64,000 nucleotides of DNA. Origin: Pseudomonas sp. R84. GTDB taxonomy: Bacteria > Pseudomonadota > Gammaproteobacteria > Pseudomonadales > Pseudomonadaceae. The DNA lies in assembly GCF_009834515.1 (NCBI RefSeq), contig NZ_CP019426.1, positions 4,143,501 to 4,207,500 on the forward strand. The letters are read 5' to 3'. Below the pieces are notes generated by a model, which saw nothing but the letters and a program-made list of their open reading frames with translations, searched no databases and was not told the DNA's origin. Shown in pieces: positions 1-64,000 of this stretch; within the stretch, counting starts at the first letter, position 1; every line of letters begins with the position of its first letter. The position numbers and the translations under genes were made by a program.

Positions 1-1998
1 GGCGAGCGTTACGGCGAACTGCGTCGCATCGAAAACCGTTTCAACGGTTCGGTGAACCAGTACTTCCTGTGCGACCGTGGCCGTTTCGGTTATGGCTACG
101 TCAACCGTACCGACCGTCCACGTCAGCCGCTGCTGGCCGACGGCACCAAGCTCGGTCTGGATGCCGCGCTGGATAAAGCCGCTGACCTGCTGCGCGGTCG
201 CAACATCGTCGGTATCGGTTCGCCGCGCGCCAGCCTCGAAAGCAACTATGCGTTGCGCGAACTGGTCGGCGCCGAGCACTTCTACTCGGGTATCGAAGCG
301 TCCGAACTGGAGCGCATCCGTCTGGTCCTGCAAGTGCTGAAAGACAGCCCGTTGCCTGTGCCGAACATGCGCGACATCGAAGACCACGATGCGATTTTCG
401 TCCTCGGTGAAGACCTGACCCAGACCGCCGCCCGTGTGGCGCTGTCCCTGCGTCAATCGGTCAAGGGCAAAGCTGAAGACATGGCCGAAGCCATGCGCGT
501 TCAGCCTTGGCTCGACGCCGCCGTGAAGAACATCGGTCAGCACGCGCTGAACCCGCTGTTCATCGCCAGCCTGGCTGAAACCAAGCTCGACGACATCGCT
601 GAAGAATGCGTACACGCTGCTCCGGATGACTTGGCACGCATCGGTTTCGCCGTTGCTCACGCACTGGACGCCAGCGCGCCGGCCGTTGAAGGTCTGGACG
701 CCGAAGCACTGGAACTGGCTCAGCGTATTGCTGACGCCCTGCTCGCTGCCAAACGTCCGCTGATCATCGCCGGTACTTCGCTGGGCTCCAAAGCCTTGAT
801 CGAAGCCGCTGCCAACATCGCCAAGGCCCTAAAGCTGCGCGAGAAAAACGGTTCGATCAGCCTGATCGTGCCGGAAGCCAACAGCCTTGGTCTGGCCATG
901 CTCGGTGGCGAATCGGTGGATGCGGCGCTGCAAGCCGTCATCGACGGTAAGGCTGACGCGATCGTTGTGCTGGAAAACGATCTGTACACCCGCACCGCCA
1001 AAGACAAGGTCGATGCTGCACTGAACGCTGCGCAAGTGGTGATCGTTGCTGACCATCAGAAGACGGCTACCAGCGACCGCGCGCACCTGGTGCTGCCAGC
1101 CGCAAGCTTCGCTGAAGGCGACGGTACTTTGGTCAGCCAGGAAGGTCGCGCCCAGCGCTTCTTCCAGGTTTTCGACCCGCAATACATGGATGCGAGCATT
1201 CTGGTTCACGAAGGCTGGCGCTGGCTGCACGCCCTGCGCGCGACCCTGCTGAACCAGCCGATCGACTGGACGCAACTCGACCACGTCACCGCTGCCGTTG
1301 CTTCGAGCACCGAGCAACTGGCGCGTATCGTCGACGCTGCACCATCGGCGGCGTTCCGCATCAAGGGTCTGAAACTGGCGCGTGAGCCGCTGCGTTATTC
1401 CGGTCGCACCGCGATGCGCGCCGACATCAGCGTTCACGAACCACGCACCCCGCAAGACAAAGACACCGCGTTCGCCTTCTCCATGGAAGGTTATTCGGGC
1501 TCTGCCGAACCGCGTCAGCAGGTGCCATTTGCATGGTCGCCGGGCTGGAACTCGCCACAAGCGTGGAACAAGTTCCAGGACGAAGTCGGCGGTCACATCC
1601 GTGCTGGCGACCCGGGCACCCGCCTGATCGAAAGCACTGGCGATTCGCTGAACTGGTTCGCTGCAGCACCACGTGCGTTCAACCCGGCGCCGGGCACCTG
1701 GCAAGCCGTGCCGTTCTTCCACTTGTTCGGCAGCGAAGAGAACTCTTCGAAAGCCGCACCGGTTCAAGAGCGCATTCCGGCTCCGTACGTGGCTCTGGCC
1801 AAGTCGGAAGCGGATCGTCTGGGCGTCAATGACGGTGCCCTGCTGAGCCTGAACGTGGCCGGTCAGACCCTGCGTCTGCCGCTGCGTATCAATGAAGAAC
1901 TGGGCGCAGGTCTGGTGGCATTGCCTGCGGGCATCGCCGGCATTCCACCGGCATTCGCCGGCGTATCCGTCGACGGTCTGCAGGAGGCAGCGCAATGA
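1..1998 (+). CDS. nuoG: NADH-quinone oxidoreductase subunit G, 3' part
   Basis: Peripheral-arm subunit of respiratory complex I, carrying the molybdopterin-oxidoreductase-like domain. The reading frame is open from base 1 and runs 665 codons to the stop, so the N-terminal ferredoxin-like part with most Fe-S cluster cysteines lies before the window. What is visible matches the C-terminal two thirds of proteobacterial NuoG, including the late segment [13 protein letters not shown]. The stop overlaps the nuoH start by 4 bases (ATGA), as expected for a coupled operon. The identity rests on the family-like sequence and on the nuoH to nuoN genes that follow in canonical order. An ATG at 52 is internal and not the true start. 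Confidence 0.96.
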
Positions 1999-3002
1999 CC
2001 TGGTTCACCCCTGAAGTGATCGATGTGATCCTCTCGGTCGTCAAAGCCATCGTGATTTTGCTGGCCGTTGTGGTGGCAGGCGCGTTGCTCAGCTTTGTCG
2101 AACGTCGCCTGCTGGGCTGGTGGCAGGACCGTTACGGTCCGAACCGCGTTGGCCCGTTTGGTATGTTCCAGATCGCCGCCGACATGCTGAAGATGTTCTT
2201 CAAGGAAGACTGGACCCCGCCGTTTGCCGACAAAGTGATCTTCACTTTGGCGCCGGTGGTGGCCATGTCCGCCCTGCTGATCGCCTTTGCGATCATCCCG
2301 ATCACCCCGACCTGGGGCGTCGCGGATCTGAACATCGGCCTGCTGTTCTTCTTCGCCATGGCCGGTCTGTCGGTCTACGCGGTGCTGTTCGCCGGCTGGT
2401 CGAGTAACAACAAGTTCGCCCTGCTCGGCAGCTTGCGTGCTTCGGCACAGACCGTGTCCTACGAAGTGTTCATGGGCCTGGCCCTGATGGGCATCGTGGT
2501 CCAGGTCGGCTCGTTCAACATGCGCGACATCGTCGAGTACCAGGCGCAGAACCTGTGGTTCATCATTCCGCAGTTCTTCGGCTTCTGTACCTTCTTCATC
2601 GCCGGCGTCGCCGTGACTCACCGTCACCCGTTCGACCAGCCGGAAGCGGAACAGGAACTGGCCGACGGTTACCACATTGAATACGCCGGTATGAAATGGG
2701 GCATGTTCTTCGTAGGTGAATACATCGGCATCATCCTGATCTCGGCGCTGCTGGTCACCCTGTTCTTCGGTGGCTGGCACGGTCCGTTCGGCATTCTGCC
2801 GCAACTGGCCTTCGTCTGGTTCGCACTGAAGACCGCGTTCTTCATCATGCTGTTCATCCTGCTGCGCGCTTCCATTCCGCGTCCGCGTTATGACCAGGTG
2901 ATGGATTTCAGCTGGAAATTCTGCCTGCCACTGACCCTGATCAATTTGCTGGTGACCGCTGCGGTCGTGTTGTGGAACACGCCTGCAGTCGCGGTTCAGT
3001 GA
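1995..3002 (+). CDS. nuoH: NADH-quinone oxidoreductase subunit H
   Basis: Membrane subunit of complex I that helps form the quinone-binding chamber at the junction with the peripheral arm. 335 residues, the usual family length, with about eight hydrophobic segments. Family hallmarks include the early [20 protein letters not shown] stretch (about residues 36-55) and the acidic loop [19 protein letters not shown] (about 214-232). The ATG overlaps the nuoG stop by 4 bases and nuoI follows after 11 bases. Confidence 0.98.
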
Positions 3003-3013
3003 GGATTTGACCC

Positions 3014-3562
3014 ATGTTCAAATATATTGGCGACATCGTTAAGGGTACTGGTACCCAGTTGCGCAGCCTGGTCATGGTCTTCGGCCATGGCTTTCGCAAG
3101 CGCGACACCCTGCAATACCCGGAAGAAGCGGTCTACCTGCCACCACGCTACCGTGGTCGCATCGTCCTGACCCGTGACCCCGATGGCGAAGAGCGTTGCG
3201 TGGCCTGCAACCTCTGCGCCGTGGCTTGCCCGGTGGGTTGCATCTCGCTGCAGAAAGCGGAAACCGAAGACGGTCGCTGGTACCCGGACTTCTTCCGTAT
3301 CAACTTCTCGCGCTGCATTTTCTGCGGTCTCTGCGAGGAAGCCTGTCCGACCACCGCAATCCAGTTGACTCCGGATTTCGAGATGGCCGAGTTCAAACGT
3401 CAGGACCTGGTGTACGAGAAAGAAGATCTGTTGATCTCCGGCCCCGGCAAAAACCCTGATTACAACTTCTATCGTGTTGCAGGTATGGCAATCGCTGGCA
3501 AGCCGAAAGGCTCCGCGCAGAACGAAGCCGAACCGATCAACGTGAAGAGCTTGCTGCCTTAA
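3014..3562 (+). CDS. nuoI: NADH-quinone oxidoreductase subunit I, 2x[4Fe-4S]
   Basis: Peripheral-arm ferredoxin-like subunit that carries clusters N6a and N6b and passes electrons towards NuoB. 182 residues. Two classical CxxCxxCxxxCP motifs are visible, with cysteines at residues 62, 65, 68, 72 and 101, 104, 107, 111. The ATG is preceded by GAGGA at a suitable distance. Short gaps to nuoH and nuoJ fit a single transcript. Confidence 0.98.
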
Positions 3563-3571
3563 GGAAGAACG

Positions 3572-4072
3572 ATGGAATTCGCTTTCTATTTCGCATCGGG
3601 TATCGCTGTTGTGTCCACGCTTCGCGTAGTCACCAACACCAACCCTGTGCACGCCCTGCTCTACCTGATCATCTCGTTGATCGCCGTGGCCATGACCTTC
3701 TTCGCACTCGGCGCACCGTTCGCCGGCGTGCTGGAAGTGATCGCCTACGCCGGCGCCATCATGGTGCTGTTCGTGTTCGTGGTGATGATGCTCAACCTCG
3801 GCCCGGCCTCGGTTCAGCAAGAACGCGTCTGGCTCAAGCCCGGCATCTGGGCCGGCCCGGTGATTCTCGCCGCGCTGCTGCTGGCCGAACTGCTGTATGT
3901 GCTGTTCGCTCACCAGAGCGGCCAAGCCATCGGCCACACCACCGTAGACGCGAAAGCCGTGGGCATCAGCCTGTTCGGCCCGTACCTGCTGGTGGTCGAA
4001 CTCGCCTCGATGCTGCTGCTTGCTGCAGCCGTCACGGCGTTCCATTTGGGCCGTAACGAGGCGAAGGAGTAA
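3572..4072 (+). CDS. nuoJ: NADH-quinone oxidoreductase subunit J
   Basis: Membrane-arm subunit of complex I. 166 residues with five hydrophobic segments. The conserved segment [18 protein letters not shown] (about residues 59-76) is the family's pi-bulge helix region. A ribosome site AAGGAAG precedes the ATG. It lies between nuoI and nuoK with gaps of 9 and 3 bases, which is the standard operon order. Confidence 0.98.
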
Positions 4073-4075
4073 GAC

Positions 4076-4384
4076 ATGCCTGCTATCCCTCTCGAACATG
4101 GTCTGGCGGTTGCCGGCATCCTGTTCTGCCTTGGTCTGGTCGGCCTGATGGTCCGCCGCAACATTTTGTTCGTGTTGATGAGTCTGGAAGTAATGATGAA
4201 CGCCTCTGCACTGGCGTTCATTGTTGCAGGCGCCCGTTGGGGCCAGCCGGATGGACAGATCATGTTCATCCTGGTGATCAGCCTTGCAGCCGCCGAGGCC
4301 AGTATTGGTCTGGCGATCCTGCTGCAACTGTATCGCCGCTTCCACACGCTCGATATCGACGCTGCCAGTGAGATGCGCGGATGA
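4076..4384 (+). CDS. nuoK: NADH-quinone oxidoreductase subunit K
   Basis: Small membrane-arm subunit of complex I, homologous to MrpC-type antiporter subunits. 102 residues in three transmembrane helices, with the two buried glutamates of the family present (in SLEVMMNA and [11 protein letters not shown]). The stop overlaps the nuoL ATG by 4 bases, suggesting translational coupling. Confidence 0.98.
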
Positions 4385-6234
4385 ACCTGATCTTTCTGAC
4401 TTTCGTATTCCCTCTGATCGGTTTCCTGCTGCTGTCGTTCTCCCGTGGACGCTGGTCGGAAAACCTCTCGGCGCTGATCGGCGTGGGTTCCATTGGCTTG
4501 TCGGCGATCGTCGCCGCCTACGTCATCTGGCAATTCAACGTCGCACCTCCCGAAGGCGGTCACTACACCCTGGTGCTGTGGAAGTGGATGGCGGTCGAAG
4601 GCTTCAAGCCTGACTTCGCCCTCTACGTTGACGGCCTGTCGATCACCATGCTTGGCGTGGTCGTTGGCGTGGGTTTCCTGATCCACCTGTTCGCGTCCTG
4701 GTACATGCGCGGTGAAGCGGGCTACTCGCGCTTCTTCTCGTACACCAACCTGTTTATCGCCAGCATGCTGTTCCTGGTGCTCGGCGATAACCTGTTGTTC
4801 CTGTACTTCGGCTGGGAAGGCGTGGGCCTGTGCTCGTACCTGTTGATCGGTTTCTACTACAGCAACCGCAACAACGGTAACGCCGCACTCAAGGCTTTCA
4901 TCGTGACCCGGATCGGCGACGTGTTCATGGCCATCGGCCTGTTCATCCTGTTCCAGCAAGTGGGCACGTTGAATATCCAGGAACTGCTGGTGCTGGCACC
5001 GCAGAAATTCCAGGTCGGCGACTTCTGGATCACGCTGGCAACGCTGATGCTGCTGGGTGGTGCGGTCGGTAAATCGGCACAACTGCCGCTGCAAACCTGG
5101 CTCGCGGACGCGATGGCCGGCCCGACCCCGGTGTCGGCACTGATCCACGCCGCAACCATGGTTACTGCCGGTGTTTACCTGATCGCCCGTACCCACGGTC
5201 TGTTCACCCTGGCGCCGGAAATCCTGCACTTGGTCGGCATCGTTGGTGGTGTGACGCTGGTGCTCGCTGGTTTCGCCGCTCTGGTTCAGACCGACATCAA
5301 ACGTATCCTCGCCTACTCGACCATGAGCCAGATCGGCTACATGTTCCTGGCGCTGGGCGTTGGTGCATGGGATGGCGCGATTTTCCACCTGATGACCCAC
5401 GCCTTCTTCAAGGCCTTGCTGTTCCTTGCTTCCGGTGCGGTGATCGTTGCCTGCCACCACGAGCAGAACATCTTCAAGATGGGCGGTCTGTGGAAAAAAC
5501 TGCCACTGGCCTACGCCAGCTTCATCGTCGGCGGCGCGGCACTGGCTGCTCTGCCTCTGGTCACCGCCGGCTTCTACTCCAAGGACGAAATCCTTTGGGA
5601 AGCGTTCGCCAGCGGCAACCACGGTCTGCTTTACGCAGGTCTGGTCGGCGCGTTCATGACGTCGCTGTACACCTTCCGCCTGATCTTCATCACGTTCCAC
5701 GGTGAAGCCAAGACCGAAGCCCACGCCGGTCACGGCATCGCTCACTGGCTGCCGTTGTCGGTGCTGATCGTATTGTCCACCGCCATTGGCGCGATGATCG
5801 TTCCGCCACTGCACGGCGTGCTGCCAGAAAGCGTTGGCCATGCCGGTGGCGAAGCCAAGCACAGTCTGGAAATCGCCTCGGGCGCCATCGCCCTGGCCGG
5901 TATCCTGCTGGCAGCGCTGCTGTTCCTCGGCAAGCGTCGCTTCGTCACGGCCATCGCCAACAGCGGCATCGGCCGTTTCCTTTCGGCCTGGTGGTTCGCT
6001 GCCTGGGGCTTCGACTGGATCTACGACAAACTGTTCGTCAAGCCTTACCTGGCGATCAGCCACGTACTGCGCAAAGACCCGCTCGACCAGACCATCGGTC
6101 TGATCCCGCGTATGGCCAAGGGTGGTCACACCGCCCTGAGCCGCACCGAGACCGGTCAACTGCGTTGGTACGCTGCTTCGATGGCTGCTGGTGCCGTGCT
6201 GGTCATTGGCGCCATCGTGCTGGTAGCGGTCTGA
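4381..6234 (+). CDS. nuoL: NADH-quinone oxidoreductase subunit L
   Basis: Distal antiporter-like proton-pumping subunit of complex I. 617 residues, the usual length. The Mrp-type core motif [20 protein letters not shown] lies near residues 239-258. An amphipathic segment and a last helix at the C terminus correspond to the long lateral helix known in NuoL. It begins inside the nuoK stop and ends 39 bases before nuoM, the widest gap in this part of the operon. Confidence 0.98.
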
Positions 6235-6273
6235 TATGAACCTTGCGAATTTGCGAAAGGAAACGAGCCCGTC

Positions 6274-7806
6274 ATGATTCTGCCTTGGCTAATCCTGATC
6301 CCCTTCATCGGCGGCCTGCTGTGCTGGATGGGTGAGCGCTTCGGCGCTACCCTCCCTCGCTGGATTGCGCTGTTGACCATGACCCTGGAACTCGCCCTCG
6401 GCCTCTGGCTGTGGGCCCACGGTGACTATTCATTTGCCCCGGCGCCTGGCGCCGATCCGACCTGGGCGCTTGAGTTCAAGCATGTCTGGATCCAGCGCTT
6501 CGGCATCAACGTGCACCTGGCCCTCGACGGCCTGTCGCTGTTGATGATTCTGCTGACCGGTCTGCTGGGTATCCTCTCGGTACTCTGCTCGTGGAAAGAG
6601 ATTCAACGTCACGTTGGCTTCTTCCACCTGAACCTGATGTGGATCCTGGGCGGCGTTGTCGGCGTGTTCCTCGCCCTCGACCTGTTCATGTTCTTCTTCT
6701 TCTGGGAAATGATGCTGGTGCCGATGTACTTCCTCATCGCGCTCTGGGGTCACAGTTCTTCGGACGGCAAGAAAACCCGGATCTACGCGGCGACCAAGTT
6801 CTTCATCTTCACTCAGGCGTCCGGCCTGATCATGCTGGTGGCGATCCTCGGTCTGGTGCTGGTCAACTTCAACAACACTGGCGTGATTACCTTCAACTAC
6901 GCCGACCTGTTGAAAACCAAGATGTCGATGACCACCGAGTACATCCTGATGCTCGGCTTCTTCATCGCCTTCGCGGTCAAGCTGCCGGTCGTACCGTTCC
7001 ACTCGTGGTTGCCTGATGCCCACGCCCAGGCGCCGACTGCCGGTTCCGTCGACCTCGCCGGTATCTTGCTGAAAACCGCTGCCTACGGTCTGCTGCGTTT
7101 CGCCCTGCCATTGTTCCCGAACGCTTCGGCCGAGTTTGCGCCGATCGCCATGACCCTCGGTCTGGTCGGGATCTTCTACGGTGCGTTCCTCGCTTTCGCA
7201 CAAACCGACATCAAGCGTCTGATCGCCTTCTCGTCCGTTTCCCACATGGGTTTCGTGTTGATCGGCATCTACTCCGGCAGCCAACTGGCCCTGCAAGGTG
7301 CAGTGATCCAGATGCTCGCGCACGGTGTGTCGGCGGCGGCACTGTTTATCCTCAGCGGTCAGTTGTACGAGCGTTTGCACACTCGTGACATGCGTGAGAT
7401 GGGCGGTGTGTGGTCGCGTATCGCTTACCTGCCAGCAATCAGCCTGTTCTTTGCAGCCGCTTCGCTGGGTCTGCCAGGTACCGGTAACTTTGTCGGTGAG
7501 TTCCTGATCCTGATCGGCTCCTTCGCCAGCTGGCCGTGGATCACTGCGATTGCCACCTCCGGTCTGGTGTTCGGTTCGGTCTACTCGCTGATCATGATCC
7601 ACCGTGCCTACTTCGGTCCGGCGAAATCGGATTCGATCCTGCACGGTATGGACGCTCGCGAACTGATCATGGTGCTGGGCCTTGCGGTGTTGCTGATCTA
7701 CATCGGCGTCTACCCGCAACCGTTCCTCGACACTTCTGCCGCCACGATGCATGGCGTTCAGCAGTGGCTCGGCACCGCCTTCACTCAACTCGCTTCGGCC
7801 CGGTAA
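6274..7806 (+). CDS. nuoM: NADH-quinone oxidoreductase subunit M
   Basis: Antiporter-like proton-pumping subunit of the complex I membrane arm. 510 residues. Conserved features are the [16 protein letters not shown] segment with its key glutamate and the [20 protein letters not shown] motif in the central pump helices. A GAAAGGAAACGAG ribosome site precedes the ATG. nuoN follows after 7 bases. Confidence 0.98.
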
Positions 7807-7813
7807 GAGCGCT

Positions 7814-9277
7814 ATGGAATTCACGATTCAACACTTTATTGCGCTTGCGCCACTGTTGATCACCAGCCTCACCATTATTGTGGTGATGCTGGCAATCGCC
7901 TGGCGCCGCAACCACTCGCAGACTTTCCTGATCTCGGTCGCCGGTCTGAACCTGGCCTTGCTGTCGATCCTCCCAGCCCTGAAAGTCGCGCCTCTGGCCG
8001 TGACTCCACTGCTGCAAATCGACACGTTCGCTTGCCTGTACATGGCGCTGATCCTGGTCGCCACCCTCGCCTGTGTCACCCTCGCCCACGCCTATCTGGG
8101 CGATGGCGGTTCGGGTTACCCGGGCAACCGTGAAGAACTCTACCTGCTGATCCTGATGGCCGCCGCCGGTGGTCTGGTTCTGGTCAGCGCGCAGCACCTG
8201 GCCGGTTTGTTCATCGGTCTGGAACTGCTCTCGGTACCGGTCTACGGTCTGGTGGCTTACGCCTTCTTCAACAAGCGTTCGCTGGAAGCCGGCATCAAAT
8301 ACATGGTGCTGTCGGCCGCTGGTTCCGCGTTCCTGTTGTTCGGTATGGCGCTGCTGTACGCCGACTCGGGTTCGCTGAGCTTCGTCGGTATCGGTCAGGC
8401 TCTGGCTGCGACTGGCCTGCCTAGCTCGCTGGCGCAACTGGGTCTGGGCATGATGCTGATCGGTCTGGCGTTCAAGCTCTCGCTGGTACCGTTCCACCTG
8501 TGGACGCCGGATGTCTACGAAGGTGCTCCGGCACCGGTGGCGGCGTTCCTCGCGACCGCTTCCAAGGTTGCGGTGTTTGCAGTGATGGTGCGTCTGTTCC
8601 AGATCTCCCCTGCCGCCAGCAGTGGCGTACTGAGCGACGTGCTGACCGTCATCGCCATCGCCTCGATCCTGTTCGGTAACCTGCTGGCCCTGACCCAGAG
8701 CAACCTCAAGCGTCTGCTCGGTTACTCGTCCATCGCGCACTTCGGCTACCTGCTGATCGCGCTGGTGGCGAGCAAGGGTCTGGCGGTGGAAGCCATCGGC
8801 GTGTACCTGGTGACTTATGTGATCACCAGCCTCGGCGCCTTCGGCGTGATCACCCTGATGTCCTCGCCGTACAACGGCCGTGACGCGGATGCCCTGTACG
8901 AATACCGCGGCCTGTTCTGGCGCCGTCCGTACCTGACCGCCGTGCTGACCGTGATGATGCTGTCGCTGGCCGGTATCCCGCTGACTGCAGGCTTCATCGG
9001 CAAGTTCTACATCATCGCTACCGGTGTTGAATCGCATCAATGGTGGCTGGTCGGCTCGCTGGTGCTGGGCAGCGCCATCGGCGTCTTCTACTACCTGCGC
9101 GTGATGGTCACCTTGTACCTGATCGAGCCAAACCTGCGTCGCCACGACGCCCAGCTGCACTGGGAACAGAAGGCAGGCGGCGTGATGCTGCTGGCCATCG
9201 CCCTGGTCGCGTTCTTCCTGGGTGTGTACCCGCAGCCATTGCTGACACTGGTTCAGCAGGCGGGTCTGGCGGGCTGA
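7814..9277 (+). CDS. nuoN: NADH-quinone oxidoreductase subunit N
   Basis: Third antiporter-like subunit of the complex I membrane arm and last gene of the operon. 487 residues from the ATG at 7814. The open frame extends further upstream into nuoM, but [15 protein letters not shown] is the family-like N terminus and sits just after the nuoM stop. The [20 protein letters not shown] motif marks the pump core. A terminator follows the stop. Confidence 0.97.
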
Positions 9278-9300
9278 TAGCTTGGCTGGCTAGAAATGAA

Positions 9301-9330
9301 AACGGCACCTTCGGGTGCCGTTTTTGTTTT
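9301..9330 (+). terminator. Rho-independent terminator of the nuo operon
   Basis: A 9-bp stem AACGGCACC/GGTGCCGTT closes a short loop and is followed by a T-rich run. It stands 23 bases after the nuoN stop. Confidence 0.9.
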
Positions 9331-9466
9331 TGTGCGATCTTTTGACTTACTACGCTCCCCCCTTTTTAGGAATTTGCCTGCAAACCCGTGAGCAACGGCT
9401 GACATTCCGTAGAAGACATTTGTAGTTAAATTTGAGGATCACCTATCAAGTGGAGATCCACGAACC

Positions 9467-9652
9467 ATGAAGCGGGATATTTTTTCAGAGTTGATGGATG
9501 GCATTGGTGCGATAGCCAGAGAACGCCAAGGCAAAATCACATTGAAGAAGACGCGTGTAAAACGGATCGGCGACACGAAGGGCAAACTCATACTTCCCGC
9601 CGAAACTGATGCCTCTCTATCACACGGTTTGCTGGATACCTTCGAACGATAA
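9467..9652 (+). CDS. Small hybrid antitoxin-like protein (HigA-type N terminus, Phd-type C terminus)
   Basis: 61 residues. The first ~30 (MKRDIFSELMDGIGAIARER...) resemble the start of XRE/HigA-type antitoxins, but the helix-turn-helix that should follow is absent. The last ~29 residues resemble the C terminus of the Phd antitoxin at 24129-24368: both share RIG..KGKL.LP...D..L...LDTFE. It looks like a deletion fusion or remnant of two toxin-antitoxin modules. No toxin gene is adjacent. Whether it is expressed is unknown. The ATG is the only good start and sits 12 codons after a weak purine-rich stretch. Confidence 0.5.
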   Translation: MKRDIFSELMDGIGAIARERQGKITLKKTRVKRIGDTKGKLILPAETDASLSHGLLDTFER

Positions 9653-9699
9653 AAAGCCACATCTGCACTCATGCGACCTATCAGACTCACTCAGACTAC

Positions 9700-9804
9700 T
9701 GTGGGAGTGAGCCTGCTCGCGATGGCGTAGGCACTTTCAACATCTTGATTGGCTGACACTCCGCTTTCGTCGGAACGCCGCCCGGAGCAGGCTCGCTCCC
9801 ACAG
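9700..9804. repeat. REPIN-like pair of REP sequences
   Basis: Two inverted REP units, GTGGGAGTGAGCCTGCTCGC at the left and GAGCAGGCTCGCTCCCACAG at the right, flank a less conserved centre. This is the doublet arrangement of Pseudomonas REPs. The stretch 9653-9988 holds no gene other than this repeat and the presumed promoter of the porin gene. Confidence 0.85.
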
Positions 9805-9988
9805 TTTTGTGTGGCGTTCACTCAATTCATATAACCACATGACGAAATTGTAATTCCCTCATCACCTTGGCGTTATCCGCAGCTTGCAACGATGTGACCC
9901 GGCGACCATGCCGGCGGGCCCTGCCCCGTCGAACAATAAAACCCACGCCGAAGCACGTTCCCGTTCTGCCGAACCCAAGGAGTGTTTG

Positions 9989-11314
9989 ATGGTTAACCCT
10001 ACAAAAATATCGATGGCCGCTTTAGCGGTGGTGGTCAGCGCCGGGCCGTCCATGGTGTTTGCAGAAGACAAGCCTGAAGGCTTTGTCGAAGGCAGCAGCC
10101 TGACACTGCTCAACCGCAACTTCTACTTCAATCGTGATCATCGCAATGGCCAGTCCAGCCCCACCGGCAAAGGTTATTCCGAAGCCTGGTCGCATGCGGT
10201 GATCAGCAAGTTCGAATCCGGTTTCACCCAAGGCACCGTCGGGGTCGGGGTTGATGCGTTTGCGATGATCGGACTGAAACTCGACACAGGTGACGGCCGT
10301 AATGGCGGGCGCAGTTCGTTTGATGTATTGCCGGTCAACAGCGACGGCGAAGCGCGGGACGAATACACCAAGGTCGGTGGCGCTGCGAAAATTCGGGCGT
10401 TCGATACGGTGGTGAGGATTGGCGATGTGTTCCCGGCCAATCCGGTGGTTGCGGCGGGTGACTCGCGCTTGTTGCCGGAGAGCTTTCGCGGGGTGACGGC
10501 GAGCAACACCAGCATTGAAGGTCTGTCGGTGCAGGGCGGTCGATTGCATGCGATGAGCCAGCCGGCGTCCAGCGACATGCGCGAGAACTTCGCCACATTC
10601 TACGCCGGGCCGGTCAATTCGCCGTGGATCGCGTATGGCGGCGGCGATTATGTGCTGAACAAGAATCTCAGTTTCAGCCTGTACTCCAGCCGTCTCAAGG
10701 ATGCGTGGAATCAGTATTACGCCGGCACTGCCTGGACGTATCCGCTCTCGGACGACCTGTCGCTGTTCGGTGGTCTGAACTATTACAAAGCCGTCGATGA
10801 AGGCAAACAACTGCTCGGCGAGTTCGACAACAACATCTGGAGCGGCCGTGTCGGCGTAAAACTCGGCGCCCATTCGGTCGCCCTCTCCCACCAACGCAAT
10901 AACGGCAATGACGACTTCGATTACCTGCGCCAGTCCGACTCGATCTTCCTCGACAACTCGATCCAGTACAGCGATTTCAACTCGCCGAAAGAACGCTCGT
11001 GGATGGTGCGTTATGACCTCGACATGAGCACTTATGGCGTACCCGGTTTGTCGTTCATGACCCGTTACGCGCGCGGCACCGACGCCGACTATTCCAACGC
11101 CAACGCCGTGTACATGCGCCGCGATGCCGAGGGCAATCCGCTGACCGATCAGAAACGTTGGGAGCGCGACATCGAAGTCAAATACGTGGTGCAAAGCGGT
11201 TCGATGAAAGACCTGTCACTGCGCTTGCGCCAGGCGACGACACGCGCCACGGCGTTCGAGTCGGATCTGGATGAAGTGCGGGTGATTGTCGAGTATCCGT
11301 TGGCGATTCTTTGA
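9989..11314 (+). CDS. OprD-family outer-membrane porin
   Basis: Predicted substrate-specific porin that takes up small nutrients such as amino acids, peptides or organic acids. 441 residues from the ATG at 9989, which is preceded by AAGGAG. A signal peptide ends near residue 25 (SMVFA). The mature start GFVEGSSLTLLNRNFYFNRD and the motifs DAFAMIGLKLD, WSGRVGVKLG and the C-terminal beta strand VRVIVEYPLAIL are OprD-like. The substrate cannot be told from sequence, and the neighbours do not help. A terminator follows. Confidence 0.93.
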   Translation: MVNPTKISMAALAVVVSAGPSMVFAEDKPEGFVEGSSLTLLNRNFYFNRDHRNGQSSPTGKGYSEAWSHAVISKFESGFTQGTVGVGVDAFAMIGLKLDTGDGRNGGRSSFDVLPVNSDGEARDEYTKVGGAAKIRAFDTVVRIGDVFPANPVVAAGDSRLLPESFRGVTASNTSIEGLSVQGGRLHAMSQPASSDMRENFATFYAGPVNSPWIAYGGGDYVLNKNLSFSLYSSRLKDAWNQYYAGTAWTYPLSDDLSLFGGLNYYKAVDEGKQLLGEFDNNIWSGRVGVKLGAHSVALSHQRNNGNDDFDYLRQSDSIFLDNSIQYSDFNSPKERSWMVRYDLDMSTYGVPGLSFMTRYARGTDADYSNANAVYMRRDAEGNPLTDQKRWERDIEVKYVVQSGSMKDLSLRLRQATTRATAFESDLDEVRVIVEYPLAIL

Positions 11315-11379
11315 TTGCGCGGTTGATGCAAATTCACCTTTAGAAGCTCCTTGCTCCTTTGGTAAGAGGTGAATCTTTT

Positions 11380-11404
11380 GGCGTCCTTCGGGGCGCCTTT
11401 TTTT
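11380..11404 (+). terminator. Rho-independent terminator after the OprD-family gene
   Basis: Stem GGCGTCC/GGGCGCC with a TTCG loop and seven Ts. A second, weaker inverted repeat (ATTCACCT at 11333 and AGGTGAAT at 11367) lies just before it. Confidence 0.85.
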
Positions 11405-11470
11405 GCGCTGCGGTCGCGACATAATCAACCCGCTATCAAGACAACCTAGCGGGTAGCTGAAAGCCAAGCT

Positions 11471-11992
11471 TTAGCGTAGAGGCAGCATCAGGGTTATAGG
11501 GGAAATGTCGGGGCACGGAATGAATCCCGCGTACTTGATATAAAAGCTCGACAGCCGATCATTCAAGGGATGAACAATTATTGCGCTGGATCCGATCGAC
11601 TGAGACGCGTTGAGGGCTCTTTCAATCGCATCTTGCAGTAAATCGACAGCGAAACCTTGGCCCTGAGCTTCGCGCGTTACCCCCATACGCCCCAATAGAG
11701 TTACCGGATGGACACTGGGCGAATTGCGTTGACTGCTCTTCGGCATGACGCTGGCACGGGCGACTGATCCGCTGGAGAGAGTGTAATAGGCCATCACATT
11801 CGACGTGCCTTTGAGGCAACTGACGTACACAACAGCCTGCTTGGTGGATTGGGCTTTTCGCGCCTTCCTCTGCAGGTAATGGTCAATGGTCACCTCACCA
11901 GAATCGAAAGCATTGAGCTCGTGTAGGTCGTTGAGCTTCTCGGGGGCGGTCAACTCCAACGTTTTGGACGTGCGAGCAGTTGGTGCAGGCAT
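11471..11992 (-). CDS. GNAT-family toxin, TacT-like
   Basis: Predicted acetyltransferase toxin of a type II toxin-antitoxin pair. Members of this family acetylate aminoacyl-tRNA and halt translation. 173 residues. The N-terminal pattern LTAPEKLNDLHELNAFDSGE and the acetyl-CoA loop GVTREAQGQGFAVDLL (about residues 112-127) fit the family. The start overlaps the upstream antitoxin gene by 43 bases and has GAGG six bases before the ATG. The exact target is not readable from sequence. Confidence 0.9.
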   Translation of the reverse strand: MPAPTARTSKTLELTAPEKLNDLHELNAFDSGEVTIDHYLQRKARKAQSTKQAVVYVSCLKGTSNVMAYYTLSSGSVARASVMPKSSQRNSPSVHPVTLLGRMGVTREAQGQGFAVDLLQDAIERALNASQSIGSSAIIVHPLNDRLSSFYIKYAGFIPCPDISPITLMLPLR

Positions 11993-12240
11993 TCGTTACC
12001 TCGAGCCGGATTGGCTTCAATAGCCTGTTCGAATGCATCAAATGCGCTGTCGTCGAGAAGGAACAGTCGTTTATCCAGAATCACCTCTTCAGCTTTTTGG
12101 CAGGCAGCTTCCAGGATAAAACTTGTGCGATCACGACCAGACATGGCGGCTGCCAAATCGATCAGATTACGTTTCTTTTCGTCCGCTCTCATGTTGATTG
12201 GAACGGGTTTGGATTTTTCAACGCTTTCAGTTGTGGACAT
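11950..12240 (-). CDS. DUF1778 ribbon-helix-helix antitoxin
   Basis: Antitoxin partner of the downstream GNAT toxin. 96 residues. The N-terminal PINMRADEKKRNLIDLAAAM segment is a ribbon-helix-helix DNA-binding fold and the C-terminal half is expected to wrap the toxin. Gene order (antitoxin first, 43-base overlap) is the family norm. Antitoxins of this type usually repress their own promoter. Possible operator symmetry lies about 200 bases upstream at 12435-12480. Confidence 0.9.
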   Translation of the reverse strand: MSTTESVEKSKPVPINMRADEKKRNLIDLAAAMSGRDRTSFILEAACQKAEEVILDKRLFLLDDSAFDAFEQAIEANPARGNECLHQLLARPKRWS

Positions 12241-12434
12241 TTGTTCTGTTTCCCATCTGGGTAGGTGATGTTGGAACTGGAGCCTCCTTATGGCGTTAGC
12301 ACATCAGCTTTTGTTTACTTTTCATTTTCTGACTCCTTGAGTGGCCCGGAGAGGTTTAGGCCATGCTCTTAACGTGAGATCTAACGTTTGAGGTGCGAAG
12401 CCATGTGAGCAGCTTCGGAGTCGATTCTATACCG

Positions 12435-12480
12435 ACCGTGTAGCTAATGCATATACGCGTATAGCTTTCAGATACACGGT
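12435..12480. promoter_or_regulatory. Concentric dyad, possible operator
   Basis: A perfect 12-bp palindrome TATACGCGTATA (12452-12463) is framed by an 8-bp inverted repeat, ACCGTGTA at 12435 and TACACGGT at 12473. Both share the same centre of symmetry. The stretch 12241-12529 has no gene. The dyad is an attractive binding site for the ribbon-helix-helix antitoxin, but it lies far (about 195 bases) from that start codon and could instead serve a promoter of its own. Confidence 0.45.
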
Positions 12481-12529
12481 CATTTTATTTAGTCTGGCGA
12501 GAAAGAGATCCTCGCCAAAGGACCTTTGC

Positions 12530-12910
12530 CTACGTCGTGACCTCCACGTTATCCAGCGCTTTGTTCACCGCCAGTTCACCGAGCATGACCACCTGCGCGA
12601 TACCCAGCAGGGTCTTGCGATGGGTGCCGCCCAGCAATGCGGCGAAGTCACCGAGCATCACCGTGGCCGAGGCCAGGGATTCGCTGGCGTTGGCCAGTAG
12701 TGATTCGGTGTCGGCTTTGGGATTGACCAGGAACATCTGGTTGGGGATGTACGGTGCGGACATGATGGCGGCTGAGGGTTTGAGGTAGAAGTCGAGGGCG
12801 CGGTCGGCGGCTTCGTGGAGTTTTCGGGTGTCGACGGAGGCGTAGGGGGATGTTGAGTTGGCGTCGGGGATTGCGTCTGCTTCGGGGGGATTTGGGGTTG
12901 GCTTTTTCAT
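12530..12910 (-). CDS. DUF6124 family protein
   Basis: 126 residues from the ATG at 12910; a second possible ATG lies three codons upstream at 12919. The sequence shows the family signature: proline-rich start MKKPTPNPPE, then SPYASVDTRKLHEAADRALDFYL, then ESLLANASESLASATVMLGDFA and a helical end. No signal peptide or membrane segment is visible. Function is not established. In Pseudomonas, members of this family are often regulated by the Gac/Rsm network or linked to biofilm, but nothing here proves that. The upstream leader is strongly structured. Confidence 0.8.
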   Translation of the reverse strand: MKKPTPNPPEADAIPDANSTSPYASVDTRKLHEAADRALDFYLKPSAAIMSAPYIPNQMFLVNPKADTESLLANASESLASATVMLGDFAALLGGTHRKTLLGIAQVVMLGELAVNKALDNVEVTT

Positions 12911-12919
12911 AAGGTTCAT

Positions 12920-13221
12920 CTTCTGTTCTGAAAGTGGAGCTGGCCCATTCGGTTCCAATCGAAAGGGTGGCAGCTGTACGCAGGTTGGAACCCGGGGAAC
13001 AGAAAACCCGACAGACTCGAAGTCTCCCGCGCACAGCTGCCATAACGAACTGCATACCATCAAAGGTGTGCAAGCATACGTCATGAAAAGTGCTTTCGCT
13101 TTCTGTAAAGCCACGGGGTTCCAATCCCGATCGCTGAATTGGCAGCGACCCCCACAGGCTAGAGAGCTGACGTCCGACGGACAACCTGAAAACATTGTGG
13201 GAAGGTTCCGCACTTCCCACA
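12920..13221 (-). other. Structured non-coding leader upstream of the DUF6124 gene
   Basis: No convincing gene. The stretch holds several nested inverted repeats: GGCAGCTGT (12969) with ACAGCTGCC (13033); AGACTCGAAGTCT (13012-13024); and TGTGGGAAG (13196) with CTTCCCACA (13213). Two copies of GGTTCCAATC occur (12951, 13118). It may be a long 5' leader or an unannotated small RNA. Confidence 0.4.
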
Positions 13222-13257
13222 CAACCTTTAAACATCACGAATTGAAATACGCATCGT

Positions 13258-14540
13258 GATATTGCAATTCGACCCCTGTAGATACTCTGTTCACGGTCAA
13301 GCTTTTGCGAGATCTTTTGCGCAAAAAAGCTTGGCCGTATTGAAATCTTCGCCGGCTCGCATGCAGGCCCACAAGCCGGTCAGGTATTTGCGCATGACGG
13401 CGACGATAGCCTGCATCTTTCTCTTCCCTCGCCCGATCAACGCTTCGTAAAAGGCTTTCACGTTGCTGTCGCAACGTATGGCAGTCAGCGCTGGCATGTA
13501 CATCGCTGAACGTAGGTAGGTGTTTCCGCCCTTACTTATCCGCCCAGGTTTATCGATGCTGGTACCTGATTGCGTAAGCCGCACATCGAGTCCTGCATGT
13601 CGGCTGACCTGCGCGGACTTAAGTGTCACTGGCAAGGTCGTCAATTCAGCCAGTGCCGCAAATACTGAAATTTCGCCCATGCCCGGCGCTGCGATCATGT
13701 GCCCAAACTGGGCGCTTAGCGTCGGGCAGTTGTCGATCAGCGCCCGACCTGCGAGCCTGAAACGCTCGATTCGCTTGTCAAAAGCTTCAATGGCTTCTTC
13801 TTCGTCTTCAATCAGCATTTTCACGGTTGTTTGAGTAGCTTTCAGCGCATGCAGCTCGTTCTTGGCTCGGGTGCGATGACACGTCAAACGATTGATATGC
13901 CTTCCGATAGCCCGCAGTTCCAACTGTATGGTCGTGGGCGGCGTCCACAATTTTGGGCTCATGCGTTCGCCGTATTCGGCTAGCAACTGGGCATCGATCG
14001 CATCGGTTTTGCTGTTTTTCAGCATCAGCTTGGCAAAGTTATGAAAGCTCTTCGGGTTGATAACCGAAACGGGCAAACCCGCCGCGGTGAGCTCCATGGC
14101 CAAATCCAGGTAATAGATGCCGGTGGCCTCCATCACTACGGATAAAGGCTTGAGCTCGAGCAACCTGTTGACCGCTGCTTTGCGCCCGGCGGGTGTTTGG
14201 TCGATGTTGCAGGCCCCTGCAAAACGGCCGTCGTTGCGCCAGCCCATGGCGGTCGTGCGAGACCCCACATCCAAACCGACATGCATGCTCATGCTTTCAA
14301 CTCCGAGTGAACTGGGTTAGAAATGCATCCTGGTTCCCCTGACCTCGAACTTCATGCCACTGCAACCTTGTAATGCGAAGTCCGACTTGTCGGCTTCTCG
14401 ATACTCTTCGTGGTGGGCAATGAGGCGGGGGGACCTCTCTACAGACAAGGTCAGGAGCAAGTCCTGCCTTTAGGAGCGATCGGTCTCCCCCAGAAACACA
14501 TCTTCGTATGTCCGCACCAGCGAGCTTAGATCTCAATTGA
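13258..14540 (-). mobile_element. IS110-family insertion sequence, ends approximate
   Basis: The element contains the single transposase gene at 13297-14292 and a non-coding 5' flank of about 245 bases on the right (14293-14540). IS110-group elements carry such a 5' flank, which in known members encodes the bridge RNA that guides target choice. These elements leave no classical terminal repeats or target duplications, so the borders given are estimates from the loss of gene-like content. Confidence 0.6.
13297..14292 (-). CDS. IS110-family transposase (DEDD recombinase)
   Basis: 331 residues, full length for the family. The N-terminal RuvC-like domain shows the DEDD residues D8 (GLDVG), E55 (MEATG), D97 and D100 (KTDAID). 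The C-terminal Transposase_20 domain contains APGMGEISVFAAL and the RISKGGNTYLRSAMYM motif with the likely catalytic serine. The ATG has GGAG eight bases upstream. The frame is uninterrupted, so the element may be active. Confidence 0.95.
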   Translation of the reverse strand: MSMHVGLDVGSRTTAMGWRNDGRFAGACNIDQTPAGRKAAVNRLLELKPLSVVMEATGIYYLDLAMELTAAGLPVSVINPKSFHNFAKLMLKNSKTDAIDAQLLAEYGERMSPKLWTPPTTIQLELRAIGRHINRLTCHRTRAKNELHALKATQTTVKMLIEDEEEAIEAFDKRIERFRLAGRALIDNCPTLSAQFGHMIAAPGMGEISVFAALAELTTLPVTLKSAQVSRHAGLDVRLTQSGTSIDKPGRISKGGNTYLRSAMYMPALTAIRCDSNVKAFYEALIGRGKRKMQAIVAVMRKYLTGLWACMRAGEDFNTAKLFCAKDLAKA

Positions 14541-14561
14541 CTGGTGTGAGGGCAACATACA

Positions 14562-14640
14562 AGGAGCTGCCGAAGGCTGCGATCTTTTGATCTTGATCTT
14601 TAGAATCAAAGTCAAAAGATCGCAGCCTTCGGCAGCTCCT
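14562..14640. repeat. Perfect 29-bp inverted repeat (Pseudomonas intergenic repeat)
   Basis: The arms at 14562-14590 and 14612-14640, starting AGGAGCTGCCGAAGGCTGCG, are exact reverse complements with a 21-base centre. The sequence type (GCTGCCGAAGGCTGCGATC) is a frequent intergenic repeat in fluorescent pseudomonads. It abuts the 5' flank of the IS110 element. The intergenic stretch 14293-14669 otherwise holds only that flank. Confidence 0.8.
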
Positions 14641-14669
14641 ACACGGGGCCGCGTTCTGGCGTGGCGGAT

Positions 14670-15002
14670 TCAGCTCCCGCCGTTTCGGCACACGCCCATC
14701 ACGTTGTACTTGATGGTATTGATCTGACCTTTGGAGTCCTCGTAGGTCATCGCGGTGGGCACCACTTTGCACGCAGGCTGCGGCTTCACCACACTCACCA
14801 CTTTGACCACGTCCAGCTTCATTCCGTATTCGTAATCCTTCACCGCCGGCGGCGCTTTGCCCTGGTTGGCGGCGTACTGTTCCATGGCTTTGCTGTTGGC
14901 GCTGAGCGCGCGTTCAAAGGTGCGGTCACCACCGCCTTCGGCCAGCACATTCGCAGACATCGCCATTACGCCGACGAACGCGATCCACTTGAGCATGTTC
15001 AT
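14670..15002 (-). CDS. Small secreted DUF2790 protein with PtrA-like N terminus
   Basis: 110 residues from the ATG at 15002, which has AAGGA seven bases upstream; another ATG at 15008 is badly spaced. A signal peptide ends at NVLA. The mature start EGGGDRTFERALSANSKAMEQYA resembles the next gene. The C-terminal half (DYEYGMKLDVVKVVSV...CKVVPTAMTYEDSKGQ...VMGVC) is the DUF2790 domain with two cysteines. It is probably periplasmic. It is the downstream gene of a pair with 15083-15286 (80-base gap). Its closeness to czc genes and the PtrA likeness suggest a metal response, which is inference. Confidence 0.8.
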   Translation of the reverse strand: MNMLKWIAFVGVMAMSANVLAEGGGDRTFERALSANSKAMEQYAANQGKAPPAVKDYEYGMKLDVVKVVSVVKPQPACKVVPTAMTYEDSKGQINTIKYNVMGVCRNGGS

Positions 15003-15082
15003 ATCCATTTCCTTCCCGTCCGGGCTTGAAAAAAAAGCCCGGCATCGATGCGCGATGAAGGGCTTGTTCAGGTGCAGCAGGC

Positions 15083-15286
15083 TTACAGATCGCGGGTTTT
15101 GTCGTCTTTCTTGTCGTTGACGACAACCGGGTTGCCAGCGGCTTTTTCCTTGGCGACGAACAACTCCATGGAGCGGTCGTTGCTGGTCATCATCCGTTCG
15201 AAAGTGCGGTCGCCACCGCCTTCGGCCAAGGCCACGGAAGAGATCGCCAACGCCACAACAAAAGTACCCATCTGTACGATTTTCAT
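15083..15286 (-). CDS. Small secreted PtrA-like protein
   Basis: 67 residues from the ATG at 15286, preceded by GAGGA seven bases upstream. The signal peptide ends at SVALA. The mature protein begins EGGGDRTFERMMTSNDRSMEL and is short, charged and free of cysteine. This matches the 'co-regulatory protein PtrA N-terminal' family; PtrA of P. aeruginosa is copper-inducible. It shares its N-terminal block with the neighbour at 14670-15002, suggesting duplication and domain change. A 17-bp box also found before czcC lies 73-89 bases upstream. Confidence 0.75.
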   Translation of the reverse strand: MKIVQMGTFVVALAISSVALAEGGGDRTFERMMTSNDRSMELFVAKEKAAGNPVVVNDKKDDKTRDL

Positions 15287-15358
15287 CTTTGATTCCTCGT
15301 TTAAGTAACTGACGGGATCAAGGTAACAATCCGAACCTATCGTCACGGTGGCGGGGAA

Positions 15359-15375
15359 ATTACATATCCGTTATC
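15359..15375 (-). promoter_or_regulatory. Candidate CzcR/CopR-type box before the PtrA-like gene
   Basis: ATTACATATCCGTTATC. It matches the box before czcC (21236-21252) at 16 of 17 positions and lies in the same orientation relative to the gene. The two half sites (TTACA, TTATC) are 11 bases apart, as usual for OmpR-family regulators. Confidence 0.6.
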
Positions 15376-15410
15376 TCCCGGACACACTTCTGAAGTCGAA
15401 CACAAAACCT

Positions 15411-15497
15411 GTAGGAGTGAGCCTGCTCGCGATAGCGGTGGGTCAGTCAATGTAGATCTGCCTGATAGACCGCTATCGCGATCAGGCTCACTCCTAC
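15411..15497. repeat. REPIN (inverted pair of REPs)
   Basis: Left arm GTAGGAGTGAGCCTGCTCGC and right arm ending GCTCACTCCTAC, both continuing into GATAGCGGT/ACCGCTATC. It lies between the PtrA-like gene and the end of czcA. Confidence 0.9.
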
Positions 15498-15509
15498 AGA
15501 GGGGATTAC

Positions 15510-19861
<4,352 letters not shown>

Positions 19862-19910
19862 GGAAACTCCTCTGCGCCGAGCCATCGCGCAGTTGTCTGA
19901 AAAGTGAAAT

Positions 19911-21158
19911 TCAACGGCCGACGCTGAGGTCGCCGAAGATCCGTTCGATGCGTACGCGGGCGTCGGTGGCTTCGCTGACGGCCTGGATGTACTGGCTACG
20001 AGCGCTGATCAATGTTCGTTGCGCATCGAGCACATCGAGGAAGCCGAACTTGCCCATTTCGAATCCGCGTGTGGCGCTGTCGACCGCACTTTGCGCGGCG
20101 GGCAGGATGGTCTGGTTGAACGCAGTGACTTCGCCGTTGGCGGTCTGCCATTGCTCAAGGCTGGTCTGGACTTCCGTGCGCAATCGCAGCTCGGTGGCGT
20201 TGCGCAGATCCCGCGCCTGATCGGTGCGGCGCGCGGCCGCGAGCACATTGCCCTGATTGCGGTTGAACAGCGGAATCGGCATCGACAGCCCGACGACGTT
20301 GACGCGTTCGCGCTCGGTTTCGCTGTATTGGCTGCCGATGCTCACGGTGAGGTCGGGAATGCGCTGGGACTTTTCCAGGCCCAACGATGCTTCACGCTGA
20401 TCGATCTGCAGTTTGGCCAGACGCAGTTCGGCGGTCTCGTTCAAGCGCTCGAGCAATCGTGTCGGTGGAGGAACGGCCGGCATGCTTTGCGTGGGTGCCT
20501 GCACCTTGGCCGACGTCGGCAACGGTGCGCCCATGACCTGCGCCAACTGCTGATAGGCAGTGGCCTGATCGCGTTCGGCGCGGCTCAGCTCCAAGCGCAC
20601 TTCCGAAAGTTGCACTTGTGCTCGAGTACCTTCGACCGGCGACGACTTACCCGCCTCGATTCGCCCCTGCGCCACACGCAAACCGTGCTCGGCCAATTGC
20701 AGGGATTGCCGGGACAGCTGCAAGCGTTGCTGCGCGGTTTGGGCGCTGTTGAACGCCTGAATCACATCGGCGCGCAATGCATTGCGTTTGCGCTCCAGTT
20801 CGATGCCGGCAGCATCCTGCGCACGGCTGGCGACATCGATGCGTGCGCCGCGTTTGCCGCCCAGTTCGATCGGCTGACTGAGCATGACCGTGGTGGTGCG
20901 TGAGTCACGGCGGGTGTCTTCGGCTTCCCACGACACTTCAGGGTTGGGGATCAGGCCGGCCTGTTGGCGGTCACCTTCGGCGATGCCGATTTCCCACTGC
21001 GCAGCGGCCAGTTCCGGGTTGCCGGTGAAGGCGCTTTGCAGGGCTTGGTCCAGCGTCAGGGTCGATGCGTTTGCAAGGCCGGCGCTGGCCAACAACACCA
21101 GGCCGCTGACTGTTTTTTTCAGGCGTGATTGCGCCGTCAGTTTTATTAAACCGGGCAA
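19911..21158 (-). CDS. czcC: Outer-membrane channel CzcC
   Basis: TolC-like outer-membrane factor of the czc efflux complex. About 415 residues. No ATG start fits: a TTG at 21158 has AAAGGAAG seven bases upstream and is preferred, while a TTG at 21179 has a weaker site. A signal peptide ends at GLANA. Two long helical repeats with the usual OEP pattern follow (LTLDQALQSAFTGNPELAAA and a second copy). First gene of the czcCBA operon; czcB follows after 49 bases. Confidence 0.92.
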   Translation of the reverse strand: MPGLIKLTAQSRLKKTVSGLVLLASAGLANASTLTLDQALQSAFTGNPELAAAQWEIGIAEGDRQQAGLIPNPEVSWEAEDTRRDSRTTTVMLSQPIELGGKRGARIDVASRAQDAAGIELERKRNALRADVIQAFNSAQTAQQRLQLSRQSLQLAEHGLRVAQGRIEAGKSSPVEGTRAQVQLSEVRLELSRAERDQATAYQQLAQVMGAPLPTSAKVQAPTQSMPAVPPPTRLLERLNETAELRLAKLQIDQREASLGLEKSQRIPDLTVSIGSQYSETERERVNVVGLSMPIPLFNRNQGNVLAAARRTDQARDLRNATELRLRTEVQTSLEQWQTANGEVTAFNQTILPAAQSAVDSATRGFEMGKFGFLDVLDAQRTLISARSQYIQAVSEATDARVRIERIFGDLSVGR

Positions 21159-21235
21159 TGGAAGACTTCCTTTATTCAAGAATCTCGGATGCCGCCACGG
21201 TAGGGTTTTGAACTTATCGACAAGGTGACTGGAAC

Positions 21236-21252
21236 ATTACAAATCCGTTATC
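21236..21252 (-). promoter_or_regulatory. Candidate CzcR/CopR-type box before czcC
   Basis: ATTACAAATCCGTTATC, a near copy of the box at 15359-15375. It sits between czcC and the divergent regulator genes czcRS. The 535-base gap 21159-21693 contains this box, a MITE-like repeat and no gene. Confidence 0.6.
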
Positions 21253-21470
21253 CACGGTTTGCCGAAGTTGTTTTGTTCTAGGATGCGAAGTGCTGGCGGC
21301 GTTATCGAAATACATCGAAACAAATGCGCGTTAGTTATCTGCTGAATTGCACTTGTGTGAATCGAAGTCATGGGATTTTTGCGGCTCGCGCTGCGACCGA
21401 CTGTCGCAGATCACTGGTTTAGAGCGTTTGATCGTTGACCCTGTAGCCGCTACAACCTTTATTGTGCCGC

Positions 21471-21646
21471 CTCCCCTCACCCCAGCTCTCTCCCGGAGGG
21501 AGAGGGAGCCGACCGAGGTGTCTGACACTTTCCATCGACCTGTTACATCAAATCGATTATGGATTCAGTGAGGTTTTTTCACGTCGGCGTAGTTCCGAAA
21601 TATCCCACGCTCAGTCCCCTCTCCTTCTGGGAGAGGGTTAGGGTGA
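21471..21646. repeat. MITE-like repeat, copy A
   Basis: About 176 bases between terminal inverted repeats of the form CCCTCACCCCAGCTCTCTCC and GGGAGAGGGTTAGGGTGAGG. Internal landmarks shared with the other copies are GACCGAGGTGTCTG, TCGATTATGGATTCAG and GTCGGCGTA. It separates czcC from czcR. Confidence 0.75.
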
Positions 21647-21693
21647 GGGCCTTTTGTAATTAAATACCCATTAAATAAAAGTGGTGAAAGATC

Positions 21694-22368
21694 ATGCGAA
21701 TCCTTGTCGTCGAGGACGAGCTTAAAGCTGCCGAATACTTGCATCAGGGTTTGACCGAAAGTGGCTATGTCGTTGACCACGCCGCCACCGGCGCCGATGG
21801 TTTACACTTGGCGCAACAGCAGGCCTATGACCTGATTATTCTCGACGTGAACCTGCCGGAACTCGATGGTTGGGGCGTGCTGGAACAACTGCGTCGCACC
21901 CACTCCACACGGGTGATGATGCTCACCGCGCGCGGGCGTCTGGCCGACAAGATTCGTGGCCTCGATCTGGGCGCCGACGATTATCTGGTCAAGCCGTTCG
22001 AGTTTCCCGAACTGCTGGCGCGGGTGCGCACCTTGATGCGTCGCAGCGAAAACATCCCGGTGCCGCAGGTCCTGAAAGTCGCTGATCTGGAACTCGATCC
22101 GGGCCGCCATCGCGCGTTTCGCGGCGCGCAGCGTATTGACCTGACCACCAAGGAGTTCGCCCTGCTGCATTTGCTGATGCGCCAGTCCGGCGAAGTGCTG
22201 ACGCGCACGCAGATCATCTCGCTGGTGTGGGACATGAATTTCGACTGCGACACCAATGTGGTCGAGGTGTCGATCCGCCGTTTGCGGGCGAAGATCGACG
22301 ACCCGTTCAACAGCAAACTGATTCACACCCTGCGCGGTGTCGGCTACGTGCTGGAGGCACGGGAATGA
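21694..22368 (+). CDS. czcR: Heavy-metal response regulator, OmpR family
   Basis: Transcription regulator of metal-efflux genes. 224 residues: receiver domain with phospho-acceptor D51 and the K of VKPFEF, then a winged-helix domain (about 125-222). The high similarity to CzcR/CopR/CusR and the divergent czcCBA operon support the call; which metal it senses (Zn/Cd or Cu) is not certain. The stop overlaps the kinase ATG by 4 bases. Confidence 0.92.
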
Positions 22369-23798
22369 AGCCCTCCAGCCTGTCGATGCGTCTCGGTTTG
22401 ACGGTGAGTATTCTCGGCGCGCTGCTGGTGGTGTTCCTGGCGATCCTTGCCTATTTCGCGTTGACCCATGAGCTCAATGCGCTGTCGCGCGACAGTCTCG
22501 AAAAGAAGATGGCGCAGGTCGAACACAGCTTGTCGCTGTACGTCGATGCCAATGAGATCAGCGGCAAGCCGCACATTTTGCTCGATCAGGTCATGGGCCA
22601 TGACAACCTGACGTTGACGATTTATGACCGCTTGAACCTGCGCTCGCCGCTGCTCAAATCCGGCAGCGGTTTGACCGATCCACGAGTTGAATTGAAAGCG
22701 GTGCGCTCGACCACTGATCAATTGACTTACTCCGACAGCATCGATGCCGAAGGGGCGAAATTCCTCACCGTGTCCAAGCTGATTCGTCTCAAGGACGGCA
22801 ACAGCGTGCCGGTGCTGCTGTCGATGGACAATGCCCATGATCAGGCTTTGCTCAGCGCGTATCTGCGCTCGACGCTGATTGCCTTGCCGTTGTTGCTGGT
22901 GTTTATCGGCCTGACCGCGTGGGGCGCGGTGCAGCGTGGTTTGGCGCCGCTGCGCGAGTTTCGCAAAGTGGCGGCGATGGTCTCGACCCAGGATCTGGAA
23001 CACCGGCTGTCCGTGGTGAACATGCCGCAGGAACTGAGTGAACTGGCGCAGGGCATCAACTTCATGCTGCATCGGCTGGACGCCGGGGTGCAGCAGTTGT
23101 CGCAGTTCTCTGATGACCTGGCGCATGAGTTGCGCACGCCGATCAACAATCTGATGGGCAAGGCGCAGGTCACGCTGTCGCGCGAGCGCTCGGTTGAGGA
23201 ATACAAAGATGTGCTGGTGTCGTGCACCGAGGAGCTGGAGCGCGTGGCGCGGATTGTTTCGGACATGCTGTTTCTGGCGCAGGTCAGTCATCCGTCGGCG
23301 CTGGCACCGTTTGAAGCGGTGGCGCTGGAGGTTGAAGTCGCGAAAGTGGCCGAGATGTTTTCGTTGTCGGCGCAGGATAAGAACATTCATTTGAATGTCG
23401 TTGGCAGTGCGACGGTGATGGGCGATCGGCTGATGATTCAGCGGGCGATTTCCAATCTGCTGTCCAACGCGCTGCGCCATTGCCCGAACGGAAAAACCGT
23501 GACGCTGCTGATTGAACAGAGTGCGACGCAGGCCTCCCTGCTGGTCAGCAACCCCGGCGCCGGGATTGAAGCGCAGCATTTGCCACATCTGTTCGACCGC
23601 TTCTACCGCGTCGACAGCAGCCGCTCGCGCTCGCAGGGCAGCACCGGGTTGGGACTGGCCATCGTCCGTTCGATCATGAGCCTGCATCAGGGCGTGGCGG
23701 AGGTGAAGAGTTTGCCGGGTGCGATGACCGTGTTCCGGCTTGGGTTTCCTGCGGTGCCGACAATGGCCCCTTCGCTTGCAGGCAAGCTCCCACAGTGA
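22365..23798 (+). CDS. czcS: Heavy-metal sensor histidine kinase
   Basis: Membrane kinase paired with the upstream regulator. 477 residues from the ATG at 22365. Two membrane helices (about 9-31 and 164-186) frame a periplasmic sensor loop. HAMP domain, HisKA with H254 (LAHELRTP), and HATPase_c with [20 protein letters not shown] follow. The last ~11 codons (from ATGGCCCCTTCGC) read through a REP-like sequence that supplies the stop codon, so the C-terminal tail is repeat-derived. Confidence 0.93.
23764..23797. repeat. REP-like sequence forming the end of the sensor kinase gene
   Basis: CCTTCGCTTGCAGGCAAGCTC followed by CCACAG is a REP of the TGCAGGCAAGCTCCCACAG type. A degenerate second unit lies at about 23843-23875 (TTCGCCCGCTTGCGATGGCGG). 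Apart from these, 23799-24089 shows no gene. Confidence 0.65.
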
Positions 23799-24089
23799 TT
23801 TGCGGGGTACTCAGGTTTGTGGGCACCACTGAAACCTGCAGGCCTTCGCCCGCTTGCGATGGCGGTGGGTCAGTCGACATTTTTGTACGATTTTTTACCG
23901 ATTTGCTCCCGTCCCCACACAAACGCCGAAAGCTCTCGCCGCAACCTCCGTTTTGTCCTACAGCCAGTTTTGAGTAGATAGCTCTATGGTGGAGGCCTTG
24001 GCAGATGGAATACCGACGAGAGGCTAAAAATGAACAGGGATATCGTTTGCGAATGGGCTGAAGAAGTCTATGGTTTGGCAGCGTTGAAA

Positions 24090-24115
24090 TATTCTGGCTA
24101 TATTTGTCCAGAATA
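24090..24115. promoter_or_regulatory. Operator-like inverted repeat before the Phd/PIN module
   Basis: Perfect 8-bp arms TATTCTGG and CCAGAATA with a 10-base AT-rich centre, 13 bases before the antitoxin ATG. The position suits autorepression by the Phd-type antitoxin. Confidence 0.6.
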
Positions 24116-24128
24116 CAGGGGTGAGCTG

Positions 24129-24368
24129 ATGATCATCGTTCCGCTGGCTGAAGCCAAAAACAATTTATCCAAACTCGTCGATGATGCCGCTGCTGGCCAA
24201 GTCATCACGATTGCCAAGCATGGGCGGGCGATGGCTCGCCTCGTTCCCGTAGGAAAACCCAGCGCTCAGCGTATTGGCGCAATGAAAGGCAAACTGGTGT
24301 TGCCCGACGATTTCGACTCACCACTGCCCGATGACATGCTTGATACATTTGAGGGCACTCAAGCATGA
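24129..24368 (+). CDS. Phd/YefM-family antitoxin
   Basis: 79 residues from the ATG at 24129, which has GGGGTGAG just upstream. The frame is open from 24030, but that part covers the operator and is not family-like. The N-terminal IVPLAEAKNNLSKLVDDAAA folds as the Phd DNA-binding domain, and the C-terminal MKGKLVLPDDFDSPLPDDML is the toxin-binding tail. The stop overlaps the toxin ATG by 4 bases. Confidence 0.92.
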   Translation: MIIVPLAEAKNNLSKLVDDAAAGQVITIAKHGRAMARLVPVGKPSAQRIGAMKGKLVLPDDFDSPLPDDMLDTFEGTQA

Positions 24369-24742
24369 GGCTTCTGCTCGACACGCACATTTTGCTCTGG
24401 ACGCTCAGTGATGACGCCAGATTGTCCGGCAAAGCCAGAAAATTGATTGAGAACGCCGCCGAAATCTACATCAGCGCCGCCACTTTCTGGGAAATGGCAA
24501 TCAAGGTCGGGCTCGGCAAGCTGAATGTTGATCTGGAAGAAGTCCGCCAATATTGTCTCGACAGTGGCTTTATCGAACTGCCAGTGACTGCAGAGCACGC
24601 CATCGCCGTGAAGGATCTTGAGCACCATCATCGCGATCCGTTTGACCGCATTATCATCGCCACAGCAATGACCGAGCCGATGAAGTTGCTCACGGCTGAT
24701 GCTTTGGTTGCTCGTTACACAGATCTGGCTGTTCTGGTCTGA
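24365..24742 (+). CDS. PIN-domain toxin (VapC-type RNase)
   Basis: 125 residues. The acidic residues of the PIN nuclease are visible: D6 (LLLDTHILLW), the glutamate of ATFWEMAIK, the aspartate of DPFDRIIIATA and that of LLTADALV. It is translated from an ATGA overlap with its antitoxin. Expected to be a type II toxin that cleaves RNA. Confidence 0.93.
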   Translation: MRLLLDTHILLWTLSDDARLSGKARKLIENAAEIYISAATFWEMAIKVGLGKLNVDLEEVRQYCLDSGFIELPVTAEHAIAVKDLEHHHRDPFDRIIIATAMTEPMKLLTADALVARYTDLAVLV

Positions 24743-24810
24743 TCAAGACACATCCAGTACCGGCACACATCAATGATGGCGGCGGGTCGGTCGATATCTT
24801 TTTCGTCTGA

Positions 24811-24914
24811 CACACCGCTATCGCGAGCAGGCTCACTCCTACAGGTTTTTGTGTCGTTCACAGATGCGGTGTACGCCGCGAACCTCTGTGGGAGTGAGCC
24901 TGCTCGCGATAGCA
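24811..24914. repeat. Two REPs in outward-facing order
   Basis: ACACCGCTATCGCGAGCAGG at the left and TGTGGGAGTGAGCCTGCTCG at the right. The two arms are inverted, but in the opposite order to the other REP pairs in this window. Confidence 0.8.
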
Positions 24915-24931
24915 ATCGCAGCGGCACCAAC

Positions 24932-24956
24932 AAAAACGGCACCTTCCGGTGCCGTT
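24932..24956 (-). terminator. Rho-independent terminator of the glycerol transporter operon
   Basis: Stem AACGGCACC/GGTGCCGTT with a TTCC loop, then a T run when read on the minus strand. It lies 20 bases after the stop of the substrate-binding protein gene. Confidence 0.88.
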
Positions 24957-24976
24957 CGCCTTTCACAGTTCCCCTA

Positions 24977-26719
24977 TCACTTACGCGCATCCGCCCAGGA
25001 TTTCAGCAGTTCGTTGTAGCTCACGGTCTCGCCTTTCGGCTTCTCGTTGGCCAGTTTCGGTTTCGGTGCGCCCGGTTGATCAAACCAGTACTGGGCATCG
25101 CGCTCCGGATTCATCTTCGGTGCACAAACAGCCTGGGCCTTGGAGCGTTCGAGGCGGGTCATTATCGCGTCCTGATCCTTGGCCAAACCATCCAGCGCCT
25201 GTTGCGGGGTCTTCTCGCCGCTAGCCGCTTCGGCGATGTGGCTCCACCATAGTTGCGCCAGACGCGGATAGTCCGGCACGTTGGTGCCGGTCGGGGTCCA
25301 TTGCACGCGGGCCGGGCTGCGGTAGAACTCGACCAGACCACCGAGCTTCGGCGCCAGATCGGTCATCGCTTGCGAGTTGATGTCCGACTCGCGAATCGGC
25401 GTCAGGCCGACGATGGTTTTCTTCAACGAGACAGTTTTCGAGGTCACAAACTGCGCATACAGCCACGCTGCCAGTTTCTGTTTCTCAGGCGTGGACTTCA
25501 TAAACGTCCACGAACCCACGTCCTGATACCCAAGCTTCATGCCCTCTTCCCAATACGGCCCGCGCGGCGATGGCGCCATGCGCCATTTCGGTGTGCCGTC
25601 GGCGTTGACCACCGGCAGGCCCGGTTTGGTCATGTCGGCGGTGAACGCGGTGTACCAGAAGATTTGCTGCGCAATGTTGCCCTGCGACGGCACCGGGCCG
25701 GACTCGGAGAAGGTCATGCCCGCCGCTTCCGGTGGCGCGTACTTCTTCAACCAGTCGACATATTTGGTGGTGGCGAACACCGCCGCCGGGCCGTTGGTGT
25801 CACCGCCTCGGGTCACGCTGGAGCCGACCGGGTGGCAGTCCTCGACGCGAATCCCCCACTCGTCCACCGGCAAGCCATTCGGAATGCCTTTGTCGCCGCC
25901 ACCGGCCATGGAGAACCAGGCATCGGTGAAGCGCCAGCCCAGCGACGGGTCTTTCTTGCCGTAGTCCATGTGCCCGTACACGCGTTTGCCGTCGATTTCC
26001 TTGACGTCTTCGCTGAAGAATTTGGCGATTTCTTCATAGGCCGACCAGTTCACCGGCACGCCCAATTCGTAGCCGTACTTTTCCTTGAACTTGGCTTTCA
26101 GATCGGCACGTTCGAACCAGTCGGCGCGGAACCAATAGAGGTTGGCGAATTGCTGGTCAGGCAGTTGATAGATCTTGCCGTCCGGCGCGGTGGTGAAGGA
26201 GATGCCGATGAAGTCCTTGATGTCGAGCGTCGGCGAGGTGAAGTTCTTGCCTTCGTTGGCCATCAGGTCAGTGATCGATTCGGTCTTGCCGTAGCGAAAG
26301 TGCGTACCGATCAGGTCCGAGTCGTTGACCCAGCCGTCATAGATGTTCTTGTCCGACTGCATCACCGTCTGCATTTTCTCGACCACGTCGCCTTCTTGCA
26401 GCAGGTCGTGGGTGAGCTTGATCCCGGTGATTTCGCTGAACGCCTTGGCCAGCACTTTCGACTCGTATTCGTGGGTGGTCAGGGTCTCGGAAACGACCTT
26501 GATGTCCATGCCGCGAAACGGCTCGGCGGCCTTGATGAACCACTTCAACTCTTCGAGTTGCTGCTCGGCCGTCAGGGTCGACGGTTTGAATTCACTGCCG
26601 ATCCATTTTTTCGCCGCGTCCTCGTAGGCATCGGCCCAGGCGGATGCGCTCAAACCGCTGAGTGCCAGCATGGCTGCCAATGAAATGCTATGTCGCAGCT
26701 TATTGTTTTTGTCGAACAT
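24977..26719 (-). CDS. glpV: Glycerol-type ABC transporter substrate-binding protein
   Basis: Periplasmic binding protein of the GlpSTPQUV importer type. 580 residues from the ATG at 26719, long for the class. The signal peptide ends at ASAWA. The mature part has the extracellular solute-binding (family 1-like) pattern with PFRGMDIKVVSETLTTHEYE, GKIYQLPDQQFANLYWFRAD and a tail ending YNELLKSWADARK. The six-gene set (two ATPases, two permeases, DUF2160 protein, this) equals the glycerol uptake system described in Rhizobium. Substrate by analogy only. Confidence 0.85.
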   Translation of the reverse strand: MFDKNNKLRHSISLAAMLALSGLSASAWADAYEDAAKKWIGSEFKPSTLTAEQQLEELKWFIKAAEPFRGMDIKVVSETLTTHEYESKVLAKAFSEITGIKLTHDLLQEGDVVEKMQTVMQSDKNIYDGWVNDSDLIGTHFRYGKTESITDLMANEGKNFTSPTLDIKDFIGISFTTAPDGKIYQLPDQQFANLYWFRADWFERADLKAKFKEKYGYELGVPVNWSAYEEIAKFFSEDVKEIDGKRVYGHMDYGKKDPSLGWRFTDAWFSMAGGGDKGIPNGLPVDEWGIRVEDCHPVGSSVTRGGDTNGPAAVFATTKYVDWLKKYAPPEAAGMTFSESGPVPSQGNIAQQIFWYTAFTADMTKPGLPVVNADGTPKWRMAPSPRGPYWEEGMKLGYQDVGSWTFMKSTPEKQKLAAWLYAQFVTSKTVSLKKTIVGLTPIRESDINSQAMTDLAPKLGGLVEFYRSPARVQWTPTGTNVPDYPRLAQLWWSHIAEAASGEKTPQQALDGLAKDQDAIMTRLERSKAQAVCAPKMNPERDAQYWFDQPGAPKPKLANEKPKGETVSYNELLKSWADARK

Positions 26720-26766
26720 AGAGACCTCCTGTTTAAGTTGTGGAGCCGCGTTGCCGAACGACTCGA

Positions 26767-27042
26767 CTAGCCCCAACGCATCACAGCCAACAGCCACACC
26801 AGGGACAACGCGGACGCCACCCAGATGCTCCAGTCGGTGGCGCCGATCACCAGCAAATGCAGGTAGGCGCTGCCGAGAAGACCGATAAACAAACGATCGC
26901 CACGGGTGGTGGCAATCGGCAGAAAACCTCGCCGCAGGATGCTCGGCGAGCGCAATTCCCAAGTGGTCATGCCGACCAGAATCAGGCCGATGACGATGAA
27001 GAATGCGGCTGTCGGGGTGGTCCAACTCATCCATTCCATCAT
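26767..27042 (-). CDS. glpU: DUF2160 membrane protein, GlpU-like
   Basis: 91 residues from the ATG at 27042 (a second ATG directly follows and has slightly better spacing from GAGGAG). Three hydrophobic helices are visible. The protein family occurs almost only inside glycerol-type ABC operons. Its role is not established. It lies 7 bases after the permease gene. Confidence 0.82.
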   Translation of the reverse strand: MMEWMSWTTPTAAFFIVIGLILVGMTTWELRSPSILRRGFLPIATTRGDRLFIGLLGSAYLHLLVIGATDWSIWVASALSLVWLLAVMRWG

Positions 27043-27049
27043 CAGCTCC

Positions 27050-27850
<801 letters not shown>

Positions 27851-27859
27851 GGCCGGGCC

Positions 27860-28726
27860 TCAGCGGTTGGCGTCGGAGTGCGTCATGGCGGTGTAGAACA
27901 GCCAGGACACCAACAGGATGATCAGGAAGTACACCAGCGAAAACGCCGCTGCCGGACCGAGGTCGAATTGCCCTACGGCCATCTGGGTCAACGTCTGACT
28001 CAAGAAGGTCGTGGCGTTACCCGGCCCGCCGCCGGTGAGCACGAACGGCTCGGTGTAGATCATGAAACTGTCCATGAAGCGCAGCATCACCGCGATCAGC
28101 AGCACGCTCTTCAGCTTGGGCAACTGAATGTGCCTGAACACCGCCCAGGCTGAGGCCCGATCGATGCGCGCCGCTTGGTAATACACGTCGGGAATCGCGC
28201 GCAAACCGGAGAAGCACAGCAGCGCCACCAATGAAGTCCAGTGCCAGACGTCCATCACCAGCACCGTCACCCAGGCGTCCATGGTGTTGGCCGCGTAGTT
28301 GTAGCTGATGCCCATTGCGTTGAGGCTGGAACCGAGCAGACCAATGTCGGCACGGCCGAAAATCTGCCAGATGGTGCCGACCACGTTCCATGGGATCAGC
28401 AGCGGAATCGCCAGAATGATCAGCACCACCGACGACCAGCGACCCTTGGTCGGCATGGTCAGCGCGACGGCAATGCCCAAAGGAATTTCGATCAGCAACA
28501 CGCAGGCCGAGTAGATGAACTGACGCAGCAATGAATCGTGCAGACGTGGATCGAGCAGCACTTGTTTGTACCAGTCAGCGCCGACAAAGTAGCGGCTGGA
28601 CTGGTCGAAGATGTCCTGCACCGAATAGTTGACCACGGTCATCATCGGGATCACCGCACTGAACGCCACCAGCAGGAACACCGGCAACACCAGCCACCAG
28701 GCCTTGTTGTTCTGCACCTTGTTCAT
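27860..28726 (-). CDS. glpP: ABC transporter permease, glycerol type
   Basis: Inner-membrane permease of the MalF type. 288 residues, six membrane segments. The EAA loop reads AIPDVYYQAARIDRASAWAV (about residues 188-207) and contacts an ATPase. The start overlaps the stop of the upstream ATPase gene by 4 bases. Confidence 0.88.
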   Translation of the reverse strand: MNKVQNNKAWWLVLPVFLLVAFSAVIPMMTVVNYSVQDIFDQSSRYFVGADWYKQVLLDPRLHDSLLRQFIYSACVLLIEIPLGIAVALTMPTKGRWSSVVLIILAIPLLIPWNVVGTIWQIFGRADIGLLGSSLNAMGISYNYAANTMDAWVTVLVMDVWHWTSLVALLCFSGLRAIPDVYYQAARIDRASAWAVFRHIQLPKLKSVLLIAVMLRFMDSFMIYTEPFVLTGGGPGNATTFLSQTLTQMAVGQFDLGPAAAFSLVYFLIILLVSWLFYTAMTHSDANR

Positions 28727-29832
28727 GGCTGCACCTCATCGTCGGCTTCGAGCAGAAACTCATCGGCATAGACCATCAGCCACTGCGCCGGGAAACTGAT
28801 GTACGCGATGCCCTGTGGCACCGGTTTGTCTTCCGCCAAACGTACTTTCAACGGTGCGCCGTCGAGGTCGAGGGTCATGATCTTGTAGGTGCCGAGGTCT
28901 TCGACGTGTACGACCCTGGCCTGCATCGCGTCATCAAACGGCTCGTCCCACACATGAATAAACTCCGGGCGGATGCCGACCTTCAGATTCTTCCACTGAC
29001 CGTGTTCGATATGGCGCTGCATGGCGTCGGACAGCGGCAGGTGCGTCGAGGCGAAACCGACGCCACCGGGTTGCGGCTGCACGTCGATCAGGTTCATCCC
29101 GGGGCTGCCGATGAAATAGCCGACAAAGGTGTGGCTCGGCCGCTCGAACAATTCCCGTGGTGTGCCGAACTGGACGATCTGACCGCCGTACATCACCGCA
29201 ATCTTGTCGGCGAAGGTCGAGGCCTCCAGTTGATCGTGGGTGACGTAGACCATGGTGATGTTGAACTGCTCGTGGATCTGCTTGAGCTTGCGTCGCAATT
29301 TCCATTTCAGGTGCGGGTCGATCACCGTCAGCGGTTCGTCGAAGAGGATCGCCGAAACGTCGTCGCGGACCAGACCCCGGCCCATCGAGACTTTCTGTTT
29401 TTCGTCAGCGGTGAGGTTGCGCGCCTTCTTGCTCAGGAGGTTTTGCAGGTCGAGGACTTCGGCAATTTCCTGCACCTTGCTGTGCACTTTCGCCTCGGCC
29501 ATGCCCTGATTTCGCAGGGGGAAAGCGAGGTTGTCGAACACGGTCATGGTGTCGTACACCACCGGAAACTGGAAAACCTGGGCGATGTTGCGCTTCTCCG
29601 GCGTCAGGTCGTTGACCGCTTTGCCGTCGAACAACACATGGCCCTGCGAGGGGCTGAGCAGTCCGGAGATGATGTTGAGCAAAGTCGACTTGCCGCAACC
29701 CGATGGCCCGAGCAAGGCATAGGCGCCGCCCTGCTCCCAGACGTGATCCATCTCGCGGATCGCATAGTCCTCGGCGCCGCTCGGGGTTTTGCTGTAGCTG
29801 TGGGCGAGGTGCTGCAAACGGATTTCGGCCAT
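28723..29832 (-). CDS. glpT: ABC transporter ATP-binding protein with altered signature motif
   Basis: Second ATPase subunit of the importer. 369 residues. Walker A GPSGCGKST (42-50), Walker B AILFDE (161-166) and the switch histidine H199 (VTHDQ) are intact. The ABC signature LSGGQ is replaced by LTADE (140-144). A C-terminal OB/TOBE regulatory domain follows from about residue 240. Because GlpS keeps LSGGQ but lacks the histidine, the pair would form one canonical and one degenerate ATP site. The start overlaps the GlpS stop. Confidence 0.9.
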   Translation of the reverse strand: MAEIRLQHLAHSYSKTPSGAEDYAIREMDHVWEQGGAYALLGPSGCGKSTLLNIISGLLSPSQGHVLFDGKAVNDLTPEKRNIAQVFQFPVVYDTMTVFDNLAFPLRNQGMAEAKVHSKVQEIAEVLDLQNLLSKKARNLTADEKQKVSMGRGLVRDDVSAILFDEPLTVIDPHLKWKLRRKLKQIHEQFNITMVYVTHDQLEASTFADKIAVMYGGQIVQFGTPRELFERPSHTFVGYFIGSPGMNLIDVQPQPGGVGFASTHLPLSDAMQRHIEHGQWKNLKVGIRPEFIHVWDEPFDDAMQARVVHVEDLGTYKIMTLDLDGAPLKVRLAEDKPVPQGIAYISFPAQWLMVYADEFLLEADDEVQP

Positions 29833-30926
29833 CAGGCAACCCTCGCGACACGCCGGCCCGGTGCTTGCACCAGACGGCCCTGCGCATCGAAAACAAACAG
29901 TTTGTGGGTCGGGATATAGATGCGGATCGGCGCATCGACGTCGTATTCATGAACGCCGGGCAAGTGCAGCACCAGCAGGAAATGCTCGTTGCGCACATGC
30001 AGGAAGGTTTCCGAGCCGCTGATCTCGGCGACTTCGACAGTGACGGCCAGTTCGAGGTCGTCATCGTTGCTCGGCACCAGCGAGATGTGGCTGGGGCGCA
30101 CGCCGAAGCGGAACTCGCCCTCGCCCACCGGGCGCAGATCGACGTTCAACGGGAAGTGCACAAAATTGGCGAAACTGACTTCGTTGCCGGCGATGCGCCC
30201 GGGCATCAGGTTGATCGGTGGCTCGGAGAATAATTCGGCAGCGAGCACGGTTTGCGGCTGGTGATACACCGAGGTCGACGGGCCACTTTGAATCACCCGG
30301 CCCTCGTGAAGAATCGTCGTGGTGCCGCCGAGTGCCAGCGCTTCGTTGGGTTCGGTGGTGGCATAAATGGCGATGGTGTGGCGCGCCTTGAACAGCTCGC
30401 GCATTTCCTGACGCAATTCTTCGCGCAGTTTGTAGTCGAGGTTGACCAGCGGCTCATCGAAGAGGATCAGCTCGGCATCCTTGACCAGTGCGCGGGCCAT
30501 GGCGGTGCGTTGCTGTTGGCCGCCGGACAGCTCCAGCGGATAGCGTTGCAGAAACTTCTCGATGCGCAGCATCTTCGCGGTTTCTTGCACTTTGCTGTGG
30601 ATGATCTCTTTCGAGACACCGGCCTGACGCAGTGGCGAGGCGATGTTCTCGAACACGGTCATGGTCGGGTAATTGATGAACTGCTGATAGACCATCGACA
30701 CGTTGCGCAACCGCACCGGGCGCTGGGTGACGTCGACGCCGTTCATCAGGATGCGGCCGCTGTCCGGTTTGTCCAGACCGGCCATTAAACGCATGAGGCT
30801 GGTTTTGCCGGACAGGGTGCGGCCGAGCAAAACGTTGAACGAACCGGGTTCGAATTTCAGGCACGCATCGTCGATCCAGGTCTGGCCCTCGACGGTGCGG
30901 CTGACGTGCTCCAGGGTGAGTGACAT
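29832..30926 (-). CDS. glpS: ABC transporter ATP-binding protein lacking the switch histidine
   Basis: First gene of the transporter operon. 364 residues. Walker A GRTLSGKT (35-42), Q-loop YQQF, signature LSGGQ (133-137) and Walker B LILFDE (153-158) are present, but the H-loop reads YATTEPNEA with threonine at 191 where ABC proteins have histidine. A C-terminal TOBE-like domain follows. A sigma-54 promoter stands 45-60 bases upstream. Confidence 0.9.
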   Translation of the reverse strand: MSLTLEHVSRTVEGQTWIDDACLKFEPGSFNVLLGRTLSGKTSLMRLMAGLDKPDSGRILMNGVDVTQRPVRLRNVSMVYQQFINYPTMTVFENIASPLRQAGVSKEIIHSKVQETAKMLRIEKFLQRYPLELSGGQQQRTAMARALVKDAELILFDEPLVNLDYKLREELRQEMRELFKARHTIAIYATTEPNEALALGGTTTILHEGRVIQSGPSTSVYHQPQTVLAAELFSEPPINLMPGRIAGNEVSFANFVHFPLNVDLRPVGEGEFRFGVRPSHISLVPSNDDDLELAVTVEVAEISGSETFLHVRNEHFLLVLHLPGVHEYDVDAPIRIYIPTHKLFVFDAQGRLVQAPGRRVARVA

Positions 30927-30970
30927 GGCTCGGCCTTTTTATTATTGGAGTCAAGCGACCTGTGCACGGG

Positions 30971-30986
30971 AGCGAGTTTCGTGCCA
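30971..30986 (-). promoter_or_regulatory. Sigma-54 (-24/-12) promoter of the glp operon
   Basis: Read on the minus strand: TGGCACGAAACTCGCT. The invariant GG and GC are present with exactly 10 bases between them, and the -24 half is perfect; the -12 half has one mismatch to TTGCT. Transcription would start about 35 bases before glpS. The divergent gene encodes a sigma-54 activator. Confidence 0.8.
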
Positions 30987-31022
30987 GAAATGGCAAGTGG
31001 TTGATTTGGCGTGAAAATCGTT

Positions 31023-31098
31023 GAAACAGTGGGGAACAGGCGTTCATTGCTGAACACATTTGAACAGTCGGGCGATTGACAATGAACAATAGTGAACA
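31023..31098 (-). promoter_or_regulatory. Enhancer-like array of TGTTCA hexamer pairs
   Basis: On the minus strand TGTTCA occurs in pairs whose members are 10 bases apart: 31093/31083 and 31061/31051 exact, 31033/31023 degenerate. The array lies 40-110 bases upstream of the -24/-12 promoter, where activators of the NtrC/AcoR type bind. The intergenic stretch 30927-31308 contains promoter, array and a REPIN, no gene. Confidence 0.65.
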
Positions 31099-31148
31099 AC
31101 ACTCTATGAACGCTTTTTGCCCGATCTCGTAAACACGGAAGATCCATT

Positions 31149-31235
31149 GTAGGAGTGAGCCTGCTCGCGATAGCGGTGTGTCAGTCGATGCAAACATGTC
31201 TGACACACCGCTATCGCGAGCAGGCTCACTCCTAC
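31149..31235. repeat. REPIN (inverted pair of REPs)
   Basis: GTAGGAGTGAGCCTGCTCGC and its inverse enclose about 30 bases. The arms continue through GATAGCGGTGTGTCAG/CTGACACACCGCTATC, giving a long hairpin. It lies between the enhancer array and the activator gene. Confidence 0.92.
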
Positions 31236-31308
31236 AGGGGATCTGTGCAGGTTTCGAAGATCGGGTTCATAACAACAATAAAAATCGCTGCATCAGAGGC
31301 CCACTGCC

Positions 31309-33147
31309 ATGGCCGCACCTGCCCCGCCGCTGTCCCACGACGCGATCGTCCAGACTTCCTGGCAACGTTGCCGCGCGTTCGGTCTCGACCACCAAAGCAC
31401 GCCGGCCTTCGATCAACTGCCCGCCGCTAGCATCGCGCAGCTGCTCGACAGTCATCATTCGCTGGTGCAGACCACGCACCAGGAAGTCCTGCCCTATTAC
31501 GAAAACATCCTCAGCAACTCCAACTGCCTGATCATGCTCGCCGACAATCAGGGCCAGGTCCTGACCTCGTGGGGCACGCAACGCTTTATCGAGCCGAATC
31601 TGGCGCGGGGGTTTCAGGCCGGTGCGAGTTGGGTCGAGCGCACCAGCGGCACCAACGCGATCGGCACGGCGCTGGCGTGTGAACAAGCGGTGCACATCGA
31701 ACACGATGAACACTTTCTCAAGGCCAACCGTTTCATGACCGGTTCCGCCGCGCCGATTTTCGACGCCGAGCGCAAAGTCATCGCGGTGCTTGATGTGTCC
31801 AGCGACAGCTATCTGCCGCCCTCGCACACTTTGGGCATGGTCAAGATGATGAGCCAGACCGTGGAGAACCGGCTGATCCTCAACCTGTTCCATGGCCAGC
31901 ACTTTCAACTTACCTTCAACACCGGGTTGAACAACCTCGACAGTCAGTGGGCGGGGTTGTTGATTTTCGATGAGAGTGGGCAGGTGTTGTCGGCCAACCG
32001 CCGGGCGGACAATCTGCTCGGTGTGCGTTTGTCGCGGGTAAGCGTTGAGAGCCTGTTCAAAGTGTCGCTGCTGGAGTTGATCAACCAGCCGGACGGGTTG
32101 CCGTTTGCCTTGCAGACGTCCGGGCGTAACCGTTTTCAGTGTTTGTTGAAGCGGCCGAAGCAGGCGTCGGTTCAGCCGCGCGTTTTTGCTGCTGAACCTA
32201 AAACCGCCGCGCCCACTGCCATCAGTCTCAACACCCTGCACTTCGGCGACAGTCGCGTGGAAAAAGCCGTGCGTCAGGCTGAGCGGTTACTGGAGAAAGA
32301 CATTCCGCTGCTGATCCATGGCGAAACCGGGGTCGGCAAGGAAGTTTTCGTCAAAGCCCTGCATCAGGCCAGTTCACGTAGCAAACAGGCGTTCATTGCC
32401 GTCAACTGCGCGGCGATCCCCGCCGAACTTGTCGAATCCGAGTTATTTGGCTACGAGAAAGGTGCGTTCACCGGCGCGAATCAGAAAGGCAGTATCGGGC
32501 TGATTCGCAAGGCGGATAAAGGCACGCTGTTTCTCGACGAGATTGGCGATATGCCATTGCCGACTCAGGCGCGGTTGTTGCGGGTGTTGCAGGAGCGTTG
32601 CGTGCAACCGGTGGGCAGTAGCGAGTTGTTCCCGGTGGATTTGCGGATTATCTCGGCGACTAACCGTTCCTTGCGCGAACAAGTGCAATTGGGACGGTTT
32701 CGTGAGGATTTGTATTACCGCATTGGTGGACTGACGCTGGAGCTGCCGCCGCTGCGGGAGCGCAGTGATAAGGAGGCGTTGTTCAAGCGGTTGTGGGAGC
32801 AGCATCGTGAACCGACGCAGTGGGCGGGGTTGAGCCAGGAGGTGCTGGAGTTGTTCAGCCGTCATCCTTGGCCGGGGAATTTGCGTCAGGTGAGTAGCGT
32901 GATGCAGGTGGCGTTGGCGATGGCTGAGGAGCAGCCGGTGAGGCTTGAGCATTTGCCGGATGATTTTTTTGTTGATCTGGAGATGGAGCCGGTGGAGAGC
33001 GCGGCGCCGTTGGCGGTTGATTTGAATGATGTGGAGGCGTTGAACCGGGAGTTGAAGGCTTCCGGGGGGAATATTTCGCATTTGGCTCGGCGGTTGGGGG
33101 TGAGTCGGAATACGCTTTATAAGCGGTTGCGGCAGATTGAAGGTTGA
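31309..33147 (+). CDS. Sigma-54-dependent activator, AcoR-like
   Basis: Likely activator of the divergent glycerol-type transporter operon. 612 residues. An N-terminal GAF-like sensor (about 60-200) is followed by the AAA+ domain with Walker A GETGVGKE (338-345), the sigma-54 contact loop GAFTGA (385-390), Walker B GTLFLDEIGD (405-414), and an arginine-finger region. The C-terminal Fis-type helix-turn-helix reads NISHLARRLGVSRNTLYKRL. Architecture equals AcoR. The inducer cannot be read. Confidence 0.92.
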   Translation: MAAPAPPLSHDAIVQTSWQRCRAFGLDHQSTPAFDQLPAASIAQLLDSHHSLVQTTHQEVLPYYENILSNSNCLIMLADNQGQVLTSWGTQRFIEPNLARGFQAGASWVERTSGTNAIGTALACEQAVHIEHDEHFLKANRFMTGSAAPIFDAERKVIAVLDVSSDSYLPPSHTLGMVKMMSQTVENRLILNLFHGQHFQLTFNTGLNNLDSQWAGLLIFDESGQVLSANRRADNLLGVRLSRVSVESLFKVSLLELINQPDGLPFALQTSGRNRFQCLLKRPKQASVQPRVFAAEPKTAAPTAISLNTLHFGDSRVEKAVRQAERLLEKDIPLLIHGETGVGKEVFVKALHQASSRSKQAFIAVNCAAIPAELVESELFGYEKGAFTGANQKGSIGLIRKADKGTLFLDEIGDMPLPTQARLLRVLQERCVQPVGSSELFPVDLRIISATNRSLREQVQLGRFREDLYYRIGGLTLELPPLRERSDKEALFKRLWEQHREPTQWAGLSQEVLELFSRHPWPGNLRQVSSVMQVALAMAEEQPVRLEHLPDDFFVDLEMEPVESAAPLAVDLNDVEALNRELKASGGNISHLARRLGVSRNTLYKRLRQIEG

Positions 33148-33158
33148 GTGAATCCCGT

Positions 33159-33336
33159 TCCCCTCACCCCAGCCCTCTCCCCCAGGAGAGGGAGCCGACC
33201 GAGGTGTCTGGCGCTGGACATCGACCTGAAAAAACCAGTCGATTATGGATTCAGAGCATCACGTTCAAGTCGGTGTATCTCTCGAACATCCCCCATTCAG
33301 TCCCCTCTCCTGGGGGAGAGGGCTAGGGTGAGGGCG
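33159..33336. repeat. MITE-like repeat, copy B
   Basis: About 178 bases with the family's inverted ends and internal landmarks (GACCGAGGTGTCTGGCG, TCGATTATGGATTCAGAG, AAGTCGGTGTATCTCTCGAA). Its right end overlaps the last codons and stop of the convergent MFS gene. Confidence 0.78.
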
Positions 33337-34540
33337 AAAATTCCGGCTCAACATGCGCAACCGAAGCCGCCTCCAATGTGCGCAGCCCCACCAGTACAAC
33401 AACCACCATCATGATCCCAGCGCCAATCGCCACACCGAACCCGGCCCGTGCACCCCAGCCATCAATGACCAACCCCGCGAGCATGCCGCCCAGCGCAACG
33501 CCGATGCTGATACCCGTGGTCATCCACGTCAGCCCTTCGGTGATCCGCGATGGCGGGATGATGATCGTTCCCAGCTTCATGACCACGACCATCGTTGGCG
33601 CAAACGAAATCCCGGCAATAAACAGCGTCGCTGACAGGACATAAACGTCCGCTGCAAAAATCGGCAACACGCCGGTGAACGCCGTGACCAGGATCCCGAT
33701 CAGGAACTGTTTTTCGATCGCCAGCGAAACCCTCATTGCACCGAAGGTCAGGCCCGCGACCAGTGAGCCAAACGCATAGGCGGCGAGGATGAAGGTTGCG
33801 GAGGCTGGCCAGCCTTGCGCATTGGCGAACGCCACGACGGCGACATCGATTGCTCCGCCAATGACCCCCATCGCCAACAACGCGAGGACAATGGTGCGAA
33901 CGCCGGGAATCAGCAGAGTTGAACCACTGTGGCTGGCGTGGCCCACGACAACTTTAGGTTCAGTCTGGCGTTGCAGGAGAAACGCCGTCACCCCGAAGGC
34001 CAACAGCCCGACTGCAACCAGTGGCCCGGCTTCGGCAAAGAAACTCACGCTCAAACCGATCGCCAGTGGCGGGCCGACGATGTAGGCCATTTCGGTGAGG
34101 ACCGTGTCCAGCGAGAACGCCGTGTGCAACTGCGGCTTGCCCCGGAACAATTGCGTCCACCGCGCACGGATCATCGACGGCATGCTCGGCATCGTCCCCG
34201 CCAATGCCGCCAGAACAAACAGCAGTGCGGCAGGTGCGCGCAAGTAGACGGCGGTGATCAGCGCCAGCAGCATGGCAATGCTGAACGCCGTGACGACGGG
34301 CAGCACGCGGCTCTGGCCATGTTGATCGACCAGTCTGGAGATGTACGGGCCGAGCAGTGCATTGGCCAGGGTGAACGTCCCGGCGACGGTGCCGGCCAGC
34401 CAGTACACACCGGTTTGCTGGACCAGCATGGTGATGATGCCGATGCCGATCATTGCTTGCGGTAATCGCGCGATAGAGCTCGCGAGCACTAACCCCGTGG
34501 CACCTGGGGTTGTCAGCAGTTCGCGATAGTGATTAGCCAT
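33323..34540 (-). CDS. Major facilitator superfamily transporter
   Basis: 405 residues with about twelve hydrophobic segments, so a 12-TMS secondary transporter of the inner membrane. The sequence lacks the large loops of sugar or drug families that would allow naming; export of small compounds is plausible. The last residues EFSPSP and the stop codon derive from the adjoining MITE-like repeat, so the native C terminus was probably different. Confidence 0.82.
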   Translation of the reverse strand: MANHYRELLTTPGATGLVLASSIARLPQAMIGIGIITMLVQQTGVYWLAGTVAGTFTLANALLGPYISRLVDQHGQSRVLPVVTAFSIAMLLALITAVYLRAPAALLFVLAALAGTMPSMPSMIRARWTQLFRGKPQLHTAFSLDTVLTEMAYIVGPPLAIGLSVSFFAEAGPLVAVGLLAFGVTAFLLQRQTEPKVVVGHASHSGSTLLIPGVRTIVLALLAMGVIGGAIDVAVVAFANAQGWPASATFILAAYAFGSLVAGLTFGAMRVSLAIEKQFLIGILVTAFTGVLPIFAADVYVLSATLFIAGISFAPTMVVVMKLGTIIIPPSRITEGLTWMTTGISIGVALGGMLAGLVIDGWGARAGFGVAIGAGIMMVVVVLVGLRTLEAASVAHVEPEFSPSP

Positions 34541-34624
34541 GGTGTCTCCATTCCATAATCGTCGCCGCTCAGCATCCGGCTGAACGCGTTGCCGACATCA
34601 AGACCTACGCGAACGTCAAAAGCA

Positions 34625-34755
34625 ACCCTCACCCCAGCCCTCTCCCAGAGGGAGAGGGAGCTGACCGAGGTGTCTGGCGTTGTGCATCGACCTGAAAAAA
34701 CCAGTCGATTATGGATTCGAAGCAGGTTCAAGTCGGCGTATCTCTTTGACACGCA
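34625..34755. repeat. MITE-like repeat, copy C (right end missing)
   Basis: It begins with CCCTCACCCCAGCCCTCTCC and keeps the internal landmarks, but stops after AAGTCGGCGTATCTCTTTGA, where copy D begins in the same direction. Confidence 0.75.
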
Positions 34756-34936
34756 CCCCTCACCCCAGCCCTCTCCCGGAGGTAGAGGGAGCTGACCGAG
34801 GTGTCTGGCGTTGTGCATCGACCTGAAAAAACCGAGTTGATTATGGATTCGGCAAACATCGCTCAGGTCGGCGTATTTCTTGAGCATCCCCCATTTAGTC
34901 CCCTCTCCCTCTGGGAGAGGGTTAGGGTGAGGGGCT
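34756..34936. repeat. MITE-like repeat, copy D
   Basis: Complete copy in tandem with copy C, from CCCCTCACCCCAGCCCTCTC to GGGAGAGGGTTAGGGTGAGG. The 496-base gap 34541-35036 holds these two copies, a terminator and two hairpins, but no gene. Confidence 0.78.
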
Positions 34937-34953
34937 CTTCTTCGCAGCCAAAC

Positions 34954-34978
34954 AAAAACCCGCACACGGCGGGTTTTG
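34954..34978 (-). terminator. Rho-independent terminator after cysS
   Basis: Stem AAAACCCGC/GCGGGTTTT with an ACACG loop and a T run on the minus strand (A run at 34954-34958). It also has Ts on the plus strand, so it may work both ways. Confidence 0.85.
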
Positions 34979-34985
34979 TTGATCG

Positions 34986-35031
34986 TTCCCACGCTCCGCG
35001 TGGGAATGCAGCCCGGGACGCTCCGCGTCCC
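34986..35031. repeat. Double-hairpin intergenic repeat
   Basis: TTCCCACGC-TCC-GCGTGGGAA followed by GGGACGC-TCC-GCGTCCC. This two-hairpin sequence type is common between Pseudomonas genes. It sits directly after the cysS stop. Confidence 0.75.
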
Positions 35032-35036
35032 TGATC

Positions 35037-36419
<1,383 letters not shown>

Positions 36420-36440
36420 GTTATTTCCCTTGACGCTGAA

Positions 36441-38138
36441 TCACTGGCCCCACGAATCACGCAGGGTCACGGTACGGTTGAATACCGGCTGACCTGGTTT
36501 CGAGTCCTTCAAATCAGCGACGAAGTAGCCTTCGCGCTCGAACTGGAAACGGTCTTCCGGCTGTGCAGTGCCAAGCGATGGCTCGGCACGACAACCGGTG
36601 AGTACCTGCAGCGAATCAGGGTTGATGTTGTCGAGGAAACTCGCGCTGTCTTCGGCCTTCTCAGGGTTCGGAGAGCGGAACAGACGATCGTACAGACGCA
36701 CTTCGCACTCGACGCTGGCGGCAGCCGGCACCCAGTGGATCACGCCTTTGACCTTGCGGCCTTCAGGGTTCTTGCCCAGGGTTTCCGGATCGTACGAGCA
36801 ACGCAGTTCGACGATGTTGCCGTCGGCGTCCTTGATCGCTTCGTCGGCACGGATCACGTAGCTGCCGCGCAGACGCACTTCACCGGCCGGTTCCAGGCGC
36901 TTGTAGCCCTTCGGCGGCTCTTCCATGAAGTCGTCACGGTCGATGTAGATTTCCCGAGCGAATGGCAGCGCGCGCACGCCCATGTCTTCTTTCGGGTGGC
37001 GCGGCAGTTCGAGGTTTTCGACCTGGCCTTCCGGGTAGTTGGTGATGACGACTTTCAGCGGACGCAGCACGCACATGGCGCGCGGTGCGGTGTGGTCGAG
37101 GTCGTCACGGATGCTGAATTCGAGCATGCCGAAGTCGACCACGCCGTCGGAACGGTTGGTGCCGACCATTTCGCAGAAGTTGCGGATCGATTTCGGCGTG
37201 TAGCCACGGCGGCGGAAGCCCGACAGCGTGGACATGCGCGGATCGTCCCAGCCATGCACGTGCTTTTCATCGACCAGCTGTTTGAGCTTGCGCTTGCTGG
37301 TGATGGTGTAGTTGAGGTTCAGACGGCTGAACTCGTACTGACGCGGGTGCGCAGGCACTGGCAATGCGTCGAGGAACCACTCGTACAGCGGACGATGGCT
37401 TTCGAACTCGAGGGTGCAGATCGAGTGGGTGATGCCTTCGATGGCGTCCGACTGACCGTGGGTGAAGTCGTAGTTCGGATAGATGCACCACTTGTCGCCG
37501 GTCTGGTGGTGATGCGCGTGGCGAATGCGATACATGATCGGGTCGCGCAGGTTCATGTTCGGCGAAGCCATGTCGATCTTCGCGCGCAGCACGCGGGCGC
37601 CGTCCGGGAATTCACCGGCGCGCATCCGGGCGAACCAGTCGAGGTTCTCTTCAACCGAACGGTCGCGGAACGGGCTGTTCTTGCCCGGCTCGGTCAGGCT
37701 GCCACGGTATTCCTTGGCTTGCTCTGGGGTCAGGTCGTCAACGTAGGCCTTGCCGGCCTTGATCAGCTCGACGGCCCAGTCGTGCAACTGGTCAAAATAC
37801 TGTGAGGCGTAGCGCACTTCGCCGGACCATTCGAAGCCCAGCCATTTGACGTCGCTTTCGATCGCGTCGATGTATTCCTGGTCTTCCTTGGCCGGGTTGG
37901 TGTCGTCGAAACGCAAGTGCGTAACGCCGCCGAACTCCTGGGCCAGGCCGAAGTTCACGCAGATCGACTTGGCGTGACCGATGTGCAGGTAGCCGTTGGG
38001 CTCAGGCGGGAAACGGGTAACGATCTGGGTGTGCTTGCCCGAGTCCAGGTCTGCCTGGATGATCGGCCGCAGGAAATTGACCGGCACGGCAGGGCCGGAC
38101 TTGGCATTCGAGGTAGGGTCGACAGTGGGCTTGCTCAT
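36441..38138 (-). CDS. glnS: Glutaminyl-tRNA synthetase
   Basis: Class I synthetase that charges tRNA-Gln. 565 residues. The HIGH motif lies in [20 protein letters not shown] (about residues 46-65), and the KMSKS equivalent reads [10 protein letters not shown]. The C-terminal anticodon-binding beta barrels end with RDSWGQ. It heads a glnS-cysS pair, divergent from ppiB. Confidence 0.98.
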
Positions 38139-38388
38139 AGGATCCTTGACTTACATGTGCGCGGCCGCAGAGGGGGCCAGACAAAACAAAGCCGCTATCA
38201 TAGCCGATGCTGTCAAGGGGCTGACAGAGCACGGCCTATAAAGGAGCGCATTTAATCGCAGGGATTTGGAAAAACAGCCTCGAAATTCGCGCCTGTCACG
38301 CTAAACTGCGCACCTTGGCCCACGGGCTGAACCGGTAACGGGCGCAAATGTCCCATTGCCCACGAATTCCTTATAAAGAGTAGCGATC

Positions 38389-38895
38389 ATGACTCAAGTT
38401 AAATTGACCACCAATCATGGCGACATCGTCATCGAACTGAACGCTGAAAAGGCGCCGATCACCGTCGCCAACTTCATCGAGTACGTCAACGCCGGTCACT
38501 ACGAAAACACCGTTTTCCACCGCGTCATCGGTAACTTCATGATCCAGGGCGGCGGTTTCGAGCCAGGCATGAAGGAAAAGAAAGACAAGCGTCCAAGCAT
38601 CCAGAACGAAGCCGACAACGGTCTTTCCAACGAGAAATACACCGTTGCCATGGCCCGCACCATGGAGCCGCATTCGGCGTCCGCGCAGTTCTTCATCAAC
38701 GTTGCCGACAACACTTTCCTTAACCACAGCGGCAAGAACGTGCAAGGCTGGGGCTACGCAGTATTCGGTAAAGTGACCGCCGGTACCGACGTTGTCGACA
38801 AGATCAAAGGCGTGTCGACCACTTCCAAGGCCGGCCACCAGGACGTACCAGCAGACGACGTGATCATCGAGAAAGCCGAGATCATCGAAGCGTGA
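38389..38895 (+). CDS. ppiB: Peptidyl-prolyl cis-trans isomerase, cyclophilin type
   Basis: Cytoplasmic cyclophilin that speeds proline isomerisation in folding proteins. 168 residues without signal peptide. Active-site motifs [22 protein letters not shown] and AVFGKVTAG are complete. The stop overlaps the lpxH start (GTGA). Confidence 0.97.
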
Positions 38896-39638
38896 TATTG
38901 CTGATTTCAGACTTGCATCTGGAAGAGGAGCGCCCGGACATTACCCGGGCGTTTCTGGATTTGCTCGCCGGACGCGCCCGCTCGGCGAGTGCGTTGTACA
39001 TTCTTGGCGACTTCTTCGAAGCGTGGATTGGCGACGACGCCATGACGCCTTTCCAGCGTTCCATCTGCCAGGCCCTGCGCGAATTGAGCGACAGCGGCAC
39101 GGCGATTTTTCTGATGCACGGCAATCGCGACTTCATGCTCGGCAAGGCCTTCTGCAAGCAGGCCGGCTGTACGTTGTTGAAGGACCCGAGTGTCGTGCAG
39201 TTTTACGGCGAGCCGGTGCTGTTGATGCACGGCGACAGCCTGTGCACCCGCGATGTCGGCTATATGAAGCTGCGGCGTTATCTGCGCAATCCGGTCACGC
39301 TGTTTATCCTGCGCAATCTGCCCTTGAGCAGCCGCCACAAACTGGCGCGCAAGTTGCGCAGCGAGAGCAAGGCGCAGACGCGGATGAAGGCTAATGACAT
39401 TGTCGATGTCACGCCGGAGGAGATTCCGCGAATCATGCAGGAATATGGCGTGAAAACCCTGATTCACGGACACACTCACCGCCCGGCGATTCACAAGTTG
39501 CAGCTCGGTGAGCAAGCGGCGAAGCGGATTGTGCTGGGGGATTGGGATCGTCAGGGGTGGGCGTTGCAGGTGGATGAGAGCGGCTACGCGTTGGCGCCGT
39601 TCGACTTCGCCCCGCCGCTGGCTTTGCCGCACGGCTGA
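38892..39638 (+). CDS. lpxH: UDP-2,3-diacylglucosamine diphosphatase
   Basis: Calcineurin-like metallophosphoesterase that makes lipid X in lipid A synthesis at the inner membrane. 248 residues from a GTG that overlaps the ppiB stop. Metal ligands are seen in SDLHL (D7, H9), [19 protein letters not shown] and [12 protein letters not shown]-like repeat follows directly. Confidence 0.97.
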
Positions 39639-39647
39639 AGATCGTTA

Positions 39648-39812
39648 CCCCCTCACCCCAGCCCTCTCCCCCTGGGGGGCGAGGGGGAAAGGGAGCTGAC
39701 CGCATGCAGTTCAAAACCTGAGTTCAACTCGGTATCGCAAGTCGGTGTACCTCAAACAGTCAACTCGGTCAGTCCCCTCTCCCTCCGGGAGAGGGCTAGG
39801 GTGAGGGGCTCT
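39648..39812. repeat. MITE-like repeat, copy E
   Basis: Ends CCCCTCACCCCAGCCCTCTC and GGGAGAGGGCTAGGGTGAGG as in the other copies; the interior is diverged and has lost some landmarks. It fills the space between the convergent lpxH and emrB genes. Confidence 0.75.
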
Positions 39813-39817
39813 TGACC

Positions 39818-41347
39818 TTAATGCCCGGAAGCAGCAGGCCCTGCCTTCGCGGCAAACGGCGGCTTCGCCAGCCACACAATCAGAATCAAACCCATAAAAC
39901 CCCAGCCCAACAGCGTGAAGTAATCCACGGTGGAGAGCATGTACGCCTGGCTCGTCAAAATCTGATCCATCTGCGCATACGCCGACTGGCTCGCCCCGCC
40001 CAAATGATTCAAAGTCTCGCGCGTCGCCGGCTCAAAGGTACTGATGCTCTCACTCATATACGCATGATGCTGATCGGCCCGACGAATCCAGATCCACGTG
40101 GTCAGCGATGCCGCAAAGCTACCGCCCAGCGTCCGCAAGAATGTGGCAAGACCGGCACCATCGGCAATCTGGCTCGGCGGCAGGTCCGACATGAGGATGC
40201 TCAAGGTCGGCATAAAGAACAGCGCCACACCAATACCCATGAACAACTGCACCAGCGCGATGTGCTGGAAATCGACTTCATTGGTGAATCCCGCCCGCAT
40301 GAAGCAACTCAGACCAATCGCCAGAAACGCCAGCCCGGCCAGCAAGCGCAGGTCGAACTTGTTCGCGTACTTGCCGACAAACGGCGACAGCAGCACCGGC
40401 AGAATGCCGATCGGCGCCACGGCCAAGCCGGCCCAGGTCGCGGTGTAACCCATCTGCGTCTGCAACCATTGCGGGAGGATTAGGTTGATGCCGAAGAATC
40501 CGGCGTAACCCAGCACCAACACCAGCGTGCCGATGCGGAAGTTGCGATAGGCAAACAGCCGCAGATTCACCACCGGATGCTGGTCGGTCATTTCCCAGAT
40601 GACAAACACCGCCAGCGCGATCACCGAAATCGCCGCGCCGATGATGATGAAGTTCGACTCAAACCAATCCAGGTCATTGCCTTTGTCGAGGATCACCTGC
40701 AACGCGCCGACGCCAATGATCAGCGTGATCAGGCCGACGTAATCCATCGGTTGACGGCTGGTTTCCACCGGACGTTTGGCCAGTTGCGAACGCACCACCA
40801 TCACCGCAAAAATCCCGATCGGCACGTTGATGAAGAAGATCCACGGCCAGCTGTAGCTGTCGGTAATCCAGCCACCGAGAATCGGCCCGGCAATCGGCGC
40901 GACCACCGTGACCATCGCCAGTAACGCCAGGGCCATGCCTCGCCTGGCGGGCGGATAGACGGCGATCAACAGGGTTTGTGTCATCGGGTACAGCGGCCCG
41001 GCCACCAGACCTTGCAGCACGCGAAAGCCAATCAGTTCCGGCATCGACGTGGAGATACCGCAGAGAAACGAGGCCAGCACAAACAGAATGGCGGCCCAGA
41101 GAAACAGCTTCACCTCGCCGAAACGGCGGCTGAGCCAACCGGTCAGCGGCAGCGCAATCGCGTTGCTCACGGCGAACGAGGTAATCACCCAAGTGCCCTG
41201 CTCCGAACTCACCCCGAGGTTGCCGGATATGGTCGGCAGCGCCACGTTGGCGATGGTGGTGTCGAGCACTTGCATGAACGTCGCCAGCGACAGGCCGATG
41301 GTGCTGAGCAACAGGCTGGGCGGCGTGAAAGAGGCGTTATTGCTCAT
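39818..41347 (-). CDS. emrB: Multidrug efflux MFS pump, EmrB type (DHA2)
   Basis: Inner-membrane proton antiporter of a tripartite drug exporter. 509 residues with about fourteen hydrophobic segments. DHA2 features include FMQVLDTTIANVALPTISG near the start, WVITSFAVSNAIALPLTGWL and GGSFAASLTTWIW. Last gene of the marR-OMF-emrA-emrB operon, but separated from emrA by 138 bases that contain a REPIN. Confidence 0.93.
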   Translation of the reverse strand: MSNNASFTPPSLLLSTIGLSLATFMQVLDTTIANVALPTISGNLGVSSEQGTWVITSFAVSNAIALPLTGWLSRRFGEVKLFLWAAILFVLASFLCGISTSMPELIGFRVLQGLVAGPLYPMTQTLLIAVYPPARRGMALALLAMVTVVAPIAGPILGGWITDSYSWPWIFFINVPIGIFAVMVVRSQLAKRPVETSRQPMDYVGLITLIIGVGALQVILDKGNDLDWFESNFIIIGAAISVIALAVFVIWEMTDQHPVVNLRLFAYRNFRIGTLVLVLGYAGFFGINLILPQWLQTQMGYTATWAGLAVAPIGILPVLLSPFVGKYANKFDLRLLAGLAFLAIGLSCFMRAGFTNEVDFQHIALVQLFMGIGVALFFMPTLSILMSDLPPSQIADGAGLATFLRTLGGSFAASLTTWIWIRRADQHHAYMSESISTFEPATRETLNHLGGASQSAYAQMDQILTSQAYMLSTVDYFTLLGWGFMGLILIVWLAKPPFAAKAGPAASGH

Positions 41348-41383
41348 TGTGAATCCTATGAAACCTGATGGTCGCCGCAGCCC

Positions 41384-41472
41384 TGTAGGAGTGAGCCTGC
41401 TCGCGATAGCGGTGTGTCAGACCCAATTTCCTCGACAGATACACCGTTATCGCGAGCAGGCTCACTCCTACA
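41384..41472. repeat. REPIN inside the efflux operon
   Basis: Left arm TGTAGGAGTGAGCCTGCTCG and the inverse arm at the right, with GATAGCGGTGT/ACACCGTTATC inside. It stands between emrA and emrB, which are read in the same direction. Confidence 0.92.
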
Positions 41473-41485
41473 AGGTCAGTGCAGG

Positions 41486-42688
41486 TCAGCGTTGCGCGGT
41501 TTTGCTCACCGCAGCGCTGTTGTCGTGGATCAGCTGCGCAATCATCGCGTCGGCTTCGGCCAGTTGGCGGTCGTAGACGTTGGTGCTGAACGACGCTTTC
41601 TGCGGTGGCTGCTGTGCGAGCACCGGGCCGCTCTGGTCATGCAGATTCACTTCAACGTTGGTCGACAGGCCAACGCGCAGCGGATGCTTGGCCAGTTCTT
41701 CGGCGTTGATGTGGATACGCACCGGCACTCGCTGGACGATCTTGATCCAGTTGCCGGTGGCGTTCTGCGCTGGCAGCAAGGCAAACGCACTACCGGTGCC
41801 GGCGCCGAGGCTGTCGACGGTGCCGCTGTATTTCACGTCGCTGCCGTAGATATCGGATTCGATATCGACCGGCTGACCGATGCGCATGTCACGCAGTTGG
41901 GTTTCTTTGAAATTGGCGTCGATCCACAGCTGATCCAGCGGAATCACCGCCATCAACGCCGTGCCCGGCTGCACACGCTGACCGAGTTGCACGGTGCGCT
42001 TGGCCACGTAACCGGTAACCGGCGCGATCAAGGTGCTGCGGGCATTGGTCAGGTACGCCTGACGCAGGTCGGCAGCGGCCGACATCACGTCTGGATGCGA
42101 CGAGACCACGGTGTCATCGACCAGTGCGCTGGTGGTTTTCAGTTGCTGTTTGGCGTTGGCCAGGGCGTTTTGCGCCGAGGTCAGGTCGTCGCGAGCGTGG
42201 GACAGTTCTTCCTGGGAAATCGCCCCGCCCTGCGCGAGGTTTTTCCGGCGGTTGTAGTTGTCCTGGGCTTTCTGCACTTCGGCCTGTTGCGCATTGACCT
42301 GGGCTTTCATGCCATCAACGTTGCTGTACAAGCCGCGCACCTGACGCACAGTGCGCGCCAGTTTCGCCTGGGCGCTTTGCAGACCGACTTCGGCATCGTT
42401 GGGGTCGAAGTTGATCAGCACCTGACCTTCGTGAACCAGATCACCATCGTCAGCACCGATGCTGACCACCGTGCCGGTGACCAACGGGGTGATTTCCACA
42501 ACGTTGCCGTTGACGTAGGCGTCGTCGGTGCTTTCGTTAAAGCGCCCGATGAACTCGTGATACGCCCAGACGCCGGCGCAGGCGAGTGCAACGACAACGG
42601 CCAGCACCAGCAGCATGACTTTGCGTTTGCGCGGGTTGCCGGTGTCCGGGGTGTTGCCTTGAGCTTGGGTGTTTTCGGCAGTGGCCAT
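41486..42688 (-). CDS. emrA: Membrane-fusion protein, EmrA/HlyD type
   Basis: Adaptor that bridges the MFS pump and the outer-membrane channel. 400 residues: cytoplasmic tail, one membrane helix (about 27-45), split lipoyl domain around a long coiled coil (about 90-215), then a beta-barrel domain with QLWIDANFKETQLRDMRIGQ. The gene follows the OMF gene after 15 bases. Confidence 0.93.
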   Translation of the reverse strand: MATAENTQAQGNTPDTGNPRKRKVMLLVLAVVVALACAGVWAYHEFIGRFNESTDDAYVNGNVVEITPLVTGTVVSIGADDGDLVHEGQVLINFDPNDAEVGLQSAQAKLARTVRQVRGLYSNVDGMKAQVNAQQAEVQKAQDNYNRRKNLAQGGAISQEELSHARDDLTSAQNALANAKQQLKTTSALVDDTVVSSHPDVMSAAADLRQAYLTNARSTLIAPVTGYVAKRTVQLGQRVQPGTALMAVIPLDQLWIDANFKETQLRDMRIGQPVDIESDIYGSDVKYSGTVDSLGAGTGSAFALLPAQNATGNWIKIVQRVPVRIHINAEELAKHPLRVGLSTNVEVNLHDQSGPVLAQQPPQKASFSTNVYDRQLAEADAMIAQLIHDNSAAVSKTAQR

Positions 42689-42703
42689 GACAAGTACCTT
42701 GAA

Positions 42704-44173
42704 TTAGTTGTGCGGCGTGGCTGGAGTGGCGTTGGCTGCGGTCAGGGTTTGCCCCTGGAAGCCGCCGCCCAGCGCTTGCATCAGTTGAATCGACAGGTCG
42801 ATCTGCTCGGCATTGAAGTTGGCCAGTTGACGCTGGGCCTGCAGCAATTGCTGCTCAATGCTGAGCACGTCCAGGTAGTTGCCGATGCCGGAACCGTAAC
42901 GCTGGACGACGGTGTTGTAAGAATCCTGAGCAATGTCGGTGGCGTGTTGCTGCGCACCGATCTGCCGGCCGATGTCACGCAACTGGTTGATCGTGTCACT
43001 GACATCGCCCAGGGCTTTCACCAGACTTTTGTTGTACTGCGCCACCGCCAGATCGTAATCGGCGTCACGCGCATCGAGGTTGGCGCGCAGGCGTCCGCCG
43101 TCGAAGATCGGCACCGAAATGGTCGGGGCAATATTGAAGAAGCGACTGGCGGAACCGAACATCGCATCACCCAACAAGGATTCGGCACCGGCCGAAGCCG
43201 TGAGATTCAAGTTGGGATAGAAGCGGGTTTTCGCCGAGTCGATGTCTTTGCTCGCCGCTTCGACGCGCCAGCGCGCAGCGACCAGATCCGGGCGACGACC
43301 GAGCAATTCCGCTGGCAATACCGACGGCACGGCGACAGCGCTGGCTTGCAGGACTTTCGGTCGGGCGATTTCGTTGCCGCGATCCGGGCCTTTGCCGAGC
43401 AGTACGGCCAAGGCGATCTTGGCGCTGTTCAGGCGTTTTTCTGCGTCGATCAGGCTGGCTTCGGAACTGGCTTCCAGACTTTGCGTTTGCTGAAACTGGT
43501 ACTGGCTATCGATCCCTGAACTCAGGCGACGCTGGCTCAAATCGAGCATCTGCCTGGTGCGCTTGAGGTCTTCATTCGCGAGGTCATAAACGATGTGCGC
43601 CTGACCGAGATCGCTGTAGGCACGAGCGACATCGGCAGCAAGCGTCAACTGCGCAGCCTGACGATCAACTTCAGCGGCGCGGGCCTGACCGAGTGCGGCT
43701 TCCCAGGCATCACGCTGACCGCCCCACAGGTCGAAGTTGTAATTGAAACCGGCGCTGACGTTCCGCACGGTGGCGTAGGCATCGCCCTGCCCTCGCGGGT
43801 CTTGATCCTTGGCCAGACGCGAACGGCTGATGCCGGCGCTGGCGTCGAGGGTCGGATAACGTTCGGCATCGGCGGCATACGCGGCGGCGCTGGCCTGATG
43901 GGCGCGCGCTGCGGCGATCTGCATGTCCGGGCTGTCGTGCAGCGCTTCACGAATCAGACCGTCGAGTTGCGGATCGCCAAGGCTGGTCCACCAATCGCTT
44001 TTCGGCCATGCGGCTGGCGACAGGGTCACGCCGTTGAGGGATTGGCCGACTTTCAGGCTTTTCGCATCAAGGCTTTTGCCTTGAGTGTCGAGGCCACTGT
44101 AGTTGGCGCAACCGGCGAGGATCATCGCCGACAGCACCAGCGTCAGGCTGCTGCGCAAGGTTTTACCGCTCAT
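42704..44173 (-). CDS. Outer-membrane efflux lipoprotein, NodT family
   Basis: TolC-like channel of the efflux system. 489 residues from the ATG at 44173, which has AGGTG at good distance; a GTG at 44182 is an alternative. The lipobox LAGC near residue 21 predicts a lipoprotein. Two OEP repeats follow (LDGLIREALHDSPDMQIAAA and a second). It overlaps the end of marR by 11 bases. Confidence 0.93.
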   Translation of the reverse strand: MSGKTLRSSLTLVLSAMILAGCANYSGLDTQGKSLDAKSLKVGQSLNGVTLSPAAWPKSDWWTSLGDPQLDGLIREALHDSPDMQIAAARAHQASAAAYAADAERYPTLDASAGISRSRLAKDQDPRGQGDAYATVRNVSAGFNYNFDLWGGQRDAWEAALGQARAAEVDRQAAQLTLAADVARAYSDLGQAHIVYDLANEDLKRTRQMLDLSQRRLSSGIDSQYQFQQTQSLEASSEASLIDAEKRLNSAKIALAVLLGKGPDRGNEIARPKVLQASAVAVPSVLPAELLGRRPDLVAARWRVEAASKDIDSAKTRFYPNLNLTASAGAESLLGDAMFGSASRFFNIAPTISVPIFDGGRLRANLDARDADYDLAVAQYNKSLVKALGDVSDTINQLRDIGRQIGAQQHATDIAQDSYNTVVQRYGSGIGNYLDVLSIEQQLLQAQRQLANFNAEQIDLSIQLMQALGGGFQGQTLTAANATPATPHN

Positions 44174-44645
44174 TGTGTTCACCTAAGCGCTGGATGGTGA
44201 TCGGGTCACCGGCTGCCAGCAGAATTTTCTTGAGGATGTATTCCAGGGTCTTCAACTCGTCCGGAGTGACGGCGCCGGCCAGTTCATTCATCGCATCGGC
44301 GCCGATGTGCGGCAGGCGATCGGCCAGTTGCTGGCCTTGCTCGGTCAGCTTGAGTTGCACCTGACGGCGATCGCCTTCGCTGCGCTGGCGAGCCAGAAAA
44401 CCTTTCTGCTCCAGACGATCGAGCATGCGCGTCATCGAACCGCTGTCCAGCGACAAGTGCCGGCACAGTTCGGCCGGGGTATCGACGCCGAACTGGGCCA
44501 TGATGATCAACACCTTGAACTGCGCGGCGGTGATTCCGTGGGGTTCCATGTGGGTGTCGATGATCCGGTCCTTGAGCAGCGCAGCACGGCCAAGCAACAG
44601 GCCGAGATGGCAATGTTTGAATTCGTCCGGGGTGAAATGCTTCAT
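44163..44645 (-). CDS. MarR-family repressor of the efflux operon
   Basis: 160 residues. Winged helix with DTPAELCRHLSLDSGSMTRM and the wing RSEGDRRQVQLKLT, most like EmrR/MprA. First gene of the operon. Two palindromes in its own promoter make autorepression very likely; phenolic or drug ligands would relieve it by family analogy. Confidence 0.92.
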   Translation of the reverse strand: MKHFTPDEFKHCHLGLLLGRAALLKDRIIDTHMEPHGITAAQFKVLIIMAQFGVDTPAELCRHLSLDSGSMTRMLDRLEQKGFLARQRSEGDRRQVQLKLTEQGQQLADRLPHIGADAMNELAGAVTPDELKTLEYILKKILLAAGDPITIQRLGEHNER

Positions 44646-44659
44646 TTGCTCACCTAATA

Positions 44660-44715
44660 ACTGCCTAGGCAGTGAATGTATGTCGAGATGTTACTGCCTA
44701 GGCAGCGAATGTCAA
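44660..44715 (-). promoter_or_regulatory. Efflux-operon promoter with two MarR-type operators
   Basis: On the minus strand -35 TTGACA (44715-44710), a 16-base spacer and -10 TAACAT (44693-44688). Perfect palindrome CTGCCTAGGCAG fills the spacer (44694-44705) and recurs at 44661-44672 just after the start point. Centres are 33 bases apart, about three helix turns. Confidence 0.85.
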
Positions 44716-44786
44716 CGCAATAGTTAGGAGGCTTGGTAGTTAGTTGACCAGTGGAGTGGGTTTTTGTGTTGCATGGGCGACCGCAT

Positions 44787-44831
44787 TCTAGGAATCGCCT
44801 GATGTCCAGGCTCGAGTGCCGTGGCTAACGT
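44787..44831 (+). promoter_or_regulatory. RcsB-like box and -10 before the adhesin gene
   Basis: Box TCTAGGAATCGCCTGATGT (44787-44805), 20 bases, then TAACGT (44826-44831). The same layout is found before the kinase operon and the fimbrial operon. Confidence 0.65.
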
Positions 44832-44866
44832 ACGCCGCTCATCGGCCGACACGTAAAGCCCTACTA

Positions 44867-45835
44867 ATGAAGCGTTTCAAACTCCACCGCCCGCTCCTGC
44901 TCTCTATCGCAGTCACTCTGTTTGCCTGCGCTTCGAACGCGATGGCCGGCAGTTGTGTGGTAGTCGACTCAAAACTCGACACGCTCAACTTCGGCGCCAG
45001 CCTGGCCAGTTCAACCCTGACCATTCCTGCCGACACACCCAATGGCACCGTGGTTTATCAGGACACCGTGCAGTCGACCGCTCACATCTGGAGCTGCTCA
45101 AAGACGTCCATGTTCGGCATTCTGATGAATCCGAAGTTAGGCACCGCCAGCGGTACGGAAACTCTTTTTCCGTTAGGCAAAAGCGGGCTTTCCTACCGGG
45201 TCTGGTTTGCCGCGCTAGACCGCTACCAATCAGCGCCGCAGGCCATCGCGCCCAACACCAGCTATGGCTTCGGTGCAAACTCGGTGCGCCTGGAAATCGT
45301 CAAGACCGGCGAGCTGGCGTCGAAAGTCAACATCGATGCGGGGTATCTGGGCAGCCTGCAGGACGATGATCTGATCCTGAAAAAACTCAACCTGATGAAC
45401 CCCATCGTACTGAACGCCGCCTCCTGCGAGACACCTTCCGTCCCGGTGGCCATGGGCGACGATTATCAACTTCATGAATTTCGCGAAGCCGGCGCCAAGC
45501 CGCGCACGGTGCGCTTCGATATCGCCCTGAACCAATGCCAGACCGGCATCAAGAAAGTCACCTATTCGCTCAAGGCCAACACGCCAGTGATCGACGCGAC
45601 CAAGGGCATCGTCGCACTGAATGCCGGGTCCACCGCCAAAGGCATCGGCCTGCAAGTGATGAATGAAGCGGGCCAGCCGATCGCTTTCGACACGACCTAC
45701 CCGTTCGATGCTTTCAACACCACCGGGCTCAACTTCAAGATCCCGTTGTCAGCCGCTTATTACCGCCTGGGCAATGAAGAACTCAGCGCGGGCAGCGCCA
45801 ATACCGAAGTGACTTTCATCGTCAATTACTTGTGA
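44867..45835 (+). CDS. Fimbrial tip adhesin-like protein
   Basis: 322 residues from the ATG at 44867. A signal peptide ends at SNAMA. A two-part layout, with a first domain that has a cysteine pair (GSCVVVD, IWSCSKTS) and a C-terminal pilin-like domain ending TEVTFIVNYL, fits FimH-type tip adhesins of chaperone-usher fimbriae. The fimbrial operon 9 kb downstream lacks an adhesin gene, which supports the role. It is transcribed on its own, ahead of the regulator genes, and has its own box and -10. Receptor unknown. Confidence 0.75.
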   Translation: MKRFKLHRPLLLSIAVTLFACASNAMAGSCVVVDSKLDTLNFGASLASSTLTIPADTPNGTVVYQDTVQSTAHIWSCSKTSMFGILMNPKLGTASGTETLFPLGKSGLSYRVWFAALDRYQSAPQAIAPNTSYGFGANSVRLEIVKTGELASKVNIDAGYLGSLQDDDLILKKLNLMNPIVLNAASCETPSVPVAMGDDYQLHEFREAGAKPRTVRFDIALNQCQTGIKKVTYSLKANTPVIDATKGIVALNAGSTAKGIGLQVMNEAGQPIAFDTTYPFDAFNTTGLNFKIPLSAAYYRLGNEELSAGSANTEVTFIVNYL

Positions 45836-45839
45836 AGTC

Positions 45840-45884
45840 TTTAAGAATCGTCTGATTTTCGCCGCCCCCGGCCACCCCTACTGT
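45840..45884 (+). promoter_or_regulatory. RcsB-like box and -10 before the regulator operon
   Basis: Box TTTAAGAATCGTCTGATTT (45840-45858), 20 bases, then TACTGT (45879-45884). The predicted start point falls at or next to the kinase ATG (45891), so the mRNA might have almost no leader. Confidence 0.6.
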
Positions 45885-45890
45885 GCCGGC

Positions 45891-48704
45891 ATGCGATTGA
45901 AGAATTACCTCCACCAGATCAGCCCGGTCCTGTCCACGCCCCATGCTGCGCGACGTTTGTTGCGCATTTTTGCGTGGGTGTTGCTGGTGGGCATCCTCGG
46001 TGGCGTGTACAGCTTTCTGCTGTTCACCTTCAACAATGAGATCTCCCAGCGGCGCAGCTACATGAGCAGCGCCATTGCCGAGGCGCATACGTTTTTCACT
46101 ACGCGCGAGGCGCTGCTGGAAAGCCTGAGTTTGTCGGCGACTCGGCAGACTGCGTTAAGCGCGCCGCTGTCCGAAGAGGAAATTCGACTGTTGCTCGGAC
46201 AACCCCCGGGCAAGCAATGGAGCATCTGGCTGACCCAGCGCATGCGCGACTACCTGCAGGCGCGCAAACTGAACCTGCTCTACGTCAGCAGCGGCGCCAA
46301 GGTGCAGGTCTGGCGTCTGTACAACACGACGCCCATGGCCGGCGATTTTCCGCGTGCGATGCTTGATCGCCTGGAAACCCTCAAGCGTGACAACACCAGC
46401 GCCCTCAAAGAAATCTGGCTGACCCACAATTCGCAAGGGCACTCGCAGCTGTACATTTTTATTCGTCTGGATGATCGCGACCTCGATTCCGGCTGGCTCG
46501 GTCTGGAAATGGACGACCGCGAAGTCTCCAGCGCATTGAGCGACCATAGCGCCGGCGAGTTCACCATGTTCAACTCGCAAGGCATGCCACTCTTCAGCAA
46601 CAGCCACAAGCCGCCGCCCGGGCAGGATCTGCCGCTGTTGCGCCAACAGGATTTCTTCGGCTTCGTCGGAGACGGCTGGCTGCCCGAGCAATTGGTGTTG
46701 CGCAAACAGCTGAAATCGTCGGACTGGCAGTTGACCTATTCCATCGACTTGCTCGCAGTGTTGTGGGCGTTGTGGCCACAGATGCTTGGCGCGCTGGCCT
46801 TCTGCGTGGCCAGTATCAGCTTGGTCTGGCTGCTGATCCGGCGTCTGGAACATCGCTTCATCATGCCGACCCTGCAACGCATTCAAGCGTTGGTCGAAAG
46901 TGAGCTGTTCAGCCGCGACGTGATCCAGACCGCGCCAGTGGCGCTCTGCGTATTACGCCGCAGCGATGCTCAAGTGGTGCTGGAAAATACCCTCGCGCAG
47001 CAATGGCTGGGCGCCTGCAGCGAACAACTCGGCCCCGGCTGGATCCGGGCTGCATTCGCGGAAAACGCGCCATGCCTGACCGACTACTTCGAGACCGCCG
47101 ACGGTCGCCACCTGTACCTGAGCTGCGCGCCGACCCGCTACAAGGGCGAAGACGTGTTGCTTTGCGCCTTCAGCGACATCAGCGCACGCCGACAGATCGA
47201 AGCGGCGCTGGAGCAGGCGCGCCAGTCGGCCGATGCCGCCAACGAAGCGAAAACCCTGTTTCTGGCGACCATGAGCCACGAAATCCGCACGCCGCTGTAT
47301 GGCGTGCTCGGCACTCTGGAGTTGCTCGCTCGGACCCGGCTCGACGCTCAGCAGAAAGGTTACTTGCGAGCGATCGAAGGATCGTCGGCGACCCTGCTGC
47401 AATTGATCTGCGACGTGCTCGATGTGTCGAAAATCGAGGCCGGGCAATTGGCGCTGGAACTGAGTGATTTTTCCGTCGTGGCGCTCGCCCAAGAAGCCGT
47501 TCAAGGATACGCGGCGGCGGCACAGAGCAAAGGCTTGCAGCTGTACGCCTGCTTTGACCCGCAATTGCCCGACAGCTTGATCGGCGATGTCAGTCGCTTA
47601 CGGCAGATCCTCAATAATCTGTTGAGTAACGCGGTCAAATTCACCGATTCCGGGCGCGTGGTGTTGCGGGTCAAAGTGCTGACCCGCGAAGGCGAACGCG
47701 TTTGCGTGCAATGGCAGGTCTCGGACACCGGGCGCGGGATTGCCCACGCGGATCAGGCCTTCATCTTCGAACCGTTCTACCAGACCCAAGGCAACAGCCA
47801 TGAGGTTGCCGGTACCGGGCTGGGCCTGCCGATTTGCCTGCGCCTGACCCATCTGATGGATGGCACCCTGCGCATGGTCAGCGAGCCGGGGCTGGGCAGC
47901 AGTTTTTCCCTGACCTTGCCGCTGGAGCAGCGCTCGGGTAATGCGCAGCCTGAGGGCAAGGCGAAGCTCGCGGCCGATACCGTTTACGTGGTGTCGCCAG
48001 TGCGCGAGCTGGCCGAAAGCCTCGCTGGCTGGTTGCGCCGCTGGGGCGCTCTGCCGCATATCGGCGCACCGGCCAGCCACGACGGTGCCGACGATGGCGT
48101 GTTGCTTGAGTTGTGGCCTGCGCCGATGGAACAGCGCCGAGAACTGCGCTGGGCAGGGCCACGTATTCTGGCGAGCGGCGATGGCGCGTGGGAGTCGCTG
48201 AGCAAAGGCGACGGCTGGCTCGTCAACCTGAACGATCTGGCCGCGATCCGCCAGGCGGTGTGCCAAGCGCAGGGCGGTCCCGTCATCGAGCATCAACACC
48301 CCGCTCAAACCCAGGTGCTGGCGGCGTTACACCTGCACATCCTCGTCGCCGAAGACAATGCGATCAACCAACTGATCCTGCGTGACCAATTGCAGGAACT
48401 GGGCTGCACGGTGACGTTGGCCAGCGATGGCGAAGAAGCCTTGTCACTCTGGCAGGACGACAGCTTCGATGTCGTCCTGACTGACGTGAACATGCCACAT
48501 CTCAACGGCTACGAACTGGCCAAGGCCCTGCGACACCTGGGCTGCACCACGCCGATCATCGGCGCCACCGCCAACGCCCTGCGCGGTGAAGAGGCGTTGT
48601 GCCTGGCCGCCGGCATGAATCACTGCCTGATCAAACCTTTCACGTTGCGAGCCTTGTCGACCGCACTGGCTCCCTACCAACGAGTCGCCGATGAAGTCCT
48701 CTAG
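45891..48704 (+). CDS. Hybrid sensor histidine kinase without Hpt (PvrS/RcsC/RocS-like)
   Basis: 937 residues. Membrane helices at about 25-47 and 295-317 frame a periplasmic sensor region. Then come a PAS-like segment (about 345-435), HisKA with H463 (ATMSHEIRTPLYGVLG), HATPase_c, a degenerate receiver-like stretch (about 700-800) and a receiver with D865 (LTDVNMP). It ends right after the receiver, with no Hpt domain. It overlaps the EAL regulator gene by 14 bases. The likely role is control of the local fimbria. Confidence 0.88.
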   Translation: MRLKNYLHQISPVLSTPHAARRLLRIFAWVLLVGILGGVYSFLLFTFNNEISQRRSYMSSAIAEAHTFFTTREALLESLSLSATRQTALSAPLSEEEIRLLLGQPPGKQWSIWLTQRMRDYLQARKLNLLYVSSGAKVQVWRLYNTTPMAGDFPRAMLDRLETLKRDNTSALKEIWLTHNSQGHSQLYIFIRLDDRDLDSGWLGLEMDDREVSSALSDHSAGEFTMFNSQGMPLFSNSHKPPPGQDLPLLRQQDFFGFVGDGWLPEQLVLRKQLKSSDWQLTYSIDLLAVLWALWPQMLGALAFCVASISLVWLLIRRLEHRFIMPTLQRIQALVESELFSRDVIQTAPVALCVLRRSDAQVVLENTLAQQWLGACSEQLGPGWIRAAFAENAPCLTDYFETADGRHLYLSCAPTRYKGEDVLLCAFSDISARRQIEAALEQARQSADAANEAKTLFLATMSHEIRTPLYGVLGTLELLARTRLDAQQKGYLRAIEGSSATLLQLICDVLDVSKIEAGQLALELSDFSVVALAQEAVQGYAAAAQSKGLQLYACFDPQLPDSLIGDVSRLRQILNNLLSNAVKFTDSGRVVLRVKVLTREGERVCVQWQVSDTGRGIAHADQAFIFEPFYQTQGNSHEVAGTGLGLPICLRLTHLMDGTLRMVSEPGLGSSFSLTLPLEQRSGNAQPEGKAKLAADTVYVVSPVRELAESLAGWLRRWGALPHIGAPASHDGADDGVLLELWPAPMEQRRELRWAGPRILASGDGAWESLSKGDGWLVNLNDLAAIRQAVCQAQGGPVIEHQHPAQTQVLAALHLHILVAEDNAINQLILRDQLQELGCTVTLASDGEEALSLWQDDSFDVVLTDVNMPHLNGYELAKALRHLGCTTPIIGATANALRGEEALCLAAGMNHCLIKPFTLRALSTALAPYQRVADEVL

Positions 48705-49878
48705 CCTACTGATTGTCGAAGATCACCCATTTCAGCATCTGTACTTGCAGAACCTGTTCAATGCGCTGGGCGTGTTCGATCTGGAATTTGCCCGGGACGG
48801 CGAAGAAGCCCTGCACCGCCTGCAAAATCGCGAATTCGATCTGGTGCTTACCGATCTGTTGATGCCGGGCATGGACGGCGTGCAGTTCATTCAGGGCCTC
48901 GCGATGCAGAAATCGCGCCCGGCACTGGCGATCATGAGCGCCGCCTCGCGGCGCATGCTGATGGGTGCGAGCCTGGTGGCGAGCAATCTGCAGGTGAAGG
49001 TCATCGGGCTGATTTCCAAACCGGTCAACAGCGCGGCATTGCACTGCCTGATCGAGCAGTTGCAGGCGTTGCGTCAGGACGCGCCTGTTGCCGCGCATAC
49101 CGGTATTGATCGGCAGAGCATTTTGCGCGCGCTGGACAACGGTGAGCTGCAAGCCTGGTTTCAACCCAAGAAGGCGCTGGACAATGGCCGCATCGTCGCC
49201 GCCGAAGCACTGGTGCGCTGGGTGCACCCCGAACATGGCATGTTGTTACCGGGGTTATTTCTGCCGGTGCTGATCGCCCACGACCTTGAAGAACATCTGC
49301 TCTGGCGCATGCTGGAACAGGCGATTGCCGCCCAGGCAATATGGCGCCAGCAAGGCTATGACATTCCGGTGTCGATCAATCTGCCCACGCACTTGCTCAA
49401 CAGCCACGACCTGCCCGATCGCATCCTCGCCTTTGTCCTGCAACACAACGGTCTGCCGGCGCGGATCTGTTTCGAGCTGATGGAATGCTCGGTGCCCGAC
49501 GACATCAGCAATTTCTACGCCGGAGCCTGTCGCTTGCGGATCAAGGGTTTCGGCTTGTCTCAGGATGATTTCGGCAAAGGCTACAGCGCCTACATGAACC
49601 TGGTGTCGGCGCCGTTTACCGAGCTGAAAATCGACCGTGCACTGGTCCAGGGTTGCAACAGCAACGCCGAACTGGCGCAAGCGCTGACCAGCATCGTCAC
49701 CCTGGGTCGGCAACTGGGCCTGACGGTGGTGGCCGAAGGCGTGGAAACCGCGCAAGAACTTGCTCTGTTGCGTAAGATCGACTGCACTCAGGTTCAGGGT
49801 TTCCTGATTTCCCACGCAGTGTCTTCGGAGCAGTTCCAGCAGTTGCTCAGCCACGACGGCCCGGCGAATGTCTGGTGA
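48691..49878 (+). CDS. REC-EAL response regulator, c-di-GMP phosphodiesterase (PvrR/RocR-like)
   Basis: 395 residues. Receiver with D55 (LTDLLMP), then an EAL domain whose active residues look complete: EAL at 172-174, SINLP, FELMEC, QDDFGKGYSAY, KIDRAL, VVAEGVE and VQGF. It would degrade c-di-GMP and so oppose fimbria expression, as PvrR and RocR do in P. aeruginosa. It probably takes phosphate from the neighbouring kinases. Confidence 0.9.
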   Translation: MKSSSLLIVEDHPFQHLYLQNLFNALGVFDLEFARDGEEALHRLQNREFDLVLTDLLMPGMDGVQFIQGLAMQKSRPALAIMSAASRRMLMGASLVASNLQVKVIGLISKPVNSAALHCLIEQLQALRQDAPVAAHTGIDRQSILRALDNGELQAWFQPKKALDNGRIVAAEALVRWVHPEHGMLLPGLFLPVLIAHDLEEHLLWRMLEQAIAAQAIWRQQGYDIPVSINLPTHLLNSHDLPDRILAFVLQHNGLPARICFELMECSVPDDISNFYAGACRLRIKGFGLSQDDFGKGYSAYMNLVSAPFTELKIDRALVQGCNSNAELAQALTSIVTLGRQLGLTVVAEGVETAQELALLRKIDCTQVQGFLISHAVSSEQFQQLLSHDGPANVW

Positions 49879-49924
49879 CCGGCACAATGCAGTGGACAAT
49901 CACCACTTGCCATCGAGGCCATCC

Positions 49925-49966
49925 ATGTTCACTCGCGTAATCACTTTCTTTGACCGGGCGTGTTGA
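49925..49966 (+). CDS. Possible 13-residue upstream ORF
   Basis: ATG at 49925 with GAGG upstream encodes MFTRVITFFDRAC; its TGA overlaps the ATG of the next kinase (TGATG). It could couple translation, since the kinase has only a weak ribosome site of its own. Confidence 0.3.
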   Translation: MFTRVITFFDRAC

Positions 49967-52900
49967 TGCCGCATCCCAATGCCTTGCTGGAAAAACTCGC
50001 CAGCAGTTCACTGCGCCTGAACAAGGGCTTGCTGATCCTCGGCGCGCTGGTTTTGCTGTTGCTGGGCATCAGCTATCTCGGCGTGCAGCGCATGGTCGAA
50101 GAACAGCGCGATACCATGCAGTTCCACTTCGCCCGGCTGATGGAAAACATTCGCGAGCAGGAAGCGTTTCTCGGCGATATCTCACGGGCCAGCGACAAGG
50201 GCGAGTACTTCCCGGAAACCGTGGCGCCGCCGGTGGTGCAAAAGCGTTTGCCCGAAGAAGGGCCGAACATTTATGAAGGCCGTGGGCTGCCGTTCTCGCT
50301 GCCATTCAGCGTCAAGATCGACCCCGAGCGAATCGCTCCCAGCCAACACCCCAAGGTGTTTGCCCTCGGCAGCTATCTGGCAGCGTATTACAGCGCCTTC
50401 TGGGCGGCCTCGCATTACCAGTCGCCGCAGGTGATCCTGCTCAACGGCCCGGACAATTTCGATATCGCCGTGCCCGCCGCCGGTCGTCTGCGAGGTGCGG
50501 GGCCAACGCAAATCAGCACCTTCGTCGAGATCATGACCCAGAAGAATCTGCAACGGCGCGCGCAGACTTCAGCGCAAGTGCAGTGGGCGCCCTACCCGTT
50601 CGCTGCGGACGACAACGTGACGCCGAGCCTGCTCGCTTATGTACGGATCAACCTGAGCAAACCGACGCTGACCATTGAAGGGGCGAATTCCTGGGTAGTG
50701 CTCGGCTCGCTGCTGAAGCTCTCGCAAGTCAACAATATCGAGCGTTTGATGAAATGGTCGATCTACGATGACTTCACCCTGATCACGCCCAGCGGCACAG
50801 TGTTGATCGGCGAACTCAAGCCTGATCGGGTGCTCAATGAAGGCGCAAACCTGACCCGCGACGGTCTGGTGTTCAAGCTGAGCAGCCCCGGTGAACGGCA
50901 CTGGACGGCGATCTATGTGATCAGCGTGCAGAGTTTTCTCGATTACGCATTATGGCCATTGCTGTGTCTGCTGGGCTTGGTGCTGGTAGTGCTCGGCAGT
51001 GGCCGAGCGCTGAATCGCTGGTACGCGCAACGGGTGATTTTGCCCGCACAAAGTGCCCACGCAAGCATCGCCGAAAGTGAAGCGTTCAGCCGTGCGGTCA
51101 TCGATACCGCACCGACCGGCCTGTGCGTGATCAGCCGTCGTGATCATCAGGTCTTGCTGGAAAACCAGCGCGCCCAGCAATGGCACGACACCCAGGAATT
51201 GATCAGCCTGCTCGAACAACAAGGCGCGACCGGCCATGGCCACGCGGAGCTTGAGATCGACGGCCGGCATTTGCACGTGGCCTTCATCGCCACCCGTTAT
51301 CAGGGCCAGGACGCGTGGCTGTGTGCGCTGCACGATGTCACCCGCCATGTCGAAGATGCAGCGGCACTGGAAGTCGCCCGTCAGGCGGCCGATTCGGCCA
51401 ATCAGGCAAAAAGCCGTTTTCTGGCAACCATGAGCCATGAAATCCGCACGCCGCTGTATGGCGTGCTCGGCACCCTGGAACTGCTTGGCCTGACCGATCT
51501 CGCGCCGCGTCAGCAGGCCTATCTGGAAACCATTCAGCGCTCGTCCGCCAGCCTGTTCAAACTGATCAGCGACGTGCTGGATGTGTCGAAAATCGAGGCC
51601 GGGCAGATGAACCTTGAGCTTCAGCCGTTCTGCCCGCTGGAGCTGACCGAAGACGTGGTGCGCAGCTACGGCGCGTTTGCCCGAGGCAAAGGTCTGCAAC
51701 TGTACGCCTGCATTGATGCGGCATTGCCGGATCAACTGCTCGGTGATGCGCAACGCATTCGCCAGATCCTCAACAACCTGCTGAGCAACGCGATCAAGTT
51801 CACCGATAACGGGCGCGTTGTGGTGCGCGTTGTGGTGCTGCAAAGCACTGGCGGCCGCGCCGAGGTGCAGTGGCAGGTCAGCGATTCCGGCGTGGGTATT
51901 TCCCAGGCACAGCAAGAGCAATTGTTCGACCCTTTCTATCAAGTCAATGAAGCCGATAGTCATGCCGGTGCGGGTCTCGGTCTGGCCATTTGCAAATGGC
52001 TGTGCGAGTTGATGCATGGCGAGTTGAATGTGGTCAGCGAACCGGGCCTGGGCAGTCGCTTCAACCTGCAACTGGCGCTGGATTGCGCGCCGGGCAGGCT
52101 CGCCGATTGCCCGGCCTTCGAGGCCGGCAGCGCCGCCGTTTACGTGCGCGCACCGGTCGCCGAACTGGCGCAGCATCTGCTCGGCTGGCTGCACCGCTTT
52201 GGTCTGGATTGCCGTCTGGTGACGCACGAGTTGCCGTCGTCTTCCGCGCTGCTGGTGGATCTTGCGCCGCTGACCCACGCCACGGTTTTCGATGGCCAGC
52301 GAATCGTCGCAATACCGGGCGGCCCCAACCCGGCACAGATCAGCGGCAGCGGCTGGCAGGTCGATGCCGACGATGTGCGCGCGATTGGCTGGGCGATCGC
52401 GCTGGCAAGGCACGACGCCCATCAGCGGCGCGTACCCGAGCAGCAGGAAAATACCCGAGCACTGAACCTGCGCGTGCTGGTGGCCGAGGATAATGTGATC
52501 AACGCAGCGGTCATCCAGGAACAACTGGAGGCACTAGGCTGCTCGGTGGTTGTCACTACCAACGGCGAACAGGCGCTGGAGCGATGGGCGCCGGGGCGCT
52601 TCGATATGCTGCTGACCGACGTCAACATGCCGATCATGAACGGCTATGAGCTGACCACAGCCTTGCGCGAACAGGATGCAACGCTGCCGATCATCGGTGT
52701 TACCGCCAACGCCTTGCGCGAAGAAGGCGAACGCTGCGCCGCTGTGGGTATGAACGCATGGTTGGTCAAACCGCTGAACCTGGCGACGCTGCGCGCGCAA
52801 CTGCAAAGCCACTGCCAGATTCCGATCGCGCAGGTCGCTGACATCCCGCCAGCGCTATCGCCGAAGATGCGCGAGCTGTTTGTCTCGACACTGCACAAGG

Positions 52901-53127
52901 ATATTCAGACCACCCTCAGCGCGCTGGATGCCGCCGACGCCAACAGCGTCGCGCAGCAACTGCACAGCATGGCCGGTGCGTTGGGTGCGGTGCAGGTCGA
53001 GGCGCTGGCCCAAGCTTTCGTTGCACTGGAATGCCGCCTGACCGGCATGTCGGTGACTCCCGCGCTGGCCGTAGAGGTTCGTCAACAACTGGCGCGCCTG
53101 ACTGACCTGCTCGACGCCCTTGAATAA
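49966..53127 (+). CDS. Hybrid sensor histidine kinase with Hpt (PvrS/RcsC/RocS-like)
   Basis: 1053 residues from the ATG at 49966 (GTG and TTG two and one codons upstream are alternatives). Membrane helices at about 22-40 and 325-347 frame a periplasmic sensor. PAS-like segment, HisKA with H491, HATPase_c, degenerate receiver-like stretch, receiver with D885 and a C-terminal Hpt with H1000 (QLHSMAGALGAV). It is a diverged paralog of the kinase at 45891. It can supply the Hpt step for both output regulators. Confidence 0.9.
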   Translation: MPHPNALLEKLASSSLRLNKGLLILGALVLLLLGISYLGVQRMVEEQRDTMQFHFARLMENIREQEAFLGDISRASDKGEYFPETVAPPVVQKRLPEEGPNIYEGRGLPFSLPFSVKIDPERIAPSQHPKVFALGSYLAAYYSAFWAASHYQSPQVILLNGPDNFDIAVPAAGRLRGAGPTQISTFVEIMTQKNLQRRAQTSAQVQWAPYPFAADDNVTPSLLAYVRINLSKPTLTIEGANSWVVLGSLLKLSQVNNIERLMKWSIYDDFTLITPSGTVLIGELKPDRVLNEGANLTRDGLVFKLSSPGERHWTAIYVISVQSFLDYALWPLLCLLGLVLVVLGSGRALNRWYAQRVILPAQSAHASIAESEAFSRAVIDTAPTGLCVISRRDHQVLLENQRAQQWHDTQELISLLEQQGATGHGHAELEIDGRHLHVAFIATRYQGQDAWLCALHDVTRHVEDAAALEVARQAADSANQAKSRFLATMSHEIRTPLYGVLGTLELLGLTDLAPRQQAYLETIQRSSASLFKLISDVLDVSKIEAGQMNLELQPFCPLELTEDVVRSYGAFARGKGLQLYACIDAALPDQLLGDAQRIRQILNNLLSNAIKFTDNGRVVVRVVVLQSTGGRAEVQWQVSDSGVGISQAQQEQLFDPFYQVNEADSHAGAGLGLAICKWLCELMHGELNVVSEPGLGSRFNLQLALDCAPGRLADCPAFEAGSAAVYVRAPVAELAQHLLGWLHRFGLDCRLVTHELPSSSALLVDLAPLTHATVFDGQRIVAIPGGPNPAQISGSGWQVDADDVRAIGWAIALARHDAHQRRVPEQQENTRALNLRVLVAEDNVINAAVIQEQLEALGCSVVVTTNGEQALERWAPGRFDMLLTDVNMPIMNGYELTTALREQDATLPIIGVTANALREEGERCAAVGMNAWLVKPLNLATLRAQLQSHCQIPIAQVADIPPALSPKMRELFVSTLHKDIQTTLSALDAADANSVAQQLHSMAGALGAVQVEALAQAFVALECRLTGMSVTPALAVEVRQQLARLTDLLDALE

Positions 53128-53149
53128 TTTCACTCTGGATAAAGCACTC

Positions 53150-53797
53150 ATGGAAACCTTCAACGTTGTCATCGCCGATGATCATCCCATCGTCCTGCTG
53201 GGGGTGCGGGAACTGGTCGAGCGCGACCGGCGCTTCAGCGTAGTCGGCGAGGCCGTGTGTTCCGATGGTTTGATCAAGCTGCTGAGGTCACAACCGGTGG
53301 ATCTGCTGATCACCGACTTCAACATGCCCGGTGACTCGCCCTACGGTGATGGCCTGAAACTGGTGGAGTACGTGACCCGACACTTTCCCGCAGTGCGGGT
53401 GCTGGTGCTGACCATGATTTCCAACCCGTTGATCCTGACCCGCCTGCAAGAACTCGGCGTACTTGCAGTCATTCAGAAAAGCCAGTTGCACGTTGAAATA
53501 GAAGTGGCGCTCAAAACCATCGCCAAGGGCAAGCGCATAAGCGGCCATCGAACGACGCCGACTTCGGTGCTGGACGATGGCGCCGATCTCGATGAACGTT
53601 TCTCCCGTCTATCGCCCAAGGAACATGAAATCCTGCGCTTGTTTGTTCAGGGGCAAGGCGTCAATGAAATCGCCCGAGGTCTGAATCGAAGTGCAAAGAC
53701 AATCAGCACGCAGAAGATTTCGGCCATGCGCAAACTGGATGTCAGCAGTGATCAGGAGCTGCTGACTTACTGCATCGAACGCAACTTGTTCAATTGA
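53150..53797 (+). CDS. REC-LuxR response regulator (RcsB/RocA1-like)
   Basis: 215 residues from the ATG at 53150. Receiver with D56 (LLITDFNMPGDSPYGDGL, the RcsB-type loop) and a LuxR-type helix-turn-helix (LSPKEHEILRLFVQGQGVNEIARGLNRSAKTISTQK, read in two parts). Its place directly before the fimbrial subunit gene mirrors rcsB-cupD. It is the prime candidate to bind the shared 19-bp box. Confidence 0.9.
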   Translation: METFNVVIADDHPIVLLGVRELVERDRRFSVVGEAVCSDGLIKLLRSQPVDLLITDFNMPGDSPYGDGLKLVEYVTRHFPAVRVLVLTMISNPLILTRLQELGVLAVIQKSQLHVEIEVALKTIAKGKRISGHRTTPTSVLDDGADLDERFSRLSPKEHEILRLFVQGQGVNEIARGLNRSAKTISTQKISAMRKLDVSSDQELLTYCIERNLFN

Positions 53798-53828
53798 CAG
53801 ACTGTTGCCCCTCGCAACTTGCTGGTTT

Positions 53829-53873
53829 CTAGGGATTGTCTGATGTTGCAGCGCCCAACCGGGTTTTATCGTG
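53829..53873 (+). promoter_or_regulatory. RcsB-like box and -10 before the fimbrial operon
   Basis: Box TCTAGGGATTGTCTGATGT (53829-53847), 20 bases, then TATCGT (53868-53873). The ATG of the major subunit lies 30 bases further. Confidence 0.65.
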
Positions 53874-53903
53874 TTGTCTTTACCCCACCAATGGAAAAGC
53901 AAC

Positions 53904-54491
53904 ATGAAAAAGCTGTCTCGCACGCTTCTCGCCCTGTCGATCTTCGCTGCCGCTAATGTCCTGGCGGCCGATCCGGTTGTGCCTACCAAGGCTGGCAGCG
54001 GCACCATCAACTTCACCGGCACCATCAACAACGATGCCTGCTCGGTCGAAGGCGCCGGCAAGGACAAGACCATTTCGGTGAACATGGGCGAAGTGTCGAT
54101 CAAGGACATGGGCACCGCCACCGCGCCAAAAGGCAACGGCACGCTGAGCGTCGAGAACTTCGACATGAAGATCAACTGCAACGCTGGCACCAAAGTGGCA
54201 ATGATCTTCGAACCAACCAAGGGCGCAGGCTCGGGTATCGAAACCGGCACCAAGGTCTTGAAACTGATCGACGGCCTGGGCTCGGCAAAAGGTATCGGTA
54301 TCGCCTTGCTTGATGCCAACGGTGCAGTAATCGACCTGACTTCGCCGACTACCGCGCGCATCGAAAACACCCTGCAGGACAGCAACACCACGCTGAAATT
54401 CTCGGCCGCCTACGTGACCACCGTCGATCCGAAACTGGCCGTTGCCGGCCGTGGCGACGCGACCCTGCCGTTCACCCTGCAATACGAATAA
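53904..54491 (+). CDS. Major fimbrial subunit
   Basis: 195 residues. A signal peptide ends at NVLAA. The pilin domain has the disulfide cysteines C46 and C92, GTINFTGTINNDACSVEG at the start and the C-terminal donor strand ending TLPFTLQYE with the penultimate tyrosine. It is polymerised through the chaperone and usher encoded downstream. A hairpin follows the gene. Confidence 0.9.
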   Translation: MKKLSRTLLALSIFAAANVLAADPVVPTKAGSGTINFTGTINNDACSVEGAGKDKTISVNMGEVSIKDMGTATAPKGNGTLSVENFDMKINCNAGTKVAMIFEPTKGAGSGIETGTKVLKLIDGLGSAKGIGIALLDANGAVIDLTSPTTARIENTLQDSNTTLKFSAAYVTTVDPKLAVAGRGDATLPFTLQYE

Positions 54492-54513
54492 ATCGCGCGA
54501 TTCATCGAGCACT

Positions 54514-54545
54514 GTGCGGGGCCGAACGGTCCCGCACTTTCTTTC
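54514..54545 (+). terminator. Hairpin between subunit and chaperone genes, probable attenuator
   Basis: A 10-bp stem GTGCGGGGCC/GGTCCCGCAC (one G-T pair) with a GAAC loop and a T-rich tail. It would let most transcripts stop after the abundant subunit. Confidence 0.65.
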
Positions 54546-54565
54546 ACTCTGCGCGGTAATTCTTC

Positions 54566-55312
54566 ATGTTTTTACGTCCTTCCCTGTCCCTTTGCGTCGG
54601 CCTTCTGGGCCTGCTCGCCGTCAATCAGGCCATGGCTGGCATTTCCCTGAGCAGCACTCGACTGATATTCGACGGCAAGCACAAAGAAGCCGGCATCACC
54701 GTGCGCAACAGCGGTGCAGACGTGTTGATTCAGTCCTGGGTCGATACCGACAGCGACGAAGCCTCTGTGCCCTTTGCCGTCACTCCACCGCTGGTGCGCG
54801 TCAGCGACGGAGAACAACAGATTCTGCGGGTCATCTACGAAGGCACCGGTATGCCCAAAGACCGCGAGTCGGTGGTGTGGTTGAACGTGCAGGAGATCCC
54901 GCAGTCGGCGAAAACCGCGAACACCCTGCAACTGGCGGTGCGCCAACGGATCAAGGTGTTCTTCCGCCCTGGCGGCCTGAACAACAACGCTTATCAGGCC
55001 CCGACCGAGCTGACCTGGCGACTGACCGAGCGCGCCGGCAAGAGCGTACTGGTGGTGAGTAATCCCGGGGTTTATCACGTCTCGATTGCCGACATCACTG
55101 TGCAATCCGGCGCCACACGCGAGCATCCGTTCGACTCGATGATGATCGCCCCTGGCGAAGAAAAAGAGTTTGTTCTCAAACAACTTCACACGGCAGGTTC
55201 CCCGCGCCTGTTGTTCAGCAGCATCAACGACTACGGCGCCAGAGACCGTTATGTCGCGCAACTTTCCGGCAGCGCCGCAGTAAGCGCCAGCCTGGATAAA
55301 GAATCGCCATGA
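54566..55312 (+). CDS. Periplasmic fimbrial chaperone
   Basis: 248 residues. A signal peptide ends at NQAMA. The PapD-type two-domain fold shows ISLSSTRLIFDGKHKEAGIT, the ESVVWLNVQEIP motif and the RIKVFFRP strand. It carries subunits to the usher. The subfamily resembles Cup chaperones of Pseudomonas. Confidence 0.92.
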   Translation: MFLRPSLSLCVGLLGLLAVNQAMAGISLSSTRLIFDGKHKEAGITVRNSGADVLIQSWVDTDSDEASVPFAVTPPLVRVSDGEQQILRVIYEGTGMPKDRESVVWLNVQEIPQSAKTANTLQLAVRQRIKVFFRPGGLNNNAYQAPTELTWRLTERAGKSVLVVSNPGVYHVSIADITVQSGATREHPFDSMMIAPGEEKEFVLKQLHTAGSPRLLFSSINDYGARDRYVAQLSGSAAVSASLDKESP

Positions 55313-55397
55313 CTCGCGTGCTGCTTTAACAGCCGCACTTTCACTGTATTTCTCTTCGCTCCGTTAGTTCGTATCGGAGGTGATATAGGGTTCCTGC

Positions 55398-57890
55398 ATG
55401 TTTTTATTCAAGCGCGATGGCCTGGCACCGTTTTCGGTTGCTCTGGTCTTCAGCACAACCTGTCTGGCTGACGCCGAAGAGCAATTCAATACCTCGTTTC
55501 TGCAAGGCGCGACGTCTGCCATCGACCTGCAATCGCTGCTCGCCGGCAGCCGCGTGCTCCCCGGCACTTACCGGGTCGATCTGTATGGCAACGATATGCT
55601 GGTGGGCCGCCGCGATATCGCCTTTCGGCGTCTCCCCGACAGTCACAAGGTCCAAGCCTGTCTGACTCTGGACATGCTCAAGCAACTGGGCGTGGATATT
55701 GGCAAGCTGCAAGCCAGCGGCAAACTCGACGTCGCCGATGCGGATGCCTGCCTCGACCTGCCAGCGCTGATCGATCATGCCACCGTGCGCTATGACGTGC
55801 CGCGCCTGCGTTTGCTGGTCAGCGTGCCGCAAAGTGCCATGGAGCGTGGCCGCCGTGGTTATGTCGATCCGGCGCTGTGGGACGAAGGCGTACCCGCAGC
55901 GTTCATCAATTATCAGGTGAGCAGCAACCGCAACAGCACCGATGCCCAGACCACGATTGCCAATAACGTCGGCCTGCGCAACGGCATAAACCTTGGCGGC
56001 TGGCGCCTGCGTAACGAGTCGAACTTCAACAGCAGCACCGGCCAGCCAAGTACGTTCAAGAGTAACCGCAGCTACCTGCAACATGACGTCACCGCGCTGA
56101 AGGGCCAGTTCAGTGCCGGGGATATTTTCTCCGACGCCGACCTGTTCGACAGCGTGCGTTATCGCGGCCTGAAACTGGCCTCCGACGACGGCATGCGCGC
56201 CGACAGTGAGCGCGGCTATGCGCCGGTGATTCGCGGCATTGCGCAATCCAGCGCCACGGTAGAGATTCGCCAGAACAATTACATTCTGTACACCGCCAAC
56301 GTACCGCCCGGGCCGTTCGAGATCAGCGACATTTACCCCAGCGGCTCCAACGGCGATCTGGAAATCACCGTAATCGAAGCCGATGGCCGGCGCCGGGTCA
56401 CGGTGCAGGCTTTTTCAAGCCTGCCGATCATGGTGCGCGAAGGCCAGTTGAAGTACAGCGTTTCGGCGGGCCGCTACAACAGCAACAGCGATGACCAGCA
56501 AACGCCGGAATTTATCAGCAGCACCGTGGCTTATGGCGTCAGCAGTAACCTGTCGGCGATTGTCGGCACTCAGGCCACCGAGGATTTTCAGGCACTGTCG
56601 ATCGGCGCCGGTCGCAACACTGCCATCGGGGCGATCTCGCTCGATCTGACCCACTCCAGCAGTCGCACCTTCGGCCAGACGCTCAAGGGCAACAGCCTGC
56701 GCGCGTTGTACGCCAAGACCTTTACCGGTACTGACACCAACTTCACCCTCGCCGCTTATCGCTATTCGACCGAGGGCTATCGCACCTTGAGCGAACACGT
56801 CGAAGAGCTAAGCCGTGAGGGTGAGCAGCGTAGCGGCAACTCGAAAACCCGCACCGACCTCACTGTCAACCAGAGCCTGGGGCGCAATCAGCAGTTCGGC
56901 AGCATCTACCTCAACGCCAGTGATCAGCGCTATTGGGGCCGCGGCGGTTCGCAGAGCCTGTCGGCCGGTTACAGCAATTATTGGGCTGACGTCAGCTACA
57001 ACCTCAGCGCGACTTACACCAAGGATGTCGGCAACTACGGCCCGGCGAACAACGACACTTTGTTCAATCTCTCAGTGTCGTTTCCGCTGGGCTCAAAGCC
57101 CCGCGCGCCGCGAGCGTTCGTTTCGGCCAGCACGCAGAAAGATGACAGCAGCACCCAGGTCGGCATCAACGGTTACCTGTCCGAAGACAGCGACACCTAT
57201 TACTCAGTGCAGGGAGGCAACAGTCGCACCGGCGGCAGTACGGGGTCGGCCAACCTCAGCACGCGAACCCCAGTGATGGACATCAGCGCCGGCTACAGTC
57301 AGGGCCGTGGCTACAACTCGCAGAGTCTCAACGTGGCCGGATCGATTGTCGGCCACGCGGGCGGGATCAACCTGGGGCAGACCGTCGGTGAGACTTTTGC
57401 GCTGGCGCAGGTCGACGGTGTCAAAGACGTGAAGATTGCCAGTTTCTCGGGCGCGAAAACCGCCGGTAATGGATTCGCTGTGGTGTCCAATGCGCAGCCG
57501 TATCGGGTCAACTGGATCAGCCTCGACACCCGCGACCTGGGCGGCGACTTTGAAATTGAAAACGCCACCCAGCAAGTGGTACCGCGCCGTGGTGCCGTGG
57601 TGCTAGCGCGCTACGCGAGCAAAACCGGACGCCGGGTGCAGTTTTCTCTGTTCGACGCGCACCACCAGCCGATCCCGTTTGGCGCCGCACTGGAGGACGC
57701 CGCCGGCAAACAACTGGCGATCTCCGACCCGAGCGGCAAGGCACTGGCGCTGGTCGCGGACGACGCCGGCACCCTGACCATCAATTGGCAAGGCCAGCGC
57801 TGCGAGGCGTCGTATGCACTGCCCGAGCGGGACAAGGCGTTGAACTACGAGCGGGCCTCCCTGGTGTGCCGCGCGCCAGTGGCTGACTGA
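55398..57890 (+). CDS. Outer-membrane fimbrial usher
   Basis: 830 residues. A signal peptide ends near CLADA. N-terminal chaperone-binding domain (EEQFNTSFLQG...), 24-strand barrel with plug, and two C-terminal domains with the terminal cysteine pair (QRCEASY, SLVCRAP). The likely ribosome site is AGGG seven bases before the ATG. A perfect GGAGGTGAT lies 13 bases further upstream without a suitable start. No adhesin gene follows, only a REPIN. Confidence 0.92.
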   Translation: MFLFKRDGLAPFSVALVFSTTCLADAEEQFNTSFLQGATSAIDLQSLLAGSRVLPGTYRVDLYGNDMLVGRRDIAFRRLPDSHKVQACLTLDMLKQLGVDIGKLQASGKLDVADADACLDLPALIDHATVRYDVPRLRLLVSVPQSAMERGRRGYVDPALWDEGVPAAFINYQVSSNRNSTDAQTTIANNVGLRNGINLGGWRLRNESNFNSSTGQPSTFKSNRSYLQHDVTALKGQFSAGDIFSDADLFDSVRYRGLKLASDDGMRADSERGYAPVIRGIAQSSATVEIRQNNYILYTANVPPGPFEISDIYPSGSNGDLEITVIEADGRRRVTVQAFSSLPIMVREGQLKYSVSAGRYNSNSDDQQTPEFISSTVAYGVSSNLSAIVGTQATEDFQALSIGAGRNTAIGAISLDLTHSSSRTFGQTLKGNSLRALYAKTFTGTDTNFTLAAYRYSTEGYRTLSEHVEELSREGEQRSGNSKTRTDLTVNQSLGRNQQFGSIYLNASDQRYWGRGGSQSLSAGYSNYWADVSYNLSATYTKDVGNYGPANNDTLFNLSVSFPLGSKPRAPRAFVSASTQKDDSSTQVGINGYLSEDSDTYYSVQGGNSRTGGSTGSANLSTRTPVMDISAGYSQGRGYNSQSLNVAGSIVGHAGGINLGQTVGETFALAQVDGVKDVKIASFSGAKTAGNGFAVVSNAQPYRVNWISLDTRDLGGDFEIENATQQVVPRRGAVVLARYASKTGRRVQFSLFDAHHQPIPFGAALEDAAGKQLAISDPSGKALALVADDAGTLTINWQGQRCEASYALPERDKALNYERASLVCRAPVAD

Positions 57891-57899
57891 GAAGACGCC

Positions 57900-57989
57900 A
57901 TCGCTGGCAAGCCAGCTCCCACAAAGTCCTTGGCGCACACAACAATCATGTACGCCACAGAAGCTTGTGGGAGCTGGCTTGCCAGCGAT
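57900..57989. repeat. REPIN, second REP type
   Basis: Exact 24-bp arms starting ATCGCTGGCAAGCCAGCTCC at 57900 and ending in its inverse at 57989. This is a different REP family from the GTAGGAGTGAGCC type. It lies between the convergent usher and tamB genes. Confidence 0.92.
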
Positions 57990-58020
57990 TGAAGCGACTC
58001 GGTTCAGGAGAAAGCGCGAT

Positions 58021-61000
58021 CTAGAAATCGCGCTTGTAGAAAATATCCAGCGAACTGGCCACGCCACTGGCCGCTTCGACGTAAACCTTCTTGCTCAGCT
58101 TATAGCGCAGCGCAATGGTGCTGGCTGGTTCAAACACGCCAACGCCATAACGCAAACTGAGCTTCTCAGTAATATTGCCGCTGGCCACAACACTGGTGGC
58201 ATCGCCGCTGCCTGCGGTATCGAGCTGGAAGTCCTGAATTCCCAGATCCTTGGCCAGGCTGCTGGTGACTCCGGAGCTGCCCATCAAGCCCAGACCCAAC
58301 GCCGCTTGCGCGAGCATGTTGTTGTCTTCGCCGTTGGTGCTCAGCGGTCGCCCGAGGACCAGATAGGACAGCGCCTGCTCCTGACTCATCGCCGGCTCGG
58401 AGAAGATCTGCGTGGTCGGCTGTTCGGCGCTGCCGCTCAGGCGAATACCGGCGATCACGTCGTCGGTCTGGCGGATCGCTTCGATGTCCAGATACGGCTG
58501 ATCGAGGGGGCCGGCGAACAACAGACGCGCACGCCGCACTTGCAGGCGCTGACCGTAAGCACTGTAGCGACCGTCGTTAAGCCACAGCTCGCCACGGGTG
58601 TCCATGTTGTCGCCGATGTGCACGTGACCTTGCACGTTGGCGGTCAGACCAAATCCGGCGAAGGCGAGTTTGTCTTCGCCGACCACCACGTCGATGTCCA
58701 TCTTCATGGCCATCGGCGGTTTGCCCTCTTCGGTCTGCGCCCCGACGATGATCGTGTCATCGGAGACTTTCACCGTTGACGGCGGCAGTTCACGCACGGT
58801 GATTTCACCTTTGGGCACCTGCACTTTGCCGGCGATTTTCAGTTCGTCGCCAGCCATGGAAATCTTCAGGTCCGGCGCCACTTCAAGTTTCGCGTACGGC
58901 TCGACGGTGACCGGCAATTGCGTACCTTTCAGCGCCAGATCGACAACCAGCGCCTGACCCCAGGCTACGTTACCGTTCAGGCTGCCCTGCCCGCTCTTGC
59001 CACTCTTCCAGCCGCCGTCGAGGCGTACCGATTCGCCGGCAATCAGGGCGGTGAGTTGCAGGTTCTGCAGCTCCATCGGCAACTCGGCGCCGGACACTTC
59101 GCCGTCGCTGAGTTGCACAGTGCCGTTGACCAAAGGCGCGAGCAATCCGCCGGAAATCGTCCCGCTGCCGTTCAGGCGCCCGGTGAGCTTCTCGACCATT
59201 GGCACAAACGGCCGCGCCACCGACAGATCCAGCCCACTCAGACGGAACGAGCCGCTCAGCGGTTTGTTTTTTGGCAGCGGATTGAGCTGCGCCTGCACCA
59301 GCAACTCGCCGAGTTTGCCGCCGACGAAGTTGAGTTCGGTGTCGACGCGTTTCGGGGTGAGTTTGCTGGTCAGTTTCAGTGTCTGGTAGGGGAAATCCAG
59401 CCACTGATCTTTCTCTCGCATACGCAAGGTGCCGCCACTGGCGTCGATGCTGACCACGCCATTCGGGCCGCTGGCCGGCAGATCCAGTTGCAGATCGGCG
59501 TTGAGTTTGCCTTGCCAGGCGAAGTCTTTCGGCAACCATTGCGCCAGACTTTCGATCGGGAATTGCTTGAGGTGGTAGCGCAGTTTCGGCTCTGGCATCA
59601 GGCGCTGATCTTCACCGCACAGGCTGGCATTGCCGGACATCCAGCAATGCGCACCGAAGTTGATTTTACCGTCGGCCAGACGTTCGAGCTTGGCCGGGCT
59701 TTGCAGTTTCCAATCCTGGCCACCCGCCTGAATATCGCCACTGGCCAGACGACCACGCCAGTTGCCCTTGTCCAGATTGCCATCCAGACCGAGGGCTAGT
59801 TTCAGCTTCGGCCCGATCAGGTCGAGGTTGAGTTTCTGGTTCTTGATGTCGCCCTGAGCGCTGGCAGTCAGCGTGCCCAATGAAGTGTCACCGGCCTGAA
59901 TGCCGGCACCTTTCAGATCGATCTTCGCCCGTTGCGCACTGTCGAGGGTGGCGTCGAGGTTGAGGCTTTGCAGGCGATTGTCCTGGAAGGCCAGTTGCGA
60001 ACCTTGCAGGTCGAGTTTGCCCTGCGGTGCTTTCAACGTGCCGGCGACATTGACCTGCCCGTTGACCTGCCCGCGCAGTTGCGGCCAGAGCTGAGCCAGA
60101 CGCGACAGCTTGATATCAATCTGCCCGGTGAGTTTCTGTTGCAGACTGCCCTTGCCGCTGATGCTGTTGTCGCCGAGACGGATTTGCAGGGCATTCAGAT
60201 TCCACTGTTCGCCAGCGCCATCAGCCTTGGCCTGGAGGATCGCCGGTTGCCCACGCAATTTGCCTTTCAAGTCGAGGTCGGCGGTGAGGCTCAGGCGTTC
60301 GTTTTTCATTTCGCCTTGGCTTTTCAGCGGTCCAGCTAACGTGCCCGGCAATTCGGCGACCCAGTACGCCGGGTTGAGCGCCGACAGTTCCAGCGCGGTG
60401 TCCCAGGCGATACCGTCGGCGAACTGCACATTCACATGGCCTTCAGCCTTGCCCTGCCCGGCTTCCATTTTCAGTTGCGGCAAGGCGACCTGTTTCAGGC
60501 TGCCGCTGAACGGACTGCTCAGGGTAAACGCGCCCGCCGGGCCATCCAGTGCGGCGGCGAAGTTGCCGAGGTACTGACCATCGGTGTAGGAGACTTCGCC
60601 GGTGAAGGTGCGCAAAGCGACCTCAGGTTCGTCGATTTCGTTGTAGAGCCGATGCCACGGAAAGTCCTGCCAGTTGATTTTGGCTTGGGCGCTGAGGCCT
60701 TTACTCCAGTCGACGCTACCGGTGAGTTTCAGGCTTTGTTTGTCGTTGGCTGTCAGATCAAGGCCGGCGATCTGCGCGCCGCTGGCGTCGACTTTGCCTT
60801 GGAGCAGCAGCGCCACTGGGCCTTTGTCGGCGGGCAGCGTGGCGTTGCCGTTGAGCTGGTAACCGTTTTTCAGGTCGCCTTCACCCGTCAACAGCAATTG
60901 ATTGAGTTGCAGGGTGTCGGGCAGGTCGGCGCTCGGTTTGAACGCCTCGCTAGTGATGCGCACCTTGGCTGGCAGGTTTTCCGCCAGCGGTTGCAATTCA

Positions 61001-61695
61001 CCACTCAACTGGCCGTCGAGGTAACCACGACTGTCGGCGTGCAGGTTGAGGGTTTTCAACAGGTCGCCGTCGATCTTCAACGCCAGCGCCCACAGCCCCG
61101 TGCCCGGCGACGGCAATGTCAGGTCACCGGCGATGTTCAGCGGCCAGTTGCCGGTCGGCGTGAGTGTGCCGGACAGGTTCAGGCTGAGGTCGTCGCGCTG
61201 CAATTTCACGCTGTCGATCTGCATGCCCTGGGCGGTCCAGTGCGCCGCCAGTTGCAAGCCCTTGAGCTGTTCGCTGCCGTTGAACAACAGGCTGCCGACC
61301 TGTACGTCGCCCAGCTCGATGGCCACCGGCAATTGCAGATCCGGCAATTTGATCGGGCCGCTTTCGGTGGTTTCTTCGCTCGGCGGGAATTGCAGAATGA
61401 CCTGATCAGCCTTGAGCTGTTCGATGCACAGGGTCATGCGCGTCAGGCACAGCGGCGACCAGGCGAAGATTGCCTGGTTCAGTTCGACGCGACTGCTGTC
61501 CTGCTGCCACAACAGATGATCGGCGCTCCATTGCCCGCCAAGGCGCCCCTGGAAATTCTCGACGCTGAGCCCCGGCACAAGGCCCAGTACCCAACGGCTG
61601 CCAGCCGCCGTGCCGAGTACGGCGGTGACGCTCAATACAATCAACAACACCAGCGCCAGCAGCGTCAGCGCCGTAATTTTCAAACCACGCTTCAC
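58021..61695 (-). CDS. tamB: Translocation and assembly module subunit TamB
   Basis: Inner-membrane-anchored periplasm-spanning protein that works with TamA in outer-membrane protein assembly and lipid transport. 1224 residues: one N-terminal anchor helix, a long beta-rich groove, and the C-terminal DUF490 domain ending SLDIFYKRDF with a terminal Phe. The ATG overlaps the tamA stop by 4 bases. Confidence 0.95.
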   Translation of the reverse strand: MKRGLKITALTLLALVLLIVLSVTAVLGTAAGSRWVLGLVPGLSVENFQGRLGGQWSADHLLWQQDSSRVELNQAIFAWSPLCLTRMTLCIEQLKADQVILQFPPSEETTESGPIKLPDLQLPVAIELGDVQVGSLLFNGSEQLKGLQLAAHWTAQGMQIDSVKLQRDDLSLNLSGTLTPTGNWPLNIAGDLTLPSPGTGLWALALKIDGDLLKTLNLHADSRGYLDGQLSGELQPLAENLPAKVRITSEAFKPSADLPDTLQLNQLLLTGEGDLKNGYQLNGNATLPADKGPVALLLQGKVDASGAQIAGLDLTANDKQSLKLTGSVDWSKGLSAQAKINWQDFPWHRLYNEIDEPEVALRTFTGEVSYTDGQYLGNFAAALDGPAGAFTLSSPFSGSLKQVALPQLKMEAGQGKAEGHVNVQFADGIAWDTALELSALNPAYWVAELPGTLAGPLKSQGEMKNERLSLTADLDLKGKLRGQPAILQAKADGAGEQWNLNALQIRLGDNSISGKGSLQQKLTGQIDIKLSRLAQLWPQLRGQVNGQVNVAGTLKAPQGKLDLQGSQLAFQDNRLQSLNLDATLDSAQRAKIDLKGAGIQAGDTSLGTLTASAQGDIKNQKLNLDLIGPKLKLALGLDGNLDKGNWRGRLASGDIQAGGQDWKLQSPAKLERLADGKINFGAHCWMSGNASLCGEDQRLMPEPKLRYHLKQFPIESLAQWLPKDFAWQGKLNADLQLDLPASGPNGVVSIDASGGTLRMREKDQWLDFPYQTLKLTSKLTPKRVDTELNFVGGKLGELLVQAQLNPLPKNKPLSGSFRLSGLDLSVARPFVPMVEKLTGRLNGSGTISGGLLAPLVNGTVQLSDGEVSGAELPMELQNLQLTALIAGESVRLDGGWKSGKSGQGSLNGNVAWGQALVVDLALKGTQLPVTVEPYAKLEVAPDLKISMAGDELKIAGKVQVPKGEITVRELPPSTVKVSDDTIIVGAQTEEGKPPMAMKMDIDVVVGEDKLAFAGFGLTANVQGHVHIGDNMDTRGELWLNDGRYSAYGQRLQVRRARLLFAGPLDQPYLDIEAIRQTDDVIAGIRLSGSAEQPTTQIFSEPAMSQEQALSYLVLGRPLSTNGEDNNMLAQAALGLGLMGSSGVTSSLAKDLGIQDFQLDTAGSGDATSVVASGNITEKLSLRYGVGVFEPASTIALRYKLSKKVYVEAASGVASSLDIFYKRDF

Positions 61696-63419
61696 AGCTC
61701 AGGCCCCATGGAAAAGTGCAGCCGGATGCCGCCATCGTCGTCGAGTGCGTGGGCCAGGTCGAGGCGGATCGGCCCCACCGGCGAGACCCAGCGCACACCA
61801 ATGCCGACCCCGGTCTTGAGGTTCGGCAGTTCGAGTTTGTTGAAGGAGTTGCCCTGGTCGACGAACGTCGCCACGCGCCATTTTTCGGCGATCGAGTATT
61901 GATACTCGACGCTGCCAGCGACCATGTAACGGCCGCCGATTCGGTCGCCATCGGAGTTTTTCGGCGACAGACTCTGGTAATCGTAACCGCGCACGCTCTG
62001 ATCGCCACCGGCAAAGAAGCGCAGCGACGGCGGCACCGAGTTGTAGCCGTTGGTGGCGCTACCGCCGACCTGCACGCGACCGAGCAAGCGATGTTTGTCG
62101 AACACCGTGGTCAGGCCTTTGACCAGCGCGGTGCCATACAGAAGGTTGTTGTCCGAGCCGAGGCCTTCCTTCGCCACTTTGCTTTCGAAGCTCAGGCGAT
62201 AGCCGTTGTGCGGGTCGATGCGGTTGTCGCTTTTCAGGTACGAGTAACTGATGCCGGGCATCAGCAAGGTGCTCAGGCCGGAGTCATCGCCGAGTTCATA
62301 TTCTTCACGCTGCCATTTCAGCGAAATCACCCGCTGCCAGCCGCTCGGCAATTTGCTGTGCCATTCCGGGCCGAAGGTCAGCAGTTTGCTGAGCGTGTCG
62401 GAACCGTCGATGTCTTCGAACTGATAACCGCCGGCCCAACGCAGTTTGTCGGTCAGCGGCGGGTCAAGCGGGATGTCGTAGAACAGCCCGACGTTTTGCC
62501 GTGGCGCCGAGAGTTCGGCTTCCCAACCGTAGCTGTCGCCTTGCGGGTTGACCCAATGGCGCGTCCAGTTGGCTTTGATGCGCGGGCCGACGTCGGTCGA
62601 ATAACCGAGGCCCAGGCCCATGGTCCGTGGCTTGCGCGTGTCGAGTTTGACGTCCACCGGGATCACGTCATTTTTCGCTGTCGTCGGTGCGGCATCGACG
62701 CGCACGCCTTCGAAATAGCCGCTCGATTGCAGGTCGCGATTGAGTTCGGCGATCAGCTCGGAGTCGTACGGCTCGCCTTCCTTGAACGGCACCATGCGTT
62801 GCAGCAGGTCTTCGTCGAACGGCGTATCACCTTCGAATTTGACTTTGCCCAGCGCATAACGCGGGCCGCTGTCGTAGATCAGTTCGATGTCGGCCACCCC
62901 GGCGCGCGGGTCGACCATAAGTTTTTGACGGGTGAAATGGCCACTGAAAAAACCGAAGCGCGAGGCCTGATTCTGAATAAGTCTTTTGGCGTCTTCGTAA
63001 CGGCCATGGTTGAGCACCGCACCGGACTTGAGCGCGTCGCTTTTCGGTACACGAAAAGATTTGAGGGAGGCAGCCGGGCCGTCGACACGAATGGTGACGT
63101 TGCGCAGATGAATCGGCTCGCCGGGATCGATGTTCAACACCAGGCGCGGCTTGTCGCCGCCCTTGACGTCACTTTCGATCTGCGGCTGGTAGTAGCCCAA
63201 CGCCTGGGCCGCTTTGCGCGCCTGCTCTTCGGCACCGCGACTGAAGCGCTGCAGGGCTTCTTCGTCACGATCGCCGAGGCTGCCGATATAGCCTTCTATA
63301 TTGGCCTTGAGTTCATCGTTGGACGGTTTGATCCGCACATCCAATTCACTTTGCGCCAGCGCCGCGCAGCTGGTTAACAGCACGAGCACGCCACTGGTAA
63401 ATCTTCCTGGAAACTTCAT
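61692..63419 (-). CDS. tamA: Translocation and assembly module subunit TamA
   Basis: Omp85-family outer-membrane protein. 575 residues from the ATG at 63419 (an upstream ATG at 63473 would place residues before the signal peptide). The signal peptide ends at CAALA. Three POTRA domains (about 27-270) are followed by a 16-strand barrel with the family motif VRGYDYQSL and a C-terminal strand ending RLHFSMGPEL. Confidence 0.94.
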   Translation of the reverse strand: MKFPGRFTSGVLVLLTSCAALAQSELDVRIKPSNDELKANIEGYIGSLGDRDEEALQRFSRGAEEQARKAAQALGYYQPQIESDVKGGDKPRLVLNIDPGEPIHLRNVTIRVDGPAASLKSFRVPKSDALKSGAVLNHGRYEDAKRLIQNQASRFGFFSGHFTRQKLMVDPRAGVADIELIYDSGPRYALGKVKFEGDTPFDEDLLQRMVPFKEGEPYDSELIAELNRDLQSSGYFEGVRVDAAPTTAKNDVIPVDVKLDTRKPRTMGLGLGYSTDVGPRIKANWTRHWVNPQGDSYGWEAELSAPRQNVGLFYDIPLDPPLTDKLRWAGGYQFEDIDGSDTLSKLLTFGPEWHSKLPSGWQRVISLKWQREEYELGDDSGLSTLLMPGISYSYLKSDNRIDPHNGYRLSFESKVAKEGLGSDNNLLYGTALVKGLTTVFDKHRLLGRVQVGGSATNGYNSVPPSLRFFAGGDQSVRGYDYQSLSPKNSDGDRIGGRYMVAGSVEYQYSIAEKWRVATFVDQGNSFNKLELPNLKTGVGIGVRWVSPVGPIRLDLAHALDDDGGIRLHFSMGPEL

Positions 63420-63485
63420 AGGCGCGGATGCTATCACGGGCTTGGGAGCGTGATAGAACAGGAAATTTCCCAAGAAGTTCGATTG

Positions 63486-64000
63486 TCATGCTGTTGCAGT
63501 TTGTAACACCTGCGGATTGGCGTGGAAAAATACGTGTTCACGCACCGGCCCGACGGCAACCTCGCCGATCTCCTCGTAACCCTGCCTTTTATAGAATTCC
63601 AGGTAACGCGGGTTGCCGGTGTCGAGCACCACGCCCTGCGACGTTTCATCCACCGCGCACCAGTTGTGCACGGCGGTCAGCAGTTGCTCGCCAAAGTGCT
63701 TGCCCTGAAATTGTGGGTGAATGCCCAGCAACGGCAGCATGTGCACCGAATCGCTGGGCACGCAGGCAGCAACGGCATCATGGTATTCCAGATAACGGCG
63801 GGTGCAGCGGAAACCGGTGCTGAGCACCATGCGCAAACGCCACGCCCAACTTTCGGTGATGCCCAGACGGCGTTGCGGCGGCGCGATCAGGGCGATGCCG
63901 ATCAGACGGTCGTTGACCAGCAGGCCGATGGCGGGCAGATCCTGCAGAAAGTGTTGTTTGACCAGCTCCCGCACCGTCGCCCGCACGCGCTGTTCGTAGC
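63486..64000 (-). CDS. GNAT-family N-acetyltransferase, 5' end cut by window
   Basis: At least 171 residues; the frame stays open to the right edge (YEQRV before a GTG at 63986), so the start lies outside. The acetyl-CoA motif LLGIHPQFQGKHFGEQLL and the late YLEFYKRQGYEEIGE are typical GNAT. Substrate unknown. It is read in the same direction as tamA with a 66-base gap. Confidence 0.88.
   Translation of the reverse strand, partial: YEQRVRATVRELVKQHFLQDLPAIGLLVNDRLIGIALIAPPQRRLGITESWAWRLRMVLSTGFRCTRRYLEYHDAVAACVPSDSVHMLPLLGIHPQFQGKHFGEQLLTAVHNWCAVDETSQGVVLDTGNPRYLEFYKRQGYEEIGEVAVGPVREHVFFHANPQVLQTATA

Follow-up and report, generated by a model that had tools for sequence, protein, structure and literature searches.

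Organization of the locus

The window analysed here is a 64,000-nucleotide stretch of the Pseudomonas sp. R84 genome. The genes and predicted promoter elements considered below are listed by position.

44787-44805, + strand: predicted RcsB box 1, adhesin promoter; exact match to TYTARGRATYGYCTGATKT, kept in related loci
44826-44831, + strand: -10 hexamer TAACGT, 20 bp past box 1
44867-45835, + strand: fimbrial adhesin gene; PF00419 in the C-terminal half
45840-45858, + strand: predicted RcsB box 2, pvrS promoter; exact match to TYTARGRATYGYCTGATKT, kept in related loci
45879-45884, + strand: -10 hexamer TACTGT, 20 bases past box 2 and 6 nt 5' of the pvrS ATG
45891-48704, + strand: pvrS-like hybrid histidine kinase; HisKA, HATPase_c and receiver
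48691-49878, + strand: pvrR, receiver plus EAL, c-di-GMP phosphodiesterase family; NF052596 (PvrR), 700.9 bits against a cutoff of 580
49960-53127, + strand: rcsC-like hybrid kinase with an Hpt domain, by domain matches
53150-53797, + strand: rcsB-like LuxR/NarL-type response regulator, by domain and family matches and solved relatives
53828-53846, + strand: predicted RcsB box 3, subunit-chaperone-usher promoter; exact match to TYTARGRATYGYCTGATKT, kept in related loci
53867-53872, + strand: -10 hexamer TATCGT, 20 bp past box 3
53904-54491, + strand: major fimbrial subunit, cupD1-like; PF00419
54566-55312, + strand: periplasmic chaperone; PF00345, PF02753
55398-57890, + strand: outer-membrane usher; PF00577, PF13954, PF13953

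The locus is a Pseudomonas cupD-type cluster, in which pvrS-pvrR-rcsC-rcsB adjoins the subunit-chaperone-usher genes, an order kept in many related loci. Pfam reports an Hpt match for the RcsC kinase and none for the PvrS kinase, and the receiver-EAL protein belongs to the PvrR family by NF052596. The original prediction mentioned neither this known locus type nor the absence of space for a leader at the pvrS promoter. According to the available excerpts on PA14, cupD has the same four regulator types beside a subunit-chaperone-usher cluster, and an RcsB site with an essential GAA lies ∼75 bp 5' of the subunit gene. The same excerpts (PMC3842833, PMC2696094) describe no box before pvrS or a separate adhesin unit; in the window, by contrast, the adhesin forms its own unit 5' of pvrS and has its own box, and one spacing is common to all three promoters.

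Three boxes with one promoter geometry

The original prediction held that three boxes in front of the adhesin gene, the kinase operon and the subunit operon are each followed, after 20 bases, by TAACGT, TACTGT or TATCGT. Exact matches to TYTARGRATYGYCTGATKT bear this out, with box 3 starting at 53828, one base before the position of 53829 first given. Box 2 starts 5 bp past the adhesin stop codon. A pattern search of the genome, proposed at the same time, gave no surplus of random matches, the three boxes being the only exact matches in 6,601,805 bp and all lying at the locus. One further match was found with 2 mismatches and 17 with 3; the latter are largely noise, given that the reversed pattern yields 9 matches at ≤3 mismatches across the genome. 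Shuffling of the window gave a mean of 0.21 matches (≤3 mismatches), and three matches were reached in none of 100 shuffles. Together with the search of genus genomes described below, these results rule out a chance origin of the three boxes.

Conservation in related loci

Promoter contexts were collected from 133 loci (window included) and one displaced adhesin, with identical contexts counted once. The loci include 52 taken from 83 RcsB-like matches (51-94% identity; the remainder comprised 26 matches at ≤47%, the window's own match and 4 second copies in tandem) and the best 80 of 221 relatives. Excluded were minus-strand hits, pvrS hits that began past residue 20, subunit hits below 45% identity, starts ≤120 bp from an end and duplicates of contexts already counted. 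The box assigned to each context was the match with the fewest mismatches (≤3) between -300 and +60. In two adhesin loci (L110, L113), this rule picked a decoy, and a second box downstream has the N20-TANNNT arrangement.

A box was present in 106 of 110 pvrS contexts, 74/74 subunit contexts and 29/33 adhesin contexts, with none within 3 mismatches in the other four pvrS and four adhesin contexts. A TANNNT hexamer stood at +20 in 90 of the 106 boxed pvrS contexts (and at +21 in 9 more), 72/74 subunit contexts and 26/29 adhesin contexts, giving 188 of 209 when pooled, against a background rate of 0.002-0.005 per position. After thinning to contexts sharing <70% identity outside the box and -10, the +20 hexamer was retained in 47/58 pvrS, 37/39 subunit and 17/20 adhesin contexts. 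In the window and the rows listed, no box at ≤3 mismatches was found within 350 bp before rcsC or rcsB.

For the sister lineages, 48 genomes were matched and 20 taken (all 19 of genus g9 and one of g15), with 28 own-genus genomes left out; from another 6 matches, only G654 was taken. Two of 21 loci had no usable pvrS start, and all 19 that did have a box at 2-3 mismatches. Their pvrS hexamers follow the pattern NANNCT instead of TANNNT, and 11/19 read CAGGCT. The sole locus taken from outside the family (L197) shows neither a pvrS start nor a box of the same design.

The RcsB-like regulator and its recognition helix

The best solved-structure relatives of the window regulator are RcsB, and it shares 45-46.5% identity with RcsB from several enterics. 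Its score against the enterobacterial RcsB equivalog NF008098 is 179.2 bits, below the cutoff of 235, and it is therefore termed RcsB-like. The base-contacting residue K180 of RcsB corresponds to K183 in the window protein and is kept in every helix listed; the helix could not be located in L097. At the second base contact, S184 of RcsB, the window protein has T and its relatives have T, A or S.

The consensus for RcsB homodimers is KMRGAWTMWYCTGA, and the boxes contain an AAGAAT/AGGAAT-like half-site. The locus resembles the enterobacterial RcsB/RcsAB system in its half-site, in the conserved lysine and in a site near -35, and differs from it in the modest identity of the regulator and its score below the NCBIfam cutoff. 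The half-sites at enteric flhDC are TTAGGAA and TCTAAGA (PMC5829831). In PA14, the GAA at -78 to -76 of cupD1, which corresponds in position to that of the box, is essential, and a second RcsB-like site at -158 is dispensable, as given in excerpts of PMC3842833 and PMC2696094; a matching sequence is hence not proof of function. In one related locus (L182), the GAA of the box lies at -77 to -75.

Co-occurrence of boxes and RcsB-like genes

Among 199 genomes of the genus, an exact match to the relaxed box was found in 35 of the 66 with an RcsB-like match and in 0/133 of those without; the reversed-pattern control gave 0. Box and gene presence were compared by eye, and a Fisher test was computed. 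The exact box is missing in the other 31 of the 66, and in 5 of the 35 box-bearing genomes it occurs only off the locus. Four of the six off-locus boxes are missing the N20 hexamer. Two adhesin genes away from a cup locus (L176, L171) retain box, N20 and -10. Two further boxes (L172, L173) lie ∼150 bp 5' of a LuxR-type regulator gene, point away from it and lack the geometry. The remaining two (L174, L175), also without the N20 hexamer, look like chance matches; that in L175 lies at the beginning of a reading frame resembling, by eye, an outer-membrane efflux protein. RcsB relatives were also found in 28 plasmid records, none from Pseudomonas, and three weak matches in viral contigs were left unused.

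Proposed regulation and alternative explanations

Given that the same box occurs at the same promoter distance in three units, one regulator, RcsB, probably switches all of them on. We put at about 0.88 the probability that the three boxes are class II operators of the RcsB-like regulator (53150-53797), driving the adhesin, pvrS and subunit units. With the -10 hexamer at -12 to -7, the centre of the box core would lie near -42.5, and the 3' edge of the box would meet the place of the missing -35. At spacings of 16-18, the match to TTGACA averages 1.2-2.8 of 6, with ∼1.5 expected by chance, and no good -35 is present. The earlier suggestion that a class II site replaces the -35 is supported by this and by the pooled +20 hexamer. 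Likewise, the view that the site is of RcsB type draws support from the regulator itself, the conserved K180, the co-occurrence of box and gene and the cupD1 GAA of PA14, and the expected recurrence in related cup loci of the box and its 20-bp spacing was observed before the subunit operon, pvrS and the adhesin.

In this model, a dimer of phosphorylated RcsB would bind and bring in σ70 polymerase, so that the adhesin gene, the subunit-chaperone-usher operon and the putative pvrS-pvrR-rcsC-rcsB operon would be switched on at once. Autoregulation of the last would amount to positive feedback that carries its own brake: activity would be raised by PvrS and RcsB and lowered by PvrR, as a phosphodiesterase, and by RcsC, a relay and phosphatase in PA14. 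That the regulator controls its own regulators, as originally proposed, is indirectly supported by the pvrS box and by the published finding that an excess of RcsB induces pvrS, pvrR, rcsC and rcsB in PA14 (PMC3842833, PMC2696094).

The box halves differ (AAGRAT and CTGAT, on the same strand), and a heterodimer is therefore possible, in which RcsB and another LuxR-type partner would each take one half-site, as with enteric RcsA, GadE and BglJ. A review (PMC5651002) describes motifs of different RcsB dimers as having one half common and the other variable, and the exact box stands near a LuxR-type regulator gene in two genomes (L172, L173). Some related boxes are, however, nearly symmetric (TAAGGATCGTCTTA), which fits a homodimer, and we regard the heterodimer as unlikely. 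Much less probable still is a non-RcsB regulator, such as the LuxR-type protein of a second cup cluster, or cross-talk between the two. Also located in this genome, that cluster (L085) encodes EAL and LuxR-type regulators of its own, and upstream of its subunit gene stands a box-like site with 2 mismatches. The cluster has the make-up of P. aeruginosa roc/cupC, where a hybrid kinase, an EAL protein and a LuxR-type regulator (RocS1, RocR, RocA1) stand beside a cup cluster, according to the excerpt of PMC3842833, and we read it as the roc counterpart. Its matches to PvrR, RcsC and RcsB are 31-34% identical, and those to PvrS 39-45% over parts. The L085 site lacks the N20-TANNNT geometry, which rules out a shared promoter design; moreover, across genomes the presence of boxes follows that of RcsB-like genes, and PA14 requires RcsB for cupD expression. 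That functionless boxes persist merely by common descent is scarcely credible: the loci are indeed syntenic and related, but the divergence of spacer and flanks has not extended to box and spacing, and boxes precede different neighbours and displaced adhesins.

A predicted leaderless pvrS mRNA

At the proposed pvrS promoter, transcription would begin at the ATG or no more than one or two bases away, producing a leaderless mRNA. Of 106 boxed contexts, 93 have 6 nt between hexamer and ATG and another 4 have 7 nt. All nine contexts with a box spacing of 21 still keep the 6-nt gap, and in all 19 sister-lineage loci it measures 6-7 nt. Median Shine-Dalgarno duplex energies are -2.2 for pvrS (119 loci) and 0.0 for the adhesin (24 loci). 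A missing Shine-Dalgarno sequence is thus a weak argument for a leaderless pvrS, since pairing at the adhesin is no stronger. Alternatively, transcripts reading through from the adhesin gene might account for most pvrS translation, or the start point might lie further upstream. The proximity of the adhesin gene end to box 2 and the fact that weak pairing is not special to pvrS favour such an arrangement; the fixed gap, in both the boxed contexts and the sister lineages, argues against it, and we consider it improbable, if less so than the heterodimer.

Discussion

The principle of this regulation is already known, because the cupD1 GAA is essential in PA14 and RcsB excess induces the four regulator genes. 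What the present analysis adds, as predictions from sequence, is a site each at the adhesin and pvrS, one class II geometry throughout and a leaderless pvrS mRNA. It is rather likely that a conserved RcsB regulon of one class II design governs fimbria, adhesin and its own phosphorelay, that its autoregulated pvrS-pvrR-rcsC-rcsB operon yields a leaderless mRNA in at least two Pseudomonas lineages, and that the operator accompanies adhesin genes located elsewhere in the chromosome. RcsB control of cupD, an observation from one strain, becomes a precise operator and promoter design recognisable by sequence in many Pseudomonas species, and the pvrS box is the likely cis-element underlying RcsB autoregulation. 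A further prediction is that a signalling operon would be expressed from a leaderless mRNA. If the mRNA is leaderless, synthesis of the kinase and phosphodiesterase would be coupled both to 70S initiation and to the RcsB promoter; this offers a simple and testable view of how the attach-or-leave switch may be set.

A cupD-type locus with three boxes of one pattern

Comparison with Pfam and NCBIfam revealed that the window encodes a fimbrial adhesin, two hybrid kinases, PvrR, an RcsB-like regulator, a subunit, a chaperone and an usher. PvrR scored 700.9 bits against its NCBIfam model (cutoff 580), and the RcsB-like response regulator 179.2 bits, below the enterobacterial RcsB cutoff of 235. The names PvrS and RcsC were assigned from gene order and domains; the RcsC-like hybrid kinase carries Hpt. 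The locus is of the cupD type, as in P. aeruginosa PA14. Among the best 80 of 221 PvrR matches, the closest named relatives were Pseudomonas records, one of them identical, followed by P. siliginis and P. fluorescens at 93-94% identity, which probably places the window on the P. fluorescens side of the genus.

Three predicted RcsB boxes match one 19-bp pattern exactly:

44787-44805, box 1, adhesin promoter
45840-45858, box 2, pvrS promoter
53828-53846, box 3, subunit operon promoter

All three had been proposed in the original prediction, which placed the first two correctly and the third one base too far right, at 53829. The fixed distance that it claimed also held: exactly 20 bases separate the boxes from the candidate -10 hexamers TAACGT, TACTGT and TATCGT, respectively. 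Shuffled windows gave a mean of 0.21 matches at ≤3 mismatches, and three matches were reached in 0 of 100 shuffles. No crowd of random matches emerged from the full genome, a single contig of 6,601,805 bp, where the three boxes were the only exact matches; inexact matches comprised one site with two mismatches and 17 with three, and the reversed pattern gave nine at ≤3 mismatches.

Neighboring and related loci

The fimbria locus is flanked by the following features:

44163-44645, minus strand, divergent MarR gene
44660-44706, palindrome in two copies (ACTGCCTAGGCAGT at 44660, ACTGCCTAGGCAGC at 44693), just upstream of the MarR gene
57900-57992, two REP-like sequences in inverted orientation (GCTGGCAAGCCAGCTCCCACA and its reverse complement), after the usher gene
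58021-63473, minus strand, tamB and tamA homologues (PF04357, PF01103), downstream of the fimbria locus

The palindromes are probably operators of the MarR gene; next on the strand of that gene come genes for an outer-membrane factor, an HlyD-type protein and an MFS protein. The genome carries a further cup cluster (L085, G000:C1:3286000-3305999) with a divergent EAL regulator, a LuxR-type regulator and a hybrid kinase, and its subunit, chaperone and usher share 54-63% identity with their counterparts in the window. In a locus from a record titled Achromobacter insolitus (L157), boxes precede pvrS, with TAGATT 20 bp downstream (+20), and the subunit gene, with TTTAAT at +20, a hint of either intergeneric transfer or misnaming of the record.

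Conservation of box, spacing and hexamer

Of 199 genomes of the genus searched for the RcsB-like protein, 66 had a match at 1e-40 (83 matches overall). Through these matches 52 loci of 20 kb were fetched (51-94% identity), and PvrR supplied a further 80 named loci (best 80 of 221); the two sets overlap in species, and duplicate promoter contexts were collapsed into one. When a consensus relaxed on the basis of these loci (THTARGRATYGYCTKATKY) was applied at ≤3 mismatches, conservation in related cup loci was evident: an upstream box was present in 106 of 110 distinct pvrS contexts, in all 74 subunit contexts and in 29 of 33 adhesin contexts.

The hexamer pattern TANNNT occurred at +20 in 90 of the 106 pvrS contexts (at +21 in nine more), in 72 of the 74 subunit contexts (at +21 in one more) and in 26 of the 29 adhesin contexts; counts at every other offset were ≤4. 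L110 and L113, which account for two of the three adhesin contexts without TANNNT at +20, have a second box farther downstream with N20-TANNNT. After thinning to contexts <70% identical outside box and hexamer, TANNNT remained at +20 in 47/58 pvrS contexts (+21 in six more), 37/39 subunit contexts and 17/20 adhesin contexts. In contexts with TANNNT at +20, mean information per position was 1.45-1.48 bits for the box and 0.20-0.42 for the spacer; context selection inflates the box and hexamer values and leaves the low spacer value unaffected. No good -35 element could be made out: at spacings of 16-18, TTGACA was matched on average at 1.2-2.8 of 6 positions (chance ∼1.5).

Association of the box with RcsB

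The exact relaxed box THTARGRATYGYCTKATDY was present in 35 of the 199 genus genomes, all within the 66 with an RcsB-like match, and in none of the 133 without one (lists compared by eye; Fisher p ∼6e-21, indicative only, as the genomes are related). The reversed relaxed pattern had no match in the 199 genomes. In five of the 35 (G061, G071, G073, G107 and G186) the exact box lies only off the locus; those of G073 and G107 look like chance matches.

PMC5829831 identifies K180 as the DNA-contacting lysine of enteric RcsB and gives the flhDC half-sites TTAGGAA and TCTAAGA, which the left half of the boxes resembles. The K180 equivalent was retained in every recognition helix compared (the helix was not located in L097), and the second contact, S184, was T, A or S. 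According to PMC3842833, an upstream GAA at -78 to -76 is essential at PA14 cupD1 and a second site at -158 is dispensable; in one fetched locus (L182), the box before the subunit gene places GAA at -77 to -75, with CATCAT at +20. Strain PA7 is also reported to have cupD genes. In two related genomes (L172 near 2983, L173 near 7060), an exact box sits ∼150 bp ahead of the gene for a LuxR-type response regulator, on the opposite strand, reminiscent of the PA14 orphan regulators induced by RcsB.

A predicted leaderless pvrS mRNA

The gap between hexamer and ATG in the boxed pvrS contexts was 6 nt in 93 of 106, 7 nt in four and 4 or 5 nt in two. Seven lacked TANNNT at +20 or +21, five of these having CAGGCT, again 6 nt from the ATG. 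Where the box-to-hexamer distance was 21, the 6-nt gap was retained (9/9). PvrS is conserved right from its first residue (MRLKNYLHQ-like), with synonymous changes in the DNA, so the start codon is probably correct. With 6 nt between hexamer and start point, pvrS transcription would begin at the ATG, yielding a leaderless mRNA. Shine-Dalgarno pairing of pvrS is weak (median -2.2), which agrees with this prediction but is not special to pvrS, as the adhesin gene has none either.

From outside the genus 21 loci were fetched, and all 19 usable pvrS starts had a box with 2-3 mismatches, a gap of 6 or 7 nt and an NANNCT hexamer; L197, the single locus taken from another family, showed neither a pvrS start nor a box of this type. 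A search of 398 genomes from the phylum at 1e-90 gave PvrR relatives in six, five of them within the family. Among the matches listed, no open-licence literature combined pvrS with leaderless.

The box accompanies the adhesin unit

In G090, the cup locus (L038) has no adhesin match, and an adhesin gene ∼207 kb away retains the box, 20 bp and TAGGGT. In G186, the box, 20 bp and TAGATT accompany an adhesin relative (37% identical), although the best RcsB-like match in this genome reaches only 43% identity. In a listing restricted to sites with TANNNT or CATGAT hexamers, 15 loci have a box 1.8-1.9 kb before pvrS, with TANNNT (13) or CATGAT (two) at +20; by eye, the genes behind it resemble chaperone and adhesin in the four of these that were inspected (L037, L041, L042 and L047). 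The displaced adhesins, together with these upstream boxes, argue that the box follows the adhesin unit rather than the position alone. In many relatives, the adhesin leader between the -10 and the ATG (44832-44866 in the window) contains a stretch like CGCTCTTTGGCC.

Implications for RcsB autoregulation

In PA14, as described in PMC3842833 and PMC2696094, cupD is activated by RcsB, PvrS is the kinase, RcsC serves as both relay and phosphatase, PvrR acts in opposition, and excess RcsB induces pvrS, pvrR, rcsC and rcsB. The sequence, spacing and conservation of the boxes are observed directly; RcsB would bind them, and the start points and operon extents are those predicted from sequence. The pvrS box would then be the cis-element behind RcsB autoregulation of pvrS-pvrR-rcsC-rcsB. 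Relative to PA14, this assignment is likely new, as may be the matching predicted element at the adhesin gene and a common class II geometry, putatively centered near -42.5.
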